From the IMG/VR virus record IMGVR_UViG_3300047667_000596, positions 1-26,018 of that record: 26,018 nt of DNA, one strand, 5' to 3'. Position numbers and translations under genes: made by a program. The notes beneath the pieces are model-generated. The model saw only the letters and a program-made list of their open reading frames with translations, had not been told where the DNA came from and did not search any database. This DNA comes from a virus. Below are positions 1 through 26,018 of the stretch, in pieces. Numbering within the stretch: position 1 is the first letter of the stretch; each line of letters opens with the position of its first letter.

Positions 1-1135
1 TCTTATTAATTATGCCATGAACAGACATCCAGTCTACGCATGACTGAACCATGATTGTTCCAAAGTCTTCGCGCCTTGATTGCATAGCTGACATAGTGAA
101 TCTTGCATCTTCTTCTGATGCTAACTTTCCTTCTTGTGAGCCTATCAATAGTTTAGCTGCCACTTCTATTCCAGCAGAATATGATTGTAGCGCAATAGAA
201 AAAGGCTCTTTAGGGTCGGCCATAGCGACAGTTAAGACTTTAGGGTCAAGCCCGCCAGTCATCAAGTGCTTGTCCAGACCTTCCATAAAGTCTTTGATTG
301 CATCATCCATGTCATCGACTTCATCTGAATTTGGTGCAAGCGCATCTTTATTAATGTTGGTGTAAACGGTTTTCATTGCCGCCGATTTCCAAAATCCCTC
401 ACCACCAGCGCCGATGATTTTTTCCATTGTTATAAGGTCGTTAAACCCAGACTCGTTTGCAGGTACACCATATATAGATTCATCGTCTGCACCCTCTGCG
501 AATATAATTACTCGTGAGTGATGCACCATTACTGGGCGCAATCTATTATCTTGGGCATTACTATCGTTTAGGTTTGATTCTTGAAACTGGTACATTGTAG
601 GCTGACCGTACCTTTCAGATTTTTCACTCTCATCCCATTCAGTTGGCTTTAACTGAATCTCATACAAGGGAATAAATTTAACTATTTGGTCAACTCTAAC
701 CCTTTCTAATGGGTTTTCCCACATTGCTTGTTCTTCACTACCACGGATTTGCACGACAAATGCACCGTAATGGCCTACACGCTGAAATTCATCAACCCGC
801 TTTAATTTGCGCATTAGCTTTAGTGATTTAAATATGCTTTTTATTAATGATTCCCAAGGCGTGGCTTCACCTCTTTTATCAGCGTCCCCTTCTTCGCCTT
901 CCATAATTCTTGGGAATGTCTTCCAACACATGTTTACCGGCATTTTTATGCCAGCTTTAGCAATACCGAACCGTCTATACATCTGATAGTGGTCTTCAAA
1001 CTCCAACTCATTCTTATAGCCGTAATCGTCCCAAGCTTTGGTATGCTTTGCATCAAGAGAGCCGTGGACGCTTCGCAGGCTTTGCGATAGCTGGCCGGCT
1101 ATTTCATTGATTAATTGTTGATGTCGTGGTCCCAT
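1..1135 (-). CDS. Phage portal protein (DUF1073 family), 3' part missing
   Basis: The reading frame is open to the left edge, so the C-terminus lies outside the window. The translation starts MGPRHQQLINEIAGQLSQS and continues with an aromatic- and charge-rich body (YGYKNELEFEDHYQMYRRFG, later ESIYGVPANESGFND and QSYSAGIEVAAKLLIGSQ). This resembles portal proteins formerly called DUF1073, which form the dodecameric ring at the capsid vertex through which DNA is packaged and ejected. Of two in-frame ATGs, the one at 1135 is chosen because AAAGG lies 7 nt upstream; for the ATG at 1141 the SD would be almost adjacent. TerL lies just upstream in transcription with about 36 nt between, the standard TerS-TerL-portal order. 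Family assignment is from recall of conserved sequence, not a search. Confidence 0.85.
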   Translation of the reverse strand, partial: MGPRHQQLINEIAGQLSQSLRSVHGSLDAKHTKAWDDYGYKNELEFEDHYQMYRRFGIAKAGIKMPVNMCWKTFPRIMEGEEGDADKRGEATPWESLIKSIFKSLKLMRKLKRVDEFQRVGHYGAFVVQIRGSEEQAMWENPLERVRVDQIVKFIPLYEIQLKPTEWDESEKSERYGQPTMYQFQESNLNDSNAQDNRLRPVMVHHSRVIIFAEGADDESIYGVPANESGFNDLITMEKIIGAGGEGFWKSAAMKTVYTNINKDALAPNSDEVDDMDDAIKDFMEGLDKHLMTGGLDPKVLTVAMADPKEPFSIALQSYSAGIEVAAKLLIGSQEGKLASEEDARFTMSAMQSRREDFGTIMVQSCVDWMSVHGIINK

Positions 1136-1171
1136 TGTCATGCCTTTAATTTGTTTTCATCATTATATAGT

Positions 1172-2419
1172 TTATCTTGACCTTTTGCGAGAAGGTACGT
1201 AGACGCCAGAATTTCTTGGTCTAAATTGATCTTCCATTGCATATCTCAAGCTATCAATAAAATGGTTAAAGTCGTCAACTGGCTTGTTTAGCTGCTTGCC
1301 ATCTTTATTTACTGACCAAGAATAATTATTAAACTCGGTCATAAACTCAACTAATTGATTATTGACAATGATTGTATATTCAAGAAGGAAGTCAATCCCC
1401 GCTTTTATCGAATCCGGCCCTTTTAGCGCACCTTTAATTTTTACTCCTTTCCCTGCAATGTAATCAATTGATTTTGGCTCTGAGCTATCCGCCGTTGTTA
1501 TGCGTTTATGAGCGCCCATTGACTTTATATTCTGCGCAATTGATGCGTTGCTTAATCCTTTCTCATAAAACCCATCATATACATAAATTACTTTATTAGG
1601 GTTATCAACATAAGTTTGATTAAATGCCGAAGGATCGTTCGTATAACCAAAATCTAGACCTTGAACACAAGGGAAATGCATAACGCTTTCCAATAATATA
1701 GGCGCGTGGCTAGCATTCATAAATATAAGCCCATCAGCGGTTCCCCAATTCCCAAGCGCGTATATATTGTAGTATCTGGGGTTTGTCTTGCGCTTATTCT
1801 CCATAACAACTTTATATTCATCATCTATAAAATAGTTATCGAGGTAAGTTGTTTTTAGAGTAAATACGCCTTGAATCGGATCGTCAAAAAATACTTTTTT
1901 AATCCAGTGCTGTTCACTAATTGGGTTAAACGTAAGTGTTATCTGTTTAAGTGCGCCAGTGTTACCCCTTAGTCGTAAATCAAGTTGTTCAAAATCTTCT
2001 TGATTTAGCTCTGTTGCTTCTTCGCACCATATTGATGTTACACCCTCAATTGATTTGAGCTTCTCAACATCGTCTAGACCGCTGAACATTATCTGTGAGC
2101 CGGTTGGCTTATAGACCATCGTTTTATCGGTTAGGTTAATGTCAAACTCATCAATCAAGCCCCATATTGATATGATGTTTTTAACTAAAGCAAAAACAGA
2201 CCGCTTGATGGTTCTGTCTACTTTACGAATAACCAGAAAGTTATGCTTTACGTGGGATTCTTTTAATAGCCGGTACAATATTTTCCTGGCTACTATGTGA
2301 GATTTGCCGGAGCCAGCACCACCCCACGGGATTTCATACCTGCATTTATTAGTAAATAGCGGGACAAAGACAGGTGATTTATCTTTTACATGCCTTCTGA
2401 AGTCGGCTAAGTCTATCAC
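1172..2419 (-). CDS. Terminase large subunit (PBSX/Terminase_3 type)
   Basis: This is the DNA-packaging motor ATPase and headful or site-specific nuclease. The 415-residue length is normal for the family. The N-terminal ATPase domain has a Walker A motif GGAGSGKS (33-40), a Walker B strand VTSIWCEEA (127-135) with catalytic acidic residues, and a coupling motif TFNP (about 163-166). The C-terminal RNase H-like nuclease has the expected acidic triad: D256 in GLDFGY, D311 in TADSSE and D389 in HFIDSLRY. A basic tail (RKRSR) ends the protein. The start codon overlaps the TerS stop as ATGA, so translation is probably coupled. The portal gene follows. Confidence 0.95.
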
Positions 2420-2859
2420 CAGTCATTTTTGCCGCTGTCTATTACTTTTTCTGTAATCTCAATGTCTTTCTTATCAGACAAGCCTAAATCCCTAGCTATA
2501 ATGTTAGCATTCAATAGGTCTGCTGCTGCCCCTGAGAACTTCTGTGAGCGGATAACATTCTCGGCTTTACGTGTGACTCCGATAAAATCTTCTCTATCTT
2601 TGTATAGCTTCCAAGTGTCTGTACTGATATCTAAGAACAGGCAAAGCCCATCTATAGTCATCGCTCTCATCTTTGGGATTGACTCTTGAGTGACTATTCC
2701 TTGAAATGCAAACGCCTTTACTTCTTGCAGTGGATTATCATCTACCCACACAAAGTATTCACAACATGCGGTCCACAGGATATCGCTAGACGTAAATATC
2801 AAGTCACGTCCATGCTTGGCTCTTGCTTCCCAGAATCGGTTTCCTTTAGGTGCTGCCAT
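2416..2859 (-). CDS. Terminase small subunit (P22 gp3-like)
   Basis: This is the DNA-recognition subunit that selects the packaging start and loads TerL. The protein begins [19 protein letters not shown], a typical opening of P22 gp3-type small terminases. A helical middle includes a helix-turn-helix-like stretch ([20 protein letters not shown]), and the C-terminus is charged ([14 protein letters not shown]) and may contact TerL. The ATG at 2859 is chosen because ACAGG lies 6 nt upstream. A TTG 15 nt further up is in frame but inside the SD region. It overlaps TerL by ATGA. The mature length of 147 residues fits the family. Confidence 0.88.
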
Positions 2860-2957
2860 TACACACCTGTCCAATCATCGTTAAATTTATTCATGCTTAC
2901 CTTGCTGCATTTCATATCTATAAGCCTTTTTAAGTATAACCCCGCCAATTCTGCCAC
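2859..2957 (-). CDS. Possible 32-residue ORF ahead of TerS
   Basis: A short frame opens with GTG right after an in-frame TAA and ends in a TAATG overlap with the TerS start. The translation begins (V)[16 protein letters not shown] and ends [10 protein letters not shown]. The overlapping stop/start is how many genes here are joined, which favours expression. No strong SD precedes the GTG, though an inner ATG ([11 protein letters not shown]) has AAGG 5 nt upstream. It may be a leader peptide coupling TerS translation, or chance. The rest of 2958-2997 shows nothing recognisable. Confidence 0.35.
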
Positions 2958-2997
2958 TTAACTGAATACTTATTCACTTAATAAGCATAACTATTCA

Positions 2998-3273
2998 CTA
3001 TCCAGCGGTTACTTTGTTTATTTCAACAAATGCGGTGCCGGTAATTACTAGCTTAACGAAGCAATCTGAAAATGACAGTAACTTTGAGTTATCTGCTAGT
3101 GTACCGCCTGCAAAATCAATGGGCGTAGCGTTGCCGCCTTTGAATTTTACTTGAAGCTTTGCAGTCCCGCCGTTCAGCCTAGTCATGATTTGATAGTCAC
3201 CACGCCAGAAAAAATGCTCGTCGGCGTTAGCATTCATTATTACAACCCCATCGTCTGTTACTGTAACTGCCAT
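2998..3273 (-). CDS. Unknown small protein, probably virion-associated
   Basis: This 91-residue protein is not recognised. It is rich in beta-type, glycine and small residues (GGNATPIDFAGGTLADNSKL) with no transmembrane segment, signal peptide or cysteine cluster. AGAGG lies 9 nt ahead of the ATG. It sits between the LamG-like protein and the terminase genes and reads like a small decoration or fibre-associated beta-sandwich protein. That role is inferred from composition and position only. Confidence 0.75.
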   Translation of the reverse strand: MAVTVTDDGVVIMNANADEHFFWRGDYQIMTRLNGGTAKLQVKFKGGNATPIDFAGGTLADNSKLLSFSDCFVKLVITGTAFVEINKVTAG

Positions 3274-3306
3274 TTTCTTATTCCTCTAATTCTGCTTGTT
3301 AATTAT

Positions 3307-3897
3307 TTATACTTGTGGTGTAACTTGACCGTCAAATATATGACATAAGTTTATTGTACTTGGGGAACTACCTGCGCCATCTGCATTCCAGCCACCTCTA
3401 TTTACTGCTACTGCGCTGTTAACTTGCCCGATTGTTCCATTGTCAGCGCCTGATATTGAGGCATTACTAAAAGTTTGCGAGTCAACTTCTTGACCGTTTA
3501 TATACAATACTGCTTTAGATGTATCAGCAGACCACTCTATAACAGGGCTAGTTGTTCCGACAGGTAACTCGTACGAAACTTCGGCTCTATTTGCTGCCGT
3601 ACCGAATGCCGTTCCGTTTCCGCATTGGAAATATATAAACCCGCCAAACGTGTACAATATTAAACCCGCGCCAGTCCCTCCAGCCTCCATTAATATACCA
3701 TCATCCGTATTTAATATTGTTGCATCAACACGAACGCTTGCAGATGTCGCACTGCCAAGAGTGCTATAAGCCGTACCCCTTGTTACCCAGGAAGCAGTCA
3801 GAGTCATGCCAGCAGTAACAGGTACAATTTCAGTATCGCCACTTAACGAGCTATCCAGTGTTTGAGATAATGAACTTGAAAGTGCACGTGATAGCAA
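3307..3897 (-). CDS. LamG/concanavalin-like virion protein, TTG or ATT start
   Basis: A basic, serine-rich N-terminus (SRALSSSLSQTLDSSLSG) resembles the opening of several phage surface proteins. From about residue 28 there is a single jelly-roll-like domain with LamG-type features: GLILYTFGGFIYFQCGNG, then VLYINGQEVDS and ending CHIFDGQVTPQV. This kind of domain is common in phage head- or tail-decorating proteins and may bind glycans. No ATG exists before residue 31. The frame can start at TTG 3897 or at the ATT just before it, with a weak CGGG upstream, so translation is probably inefficient. The domain call comes from pattern, not a search. Confidence 0.7.
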   Translation of the reverse strand: MLSRALSSSLSQTLDSSLSGDTEIVPVTAGMTLTASWVTRGTAYSTLGSATSASVRVDATILNTDDGILMEAGGTGAGLILYTFGGFIYFQCGNGTAFGTAANRAEVSYELPVGTTSPVIEWSADTSKAVLYINGQEVDSQTFSNASISGADNGTIGQVNSAVAVNRGGWNADGAGSSPSTINLCHIFDGQVTPQV

Positions 3898-3975
3898 AAT
3901 AGAAACCCGATTAATTATATGTGTTTAATTATATCACTGTATGATAGTAAAAACTATTTATGGTTAAATTAGCGC

Positions 3976-4176
3976 TCAGTTGTCAGCCTTAGTTGCAATA
4001 ATAAAATAGCCGACAAACGCAAATATTATAAAACAAACCCTAGCGCCTACTTCCCACTCATCAATTGGAATAATAAAAGCATTATCCCACATAAAGAAGC
4101 TTGCAACTGAGCAACAATATACCCACAAGGCTATCGGCCAGATGAAAATCGAACATAATATTTTTAATGTTTTCAT
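3976..4176 (-). CDS. Small two-helix membrane protein
   Basis: This 66-residue protein has two predicted hydrophobic helices: about residues 5-29 (ILCSIFIWPIALWVYCC) and 47-62 (VCFIIFAFVGYFIIA). A short acidic loop (IDEWEVGAR) lies between, and it ends in KADN. It is probably in the inner membrane. Function is unknown. It overlaps the stop of the NinX-like gene by one base, so it belongs to the same leftward operon. About 80 nt after its stop no gene is visible before the LamG-like ORF. Confidence 0.7.
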   Translation of the reverse strand: MKTLKILCSIFIWPIALWVYCCSVASFFMWDNAFIIPIDEWEVGARVCFIIFAFVGYFIIATKADN

Positions 4177-4565
4177 TATTCATTTAGCTCAATAAGACAT
4201 ATGCAAGCAGCGATTAATTTTGTGCATTTGTGTTTATCCATTAAATATTCCCATCGTGTAGACACTAGTCCGATACCGTTAACAGTTTTACTTTCGTCAT
4301 AGTAAGCGTCAAGCATCAACTCATCAAAGCACTTATCAATAATTGACCCAGCGTCACCCCAACTAGTAGCTGGCTCAAAAGGTCGCCAATGCCTTTTGTT
4401 TGCAGTTATTTTTCTGTATGGAAAGTTTTCGTTATAATGCTTTGAGCTATCTAGGCCAGTATTTACAAATCTAAACCCTTCCTCATAATACCCTAGATGC
4501 AACTCAGCACATCGCACATTGATACCAAACTTAGTGTATTGTTTACCTTTTATTGCGTATGTCAT
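4176..4565 (-). CDS. NinX-like phage protein (DUF2591)
   Basis: The 129-residue protein has the pattern of DUF2591/NinX proteins: a conserved W-P plus D-A-G/IIDK block (RPFEPATSWGDAGSIIDK), a central W (STRWEYLMD), and a C-terminal AA-C-I segment (KLIAACICLIELNE). In lambdoid phages NinX lies in the accessory nin region, and its biochemical role is not known. AGGA is 6 nt before the ATG. The gene is followed by a membrane-protein gene overlapping by one base. Family assignment is moderate, based on remembered conserved positions. Confidence 0.6.
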   Translation of the reverse strand: MTYAIKGKQYTKFGINVRCAELHLGYYEEGFRFVNTGLDSSKHYNENFPYRKITANKRHWRPFEPATSWGDAGSIIDKCFDELMLDAYYDESKTVNGIGLVSTRWEYLMDKHKCTKLIAACICLIELNE

Positions 4566-4573
4566 GAGTTATC

Positions 4574-4747
4574 CTAAATATTCCAGTTGTCGGGATCGAT
4601 ACAATCTGACTCACCCCACGTACATACGCCGCACATATCCCACCGATTAATTTCTTTTCCTTCGCTATTAATCAAGGTTACTGTCGGTGACTGCCCGCAG
4701 TTGTCGCACTCTGTACTGTAGCAAGGTTCGAAAGTTTCGCTGTTCAT
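4574..4747 (-). CDS. 57-residue zinc-ribbon-like protein
   Basis: A short gene starts MNSETFEPCYSTECDNCGQS. Two CxxC pairs (C14-x2-C17 and C39-x2-C42, in MCGVCTW) spaced by about 21 residues form a probable single zinc ribbon. It starts in a TAATG overlap with the upstream gene, and AAGGA sits 7-8 nt ahead in the coding end of that gene. Proteins like this are common in phage accessory operons, but no function is established. A nucleic-acid or protein-binding role is inferred. Confidence 0.72.
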   Translation of the reverse strand: MNSETFEPCYSTECDNCGQSPTVTLINSEGKEINRWDMCGVCTWGESDCIDPDNWNI

Positions 4748-5202
4748 TACTTAACTTCCTTTAGTGCTTTAACTTCTTCTGCTCTGGTCTGGTTTAATCC
4801 TTCCTCTAATCCCGCCCAAAAGTCACCTTCACTAAATTCTTCAGTTTGATCATTTAGTGCTTTGGCTTGTAACTGTTTTTTGACACCAAAATTATTAATT
4901 GCTCTAACTGAAATGCATGAATCACCATTTACCCAGTGCGCGTCTATTTCTTGAATAGATTCAAAGCAACCTTTCGCTTGCTGCTCTAGGTTGTGTGCTT
5001 CTAGTATTAAATCAACTTCATCTGAAATTATTTTGCATATTTCATATGTTGATGACATGGCTCCAATTGGCGGCATTCTCTTTATAATAAATGCCGTTAA
5101 AACATTCCGCTCTTTCTCAAGCTCTGCAATGGTCATAATTTGAATCTGCAATATCTCCCATAACTCACTTCTGTTCGCGTCTTTATATTGCTCTAAGCTC
5201 AT
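4747..5202 (-). CDS. Unknown coiled-coil-containing protein
   Basis: This 151-residue protein is not recognised. It begins with a helical, probably coiled-coil segment (residues 1-40, including AELEKERNVL) and ends with charged helices (RAEEVKALKEVK). The last codons carry AAGGA, which serves as the SD for the downstream zinc-ribbon gene, echoing the KEQVK junctions at 5924-6610. AAAGGA precedes its own ATG, and it overlaps the upstream gene by 4 nt (ATGA). It is a soluble accessory protein of unknown role. Confidence 0.72.
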   Translation of the reverse strand: MSLEQYKDANRSELWEILQIQIMTIAELEKERNVLTAFIIKRMPPIGAMSSTYEICKIISDEVDLILEAHNLEQQAKGCFESIQEIDAHWVNGDSCISVRAINNFGVKKQLQAKALNDQTEEFSEGDFWAGLEEGLNQTRAEEVKALKEVK

Positions 5203-5465
5203 GATTTATCCTTTATTGCTTTTAAATCACCTATTGTTGCGCTATTTTTCCATGATTCAGCTAGCTTTGAATCGCCGTCAAGGGAATCTGAATAACCTTC
5301 AATGTAAGATTGAAATACCAAAGCATCTAGCTCTGCAAACCTATTATCCATTTCTACAGCGTCTTCACCCAATTTAACTACCAAGTTCAGCCATTTAGCA
5401 TCGCTTTTCTCAAGCTCTGCAATCTTTTGATTAGCCAACCTTAACGACTCTATATAATCATTCAC
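5199..5465 (-). CDS. Unknown small acidic helical protein
   Basis: The 88-residue protein starts with a likely coiled coil (SLRLANQKIAELEKSDAKW), with an IAELEK stretch shared in style with its neighbours at 4747 and 5924. The rest is acidic and helical (YIEGYSDSLDGDSKLAESW). No recognised domain is seen. It overlaps the small membrane-protein gene upstream and the next gene downstream, so translation is likely coupled. The shared IAELEx motif suggests these small genes arose by duplication or swap of segments. Function is unknown. Confidence 0.68.
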   Translation of the reverse strand: MNDYIESLRLANQKIAELEKSDAKWLNLVVKLGEDAVEMDNRFAELDALVFQSYIEGYSDSLDGDSKLAESWKNSATIGDLKAIKDKS

Positions 5466-5631
5466 TGCGATTCCCCTTGCCTATTCTTCTTGCTATGTCT
5501 AAATAAAATGATGAGCATATTAGACCTAATACACCGGTAAAAAATGCCAGACTATTGTCTGTTTGATACCCGATTATGACGAGTAATCCCATAATCAAGA
5601 TTGATGTCTTTATGTGTGTTGGCGTCTTCAT
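5458..5631 (-). CDS. 57-residue two-helix membrane protein
   Basis: A short gene encodes MKTPTHIKTSILIMGLLVII followed by a short polar turn (GYQTDNS), a second hydrophobic helix (LAFFTGVLGLICSSFYL) and a basic tail (DIARRIGKGNRSE). It starts in an ATGA overlap with the HTH gene upstream and overlaps the start of the downstream gene by 8 nt. It is probably an inner-membrane hairpin protein of unknown function. Confidence 0.7.
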   Translation of the reverse strand: MKTPTHIKTSILIMGLLVIIGYQTDNSLAFFTGVLGLICSSFYLDIARRIGKGNRSE

Positions 5632-5927
5632 CGCATACTCACCTTTATCTCTTTAACCCATGTAAAACCCACGCCTTTTGCAAACTCATGACGCCACCTA
5701 ACAAGGCTTATGTTGCGACGGTTTAACACTGCTAACATTGAATTTCTATTCATGCCGTAATGCTGGGCTATTTCTTTTGAGCGAAAACCTTTGATTGTCA
5801 CCATATCCCAGATGTTTCTAATTTCATCATCCCAGAATTTGGTTTGCTCTCTGATAGTTCTTTTTTCTGTGTTTAATATGCGATGCACTTCAAGCTTTTC
5901 ATCATATTCATATGTGCAACTAGTCAC
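5628..5927 (-). CDS. Helix-turn-helix protein, GTG start
   Basis: The 99-residue protein contains a helix-turn-helix-like segment at about residues 44-70 (SKEIAQHYGMNRNSMLAVLN), followed by basic residues (RRNISLVRWRHEF). It resembles GcrA- or homeodomain-type short DNA-binding domains and is a paralogue of the protein encoded at 8325-8561, with shared pattern W-x-M-V-x-K-x-I-x-HYG-x-LxRR. It starts at GTG, with AAGGAG 8 nt upstream inside the end of the preceding gene (junction cassette). It may regulate phage or host transcription; the target is not visible. Confidence 0.75.
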   Translation of the reverse strand: MTSCTYEYDEKLEVHRILNTEKRTIREQTKFWDDEIRNIWDMVTIKGFRSKEIAQHYGMNRNSMLAVLNRRNISLVRWRHEFAKGVGFTWVKEIKVSMR

Positions 5928-6118
5928 TTGACTTGCTCCTTTAGTGCTCTATTTAATTCATGTTGCACTTTGCCTAGCTCCTCGTAGCAATTATCAAAGC
6001 ATTTTTCTAGCTCCCTATTTTCAATTTCAAGCTCTGCAATGCGATTATCTTTATCTGTGTTGCTAAAAGTAACTATGTGACTGCCGTGAGGTAAGCACCC
6101 TATATTTGTTTTATTCAC
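5924..6118 (-). CDS. Coiled-coil small protein, GTG start, KEQVK end
   Basis: The 64-residue protein has a polar N-terminus (MNKTNIGCLPHGSHIVTFSN) and a strong heptad-patterned helix from about 25 to the end (DNRIAELEIENRELEK and on to HELNRALKEQVK). It probably forms a dimeric coiled coil. The last five residues, KEQVK, are encoded by the repeated junction element that also supplies the SD (AAGGAG) and overlapping GTGA start of the next gene. The same element precedes its own GTG start. Function is unknown. Confidence 0.75.
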   Translation of the reverse strand: MNKTNIGCLPHGSHIVTFSNTDKDNRIAELEIENRELEKCFDNCYEELGKVQHELNRALKEQVK

Positions 6119-6306
6119 TTGACTTGCTCCTTAATGCTAGCCTTATAAAACTCATATGTTGCATCTTCGGCTAATTCATCCGTAAGCCTTGTTCTATGCG
6201 TGCCACAAATAGCGCAAAACCTATGCTGTGCGTGACCATCGACAAATGATTCAACGGGTATAGACCAAACTCCCCACACATGAAAACCAAATGAACACCT
6301 GTTCAC
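6115..6306 (-). CDS. Small CxxC protein, GTG start, KEQVK end
   Basis: The frame extends back to 6354, but the supported start is the GTG at 6306: it forms a GTGA overlap with the upstream stop and has AAGGAG 8 nt ahead, exactly as at the three sister junctions. The resulting 63-residue protein begins (V)NRCSFGFHVWGVW and has a CAIC pair near residue 32-35 with a nearby H (HAQHRFCAICGTH). These could bind one metal ion together with H and C residues near the N-terminus. It ends SIKEQVK. Function is unknown. Confidence 0.72.
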   Translation of the reverse strand: MNRCSFGFHVWGVWSIPVESFVDGHAQHRFCAICGTHRTRLTDELAEDATYEFYKASIKEQVK

Positions 6307-6596
6307 TTGACTTGCTCCTTTGGTTGAATCTGCGTTACTGATAAAACAGTCCAACCTTCTAGCAAGCCGTAACTCCCTGCAGGAAGCTTATAATCTACTC
6401 TCACTTTAAGCGAAAACCCTGTATAAAAAAGCGCTTTGCCTGACTTCATTTGCTTGCCCGTAAACTTTGTTTCACGAAGAAAAAGAATATCACCTTCTTG
6501 AAAATTTCTGTCATCCTTTCTAATCTCAAAACTTTTTTTGTTATTCCAGCTTTTTTGGAATACATCAGGGTCAGTTTTTAATTCATGCTCAATCAC
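6303..6596 (-). CDS. DUF3850 (ASCH/PUA-like fold) protein, GTG start
   Basis: The 97-residue protein matches the DUF3850 pattern: an N-terminal H-x-LK (EHELKTDPDVFQ), a K-S-F-E-I-R-K-D-D-R core (about 21-30), a GD plus L/LRE strand (QEGDILFLRET), and a C-terminal beta region (GLLEGWTVLSVTQIQ). DUF3850 belongs to the ASCH/PUA-like group, whose members typically bind RNA or modified nucleotides. In phages it occurs among small accessory genes and its role is open. The GTG start overlaps the preceding stop and uses the AAGGAG junction cassette. It ends in KEQVK. Confidence 0.85.
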   Translation of the reverse strand: MIEHELKTDPDVFQKSWNNKKSFEIRKDDRNFQEGDILFLRETKFTGKQMKSGKALFYTGFSLKVRVDYKLPAGSYGLLEGWTVLSVTQIQPKEQVK

Positions 6597-6829
6597 TTGA
6601 CTTGCTCCTTGCTTTTAAAATTTCCGATTAATTTATAAACTTTGCAGAGTATTACTTTTCCATCTTTGTCAATAGTTGCGCCATCTACGTATCTAAACAC
6701 GTTACCGACTGGGTCTATTAACGCACCCATAGCAACCCATCTAGACACTTGAGTTGGGTCTACTTTGGCATCCATGCAAGCTTTTCTGACGCTTTTAAAT
6801 TCTTTTATTGCTTCTGATACTAAATTCAA
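6593..6829 (-). CDS. Small HTH-like protein (Cro/YdaS style), TTG start
   Basis: The 78-residue protein has a likely helix-turn-helix at about residues 7-33 (KEFKSVRKACMDAKVDPTQ then VSRWVAMGAL), followed by a beta-like C-terminal half (FRYVDGATIDKDGKVILCK). This resembles small Cro- or YdaS-type repressors. It starts at TTG, 2 nt after the upstream TAA, with GGGAG 7 nt ahead. No ATG lies in a better place. It ends in KEQVK, encoded by the junction cassette that starts the DUF3850 gene. It may be an autoregulator; targets are not evident. Confidence 0.68.
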   Translation of the reverse strand: MNLVSEAIKEFKSVRKACMDAKVDPTQVSRWVAMGALIDPVGNVFRYVDGATIDKDGKVILCKVYKLIGNFKSKEQVK

Positions 6830-6831
6830 TT

Positions 6832-7035
6832 TTATTCTCCCGTTTTAGGTGGCAGTGGTAAAGGCATCCAGTGAGTGACGTCATCTATCTCGTTACCATT
6901 TCCTTTCATCCAATAGTTTTTATTTATATAATAACAATCAATAATTCTTCCTTTTGATTTAGAGTAAACATCAACTAAATCACTGTCATAATCTCCTTTT
7001 GGTAAATCACAATTAACACTAATCCAGTTATCCAT
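6832..7035 (-). CDS. DUF551 protein
   Basis: The frame runs up to 7161, but the conserved domain starts at the ATG at 7035, which has GGGAG 8 nt upstream. The resulting 67 residues begin MDNWISVNCDLPKGDYDSDL and show the DUF551 pattern: WISV near the start, a LP-x-DSDLVDVY block, a strand (CYYINKNYWMKG), and the closing VTHWMPLPLPP. DUF551 is common in lambdoid accessory regions. It is a small beta-rich protein of unknown biochemical role. The longer N-terminus is the out-of-frame shadow of the upstream gene's end. Confidence 0.9.
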   Translation of the reverse strand: MDNWISVNCDLPKGDYDSDLVDVYSKSKGRIIDCYYINKNYWMKGNGNEIDDVTHWMPLPLPPKTGE

Positions 7036-7049
7036 TTTATTGCTCCCGT

Positions 7050-7613
7050 TTACAGTTTGGCTTGTAAAACTTTGGCTTGCTCTTGTAGTGCTGTTATCTG
7101 CTCTTGCAGTAAAGCTAGCTCTTTTTGTGCTGGGCTTTGTTCTGTGCGTTCCCATATACAAATAAGGTTTTTGCCTGCCAAGTGATTTTCTAGACTATCC
7201 ATGCCGTTAACTTTATAAACTCCAACAATGTCGTAGTGAGTATTCCCATCGTTAGCAATAAGATTTTCTCCGTAAAAATTAAGAGGCATTACTGCTCTAT
7301 ATTCAATTAAGCTGCCCCCCATAACTAAGCCATAAAAGCCACTCCTCTGCTTAGTAAAATGAACGCCCGCCTTTAAATCTGATTTAGTAAATTCCATTGT
7401 CTTTCCTAGTAATTGCATCATTTCTGTGTATGTTACAATTTGTGTATAGTCGTCTCCATTCCAAAACCCAGCCCTACTCTCCCAAGTAAAACCTAGTTTT
7501 GAACAGCTTTTACGCCTTGTAAAGTGGCATGTTTTAGGCATAGCATCACGCAGGCTATTAATCTGCTCTTGTGTCAAATCTGATAATCTGCACATTGTAT
7601 TTGTAATATTCAT
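7050..7613 (-). CDS. Unknown 187-residue protein with C-terminal coiled coil
   Basis: The protein is not recognised. It opens MNITNTMCRLSDLTQEQINS, has a globular middle rich in aromatic residues (TWESRAGFWNGDDYTQIV), and ends with a glutamine-rich heptad helix (EQITALQEQAKVLQAKL). Similar tails on small phage proteins mediate oligomerisation. CGGAG lies 6-7 nt before the ATG, within the leader CAAACAAACGGAG that recurs at other genes here. The gene belongs to the leftward accessory operon. Confidence 0.78.
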   Translation of the reverse strand: MNITNTMCRLSDLTQEQINSLRDAMPKTCHFTRRKSCSKLGFTWESRAGFWNGDDYTQIVTYTEMMQLLGKTMEFTKSDLKAGVHFTKQRSGFYGLVMGGSLIEYRAVMPLNFYGENLIANDGNTHYDIVGVYKVNGMDSLENHLAGKNLICIWERTEQSPAQKELALLQEQITALQEQAKVLQAKL

Positions 7614-7637
7614 TATTGCTCCGTTTGTTTGTGAACC

Positions 7638-7838
7638 TTAAAGTTCTTTGCTTAACTCTTTTATTATTGCTTTAATACAATTTTTACACGGTTGGATGCT
7701 ACCGCCGACTGACAAAGCCACGTGCTGAGCATCATTAAAGACAAATTGATGTGGGTTATAATCTTTTTTGCACCACAATGTTGGCCTGTCTAATTTAACC
7801 CCGTTGTCATACTCAAACTTTATTACATGCCTAGACAT
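7638..7838 (-). CDS. Unknown 66-residue cysteine-containing protein
   Basis: The protein begins MSRHVIKFEYDNGVKLDRPT and has a W-C-K-K turn and a C-terminal CKNC pair (about 51-54) followed by a helix (IKAIIKELSKEL). One cysteine (C23), two histidines (H30, H39) and the CxxC pair could bind a metal. A CGGG-containing leader (CAAACAAACGGGA) precedes the ATG. It is the gene immediately downstream of the tRNA-like element. Function is unknown. Confidence 0.72.
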   Translation of the reverse strand: MSRHVIKFEYDNGVKLDRPTLWCKKDYNPHQFVFNDAQHVALSVGGSIQPCKNCIKAIIKELSKEL

Positions 7839-7875
7839 TTTGTTTTCCCGTTTGTTTGTTGTTACTTATTCAACT

Positions 7876-7946
7876 GATGACTGGCAGGATTCGAACCTAC
7901 ATAAAAGCCCTATAGCTTGCCATTTTCCAGTTAATGGTACAGTCAT
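7876..7946 (-). tRNA. tRNA-like gene with shortened anticodon arm
   Basis: The minus strand folds as a tRNA: acceptor ATGACTG/CAGTCAT (7 of 7 pairs), T8 and A9, D-arm CCAT/ATGG with GG in the loop, and T-arm GTAGG/CCTGC around the canonical loop TTCGAAT. An extra G(-1):C73 pair extends the acceptor, as in tRNA-His. Between the D- and T-arms there are only 19 nt instead of about 22-23. The anticodon hairpin is AAGC-TATAGG-GCTT, a 4-bp stem with a 6-nt loop, so no normal 7-nt anticodon loop and no clear anticodon can be assigned. CCA is not encoded. It may be a decayed tRNA, a decoy, or an unusual functional one. Confidence 0.6.
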
Positions 7947-7955
7947 CATGTGAAT

Positions 7956-7982
7956 AAGCCCTACACTAAGCAGCAGGGGCTT
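7956..7982. other. Weak inverted repeat between tRNA-like gene and upstream ORF
   Basis: AAGCCC (7956-7961) pairs with GGGCTT (7977-7982) around a 15-nt loop. It falls between the stop of the 7998-8243 gene and the tRNA-like gene, so it could be a weak terminator or an RNA-processing hairpin. There is no good T-run on either strand. Confidence 0.3.
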
Positions 7983-7997
7983 TAATCGTTAAGGGCG

Positions 7998-8243
7998 TTA
8001 CCCATGCGTTTCATTGTCTTTCATAGTAGTTGCATCACAGTTTAAATCACTGCATTTTTTAGCTAAAACTCTTAGGTGCTTACATGTCAATATAGCTTTT
8101 CTAGCAGTGTGGAACCTGTAATACCCATCTTCACCTTTTCGTAAGCAGCCCATTAATTTATCTTCAAATGGACCTGTGTCACTTTCCCACCACATTTCAA
8201 TAAAATCTGTGTTGACTTTAAATTCTATTTCAGCATTTAACAT
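7998..8243 (-). CDS. Unknown 81-residue protein, first gene after a strong promoter
   Basis: The protein begins MLNAEIEFKVNTDFIEMWWE and contains a basic helix (RKAILTCKHLRVLAKKC) and two C-terminal cysteines. No family is recognised. It is the first gene after the promoter at 8283-8311, with a leader of about 35 nt containing CGAGGAAG upstream of the ATG. As a promoter-proximal gene it may be expressed early. The tRNA-like gene follows its stop. Confidence 0.72.
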   Translation of the reverse strand: MLNAEIEFKVNTDFIEMWWESDTGPFEDKLMGCLRKGEDGYYRFHTARKAILTCKHLRVLAKKCSDLNCDATTMKDNETHG

Positions 8244-8282
8244 TTTAAGTTACTTCCTCGTTTGTTTCGCTTCAGTAACTAC

Positions 8283-8311
8283 AGCATAGACACAATCGTC
8301 AATGGTGTCAA
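8283..8311 (-). promoter_or_regulatory. Sigma70-type promoter, twin of the one at 18502
   Basis: On the minus strand TTGACA (8311-8306) is followed by exactly 17 nt and TATGCT (8288-8283). The preceding bases ACATTAGTGTTGACA and the GTGTCTAT before and into the -10 also occur in the plus-strand promoter at 18494-18530, so both may answer to the same regulator. Transcription would start near 8276 and read into the gene at 8243. Confidence 0.75.
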
Positions 8312-8324
8312 CACTAATGTCAAT

Positions 8325-8561
8325 TTAATTTATAAACGACGCCCTAACATAATGAATGCTTCTGTGCTCAGTCCTCCTGAGTGCGTCACCTACATTTGCA
8401 GCAGTGCAGCCGTAGTGGTTGCCGATGTCTTTTAGTCTCATGCCGCAACCTATCATTTGTATTACTGATGACATTCTTTCTGCCCATACGTTTCTGTAGC
8501 CTAGCTTAAGGTCTAGTGATATGTTGTTACGTCTTCGCTGTGACTTCACAGAGTAATTCAT
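8325..8561 (-). CDS. Helix-turn-helix protein, paralogue of 5628-5927
   Basis: The 78-residue basic protein has an HTH-like segment at about residues 40-66 (MRLKDIGNHYGCTAANVGDA) and a flanking basic N-terminus (SVKSQRRRNNIS). Its pattern V-x-M-I-G-x-K-D-I-x-N-HYG-x-A-LRR matches the protein at 5628-5927, which suggests an internal duplication. It overlaps its upstream neighbour by ATGA. The twin promoter lies directly downstream, and its own product is one candidate regulator of that site. This last point is inference. Confidence 0.75.
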   Translation of the reverse strand: MNYSVKSQRRRNNISLDLKLGYRNVWAERMSSVIQMIGCGMRLKDIGNHYGCTAANVGDALRRTEHRSIHYVRASFIN

Positions 8562-8893
8562 CGCTTACCCCTTATGTTCGTACTCCATAACCCATCGGAT
8601 GACCCTGTCGTTGATTGTGCTTGCGCTGGTGGCGCTTTAGCTTGCTGCTTGATGCGTTCTATTTGCTCCTGTGCTGGCGTTTTAAATGTTGCCTCAGTTA
8701 CTAAGCCAGCGTTTAAGTATTTACGTACCCTTGCTTGCATGTCAAAAATCTCATGCTCCGGAAATGACTGCCATATTTCAAGTTTGCATTGTTGATTGGT
8801 AATCTTTCTAGATAATATTTTATTAGCCCAGACTGACGCTTGTAAATCTAGGTTTTCAAATAACTGCTGGCTTGGTGTTATGTTGTAAGTCAT
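8558..8893 (-). CDS. Unknown 111-residue protein near replication genes
   Basis: The ATG at 8893 is preferred over that at 8908 because it gives an ATGA overlap with the upstream stop. The protein starts MTYNITPSQQLFENLDLQAS, is helical and charged (HEIFDMQARVRKYLN), and ends in a proline/glutamine-rich disordered tail (KAPPAQAQSTTGSSDG) with a basic end (IRGKR). The fold is not recognised. It follows the replication-gene cluster in transcription order. Its role is unknown. Confidence 0.72.
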   Translation of the reverse strand: MTYNITPSQQLFENLDLQASVWANKILSRKITNQQCKLEIWQSFPEHEIFDMQARVRKYLNAGLVTEATFKTPAQEQIERIKQQAKAPPAQAQSTTGSSDGLWSTNIRGKR

Positions 8894-9123
8894 GGCAAAG
8901 ATACCCATTCCATTGCGTTGTCGTAATAACCCTTAACCCCGTTAATGCTAAAGGGCATGGTTCCGTTTGTTGTTAAATACAGCTTATGGCCATCCAGCAA
9001 TCCGCCTTGACATACGAATTTTGTCTTTTTGACAGGCTTAAATTTAGTTCTAAAATCTAAAAACTTTTGCTTTGTAACCTTCCAATTTCCATTACAGACC
9101 ATTCCCGTTAGTCGCTTGCTCAT
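8890..9123 (-). CDS. Unknown 77-residue basic protein
   Basis: The protein begins MSKRLTGMVCNGNWKVTKQK and has a basic first half (FKPVKKTKFVCQGG) and a beta-like second half ending YDNAMEWVSLP. It overlaps both neighbours by 4 nt, which indicates coupled translation. No family is recognised. Nucleic-acid contact is possible from the charge, but this is only a suggestion. Confidence 0.72.
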   Translation of the reverse strand: MSKRLTGMVCNGNWKVTKQKFLDFRTKFKPVKKTKFVCQGGLLDGHKLYLTTNGTMPFSINGVKGYYDNAMEWVSLP

Positions 9124-9320
9124 TTTTTATCCTTCCTTTTTGACTGAAGCTTAAGCGCCTCTTTTATTGCTGTCGTGATTAAAGCAGTTGCCTTGCCCTT
9201 ATAATCTCCACGCTGATAAGATGCAGAGTAATTTTTAACCGTGTCGTTAATAATTCCCACATCAACATTCTTTGAATTTAAATGGGAAACAATTAGTTTT
9301 TTAAATGATTCAAGTTCCAT
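9120..9320 (-). CDS. Unknown 66-residue helical protein
   Basis: The protein begins MELESFKKLIVSHLNSKNVD and is mainly helical with a very basic tail (LKLQSKRKDKK). AAAGG lies 12 nt ahead of the ATG, inside the junction repeat AAAGGTAGAGAAATAATG that also starts the gene at 9604's neighbour. It overlaps the EF-Tu-loop protein gene by one base and the next gene by 4 nt. Function is unknown. Confidence 0.72.
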   Translation of the reverse strand: MELESFKKLIVSHLNSKNVDVGIINDTVKNYSASYQRGDYKGKATALITTAIKEALKLQSKRKDKK

Positions 9321-9619
9321 TATTTCTCTACCTTTTCATCAACATAAATCACACCAGCACCAGCACTTATTGATTTTTGAATCTCTCTTTTAATTTCTAA
9401 GTTTTCCAGCTCACGCACCCGATCCATAGCTGTTTTAAAGCGTTCGTGATCTTCAGGCGTCCACGGGGTCGGGTCTATATAGTCACCTGTTGTAATTATT
9501 CCGGTCTGAACAGATTTTGCAATATTTGATATACCATGATCAATATGCCCAATTGTTCCTACGTTTACATGTTTGTTAATTTTACTTTTTAAATGATTAC
9601 TCATTATTTCTCTACCTTT
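9318..9619 (-). repeat. Two copies of junction element AAAGGTAGAGAAATAATG
   Basis: The 18-nt sequence occurs at 9318-9335 and 9602-9619 (reverse complement). Both copies encode the closing KVEK and stop and contain the AAAGG SD plus the overlapping TAATG start of the next gene. They flank the EF-Tu-loop gene exactly. Confidence 0.88.
9320..9604 (-). CDS. Small protein with EF-Tu-like G1 loop lacking the P-loop lysine
   Basis: Residues 12-24 read HVNVGTIGHIDHG, nearly identical to the N-terminus of elongation factor Tu (HVNVGTIGHVDHG), at about the same distance from the start. EF-Tu continues K-T-T, which binds GTP phosphates and Mg. Here it is I-S-N, so normal GTP binding is not expected. 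The remaining 70 residues are unlike EF-Tu: a proline patch (YIDPTPWTPEDHERF), a charged helix (VRELENLEIKREIQK) and a tail ending DEKVEK. No further G motifs (NKxD, DxxG) are visible. It sits directly after the putative helicase loader gene. Mimicry of EF-Tu or capture of its 5' end is possible; the role is unknown. Confidence 0.75.
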   Translation of the reverse strand: MSNHLKSKINKHVNVGTIGHIDHGISNIAKSVQTGIITTGDYIDPTPWTPEDHERFKTAMDRVRELENLEIKREIQKSISAGAGVIYVDEKVEK

Positions 9620-10158
9620 AAATTACTTAGTTGCGTCAGCACTGTTGAAAACTCGTTCAGCTTCTTTACACCTTCCAAGCCTTGTATGTTGTTTGGCAGT
9701 TGATCGAACGGCTTCTTGCTAAATGTCTGGTAATGCTCTACAAACTTTTTCTGCATCCAAGGCGTACCCTCTGGAGCGTTGCAAATCGCTTTCCAAGTCA
9801 TAGTGCTTACACACGCTGTTGTTATCGGGTCATTAAACTGAGGTGTACCATATTGACCCACACCTCGAATGGCTTTAGGTATGCTCAACCATGCTGCTTC
9901 AGCCATAAATTCCGCATCCGCATTGTTATCTTTTTTTGTTCCGTCAATATGCTTGATGATGCTAGCTGTTTTTAATTCAAACATACCTGCGTCTGGGTCT
10001 CTCATATGTGCATAAATTCCGGCTTCAACCTGCTCGATTGTGTAAGGCTTTAATATTTTCCACCACATCTGAACCCTAATTGCACTAAACTTTATTTTAT
10101 ACTCTTCACCAGCACCAGCTAGTAATTCTTTAAACCTTGCATCATCTGATTTTTGCAT
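9604..10158 (-). CDS. Putative helicase loader/replisome organiser (DUF6475-like)
   Basis: The 184-residue protein resembles the DUF6475 group found next to phage replication initiators: F-x-x-LL near the start (ARFKELLAGAGEEYK), WW-x-L-x-PY (QMWWKILKPYTIEQVE), H-M-x-DPD-G-F (AHMRDPDAGMFELKT), then helical segments to the end (TVLTQLSNLKVEK). In position it corresponds to lambda P or similar loaders that bring DnaB helicase to the origin-bound initiator. It starts in a one-base overlap with the DUF1376 gene. The function is inferred from family pattern and the adjacent initiator. Confidence 0.65.
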   Translation of the reverse strand: MQKSDDARFKELLAGAGEEYKIKFSAIRVQMWWKILKPYTIEQVEAGIYAHMRDPDAGMFELKTASIIKHIDGTKKDNNADAEFMAEAAWLSIPKAIRGVGQYGTPQFNDPITTACVSTMTWKAICNAPEGTPWMQKKFVEHYQTFSKKPFDQLPNNIQGLEGVKKLNEFSTVLTQLSNLKVEK

Positions 10159-10970
10159 TAGTCTAGCTCCACGTTTTTAAATGTTTCTATGTTTTGCATA
10201 GTTGTTTGTGAGAATTGGTTGTTTTGATTGGATTTAACAGCATCACGATATTTTTCTAAGTTGGTATCGCTACGACAAATCATTTCAATGTCTGTGTGGC
10301 CTCCTTCAACTAGAAACGAGTCTTTAGCAACGTTGTCGATAGCTTGCTTGATTTCGTGTACTGGGTAGCCGTCCTTGAGTCGTGCGGATATTTTTGTTTT
10401 GCGTAGTGTGGTTAGCGACGTCCTTGATCCTTTATTCATGATAAAAACCCAATGATTAAAGATTTCGTTTATCAAACTAACGTCAACCTTGGGAGACAAG
10501 TCTTTTTCTTTTACAGATAGTTCTTGGTTAATGGTTAGTGGTTCTTGGTTAGTGGTTAATGGTTTATGGTTAGGTGTAGCTTCGTTGGATAAATCACTCG
10601 AACCGTTCACGACATCAGCACGCTTCGTGCTATTTACATCACCTACCGTTTCCTTTCTCTTTTTTTCGCGGTCAATAGCTATGCGTTTATTCGTAACCCT
10701 GTTCGCCTGATATGCCTCCAAATCATCTTGGATTCTAGACTGCGTATAGGTGCCTTCAGACTCTTTAAAAAACTTCTTTAGGACAAATTTAACAGCGTCA
10801 ACTTCAGCTTCTGAAGAAGCCCAAACCCAATCAATAGCTTCATCAATCGTTGGGAAATCCTCACGGTCATAGCACGCATCTATTAATAGGTTGTACGCTC
10901 CGTGTTGCAAGATGGATAAACGTCCAGCTTTTTTGTGGTAATCACCGATATTTTTTTTGTAGTAATGCAT
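10158..10970 (-). CDS. DUF1376 (YdaU-like) replication protein with in-gene iterons
   Basis: The N-terminal half has the DUF1376 signature: MHYYKKNIGDYHKKAGRLSI, then HGAYNLLIDACYDRE, then a winged-helix-like region to about residue 95 (SRIQDDLEAYQANR). DUF1376 proteins sit where lambda O-type initiators lie and are thought to initiate phage replication. Residues about 134-151 are a low-complexity linker (NHKPLTTNQEPLTINQEL) encoded by seven exact 7-bp iterons, probably the origin. A second domain (EIFNHWVFIMNKGSRTSL onward) carries a basic region. GAGGG, 7 nt before the ATG, lies inside the end of the AP2-domain gene. Initiator function is inferred from family and iterons. Confidence 0.85.
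   Translation of the reverse strand: MHYYKKNIGDYHKKAGRLSILQHGAYNLLIDACYDREDFPTIDEAIDWVWASSEAEVDAVKFVLKKFFKESEGTYTQSRIQDDLEAYQANRVTNKRIAIDREKKRKETVGDVNSTKRADVVNGSSDLSNEATPNHKPLTTNQEPLTINQELSVKEKDLSPKVDVSLINEIFNHWVFIMNKGSRTSLTTLRKTKISARLKDGYPVHEIKQAIDNVAKDSFLVEGGHTDIEMICRSDTNLEKYRDAVKSNQNNQFSQTTMQNIETFKNVELD
10525..10573. repeat. Seven 7-bp iterons (TGGTTnn), probable replication origin
   Basis: TGGTT occurs at 10525, 10532, 10539, 10546, 10553, 10560 and 10567, exactly 7 bp apart. On the coding strand this is AACCAnn repeated. A degenerate copy (TAGTT) lies at 10518. Because 7 is not a multiple of 3, the repeat runs through all reading frames and cannot be explained by a repeated peptide, which argues for a DNA-level role such as initiator binding. 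Confidence 0.75.
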
Positions 10971-10973
10971 AAT

Positions 10974-11558
10974 CTAACCCTCTATCACATAGTTTAATAG
11001 AGCGGTTCTGAGTGGCTCAGATTGTTGGTTTGCTATCTCTGCTATGTGTTTGTACTTAAATGCCTTGTAAACCTCGTGAGCTTGTAGTTCTGAATTAAAA
11101 TAACCTAAAGTTTTTCTTTTACCATTAACGCTGCATTGAGCGCGATATTTTCCTTCTCTTTTCCTAAAGTCAACACCTATAAGACACCCCCCTCTAAGTC
11201 TTTTGCGGTCGGTTAAAAGCTTATTGATAGATTGGTCAACAAAAATGCAACCTGAAGATTTATAAATTTTGTTACCTTGAAGTAATATGTCTTTATCAAG
11301 ATGCTTTCCTTTCCAGTCTTGTTTTTCCATCCACGACTTAAATACGCTAAAAATCAACCATTTATCATCAACTGTAGAGCCAGCACAAGACGGACTAAAT
11401 ATTTGATATTTTAATGAATAGCATCTAGCCAGCATATTAGTCCAAGACCTGTAAAAAGGACAAAGCTCTTTTTTGCCATTGATTATAGATAACACCTTGT
11501 AATCAGCGTCATTAATTCCGACACCATAAATTAATTTTTTAGTTGTGACTTTTGCCAT
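10974..11558 (-). CDS. AP2-domain DNA-binding protein (homing-endonuclease-like insertion)
   Basis: The 194-residue protein matches phage HNH-associated AP2 proteins. The N-terminal two-thirds has W-x-NMLARCYS (SWTNMLARCYSLKYQIFS) and V-DDKWLIFSVFKSW, followed by a hinge. The C-terminal AP2-like region reads GVDFRKREGKYRAQ, then KRKTLGYFNSELQAHEVY. No HNH catalytic cluster is visible, so it may bind DNA only or be a catalytically reduced relative. It is flanked by its own likely promoter (11680-11708) and a hairpin (11613-11639), and does not overlap its neighbours, unlike most genes here. This suggests a late insertion (moron or homing element). Confidence 0.8.
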   Translation of the reverse strand: MAKVTTKKLIYGVGINDADYKVLSIINGKKELCPFYRSWTNMLARCYSLKYQIFSPSCAGSTVDDKWLIFSVFKSWMEKQDWKGKHLDKDILLQGNKIYKSSGCIFVDQSINKLLTDRKRLRGGCLIGVDFRKREGKYRAQCSVNGKRKTLGYFNSELQAHEVYKAFKYKHIAEIANQQSEPLRTALLNYVIEG

Positions 11559-11612
11559 TTTATATTTCTCCTAATGTAAATTAAACCTCTGTAAATATCT
11601 CTGATAAAGACT

Positions 11613-11639
11613 GCCCAGCTTATTATCAGTAAGCTGGGC
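11613..11639. terminator. 10-bp perfect hairpin between the AP2 gene and upstream operon
   Basis: GCCCAGCTTA (11613-11622) and TAAGCTGGGC (11630-11639) form a perfect stem with a 7-nt loop. There is no long T-run on either strand, so it may act as a weak terminator, RNA end-protection hairpin or attenuator. It lies in the 5' leader of the AP2 gene. Confidence 0.55.
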
Positions 11640-11679
11640 TATTTACATTGGTACTATGAACGGGGAGTTCACATTTAGT

Positions 11680-11708
11680 ATTATACTCTTGTTTTAGATT
11701 GATTTCAC
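11680..11708 (-). promoter_or_regulatory. Likely promoter of the AP2-domain gene with a small operator-like palindrome
   Basis: On the minus strand a perfect TATAAT (11685-11680) has GTGAAA (11708-11703) 17 nt upstream. The start would be near 11673. A palindrome TGAAC-GGGGA-GTTCA (11657-11671) sits just downstream of that start and could be an operator. Confidence 0.55.
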
Positions 11709-11714
11709 GTTAAT

Positions 11715-11954
11715 TTAATCGTCACACTTTAAAACATCAGGGTTATACAGTGCTAGCCATGCTATGCAAACTTGATTAAATTCATCAACTGTTAATGGAT
11801 TACCCATAGGTGCATCCCATGTAGAAACACATGCAAAGTTTCTATGCTGTGATATAGATAAACCTTTGGCTTTAACCCCCACAGGATTTCCATCTTCATT
11901 TGTTATGTAGCTTAGAAAATCCGGCTTTTCAAATTCAATTACATTACTCATCAT
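11715..11954 (-). CDS. Unknown 79-residue protein
   Basis: The frame opens at 11993, but the supported starts are the adjacent ATGs at 11954 and 11951, since GGAG lies 5 and 8 nt before them and the longer form would overlap the lipoprotein stop. The protein reads MMSNVIEFEKPDFLSYITNE and continues with mixed beta/helix to NPDVLKCDD. No family is recognised. It is the last gene before the AP2 insertion, and the hairpin may end its transcript. Confidence 0.68.
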   Translation of the reverse strand: MMSNVIEFEKPDFLSYITNEDGNPVGVKAKGLSISQHRNFACVSTWDAPMGNPLTVDEFNQVCIAWLALYNPDVLKCDD

Positions 11955-11968
11955 GTCAACTCCAACTT

Positions 11969-12184
11969 TTAATTTAATTCGACTATCTTGCAAACGCTGC
12001 CTTCAATAGCTATGTAACGGTATATCTGGCCGTCAACTTTATATCTGTAATAATTGTTCTGTATTGCAAACCCAGCATCACCAACTGCTATTAAAACGTC
12101 ATCACAGTATAGTGATTCTTTGAAAGGCTTATCATGCAAGCATCCGGTTAAGGTTATTGCTGCTAGAATTATTATTGATTTCAT
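11969..12184 (-). CDS. Small phage lipoprotein
   Basis: The 71-residue protein has a short basic start, a hydrophobic helix and a lipobox: MKSIIILAAITLTGC, with C15 the predicted lipidated residue. The mature part is about 57 residues with two further cysteines (C27 and C65), possibly disulfide-linked in the periplasm. Phage lipoproteins of this size often act in superinfection exclusion or lysis; which applies here is not visible. It starts in an ATGA overlap with the Dam gene, so expression is coupled to it. Confidence 0.82.
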   Translation of the reverse strand: MKSIIILAAITLTGCLHDKPFKESLYCDDVLIAVGDAGFAIQNNYYRYKVDGQIYRYIAIEGSVCKIVELN

Positions 12185-12717
12185 GGCTTAAATCCTATTC
12201 TAAAATCATGGTAAACATCACGTATTGGCATTTGCAAACCTTGCGGTGTAAATATGTAAACGCACACTGGAAATTTCGGGCCTTGCTTCTTGCCTGCTTT
12301 ATCCAAAAACTCTGATCCATCTGGACGTAAAAAGTTAAGCCTAAACGGCATGTGGATCACGGTATCGGCGTGTTTGCGGGCTAGCCTTGTATAGCCTACC
12401 TCTGTCTTGTCGGGTATTAACATTAGTGTTGTGTTGCCGCCCATGGTTGACTCCCAACTAGACTTATCAATCCAAGGTTTTATATTGGAGTAAGGCGGGT
12501 TGCAGTAATTAATACGCCCCCAGTCACAAAAACTATCAAGCCCATTAATACCCTCGTCAATAGAGTAATAGTCTTGAGCCTTGGCTGTGTTTTTAGAGGA
12601 GCAGACATCAAACCCGATTATCAAATTGGTAAAGTCTTCAAGAGACTTAATAAACCACCATGGCGTTTGTGCGCAATCCTGTTCTGACTCTGGGGTTGTT
12701 GAATTATTAAGATTCAT
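12181..12717 (-). CDS. dam: DNA N6-adenine methyltransferase (phage Dam family)
   Basis: The 178-residue protein fits the T1-type phage Dam family: AQTPWWFIKSLEDF near residue 17, an SAM-binding region (IGFDVCSS, 34-41, then KNTAKAQDYY), the catalytic NPPY motif at 73-76, a PDKTEVGY block, and a closing PKFPVCVYIF strand. It would methylate adenine, probably in GATC, using S-adenosylmethionine, and could protect phage DNA from restriction or mark replication. It lies among nin-like genes, overlapping genes on both sides by 4 nt. Target sequence is inferred from the family. Confidence 0.92.
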   Translation of the reverse strand: MNLNNSTTPESEQDCAQTPWWFIKSLEDFTNLIIGFDVCSSKNTAKAQDYYSIDEGINGLDSFCDWGRINYCNPPYSNIKPWIDKSSWESTMGGNTTLMLIPDKTEVGYTRLARKHADTVIHMPFRLNFLRPDGSEFLDKAGKKQGPKFPVCVYIFTPQGLQMPIRDVYHDFRIGFKP

Positions 12718-12905
12718 TTCATGTCCCGAATTACAACGGTTGTTTTAGTCTCATAGATTACATAGCCTAGACTGACGTATAATGCATTTCTTGAGCGTCC
12801 GTTAAATAGTGCGTCCATGCCGCTGGGATACGTGTCACGATGCGTCTGCAGTGCTAGCATAGCTTTGGGTTGTAATGGGTCGCAGTTAAATGTTGTTTTC
12901 TTCAC
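12714..12905 (-). CDS. Unknown 63-residue protein, GTG start
   Basis: The protein begins MKKTTFNCDPLQPKAMLALQ and has a central glycine- and arginine-containing stretch (LFNGRSRNALYVSLGY) ending in a beta strand (TTVVIRDMK). AAGGAG lies 8 nt before the GTG, inside the end of the upstream gene (FNALKEPKT), the same design as the KEQVK junctions. No family is recognised. It overlaps the Dam gene by 4 nt. Confidence 0.7.
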   Translation of the reverse strand: MKKTTFNCDPLQPKAMLALQTHRDTYPSGMDALFNGRSRNALYVSLGYVIYETKTTVVIRDMK

Positions 12906-13225
12906 GTTTTAGGCTCCTTTAGTGCGTTAAATTCCTCAACAATTTTGTTGTATGCTGGTACTGGCACAATTAAAACATTGTCGCACGATAGTAGGGATGG
13001 GAAGGCTTCACTAACAGCGATAGATAGCTTTTCAATTCCTTTTTCTAGCTCAACAATACGGTTAACGTCTGCTAGTGAGCGAATAGGATATTCTGGCATT
13101 GTGTTTTTCCAGTTCCACTCACCTTGCTCATTTAACTCACAGTAAATATCATCAAAAAACTTAAACTTGCTATCTACAATTGAAGTGTTAGGTGGCGCAT
13201 TATCTATAATTTCTTGGTCTTTCAT
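12902..13225 (-). CDS. Unknown 107-residue acidic protein
   Basis: The protein begins MKDQEIIDNAPPNTSIVDSK and contains a W-rich patch (NEQGEWNWKNTMPEYPIRSL) and a helical region (NRIVELEKGIEKLSIAV). It ends EEFNALKEPKT, where the codons for LKE carry the AAGGAG SD of the next gene. No family is recognised. It is part of the coupled leftward operon. Confidence 0.72.
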   Translation of the reverse strand: MKDQEIIDNAPPNTSIVDSKFKFFDDIYCELNEQGEWNWKNTMPEYPIRSLADVNRIVELEKGIEKLSIAVSEAFPSLLSCDNVLIVPVPAYNKIVEEFNALKEPKT

Positions 13226-13235
13226 TGTTTTATAC

Positions 13236-13631
13236 CTACCTTATTATTGCTTGAATTACTTCTTCACTAAATGGGATTTCATAACCCTCGTCTTGCATGG
13301 CTCTTATCATCTCAAGCCAGACTTGTTTTTCGTGCCCGAATGTTGAGCGGTATTTACCCGGGTTAGTTGTTCTGTTATATGGGTGCTTGCTCATTAAATT
13401 ATGCAACTCAAATGGAATTGGCATAATAGCTAACTCACCAACACGCCAAGATACGCCGTTAATTTTGCGCTTAGTTTTAGCTCCAAGAATGTGATCGACT
13501 TCAAAAGCTGGTGTTACACCTCTTATGTGTGAATATTTATCTTTTAGCCAGTTTGATTCTTTTGCAAATTCAACTAATGTTTCCATCCAGTCTTTTTCTG
13601 CTTTTGTTTTAACGTGCCCTTTACTTATCAT
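13236..13631 (-). CDS. Putative HNH/Ref-like nuclease
   Basis: The 131-residue protein carries an HNH-like core: FEVDHILGAKTKRK at about 43-56, then GELAIMPIPFELHNLM with a second histidine, and a third region NPGKYRSTFGHEKQVWLEMI. This layout (D-H-I-x-G, P-x-E-L-H, fG-x-E-K) is seen in small phage nucleases and in DUF968/Ref-type recombination proteins. A single-metal endonuclease acting in recombination is inferred, fitting its position next to NinB. The N-terminal region is charged. It overlaps the upstream gene by 11 nt. Confidence 0.6.
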   Translation of the reverse strand: MISKGHVKTKAEKDWMETLVEFAKESNWLKDKYSHIRGVTPAFEVDHILGAKTKRKINGVSWRVGELAIMPIPFELHNLMSKHPYNRTTNPGKYRSTFGHEKQVWLEMIRAMQDEGYEIPFSEEVIQAIIR

Positions 13632-13824
13632 TTGGTATCACCTTAAAGCTGTGTGTTGTGCCTCTCGTCTCTCTGGCATAAACTACACAATCTGTAAATG
13701 TGCTTACATAGCAGTATTGATTTTCGCCGGATATAAACCCAAGCCACATGACATCATCTACTCTGTCCATTGCTTCTTTTAAGCTTAATTCTGATGTGTT
13801 TTCTATAATTATTTTACTTTTCAT
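13621..13824 (-). CDS. Conserved small phage protein of unknown function
   Basis: The 67-residue protein begins MKSKIIIENTSELSLKEAMD, a pattern remembered from many phage accessory regions (KIIIENT-x-E-L, then a GR/GxIS turn and QYCYVSTF strand). It is a compact alpha/beta protein of unknown role. It overlaps NinB upstream by 4 nt and the putative nuclease downstream by 11 nt, so it probably forms part of the same recombination-related unit. Confidence 0.75.
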   Translation of the reverse strand: MKSKIIIENTSELSLKEAMDRVDDVMWLGFISGENQYCYVSTFTDCVVYARETRGTTHSFKVIPNDK

Positions 13825-14315
13825 GATTGACCATCCGCTTTTTGCTTTTCTTTGAAAAATTCAGAGTCCCTTGGTATTAAGAATTTAACGCCCTTATCAA
13901 CCATCCATTGTTCATGCTTTAGACATGCCATAAACCGTTGCCCTTTGTCTGCAACGTTATCACCGGATTTAGACCATGAGAGTCGTTCACCTTCTTTATT
14001 ATTGCCAAGATGCACCGACGTAAACAACTCGTGAGCGTCTTTCTCGTTAAAAGGCCGTTTACCGTACCATTCGCCGCTTGCCTTGGTCATTAAGGGCATA
14101 ACAGAGCCGTTAGCAGCCATAAAATTAGCTGTTGAAGTCATCCAAGACCGCCACAACCTAGACATTCCCCACTTACCTATGCTGCCGTCAAACTCTTCAA
14201 TCGTAACTAAAACAGGTTTATTGCTAGCATTCATAATATCGACAATGGTTGCCCATAATCGCTTGCCATCTTCGCCGCTGGTGGCTCTGTTGATTAGTGT
14301 TGTTTGCTTATCCAT
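13821..14315 (-). CDS. ninB: NinB-like recombination protein
   Basis: The 164-residue protein matches NinB (Orf) proteins: WATIVDIMNASNKPV near the start, a middle RLWRSWMTSTANFMA, then KRPFNEKDAHELFTS (about 100), LSWSKSGDNVADKGQRFM, and a C-terminal helix (DKGVKFLIPRDSEFF). NinB/Orf binds single-stranded DNA and SSB and helps load the annealing step in phage recombination, replacing RecFOR. The phage SSB and exonuclease are encoded in the opposite arm of this window. It overlaps the HAD-like gene by one base. Confidence 0.9.
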   Translation of the reverse strand: MDKQTTLINRATSGEDGKRLWATIVDIMNASNKPVLVTIEEFDGSIGKWGMSRLWRSWMTSTANFMAANGSVMPLMTKASGEWYGKRPFNEKDAHELFTSVHLGNNKEGERLSWSKSGDNVADKGQRFMACLKHEQWMVDKGVKFLIPRDSEFFKEKQKADGQS

Positions 14316-14626
14316 TATTTTAAATCATCCGAGTTTTCACAGCCTATTTTCATGCCGCAAAGGTTTGTATATTTAACAATTGTTTCGGGGCAGTCATCAA
14401 TCCATACGTCAGCTTTAAAGCAGTGCTGCTTCTGTTTGCCTGCTGTGTAAATAATGTCAATTCCTAGACGTTCCGCGTCAGACTCTATATATGCGTTATT
14501 TGCGTTTTCTGGCCTGTAGGTAACAAACGTAACTGAGTGACCTCTTGCCACGCAATGATTTACAAATGCAGTCCATAAAACAGGGTCTTCTGTGTATGTT
14601 TCGTCATAATCTAATGCTATTTTCAT
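14315..14626 (-). CDS. HAD-superfamily phosphatase-like protein
   Basis: The 103-residue protein has the HAD motifs in order: DYDET (6-10) giving the nucleophile D6 and D8, a TF(V)TYR motif II (T36), and a WIDDCPE motif IV (75-81) with the Mg-binding D77-D78. The cap is minimal, as in small 5'-nucleotidase- or polynucleotide-phosphatase-like proteins. It may dephosphorylate a nucleotide or nucleic-acid end. The substrate is not visible. It overlaps YopX and NinB genes by one base each. Confidence 0.82.
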   Translation of the reverse strand: MKIALDYDETYTEDPVLWTAFVNHCVARGHSVTFVTYRPENANNAYIESDAERLGIDIIYTAGKQKQHCFKADVWIDDCPETIVKYTNLCGMKIGCENSDDLK

Positions 14627-15108
14627 TATTTAATCAACTCACTATGCTGGTGTATGTTGCCGACTACTTCCCAAATATTTTGAATCTCACTAGATAATAG
14701 CCATTCATAATCTTCTGGCATATTTACACGCCTTCTTTCATATGGATATTTAACATGGTCTTCAAGTATTTCTTTAATTTGTTTTTGCGATTGGCATGGG
14801 CTTCTGTACCATTCGTACTTATTACTAAACTGAATCACATCCCCCTCATAAATATCAACTCCGTTCTTGTCTTGTAGGCCAGTGAATTGCCCAACAGTTT
14901 CATCAATGACTTTTATAAACGTGGTTTTTAATGAGTACTTACCACCACCTAAACCTGTTCTTATATCTTCCACATCAAGAGGGGTTTCGTTTATAAAACT
15001 ACTAGAAAGTTTCTCGCCCTCACAGCCAAACATTTGTGATTTAATCAAATCGCCATAAACGAAAATTTTAGTTTCTTTGTTTAACCCTCTAAATTTAACC
15101 TGTCTCAT
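14626..15108 (-). CDS. YopX family protein
   Basis: The 160-residue protein has the YopX pattern: opening MRQVKFRGLNKETKIFVYGD, a VDEI/DETVGQFTGLQDKNG strand-turn region (about 88-104), IYEGDVIQF, and a closing segment (IQNIWEVVGNIHQH). YopX proteins are widespread small phage proteins of unknown function. It overlaps the RHH gene stop as TAATG and is the second gene from the leftward promoter, so it should be expressed early. Confidence 0.9.
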   Translation of the reverse strand: MRQVKFRGLNKETKIFVYGDLIKSQMFGCEGEKLSSSFINETPLDVEDIRTGLGGGKYSLKTTFIKVIDETVGQFTGLQDKNGVDIYEGDVIQFSNKYEWYRSPCQSQKQIKEILEDHVKYPYERRRVNMPEDYEWLLSSEIQNIWEVVGNIHQHSELIK

Positions 15109-15257
15109 TATTTAAACTCCTTGGCATGTAGCTTTAAAACCAATTCGGACATAATCCCAGCCATTGAATAGTCATGTCGGCCATCTTCTCGGCGTTTATC
15201 AGAAAGAGCCTTTAGCTTTGCGTGTATGTTTTTATTTAACTGTACAGATTTGGTCAT
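15108..15257 (-). CDS. Small ribbon-helix-helix-like protein, first gene of leftward operon
   Basis: The 49-residue protein begins MTKSVQLNKNIHAKLKALSD and ends AGIMSELVLKLHAKEFK. A short beta strand (SVQL) followed by two helices with hydrophobic spacing (IHAKLKAL and MSELVLKL) fits the ribbon-helix-helix fold of small repressors such as Arc. It is the gene next to the divergent promoters and inverted repeat at 15294-15335, so autoregulation of both arms is a reasonable inference. A GAG lies about 9 nt before the ATG, and the stop overlaps YopX as TAATG. Confidence 0.72.
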   Translation of the reverse strand: MTKSVQLNKNIHAKLKALSDKRREDGRHDYSMAGIMSELVLKLHAKEFK

Positions 15258-15287
15258 TATTATTGCTCGTTTATTAAGTTAGCCCTA

Positions 15288-15316
15288 ATACTAGCAAGTT
15301 AATTAACATTGTACAA
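15288..15316 (-). promoter_or_regulatory. Leftward promoter
   Basis: On the minus strand TTGTAC (15316-15311), 17 nt, then TAGTAT (15293-15288). Transcription would begin near 15281 and drive the operon starting at 15257. The -35 lies inside the 12-bp inverted repeat's spacer. Confidence 0.75.
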
Positions 15317-15335
15317 TCACTTATAATTAACTTGC
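15294..15335. promoter_or_regulatory. 12-bp inverted-repeat operator between divergent promoters
   Basis: GCAAGTTAATTA (15294-15305) and its perfect reverse complement TAATTAACTTGC (15324-15335) flank an 18-nt spacer containing TTGTACAA, itself an 8-bp palindrome (15309-15316). The site overlaps the leftward -35 and the rightward -35 edge, so one bound protein could control both arms. A second, weaker pair (CACTAA 15335-15340 with TTAGTG 15360-15365) overlaps the rightward promoter. Confidence 0.75.
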
Positions 15336-15360
15336 ACTAATCACAAATGATGTGTATTGT
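15332..15360 (+). promoter_or_regulatory. Rightward promoter
   Basis: TTGCAC (15332-15337), 17 nt, TATTGT (15355-15360). Transcription would begin near 15367 and read into the gene at 15391. It overlaps the right arm of the 12-bp inverted repeat. Confidence 0.7.
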
Positions 15361-15375
15361 TAGTGTTCAATTAAT

Positions 15376-15562
15376 CGGGAGATAAATAAGATGAAGAGAA
15401 ACAAATTTGAATGGACTGCCATATTTTCTATGTTAGCTTTTTTAATAGCCATGTTTTGGTTTATGTTTTCTGGATATCAAGATTGCAACAATGAAGGCGG
15501 TGTTTATGCACGCACATTGTTTTGGTTTACTTGCATTAAATAACGGGAGATAAATAAGATGA
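15376..15562 (+). repeat. Duplicated SD leader (CGGGAGATAAATAAGATGA), two copies
   Basis: The 19-nt sequence CGGGAGATAAATAAGATGA occurs identically at 15376-15394 and 15544-15562, each time ending in the start codon of the next small membrane-protein gene. It includes the GGGAG SD. Confidence 0.85.
15391..15543 (+). CDS. 50-residue single-pass membrane protein
   Basis: The protein begins MKRNKFEWTAIFSMLAFLIA with a basic start and one hydrophobic helix (about residues 9-27, extended by MFWFMFSG), and a C-terminal polar part with two cysteines (YQDCNN and WFTCIK). It is the first gene after the rightward promoter, with GGGAG 9-10 nt before the ATG. Function is unknown. Confidence 0.75.
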   Translation: MKRNKFEWTAIFSMLAFLIAMFWFMFSGYQDCNNEGGVYARTLFWFTCIK

Positions 15563-15717
15563 GTAAATTTATAGTGGGGCTAGGGTGGGTTTTAAGTAAT
15601 TTTGCTTATCAATATATTTCGGGTGATTGTGATTACTCTATTGCAATGGAAAGAAGTTATTTCCAAGTGGTGGCAATGGTGGCGATTTGCTACCTTCCAT
15701 TAAAAAGGAGCAAGTAA
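15559..15717 (+). CDS. 52-residue small hydrophobic protein
   Basis: The protein begins MSKFIVGLGWVLSNFAYQYI, has a polar loop (SGDCDYSIAMERS) and a second hydrophobic stretch (YFQVVAMVAICYLPL) ending KRSK. It is probably membrane-associated. It uses the same SD leader as the preceding gene, and its last codons carry the AAGGAG SD for the following gene. Function is unknown. Confidence 0.72.
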   Translation: MSKFIVGLGWVLSNFAYQYISGDCDYSIAMERSYFQVVAMVAICYLPLKRSK

Positions 15718-15718
15718 G

Positions 15719-16096
15719 ATGAGTGAGATTAAAACAGTAACGCATGAAGGGCAGGTTTATCAGATAGGTAAGCCGTATTTATTTAGCTTTAGTGGGGCAA
15801 CTTGGTTTTACGATAAGTTAATAAATATTGATGCAATCTTTAATTTAAAGCCTTTTGGTACTAAATCTGGAGAATGGAGCTATATAAAAGAAGTCCCTGC
15901 ATCTGAAAGTATGGGCACAATAACACCCGCACCAATAGAGCTTGTTGATGGCGCTGCTTATATGTTTGATATAAACGGAGTTGTAGCTTTAGGTTTTTAT
16001 CGTGAGGATAGAAAATCATTTTTTTCTTGCGGCAATAAAGTTTGCGGGTTAGCAGAAGCTACCGACATCCGTCTAATGACAGTAGGGAGTGAATAA
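15719..16096 (+). CDS. Unknown 125-residue protein
   Basis: The protein reads MSEIKTVTHEGQVYQIGKPY and has two related half-repeats: Y-x-I-G-x-Y-L-F-S-F at about 14-24 and LVDGAAYMFDINGVVALGFY at 76-95. It ends CGLAEATDIRLMTVGSE. Such repeats suggest a small duplicated beta-barrel. AAGGAGCAAGTAAG, the rightward version of the junction cassette, gives the SD. Function is unknown. The next start follows one base after its stop. Confidence 0.75.
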   Translation: MSEIKTVTHEGQVYQIGKPYLFSFSGATWFYDKLINIDAIFNLKPFGTKSGEWSYIKEVPASESMGTITPAPIELVDGAAYMFDINGVVALGFYREDRKSFFSCGNKVCGLAEATDIRLMTVGSE

Positions 16097-16097
16097 G

Positions 16098-16631
16098 ATG
16101 AGTGAACAACAACCAAAAACGCATTACAGGAAAGTATTTAAAAGTGACCATTTAGGGCAAGCAGACCTTGAAGACTTTAAAGAAGATGGCAGCAATCTAA
16201 TTTTTACTGTTGCATACGTTAACCAGGAAATAGGCGCAAAAGTAGCAGGCAAGAAAATAGATGCAAACATAGCGTACTTTGCTGAACGTATTAAGCCGCT
16301 TGTATTGAACGCCACCAACTCCGCAACGATGAAAAAGATAACAGGTAGTGCATTCATCGAAGATTGGCAAAACGTTGTTATACAGCTATACATTGAGCCT
16401 AACGTCAAGATGAAAGGTGAAACTGTAGGCGGTGTAAGAATTAGCCATTTAAAGCCAAAGGTAGCTAAACCCCAAGTTACTAAAGATACAGTTCAGATGT
16501 GGGATAATGCCAAGAAAGCATATAAGCAAGACGGTAATTTTATACGTGTTTTTAAACGTGCCGATATTACTCCAGAAAATCAAAAGCTAATGCTGGATGA
16601 AATAAAATTAGAAGGTGCTGCCAGTGTTTAA
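16098..16631 (+). CDS. Conserved unknown in the recombination operon, next to the exonuclease
   Basis: The 177-residue protein (ATG at 16098, GGGAG 8 nt upstream; a GTG 9 nt earlier is less likely) begins MSEQQPKTHYRKVFKSDHLG. It contains conserved-looking blocks DLEDFKEDG, LVLNATNSATMKKITGSAF and IEDWQNVVIQLYIEPNVKMK, and a basic C-terminal part (KPKVAKPQVTKDT). I remember relatives of unknown function beside YqaJ exonucleases in other phages. Exonucleases of this kind usually work with a single-strand annealing protein; none is recognised in the window, so this protein is a candidate partner. That is inference. Confidence 0.8.
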   Translation: MSEQQPKTHYRKVFKSDHLGQADLEDFKEDGSNLIFTVAYVNQEIGAKVAGKKIDANIAYFAERIKPLVLNATNSATMKKITGSAFIEDWQNVVIQLYIEPNVKMKGETVGGVRISHLKPKVAKPQVTKDTVQMWDNAKKAYKQDGNFIRVFKRADITPENQKLMLDEIKLEGAASV

Positions 16632-17247
16632 CTTTATCGACGTTGAACAAAATAGCGATGAATGGTTCGAGCTTAGAGCAGGTCGATTGACTAGCTCTAA
16701 GCTTGGGGTTGTCATGGCCAATTATGGCAAGGCATTTGGTGAGCCTGCTAAAAAATACGCTGTTAACATAGCCATTGAGCAGATAACAGGTGAACCAATA
16801 CCTAGCACATTTACAAATGCTCATATGGAAAGGGGTCATGAGCAAGAGCCAATTGCGAGAGATTTATACGAAAACAATACATTTTCAGATGTCAGCAATG
16901 GCGGATTTTTTGATTGTGGGTTTATAGGCTGCTCACCGGATGGAATGGTCTATGATGATGGGGTTATAGAAATTAAATCTGTTATAGCATCAGTGCAGTT
17001 TGCTAATGTTAAGCGGGGGTCTGTTGACCCTGCATACTATTGGCAATGTGTAGGAAACCTTAAATTTACCGAACGCAAATGGTTAGACTTTGTAAGTTAT
17101 TCTTCAGAGTTTCCGGTCGATAAGCAACTTTTTGTACACAGAATTTATTCGGCTGATTTGGCCGCTGAATTTGACAAGATAGATACGCGAGTTAATGAGT
17201 TTAAAAAGCTTGTTGCTCAATCAAAAGAAATTATATTAAACAGTTAA
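16624..17247 (+). CDS. YqaJ/lambda-type exonuclease, GTG start
   Basis: The protein has the PD-(D/E)XK exonuclease motifs: an RAGRLTSSKLG helix near 18-28, a GHEQEP acid motif, SPDGM (D near 106) and EIKS (E and K near 116-118). A later SYSSEFPV/QLFVHRIY region completes the fold. It would degrade the 5' strand of dsDNA ends to give 3' overhangs for annealing. The GTG at 16624 is chosen because AAGG lies 8 nt upstream; a GTG at 16615 is possible. It overlaps the upstream gene by 8 nt. About 207 residues is normal for the family. Confidence 0.92.
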   Translation: MFNFIDVEQNSDEWFELRAGRLTSSKLGVVMANYGKAFGEPAKKYAVNIAIEQITGEPIPSTFTNAHMERGHEQEPIARDLYENNTFSDVSNGGFFDCGFIGCSPDGMVYDDGVIEIKSVIASVQFANVKRGSVDPAYYWQCVGNLKFTERKWLDFVSYSSEFPVDKQLFVHRIYSADLAAEFDKIDTRVNEFKKLVAQSKEIILNS

Positions 17248-17508
17248 CTATTAAGGAATAAACATGAAAGACTGGTTTAAGGCCAATGCAATACCACAAA
17301 CTGAAGTAATGTGTGGCGCTGATGTATTTGAAAATGAGATTAAAGCTGCTGGAGTTGGGTTCGCTTGTGAATGGTTTGGGCATGAACACAATGGTCATTT
17401 TGCAAAAGAAACTGTAAACACACTATGCGAACGCGCTGAAATAAATAACCCATACGCACTAAAGAACGGTGAATATGAGCTTCTTCAAGATTAACTATTA
17501 AGGAATAA
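17244..17508 (+). repeat. Duplicated junction leader (TTAACTATTAAGGAATAA), two copies
   Basis: The 18-nt sequence TTAACTATTAAGGAATAA is identical at 17244-17261 and 17491-17508. In both copies it contains the TAA stop of the gene before, an AAGGA SD and the spacer to the next ATG. It flanks the 76-residue gene exactly on both sides. Confidence 0.85.
17264..17494 (+). CDS. Unknown 76-residue protein, flanked by identical leaders
   Basis: The protein begins MKDWFKANAIPQTEVMCGAD and has a GFACEWFGHEHNGHFA stretch (W-F-G-H-E-x-x-G-H) with closely spaced histidines that could bind a metal. It ends YALKNGEYELLQD. No family is recognised. Identical 18-bp leaders on both sides would let the gene be gained or lost by homologous recombination. 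Confidence 0.72.
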   Translation: MKDWFKANAIPQTEVMCGADVFENEIKAAGVGFACEWFGHEHNGHFAKETVNTLCERAEINNPYALKNGEYELLQD

Positions 17509-17509
17509 C

Positions 17510-17992
17510 ATGCACATAGTACACGGCGAATTAAGAAAGGCACCCTACGTTAAATCAGGCGTTGGAAAAGATGGCCAGTCAACAATGTTTATCATTGAGC
17601 TATCAGAAGTAATTAAAGATTACAGGTCTGGTGAAAAGTCATACACTAATTATAGTGCTATGTTATTCGCTTCTAGCCCTGCCCATGTCGATCATTACAG
17701 CAAGACGATAGTGGAAGGCAACTTCATTGTTTTGACTGCTGAAAAGCTTAAAATTGAAGTCAGCGAATGTGGCAAATACACTAAGCTAGCAATGGATAAC
17801 GCAAGGCTTGAAGGCAGCGGGTATATTGCACAACAACAAGGCCAGCAACAACAAGCACAGCCACAACAAAGGCAGGCACCACAACAAAGGCCGCAACAGA
17901 ATCAAGGTTATCAGCAGCCAGCGCAACAAAACCACGCGCCGATGGCAGAACCTAATTTTGACTTTGATGATGACTCGCAGCCGCCTTTTTAA
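17510..17992 (+). CDS. ssb: Phage single-stranded DNA-binding protein
   Basis: The N-terminal part (residues about 1-105) fits an OB-fold: MHIVHGELRKAPYVKSGVG, YSAMLFASSPAHVD and LTAEKLKIEVSE. A glutamine/proline-rich linker follows (about 107-145), and the protein ends in an acidic tail with aromatic tip (DFDDDSQPPF), the element by which SSBs recruit partner proteins. It covers single-stranded DNA in replication and recombination, next to the YqaJ exonuclease and VRR-NUC-like genes. AAGGA lies 6-7 nt before the ATG. At 160 residues it is a usual length. Confidence 0.9.
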   Translation: MHIVHGELRKAPYVKSGVGKDGQSTMFIIELSEVIKDYRSGEKSYTNYSAMLFASSPAHVDHYSKTIVEGNFIVLTAEKLKIEVSECGKYTKLAMDNARLEGSGYIAQQQGQQQQAQPQQRQAPQQRPQQNQGYQQPAQQNHAPMAEPNFDFDDDSQPPF

Positions 17993-18283
17993 ATGTCATT
18001 TCGCAGAGCGGCGCGAGTTGATGACAACCAGTCCGAGGTGGTGGCATGTTTCCGCCGCCTTGGCTGGTATGTGCTTATTATAAGCCAACTAAAGAACTGC
18101 TGTGACATTATTGTATCAAAATCAGGTGAAACTATAGCAGTTGAAATTAAAGACGGTAGCAAACCGCCTAGTGCCAGAAAGCTATCAAAAGGTGAGCAAG
18201 AATTTAAAGATAATTGGCTGGGAAGATGGGAGCTAGTCGAATCAATTGATGATGTAATTAAGCTAAACAGTGCGAGTAAATAA
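17993..18283 (+). CDS. VRR-NUC/PD-(D/E)XK nuclease-like protein
   Basis: The 96-residue protein has a nuclease core: D38 in CCDIIVSKSG, then AVEIKDG with E51 and K53, spaced as D-x12-E-x-K, plus QSEVV near residue 13 as a possible helix acid. This fits small phage VRR-NUC or Holliday-junction-resolvase-like enzymes. It starts directly after the SSB stop with no clear SD, so translation is probably coupled. A branched-DNA nuclease role is inferred from fold and context. Confidence 0.78.
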   Translation: MSFRRAARVDDNQSEVVACFRRLGWYVLIISQLKNCCDIIVSKSGETIAVEIKDGSKPPSARKLSKGEQEFKDNWLGRWELVESIDDVIKLNSASK

Positions 18284-18489
18284 TGCAAATAGAATACGAC
18301 AGGGTCAACAAGATTTATTTGCTGATTAGAGACGGAGAAATTACATATTTCACATCGTTTAAAGTGCGCCCAGGATTTACAGAAATAATCCTGGACGATA
18401 ATTACACAACTGTATTTCACTCTGATAAAGCAACTGAGTTTAATTTGGCTTGGGATTTATTCGCTAACAAGAAACTAATTCATAATTAA
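18283..18489 (+). CDS. Unknown 68-residue protein
   Basis: The protein begins MQIEYDRVNKIYLLIRDGEI and is beta-rich up to about residue 45 (TYFTSFKVRPGFTEIILDD), ending in a helix (FNLAWDLFANKKLIHN). It overlaps the nuclease stop as TAATG. It is the last gene before the second rightward promoter. No family is recognised. Confidence 0.72.
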   Translation: MQIEYDRVNKIYLLIRDGEITYFTSFKVRPGFTEIILDDNYTTVFHSDKATEFNLAWDLFANKKLIHN

Positions 18490-18501
18490 TTCACATTAGT
18501 G

Positions 18502-18530
18502 TTGACAGTGTTGTCTACCGTGTCTATACT
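18502..18530 (+). promoter_or_regulatory. Near-consensus sigma70 promoter, twin of the one at 8283
   Basis: TTGACA (18502-18507), 17 nt, TATACT (18525-18530). The upstream 15-mer ACATTAGTGTTGACA and the GTGTCTAT leading into the -10 also occur in the minus-strand promoter at 8283-8311. A GACA-gtgt-TGTC palindrome (18504-18515) overlaps the -35 and could be an operator. It drives the genes from 18573 on. Confidence 0.85.
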
Positions 18531-18572
18531 CTGTTTATCGAATCAAAACACAGCAATCAAACGGGATTTATT

Positions 18573-18749
18573 ATGAAAACTTTAAACGAAATGCAGAAAT
18601 TATTTATAACTAGCTCAGCATTAAATGCAGGCAAGACAATGGAAGAAGTAGAGGCGCTAATTGCAGCAAAAGAAGTTGAAATTAACAAGCCAAAAAAGCC
18701 AGCTTATAACTGGTCTAACTTCAATGAAAGTGACGACGGTATGATGTAA
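18573..18749 (+). CDS. 58-residue helical protein after a strong promoter
   Basis: The protein begins MKTLNEMQKLFITSSALNAG, has a likely helix pair (EEVEALIAAKEVEINK) and a polar C-terminus (YNWSNFNESDDGMM). CGGG lies 8 nt before the ATG in a CAAACGGGATTTATT leader of the recurring kind. As promoter-proximal gene it may be made in large amount early. Function is unknown. Confidence 0.75.
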   Translation: MKTLNEMQKLFITSSALNAGKTMEEVEALIAAKEVEINKPKKPAYNWSNFNESDDGMM

Positions 18750-18775
18750 GGCATAAGATTTCTTATTCAATCACC

Positions 18776-18789
18776 AGCCCTACGGGGCT
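18776..18789 (+). terminator. Short AGCCC/GGGCT hairpin
   Basis: AGCCC (18776-18780), loop TACG, GGGCT (18785-18789). There is no T-run, so it may be a processing or attenuation hairpin between the promoter-proximal gene and the gene at 18817. A similar AGCCC/GGGCT pairing occurs at 7956-7982. Confidence 0.35.
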
Positions 18790-18816
18790 ATCACAGCAAA
18801 CAAACGGGGTAAGACA

Positions 18817-19308
18817 ATGAGTAAATTTAAAGTAGGTGATGAGGCTAAAGTAATAGGTACAAATTCAATGTTAAATTCTGAAATTAAAATTGGTGATATA
18901 CGTGTGGTGACTAACATTTGTTTAAATGGAGTTGAGCTAGATAGCATTGGCGGTGGATGGATACATGATTATGATGTTGAGCTAGTCAAACCCAAATGGA
19001 CAATATACAACAACACATTACCTTGGTCAGATTTGAGCGATAAGCAGAAGGGTAAAATGCTGTTAGCTCAACTGGAAGGTGTTTCTATTAGGCTAGTAGC
19101 AAAATCTATGTGCGGTGAAGACTGCTTTATTCATTGCGAAGAAATAGACACAATTGAAACTGTTGTCTATCGCGCAAAACCAGCGCCAGTAAAGCCAGAG
19201 CCAACTATGGCAGAGTTGTTTATTGACGATTGGAAAGAATGCAGCTCAAGCTCTAGCGAAGCTTTTGCAGGCAAGATGATTGCTAAAGGATGGGTAAAGA
19301 AATGTTAA
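18817..19308 (+). CDS. Unknown 163-residue protein with SH3-like start
   Basis: The N-terminal 55 residues look like a small SH3/KOW-type barrel (FKVGDEAKVIGTN, IGDIRVVTNICLNGV, GGGWIHDYDVELVK). The middle holds LPWSDLSDKQKGKMLLAQ and two cysteines (GEDCFIHCEE). A proline-rich linker (KPAPVKPEPT) leads to a C-terminal helix ending KGWVKKC. The leader CAAACAAACGGGG precedes the ATG, as at several other genes. Function is unknown. Confidence 0.75.
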   Translation: MSKFKVGDEAKVIGTNSMLNSEIKIGDIRVVTNICLNGVELDSIGGGWIHDYDVELVKPKWTIYNNTLPWSDLSDKQKGKMLLAQLEGVSIRLVAKSMCGEDCFIHCEEIDTIETVVYRAKPAPVKPEPTMAELFIDDWKECSSSSSEAFAGKMIAKGWVKKC

Positions 19309-19598
19309 ATTCACCAATTGACAACAGCATACAAGAAGCGGCAAGAGATGAGCTTATTTCTCAGCACTGGGATGAACTGCAAACAACTGGCCAAACTATC
19401 TTTATTAGCGATATAGAAAAAAGAATCATTAATCGTGATGATGTTATGTTTGATGTGATGGGCGATATGGGTGATAAGAAATTGTATCACGATATGGTAG
19501 TTACTCCGGTGTCGTTTAGCATTAGAGTGCAAGCGGCATTCAAACTGCGCATTGATAAGTTAATGGCTGATGCGATAAACGACTACTATGAAATATAA
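19302..19598 (+). CDS. Unknown 98-residue helical protein
   Basis: The ATG at 19302 is chosen because GGG lies 7 nt upstream and it overlaps the previous stop by 7 nt. The ATG at 19290 has AAAGG directly abutting it. The protein begins MLNSPIDNSIQEAARDELIS and is rich in acidic and M/D residues (DDVMFDVMGDMGDKKLYHD), with a helical C-terminus. No family is recognised. It overlaps the next gene by 11 nt. Confidence 0.72.
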   Translation: MLNSPIDNSIQEAARDELISQHWDELQTTGQTIFISDIEKRIINRDDVMFDVMGDMGDKKLYHDMVVTPVSFSIRVQAAFKLRIDKLMADAINDYYEI

Positions 19599-19809
19599 CA
19601 GCGATGTTGAGATGCTTAACGATGCATTATCATATGCAAAGCTGCATCTAAAGCGGTCACGCAAAGACATTGCCAAGATTTCTGGTGTGAAATACGACAC
19701 TATTGGGCTTTGGTCGCTGAACAAAAGCAGGCCAACTTCCTTTATGCTTAAATCAGTCATCAGCGCATGTGGTTATCATGTTAGTTGGGATATGGAGAAG
19801 AAAAAATGA
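19588..19809 (+). CDS. Cro/XRE-like helix-turn-helix protein
   Basis: The 73-residue protein contains an HTH of the XRE/Cro kind at about 24-50 (RSRKDIAKISGVKYDTIG then LWSLNKSRPTSF), followed by a helix and a short strand (CGYHVSWDMEKKK). It could act as a small transcription regulator; no cognate operator is assigned. The SD is weak, suggesting coupling with the upstream gene. It overlaps the next gene by ATGA. Confidence 0.78.
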   Translation: MKYNSDVEMLNDALSYAKLHLKRSRKDIAKISGVKYDTIGLWSLNKSRPTSFMLKSVISACGYHVSWDMEKKK

Positions 19810-19955
19810 GTAAATTTCATTGGGAACGAGTAGATATTAAAGAAGCTGTCAGGCTGCGTGATAAAGAGTTTTTTACCATTGGCGAGTTAGCAGATAGATT
19901 TAGATGCAGTCGTGACCACGTTGAACGGATGCTTAAATCTGAGGGCCAATTGTGA
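19806..19955 (+). CDS. 49-residue HTH protein
   Basis: The protein reads MSKFHWERVDIKEAVRLRDK, then an HTH EFFTIGELADRFRCSRDHVE, ending RMLKSEGQL. The segment TIGELADRFRCSRDHVERML is a compact recognition-helix motif. It starts in an ATGA overlap and its stop gives a GTGA overlap with the methyltransferase start. It probably binds DNA as a dimer and may control or assist the neighbouring genes; this is inference. Confidence 0.75.
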   Translation: MSKFHWERVDIKEAVRLRDKEFFTIGELADRFRCSRDHVERMLKSEGQL

Positions 19956-20554
19956 GGGTTTTAGTCGCTTGTGAATATTCTGGGCGTGTTCGTGATGCGT
20001 TTAGAAAGCTTGGGCATGACGCGATGAGTTGTGATTTATTGCCTAGTGATAGCCCTTTACTTGGCTGTCATTATCAGGGCGATGTATTTGACATTATAGG
20101 TGATGGTTGGGACTTAATGATTGCTCACCCGCCTTGCACCAGATTGGCTAATAGTGGCGTTAGGTGGTTAAGAGAGCGCGATTTATGGGATGAACTTGTT
20201 GAGGCAGCAAAGTTTTACAACAAGTTTCAGCAATGCACAATAAAGATGAAATGTATAGAAAACCCAATTATGCACAAATATGCAAAAGCTATGGTAGGTG
20301 ACATTAAAAGACAAGTAGTTCAGCCTTGGTGGTTTGGTGAAAAAACATTTAAAGCGACAGGGTACGAGCTAACCGGATTACCTGATTTAGTAGCAACAAA
20401 TAAATTAAACATCCCAGAGGTTGGGACTGATGAACATAAAAAATGGAGTTGGATACATAGAGCATCACCTAGCCCTGATAGATGGAAAATAAGAAGCACA
20501 ACACCACAAGGCATTGCTAATGCTATGGCCGAACAATGGGGCGGTCAGCTGTGA
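19952..20554 (+). CDS. Minimal C5-cytosine-methyltransferase-like protein, GTG start
   Basis: The 200-residue protein has motif I (VACEYSGRVRDAF, 5-17), motif IV-like HPPC (59-62), ENP (103-105, in place of the usual ENV) and a C-terminal RSTTPQGIANAMAEQW like motif X. The large target-recognition region is almost absent. A GFHDAMSC region with D28 (CDLLPSD) would contact SAM. It may methylate cytosine with low specificity or be a related nucleobase-modifying enzyme. It lies in the opposite arm from Dam. The start overlaps the HTH gene stop as GTGA. Confidence 0.78.
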   Translation: MRVLVACEYSGRVRDAFRKLGHDAMSCDLLPSDSPLLGCHYQGDVFDIIGDGWDLMIAHPPCTRLANSGVRWLRERDLWDELVEAAKFYNKFQQCTIKMKCIENPIMHKYAKAMVGDIKRQVVQPWWFGEKTFKATGYELTGLPDLVATNKLNIPEVGTDEHKKWSWIHRASPSPDRWKIRSTTPQGIANAMAEQWGGQL

Positions 20555-20685
20555 GCCGTAAACCTGCAAATAAAATTGCGGAAAAAAGCTGCTGGGACAA
20601 AAAGATTGCAGCCAGGAAAAAGATTGAGGCTGAACTCGAATTGCTAAGATTGTTTAGTGATGATGTCAAAAAGGTTGCAGAATAA
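20551..20685 (+). CDS. 44-residue basic helical protein, GTG start
   Basis: The protein begins MSRKPANKIAEKSCWDKKIA and continues as an amphipathic helix (ARKKIEAELELLRLF) to KKVAE. It starts in a GTGA overlap with the methyltransferase stop and is the last gene before the rightward terminator. No family is recognised. Confidence 0.65.
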   Translation: MSRKPANKIAEKSCWDKKIAARKKIEAELELLRLFSDDVKKVAE

Positions 20686-20769
20686 TTGAATAGGTGATTT
20701 AATAACTCAGTAGGTCGGGTCATTCATTCCCTAACTCCCAAGTTTTGCAACTCCTACGAACCGCACCCT

Positions 20770-20797
20770 AAAACCCCTTAATTGGGGTTTTATTTTG
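20770..20797. terminator. Strong bidirectional hairpin terminator between converging arms
   Basis: AAAACCCC (20770-20777), loop TTAATT, GGGGTTTT (20784-20791), then ATTTTG. The 8-bp stem with T-tail ends rightward transcription; on the other strand a T-run precedes AGGGTG, so it can also stop leftward lysis transcription. The last leftward gene (holin) stops at 20790, within it. The stretch 20686-20769 shows no gene. Confidence 0.85.
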
Positions 20798-21266
20798 CCT
20801 TCGAATCTGTGCCTTTGCCTTTATCATAACTGCGCATTGCCGCCACCCCAAGCATTGACATTATCAAACCAATTATGTCAGACACTCCTAAGTCAGGAAA
20901 CACAGGTAAAATTAACGTTGATACGCCATCCCAGCCGTTTAATGTAGCTATTGATTGATACGTCCATATGTAAGTTATTACTAATGCCTTGGGTATGTAC
21001 ATTAACGCTAATGACACAGCACCAACCCAACCAATCGCAGGTCTCCATCCAGCTTGAAATATATTACCGCTTTTTGCATCCGCTAGATTTATTTCTAATT
21101 GACCAGTCATTGCTTGTACGTGAGCATTTAACTTTTCAGAATCACCTTTAGCGTATAATGCTTCAAGTTTAAATAGCTCTTGCGCTTGCTCTTTTGGATC
21201 AGGCCAGATACGACTTATAAGTGATTTGCCGATATCAAGGGCTGCTGTAAGTGGGTCTAGTGCCAT
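20790..21266 (-). CDS. 3TM-type holin
   Basis: The frame runs from 21317, but the ATG at 21266 is chosen: GAGG lies 9 nt upstream and MALDPLTAALDIGKSLISRI is a typical start of this holin group. Helical N-terminal part (WPDPKEQAQELFKLEALYA), then an amphipathic segment with NIFQAGWRPAIGWVG, and hydrophobic segments (AIGWVGAVSLALMYIPKALV then LGVSDIIGLIMSMLGVAAM), ending with a basic tail (KGKGTDSKAK). Holins of this kind open the inner membrane so the endolysin reaches the peptidoglycan. It follows the endolysin gene directly. Confidence 0.85.
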   Translation of the reverse strand: MALDPLTAALDIGKSLISRIWPDPKEQAQELFKLEALYAKGDSEKLNAHVQAMTGQLEINLADAKSGNIFQAGWRPAIGWVGAVSLALMYIPKALVITYIWTYQSIATLNGWDGVSTLILPVFPDLGVSDIIGLIMSMLGVAAMRSYDKGKGTDSKAK

Positions 21267-21267
21267 T

Positions 21268-21657
21268 TTATCTGACCTCGAAATGAGGCATATCTTTGAA
21301 GTTAGACCAGTGACCACCCCATCGCATATTTACAGACAATCTGTTTGCGGCTTCAAGCATTGCAGCCGCTACAATAGTCAGATGACATTCATCCCAGCTA
21401 GCCTTTCCGTCTACATAAGCAAACACATCTAAGGCCAGTCCGCTTTGGTGATAGCTTTTTTTAATTGTTCCGTCTAGTTGGCTTGCCTTATCGTTAAAAA
21501 GCTTTTGTTGCTCTTCTGCGGTGCGTAATCCGCCGTGCCTTGGTATGCCAAAGTCAATAGGGGACATTGAAAGTGCAAGCCTTGCAACTTCTATAAGCTG
21601 ATAGTTAACACCACTCATTCTGTCTTCGCTATTTTTTCCAAAACTAAAGTTATTCAT
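21268..21657 (-). CDS. M15-type peptidase endolysin
   Basis: The 129-residue protein fits M15 peptidases (L-Ala-D-Glu or D-Ala-D-Ala endopeptidases). A substrate loop GIPRHGGLRTAEEQQKLF is followed by SYHQSGLALDVFAY with H70 and D77 and by MPHFEVR with H125, giving the zinc ligands. It would cut peptide bridges in peptidoglycan. No signal peptide is visible, so release depends on the holin. It overlaps the upstream membrane-protein gene by 8 nt and stops 2 nt before the 3TM holin start. Confidence 0.92.
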   Translation of the reverse strand: MNNFSFGKNSEDRMSGVNYQLIEVARLALSMSPIDFGIPRHGGLRTAEEQQKLFNDKASQLDGTIKKSYHQSGLALDVFAYVDGKASWDECHLTIVAAAMLEAANRLSVNMRWGGHWSNFKDMPHFEVR

Positions 21658-21949
21658 TTTTTTCTATCTCTCTACGTTTAGCAATGCTTAGCCTGATAGC
21701 GTAAAACCGCTCAAGTATCAACATTGCGATTGCTATTGAGCTTAACAGTTCAACCCACTCGACTTGATACACTCTGCCTAAAACCCAGATTACTGGTTGA
21801 GCTAAAAAGTCTGGTAATAATTCATTTAGTTGATAAACAATGCTTGGGGCAGACACACCCATCAAAACTTTTGAGAATATTGCGTGGGCGTACTCTTGCG
21901 CATTGTGTTGCATGTCATTTATCATTTCTGTAAGTGCGCTCATCGACAT
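21650..21949 (-). CDS. Lysis-block membrane protein, possible second holin
   Basis: The ATG at 21949 (AAGG 9 nt upstream) is chosen over the longer frame to 21994. The protein begins MSMSALTEMINDMQHNAQEY, has one amphipathic region (ALTEMI to VYQLNELLPDFL) and a hydrophobic segment (VELLSSIAIAMLILERFYAI), with a basic end (RLSIAKRREIEKNE). Such single-helix proteins next to endolysins are often holins, antiholins or spanin partners. Which applies is not clear. Its start overlaps the end of the previous gene's alternative frame. Confidence 0.7.
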   Translation of the reverse strand: MSMSALTEMINDMQHNAQEYAHAIFSKVLMGVSAPSIVYQLNELLPDFLAQPVIWVLGRVYQVEWVELLSSIAIAMLILERFYAIRLSIAKRREIEKNE

Positions 21950-22103
21950 CTTTTTTCGCCTTGAGTATTCTTTTTGCTGATAGAAAGATCGCAATTAAGA
22001 ACGCGGTTATTATGAGCACTTCCAAAAAACAATCGTGACTTATTGAAAACACGGATAGCATTAGAAATGCGATTAAATAAATGTATGCCACTATCAGTTC
22101 CAA
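21915..22103 (-). CDS. Two-helix membrane protein in a shifted frame, TTG start
   Basis: A +1-shifted frame inside the 3' part of the gene at 21940-22419 encodes hydrophobic segments ELIVAYIYLIAFLMLSVF and LEVLIITAFLIAIFLSAKRI, ending KKDVDERTYRNDK. It begins with TTG after an in-frame TAA and lacks a clear SD. The strongly hydrophobic, charge-flanked pattern looks selected, while the same DNA in the longer frame reads as polar sequence. It could be an overlapping gene, or the true continuation of the upstream frame after a frameshift. Confidence 0.55.
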   Translation of the reverse strand: MELIVAYIYLIAFLMLSVFSISHDCFLEVLIITAFLIAIFLSAKRILKAKKDVDERTYRNDK

Positions 22104-22419
22104 TTATGAGTATAACAATTAAGTTCAAGGTCATTATTATACTCGCAAACGACGAGTAAAATAGCTCTTGAATCTTTAATTCTATACCACGCTCAAGAAT
22201 TAACCAGTTTACTGCAATTAAAATGTAAGCAAGTGCGGTTAATAGTGAAACGATTCTTAACTTGAAGTTAATATTCAATGTTGATAAGGCGATGTATGGC
22301 AATGCCTGGGTCATGTGCAAAGCAAATCCGTTATGACCGACCATAGCTAAATAAATAAAATAAGTGCCAAAGTGGACGGCAATAAATGCAATTGCCGCCC
22401 TAACCTTTTGACTTTTCAC
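21940..22419 (-). CDS. Multi-pass membrane protein with out-of-frame tail, GTG start
   Basis: The first 107 residues hold about four hydrophobic helices (AAIAFIAVHFGTYFIYLAM, ALPYIALSTL, LTALAYILIAVNWLILE, SSFASIIMTLNLIVILIIG). From about residue 108 the product turns polar (DSGIHLFNRISNAIRVFNKS), exactly where a shifted frame becomes hydrophobic. AGG lies 5 nt before the GTG, and the start forms a GTGA overlap with the small proline-rich ORF. A frameshift (biological or a sequence error) would join both parts into one membrane protein. A role in lysis or exclusion is inferred from location. Confidence 0.6.
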   Translation of the reverse strand: MKSQKVRAAIAFIAVHFGTYFIYLAMVGHNGFALHMTQALPYIALSTLNINFKLRIVSLLTALAYILIAVNWLILERGIELKIQELFYSSFASIIMTLNLIVILIIGTDSGIHLFNRISNAIRVFNKSRLFFGSAHNNRVLNCDLSISKKNTQGEKRCR

Positions 22420-22499
22420 TTTTTCCTAGGCTTACGTTTAGGCTTAGCATCTGGCCTTGGTTGTGGGTTTGGCTTTGGTGCTGGTCTTGAGTATGCCAC
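22416..22499 (-). CDS. 27-residue proline- and lysine/arginine-rich peptide, GTG start
   Basis: The reading frame codes for (V)AYSRPAPKPNPQPRPDA then KPKRKPRKK. Nine of 27 residues are proline and ten are lysine or arginine. GAGG lies 8 nt before the GTG, and the stop overlaps the next start (GTGA), a typical functional junction here. Composition resembles proline-rich antimicrobial peptides or a disordered cell-envelope linker; similarity is by composition only. Confidence 0.55.
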   Translation of the reverse strand: MAYSRPAPKPNPQPRPDAKPKRKPRKK

Positions 22500-22526
22500 T
22501 TTAATATCCTCTTGTTGTTTACTTGT

Positions 22527-22688
22527 TTATTTTTTAGCGTCTTTAGGGGTCAGAGCGAAAAAGTCGAAGTAAGGTTTATACTTAGCCCACCACGCGTCGT
22601 CCTCCTGACCTGGAGTAAGTTTTATTACTATTGACGCGATAGCAATAACCGCGCTTATTATATTTAATACGTCAAGTACTGTGTCCAT
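22527..22688 (-). CDS. 53-residue single-pass membrane protein (small holin-like)
   Basis: The protein begins MDTVLDVLNIISAVIAIASI, one hydrophobic helix (about 4-23), then a conserved-looking tail (KLTPGQEDDAWWAKYKPYFDFFALTPKDAKK, shown here by its key residues DDAWW and FFALTP). GAGGG lies 7 nt before the ATG. Similar small one-helix proteins occur in phage lysis blocks. It is the first gene after the tail-spike gene, so it is expressed late; a holin-like or accessory role is inferred. Confidence 0.78.
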   Translation of the reverse strand: MDTVLDVLNIISAVIAIASIVIKLTPGQEDDAWWAKYKPYFDFFALTPKDAKK

Positions 22689-22720
22689 TATTTGGCCCTC
22701 ATTTTGTAGTCTTGTTTAAT

Positions 22721-22753
22721 TTTAGCACGGTTAATTAAATCAATCGTGCTAAA
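22721..22753. terminator. 9-bp inverted repeat after the tail spike gene
   Basis: TTTAGCACG (22721-22729) pairs with CGTGCTAAA (22745-22753) around a 15-nt loop. It lies between the tail spike stop and the lysis block. On the minus strand there is no strong T-run, so it may reduce readthrough or process RNA rather than stop it fully. Confidence 0.45.
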
Positions 22754-22774
22754 CCGTTTTATAATCAAATCTGG

Positions 22775-24832
22775 TTATACAGACCTGCCAGCCTGCACTT
22801 CGCCCGTTATGCTTAGAGTTGTTTGGCCGCTTTTTACATCTAAAGTTGATCCACTGTCTTGCTGTACGTATATTCCAATTGTGGTGCCTTCAGAAAACCT
22901 CTGGGTATGACTAATAGACACCGTAGTGCCATTGACGCTGGGTGCTGATGTTCTTCTAGGCCCGCCACCTGCGCCGTTTAAATAAAGTTGTATTGTCCTG
23001 ATTCCCAGCGCGTTTCCTTCAAATTCGGCGCTGGCACTGACTGTATATATACCGTCACGGCGAATTGTATGAAGCACTAATGAAGTTGCGCCGTTAAATC
23101 CGTCATATATAGTATCGTCATATGAGATTGCCGTTGCTGTGCCTGATGTAATAGCTTGATCTACTGTTATCCTACGTTCTAAGTATGAATTGTTTAAACC
23201 ACGGAAAGCCGAGTCAGTATGGCCGAACGACTTGCACCCGCTTTCTTCAACCCAATTATTAATTACAGAAGTGTTCCTATTTATCTCATTAAAAAAACCA
23301 AATGCTGCAGTCGTGCTATTAGCCATACAGTTAACCCATTGTATCCCCTGAGGATATGTCGGATATGTCGGGGTATTACCAGTTCTAAATCCGGCAATTG
23401 TTGCAGTCCCAGTCCAGTTTCCAACAGACCCCGTTTCTGTTGCTGTGCAGCCAGAATATACAATGTTCTGTGTATATTCTGATGTTGGATTTGCTATTGT
23501 TGCACCAGGTGCGCTTGCAACAAAACCCCCTAAATCTGCTCTGTAAGTGTGGCACCCTATATAGCTCCCGAAAGTTGCCGTGTTTGCGGCTTTAAATCCC
23601 CACGAGTAACAGTTATTTGCATGTGCGCCGATGACGCTATATCTAGTAGTATGTTGGTCTCCTGTGAAGTCCCAGCCCTGACCCACCGTATCTACGATAC
23701 CGCCGTGAAACGTGAAGTCTTTTGTACCTCCCACAGAAACACCTCGATTGAACCTCGTTGTCGGCGCTTGTCCTGTCCATTCGACTGTAGTGTTTTTAAC
23801 AGAAAGGGCATAAACCTGTGCTTTTTCGCCTCGATTTAACCAAAATCCTTGGAAAACATCGTCTGATAAAGCCGTTGTTGTGCTATCTCCTGCAAAATTA
23901 TCATAAACTAGCGGGTTGTATATGATTAAATCGTCGAACAAATGGAAAGACATTCCAGAACCAAAACCATTACCTGTAGCGCTTATGTCTCTACCCCTGA
24001 TGACGCCGCCGACTATCCAAAATCCAGCGCTATTCGCTAAACTGCCGCCGTTTTTATTAGTGCCTCGATTCACCTCGACATTTTCTAAATTGCAGTGAAC
24101 ATTTGATGGGCTATAAAGCGTCCTTGTGTCAGTCGAAGGATTTGTTTGTAAGAAGTCAGCGTCTTTAATTCCAGACCTGACCGGCAAAGTTAAGTTACCA
24201 TCAAGAGCGTAAACTTTGCCTTTTATTCCGCTACAACCAACTAATGCATATACGTTTAAATATGCCTCCCATATGGGTTTGTCAGCGGTTGATCCATTTC
24301 CTACTGCTCCAAGCATATGAACATTGTGCGGATAGCTTTTTAATGACCATTGATTGCCGTTGCCATCGTTGAGTAAGTTGCCAACTCCTGTAGATATAAA
24401 GATCTGTGAAGGGCTTTGGCTTACTGGCCGTCCTGTGACGCCGTTCTGCTTCCAACGGCCACTACCGTCATCTGCGCTGGCTGTATATCCAGTTGTGTTT
24501 ATAACTGTGTCCGCTGGATAGATACCAGTTGAAGCGATTAGCTCAGTTGTTGTGATTTCATTGTTTTGTCCAACTTGTACGTAGCGACTTATTCCATTCG
24601 CAACTACTCGATAGCTTCCAGGTTGAATGTAAACAGTTACCTGTCCGTTTGTTCCGGTTGTCTTTGCTGTGCTTCCGTTACTTGCAGCAGCATCATCATA
24701 TAACAATACCACCGTATCGGCTGGCTGAATAAACATTGAGCATGAAGCGCCAACAACCACTTGCTTACCACTTGCTGTTGCATCGGCTTGATTTAATTCT
24801 AGTGCTGTAATTGTGTAAGGTATTAAACTCAT
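22775..24832 (-). CDS. Tail spike with beta-helix and C1q/TNF-like C-terminal domain
   Basis: This 685-residue receptor-binding protein has an N-terminal module (1-110) that resembles spike attachment domains (LNQADATASGKQ, YIQPGSYRVVANGISRYVQV). From about 165 it becomes a right-handed parallel beta-helix (MLGAVGNGSTADKPIWEAYL, then many G/N-rich rungs such as GFWIVGGVIRGRDISATGNG). The last 130 residues (YDGFNGATSLVLHTIRRDGI to SITGEVQAG) look like a C1q/TNF-type jelly roll for trimerisation or glycan binding. Beta-helix spikes commonly cleave host capsule or O-antigen; catalytic residues cannot be assigned. AAGGA lies 9-10 nt before the ATG. Confidence 0.85.
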   Translation of the reverse strand: MSLIPYTITALELNQADATASGKQVVVGASCSMFIQPADTVVLLYDDAAASNGSTAKTTGTNGQVTVYIQPGSYRVVANGISRYVQVGQNNEITTTELIASTGIYPADTVINTTGYTASADDGSGRWKQNGVTGRPVSQSPSQIFISTGVGNLLNDGNGNQWSLKSYPHNVHMLGAVGNGSTADKPIWEAYLNVYALVGCSGIKGKVYALDGNLTLPVRSGIKDADFLQTNPSTDTRTLYSPSNVHCNLENVEVNRGTNKNGGSLANSAGFWIVGGVIRGRDISATGNGFGSGMSFHLFDDLIIYNPLVYDNFAGDSTTTALSDDVFQGFWLNRGEKAQVYALSVKNTTVEWTGQAPTTRFNRGVSVGGTKDFTFHGGIVDTVGQGWDFTGDQHTTRYSVIGAHANNCYSWGFKAANTATFGSYIGCHTYRADLGGFVASAPGATIANPTSEYTQNIVYSGCTATETGSVGNWTGTATIAGFRTGNTPTYPTYPQGIQWVNCMANSTTAAFGFFNEINRNTSVINNWVEESGCKSFGHTDSAFRGLNNSYLERRITVDQAITSGTATAISYDDTIYDGFNGATSLVLHTIRRDGIYTVSASAEFEGNALGIRTIQLYLNGAGGGPRRTSAPSVNGTTVSISHTQRFSEGTTIGIYVQQDSGSTLDVKSGQTTLSITGEVQAGRSV

Positions 24833-24853
24833 TTTTTGAAATCCTTAATTAAA

Positions 24854-26018
24854 TTAAAATAATGCTGGGTCAGCTATTGCCATAAATATGTAGTTTCCGC
24901 CTGATGCGTTTAAACTACTAAATACAGAATTAACTGTAAAACCATCTGCGTTCGCAAAAAACAACGTAGTAGTGCCCTCTGCACTATTTTGGTTTGGCAG
25001 AAGATACTTAGACATTGTAGGTCCACCTGGTCTAATAACATCGCCAACAAACCAGTTGGTATTCCCGCCTGTCCGTTTAACTATTACCCAGCCTACAGGA
25101 AACCCAGTAACAACATCATTTCCCGCTGAACCTGTACCTGTGTAGCTACCACAAAAAATCCCTTTGGTGGGGTTATGTGCAAAATTGTAGGATATAAAGT
25201 TCACGCCTGCATCATTAAGTCTAGTATCCGACCCCAATGTTAGAGCGGTAGCAGTGGCATCTGTATTATTCCAAAATAAATTCCCAGTGCTAGCTTGAGA
25301 GTTAGTATTAAGTACTAATGCCTTAGTCCCGCCTAGGCTCCTGTGCTGCACCAACCAAATGGTGGCGTTACTTGTGCTCTTAACAATGCTCATGCCATGC
25401 ACAGCAGAGCCACCCCCTAAATTAATAGCTACTGTCCTACCTGCTACCCCGCTTCCAACATAAGTGACTTTATCAAAGAAACCTTGATTCTCAATAAATT
25501 GCCATGCAACATAAGGGTCTGAAGATGAGTTGACTTCGGATGAACTGGATATTGTAAACCCATCACTATTAAAAGCCGTTAAAGAGGAGGCGACTGTGGC
25601 CTCTGCGGCGGCTGTATTAGAAGAAATGGACTTGTTGGTTCCTCTTGTCGTATCAAACAAAGCGTGACTAGTTGTAGAATTCCTGCTCTTAATCCACACC
25701 AGCCCCCCACTATCAACAAAGTTTAATCCACTAACAATATCTTGAGTTGTGCCGTTACCTGTATAAATTGTAGTAGCAAAAACTGGAACGCCTGTTATTT
25801 CTCCTCGTATATCGCCTGTGTTAATGTATGTTATTGCATAGCCGTTCTGATTAATCGCTGCGCCCGCTGTGCCGCCGCCAAATTGACCATCTTCGCCAAG
25901 ATTGCCACCATCGCCTCCAATTGCTTCGGAAGGTTCAGCGCCCGCACCCCTTGAAATCCCGCCATCACCGCCCAATGCGTTTGATCCGTCTTCTGCTGGA
26001 ATTGTTGATGAAGTCCCC
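24854..26018 (-). CDS. DUF7483-like phage virion protein, 5' part missing
   Basis: The frame is open through the right edge, so the N-terminus is outside. The visible start is glycine-rich (GGDGGISRG, then GGDGGNLGEDGQFGGG), reminiscent of a collagen-like or fibre-tip linker. Tandem domains follow, with the pattern YTGNGTTQDIVSGLNF, GGLVWIKSRNSTTSHALFDT, ending GYF/VAWQFIENQGFFDKVTYVGSG, and a second copy GSYTGTGSAGNDVVTGFPVG / GWVIVKRTGG. This matches DUF7483-type repeats in phage tail fibre proteins. It lies directly upstream of the tail spike gene. Domain name is from recall. Confidence 0.8.
   Translation of the reverse strand, partial: GTSSTIPAEDGSNALGGDGGISRGAGAEPSEAIGGDGGNLGEDGQFGGGTAGAAINQNGYAITYINTGDIRGEITGVPVFATTIYTGNGTTQDIVSGLNFVDSGGLVWIKSRNSTTSHALFDTTRGTNKSISSNTAAAEATVASSLTAFNSDGFTISSSSEVNSSSDPYVAWQFIENQGFFDKVTYVGSGVAGRTVAINLGGGSAVHGMSIVKSTSNATIWLVQHRSLGGTKALVLNTNSQASTGNLFWNNTDATATALTLGSDTRLNDAGVNFISYNFAHNPTKGIFCGSYTGTGSAGNDVVTGFPVGWVIVKRTGGNTNWFVGDVIRPGGPTMSKYLLPNQNSAEGTTTLFFANADGFTVNSVFSSLNASGGNYIFMAIADPALF

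Follow-up and report, generated by a model that had tools for sequence, protein, structure and literature searches.

In lambdoid phages, short conserved sequences at the joints of exchangeable genes, known as boundary or linker sequences, are described as proposed sites of homologous recombination (Susskind and Botstein, 1978; Clark et al., 2001, for HK620; both as cited in PMC3029335), and the same source states that such boundaries are not identifiable at most phage mosaic joints (PMC3029335). In the comparison of Island3 with Brujita, the consecutive Island3 genes 67 and 68 share coding sequence at their 3' ends (~50-60 bp) and the relative has one recombinant copy, a case of gene insertion or loss by recombination at coding 3' ends (PMC3029335, Fig. 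5C). The Cluster K SAS (consensus GGGATAGGAGCCC), a 13-bp repeat situated 3-7 bp before the start codon, mostly ATG, has been read as a translation signal (PMC3203893), and integron-type attC arrays also occur in phages (PMC9892861). Behind these cases stands the old question of whether mosaic joints are products of recombination at short boundary sequences that the genomes share or of random joining and subsequent selection.

The DNA analysed here (hereafter the window) is the whole 26-kb (26,018-nt) stretch of the IMG/VR virus record IMGVR_UViG_3300047667_000596, derived from an uncultured phage. A search of the whole window returned four exact copies of the 18-mer AAGGAGCAAGTCAAGTGA on the minus strand (5924-5941, 6115-6132, 6303-6320, and 6593-6610), against 0.01 matches per window expected by chance from shuffles with up to three mismatches permitted; as an earlier note on this DNA had claimed, each copy lies at one of four successive gene borders. 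In the direction of transcription, the gene order is N - ASCH - 63 aa - 64 aa - HTH - TM, and the features of the block are as follows.

6593-6829, minus strand: gene N (MNLVS, 78 aa, TTG start), the conserved left flank; homologues in L012 (97% nucleotide identity), L110, and L004
6593-6610, minus strand: border copy 1, exact match to AAGGAGCAAGTCAAGTGA; end of N gene and start of ASCH gene; identity to L012 ends within it, at 6602
6303-6596, minus strand: cassette gene for an ASCH/DUF3850 RNA-binding-type protein, 97 aa (Pfam PF12961, E=3.9e-19)
6303-6320, minus strand: border copy 2, exact match; end of ASCH gene and start of 63-aa gene, with KEQVK-stop and GTGA
6115-6306, minus strand: cassette gene, 63 aa, Cys/His-containing; an ORF between borders, no family match
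6115-6132, minus strand: border copy 3, exact match; end of 63-aa gene and start of 64-aa coiled-coil gene
5924-6118, minus strand: cassette gene, 64 aa, coiled-coil-like; an ORF between borders
5924-5947, minus strand: border copy 4, extended to 24 nt (GCACTAAAGGAGCAAGTCAAGTGA); joins the end of the 64-aa gene to the start of the HTH gene; identical 24 nt twice in L004
5628-5927, minus strand: HTH-like gene (REQTKFWD..), the conserved right flank; homologues with different neighbours in L012 and L004

We consider it probable, at about 70%, that this repeat, 18 to 27 nt long in its various forms, is a gene border within coding sequence that these phages share by descent and that acts as a translation-ready recombination joint. 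The reading frames of all four copies bear out the proposal that one sequence supplies a C-terminus, a Shine-Dalgarno sequence, and a start at once: the codons AAG GAG CAA GTC AAG TGA give the KEQVK-stop of the upstream ORF, the final GTGA is a 4-nt stop/start overlap whose GTG opens the downstream gene, and the AAGGAG (Shine-Dalgarno) within the 18-mer lies 8 nt ahead of that GTG. Homologues outside the border start with ATG, so the GTG belongs to the standard unit, as had been suggested. Eighteen nucleotides is the extent common to all four copies; the copy at 5924-5941 alone extends to the 24-nt form, which is also present in relatives. The further copy that the earlier note had placed in the rightward arm (15705-15715) stood up only in part, as the site at 15705-15722 matches at 15 of 18 bases, 11 of them contiguous, but lies in another frame (KRSK-stop, then ATGA) and is thus weak, at most half a cassette, and not a proper one.

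Several simpler accounts of the repeat were rejected. The products of the N, ASCH/DUF3850, 63-aa, 64-aa, and HTH-like genes are not homologous, which removes tandem gene duplication and agrees with the earlier claim that the genes between the borders are unrelated; the nearest phage homologue of the ASCH/DUF3850 protein aligns only with residues 4-87 and has no KEQVK tail. Protein constraint on KEQVK does not account for variants that alter the amino acids (KEKVK, KEQGK, RGQVK, REQVK) while codons stay fixed across unrelated genes, and an RNA hairpin is contradicted by folding at the borders that is no stronger than in shuffles (z -2.0 to +0.2).

The window border goes a step beyond both the lambdoid boundary sequences and the Island3 case. 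As in lambdoid phages, a short sequence is conserved between otherwise unrelated genes and relatives differ in the genes between conserved boundaries, but the joint in the window lies inside coding sequence, carries a Shine-Dalgarno sequence and a start, and is repeated at four junctions in a row within one genome. Consecutive genes with a common coding 3' end at the DNA level (18 nt in each of the four window copies, 27 nt in G014) recall Island3, which, however, represents one event in one genome pair, whereas the present case comprises many copies and several types of border spread over at least five phages, with no near-isogenic pair. The Cluster K SAS is likewise a short, lineage-specific, AGGAG-containing repeat just ahead of the starts of unrelated genes; the window border differs from it in sequence, in being in-frame coding, in preceding GTG, in the distance of AAGGAG from the start, and in being tied to gene turnover. 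New here are the within-genome repetition, the in-frame coding, the merging of a gene end with a ribosome site and a start, and the occurrence of several border types in one phage group.

The likeness to the SAS raises the alternative that the repeat is a translation element, kept identical as a favoured initiation or coupling site and having no role in gene exchange. Such a reading would suit the AAGGAG 8 nt ahead of the start, the start that always follows the repeat, a second border copy in L005 (1153-1171) that falls outside the upstream gene, and a different viral contig, L128 (830-3935), in which up to six AAGGAGCAAGTKARATGA-like copies, resembling a start-associated repeat, precede starts, one of them without upstream coding context. 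We nevertheless regard it as unlikely, given that the bases between the Shine-Dalgarno sequence and the start and the codons upstream of it (GCACTA) are conserved too, that the same phages share coding linkers (IAELEK, HNLEQQA) far from any start, that folding at the borders is unremarkable, and that most other junctions of the phage have no border. A site-specific cassette system of the integron attC kind, or a binding site for a protein, for instance a stoperator, is highly improbable: the repeated sites do lie between genes in the same orientation, as in cassette systems, but the shared 18- to 24-nt sequence has weak folding, always keeps its coding register, and shows neither a GTTRRRY box on either strand nor a palindrome, features whose absence directly contradicts an attC array.

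The distribution of the border fits a coding joint inherited within one lineage. Besides the window's own record, exact 18-mers were found in IMG/VR in a near-identical record (UViG_3300049783_000574, with the same four border copies and 99.99% identity across the window's left half), in L004 and L005, which represent one distant relative from two data sets, and in L003. All nine exact copies on these four contigs lie at gene junctions, in agreement with the expectation that the 18-mer is confined to them. When 2.9 million viral contigs were searched with a codon-degenerate ALKEQVK-stop pattern, every match belonged to this phage group, so that a motif common across viruses is rejected, and the pattern had zero matches in 257 Gb of bacterial and archaeal genomes; matches to the looser pattern AGGRGCAAGTNAARTGA were mostly unrelated singletons. 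In L003, a 204-kb contig in which no further likeness was detected, 21 nt of the border (CTAAAGGAGCAAGTCAAGTGA, 2475-2495) occur at a junction with LKEQVK-stop and the GTGA overlap, which may reflect chance, convergence, or transfer. In G014, 27 nt are common to two successive junctions; in L182 (UViG_3300047666_000595) the successive junctions at 6031-6057 and 6396-6422 hold 27 identical bases, AAAGCACTAAAGGAGCAAGGCAAGTGA. Comparison of the near-identical record (L146) with window positions 13595-26018 gave 98.3% identity in the right half as against 99.99% in the left, the differences being concentrated on the right.

Gene content varies between the same flanks while the boundary is kept, as the earlier note had predicted. 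Between N and HTH there are three genes in the window, one in L012, and none in L004; in L110, N is fused. The order in L012 is N - MSLMSK - HTH - MMLKV - TM, with DNA identities to the window of 97% for N and 92% for HTH, and ahead of this same HTH gene stands GCACTAAAGGAGCAAGTCAAGTGA with one mismatch, although the preceding genes differ. In L004, N is followed directly by HTH and then by four more border-type junctions, while in L110 N runs on through AAGGGGCAAGTCAATG, a mid-gene border remnant, into an IAELEK segment that ends in ALKEQVK/GTGA ahead of yet another gene. Two similarity breakpoints fall inside the border. The window sequence follows that of L012 as far as ...AAAAGCAAGGAGCAA, after which the two diverge (GTCAAGTGATTGAG / TCATGAGTTT); this breakpoint, 6602|6601 in window coordinates, lies nine bases into the border, has 0 mismatches in the preceding 39 nt, and could simply be the natural end of N. 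L016 and L012 are 98% identical over 223 nt up to AAAGCRCTAAAGGA and then diverge inside the border (L016 236 | L012 6193, 1 mismatch).

These breakpoints also bear on the possibility that the border is a hitchhiker, the end of a neighbouring gene dragged along by illegitimate recombination or local duplication, so that the copies would be the fossil of a recent duplication and not a site of exchange. Runs of similar junctions are indeed adjacent and phage-specific (KVGV and GWKR in the phage of L019, ALxEPKL in L151, LREGV in L152), and L016 and the window part company near the TM start codon, at a place without a detected border-type element. This explanation is rather improbable, as at least five distinguishable phages of the group have this border, and have it at different genes, breakpoints lie inside it, and a hitchhiker is not expected to be so precisely trimmed to the junction. 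Neither a near-isogenic phage pair differing by one bordered gene nor a near-isogenic empty site was found; the near-identical record, the only one overlapping the region, keeps all four copies and so supplies no relative with a single recombinant copy as in Island3. Neighbours were retained in 0 of 16 comparisons at junctions with a detected element and in 11 of 54 at junctions without one, hence changed in 16/16 versus 43/54 (p=0.058, the comparisons not being independent). Since element-free junctions often change neighbours too, the border is not required for change and would be at most one route of it in a generally fluid region.

Shared gene ends are not limited to this one border. Among 259 called genes of ten related contigs, exact matches of at least 13 nt between non-homologous genes numbered 431, of which 65 coincide with the stop codons of the two genes (0.69 expected), and those of at least 16 nt numbered 122, with 50 at both stop codons (0.26 expected). 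When gene-end pairs of one genome with at least 11 nt in common, in register, are counted as self-similar, the window has 9 (longest 19) and the phage of L005 has 7 (longest 24), whereas the named controls, comprising lambda, HK620, and four relatives by terminase, have none (lambda, HK620, the Aeromonas phage, and the Alteromonas phage), one (the Vibrio phage), or two (PHS3), in no case longer than 11 nt. Likewise, none of 22,281 gene-end pairs from 114 other viral contigs, a non-random sample chosen for the loose motif, reached 16 nt, and a general property of phage gene ends is rejected on both comparisons. Most of the long matches between non-homologous genes stem from a few elements, namely the ALKEQVK border, two elements in the phage of L019 (GGGATGGAAACGATGA and AAGGTAGGTGT..), and the following second border and coding linkers; the second self-similar junction and the partial and diverged borders listed here were overlooked in the earlier note.

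9602-9619, minus strand: second border AAAGGTAGAGAAATAATG (KVEK-stop, TAATG overlap), a 15-16 nt end common to 6 genes in 3 phages
9318-9335, minus strand: second copy of this border, at the junction next to 9602-9619
12913-12925, minus strand: partial border GCACTAAAGGAGC, a 13-nt match in register, close to where the MKDQEI/IRSLAD gene ends
4747-4767, minus strand: diverged border GCACTAAAGGAAGTTAAGTAA (ALKEVK-stop); the homologous L004 gene ends ALKEQVK/GTGA
5113-5130, also 5406-5423, minus strand: internal coding linker ATTGCAGAGCTTGAGAAA (IAELEK), with codon sharing among IAELE genes
4975-4995, minus strand: internal coding linker CACAACCTAGAGCAGCAAGC (HNLEQQA), 8 genes, codons near-identical
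13067-13084, minus strand: internal coding linker ATTCGCTCACTAGCAGAC (IRSLAD), 3 genes, codons identical

The AAAGGTAGAGAAATAATG border also ends genes in L012 and L005, and the six KVEK-stop ends are identical in codons. All 13 IAELE genes of the group begin the linker with the identical codons ATTGCAGAGCTTGA, MKDQEI is a further coding linker, and the linker-bearing genes are otherwise unrelated. It is conceivable, if still tentative, that border types and coding linkers (IAELEK, HNLEQQA, IRSLAD, MKDQEI) with near-fixed codons make up a "construction kit" of this lineage, from which whole genes and gene parts are assembled by phage recombination as a selected property of the accessory region. 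More distant relatives have similar successive junctions of their own, L152 at 1401-1640 (LREGVK/LREGVN) and L151 at 7370-7704 (ALREPKL/ALKEPKL), and the habit may be general in this group.

The large terminase has 70-75% identity to its counterparts in Aeromonas, Vibrio, Alteromonas, and Pseudoalteromonas phages. The small block genes that were searched, the ASCH/DUF3850 gene excepted, have no relatives among 50,697 named phage records, and the HTH, N, HNLEQ, and IRSLAD proteins none in named phages. A tRNA-like sequence at 7876-7946 (minus strand) scores 31.3 bits against an Rfam gathering threshold of 29, with a shortened anticodon arm and no call by ARAGORN, and a 63-nt imperfect inverted repeat (75%; 8263-8325 and 18488-18550) lies between the leftward and rightward gene arms. 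The rightward arm also contains an SSB-like gene (17510-17992, weak match) alongside a candidate recombination enzyme:

16615-17247, plus strand: YqaJ/lambda-exonuclease family nuclease (Pfam PF09588, E=4.6e-19; TIGR03033 below cut-off)

An annealing protein was sought and none was identified, the predicted structure of the protein before the exonuclease reaching a pLDDT of only 33.

For the translation-ready joint, the following course may be envisaged. The border would unite the last codons of one small gene, the Shine-Dalgarno sequence, and the overlapping stop and start into an interchangeable unit, across which the two genes may be translationally coupled; because this is a complete hand-over, any two copies would be interchangeable, and any upstream half joined to any downstream half would leave both frames and the ribosome site intact. 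Crossovers from border to border, homologous or driven by microhomology and probably aided by the lambda-exonuclease/YqaJ-type system of the phage, could then add, remove, or exchange entire accessory genes harmlessly, each captured gene bringing its border along. The model predicts sharp trimming to the junction, a GTG that travels with the border, varying content between conserved flanks, and breakpoints inside the border, all of which are seen. Minimum pairing lengths are given as 23-27 nt for Red-beta and 31-34 nt for RecA (PMC3945230); the 18-mer is shorter than either, and only the 24- to 27-nt forms, including AAAGCACTAAAGGAGCAAGGCAAGTGA in L182, reach that of Red-beta, so these forms fit better. 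The plug-in architecture put forward in the earlier note thus holds with respect to the content differences and the two breakpoints, while for its second part, swapping by recombination, the crossover site is presumed to be the border and the nuclease is a candidate enzyme.

A border that closes one gene and at the same time supplies the ribosome site and start of the next would explain how small accessory genes can be exchanged without harm to their neighbours. As the boundary here is visible, repeated in one genome, codon-exact, and lineage-specific, it makes the question of how mosaic joints arise directly testable.
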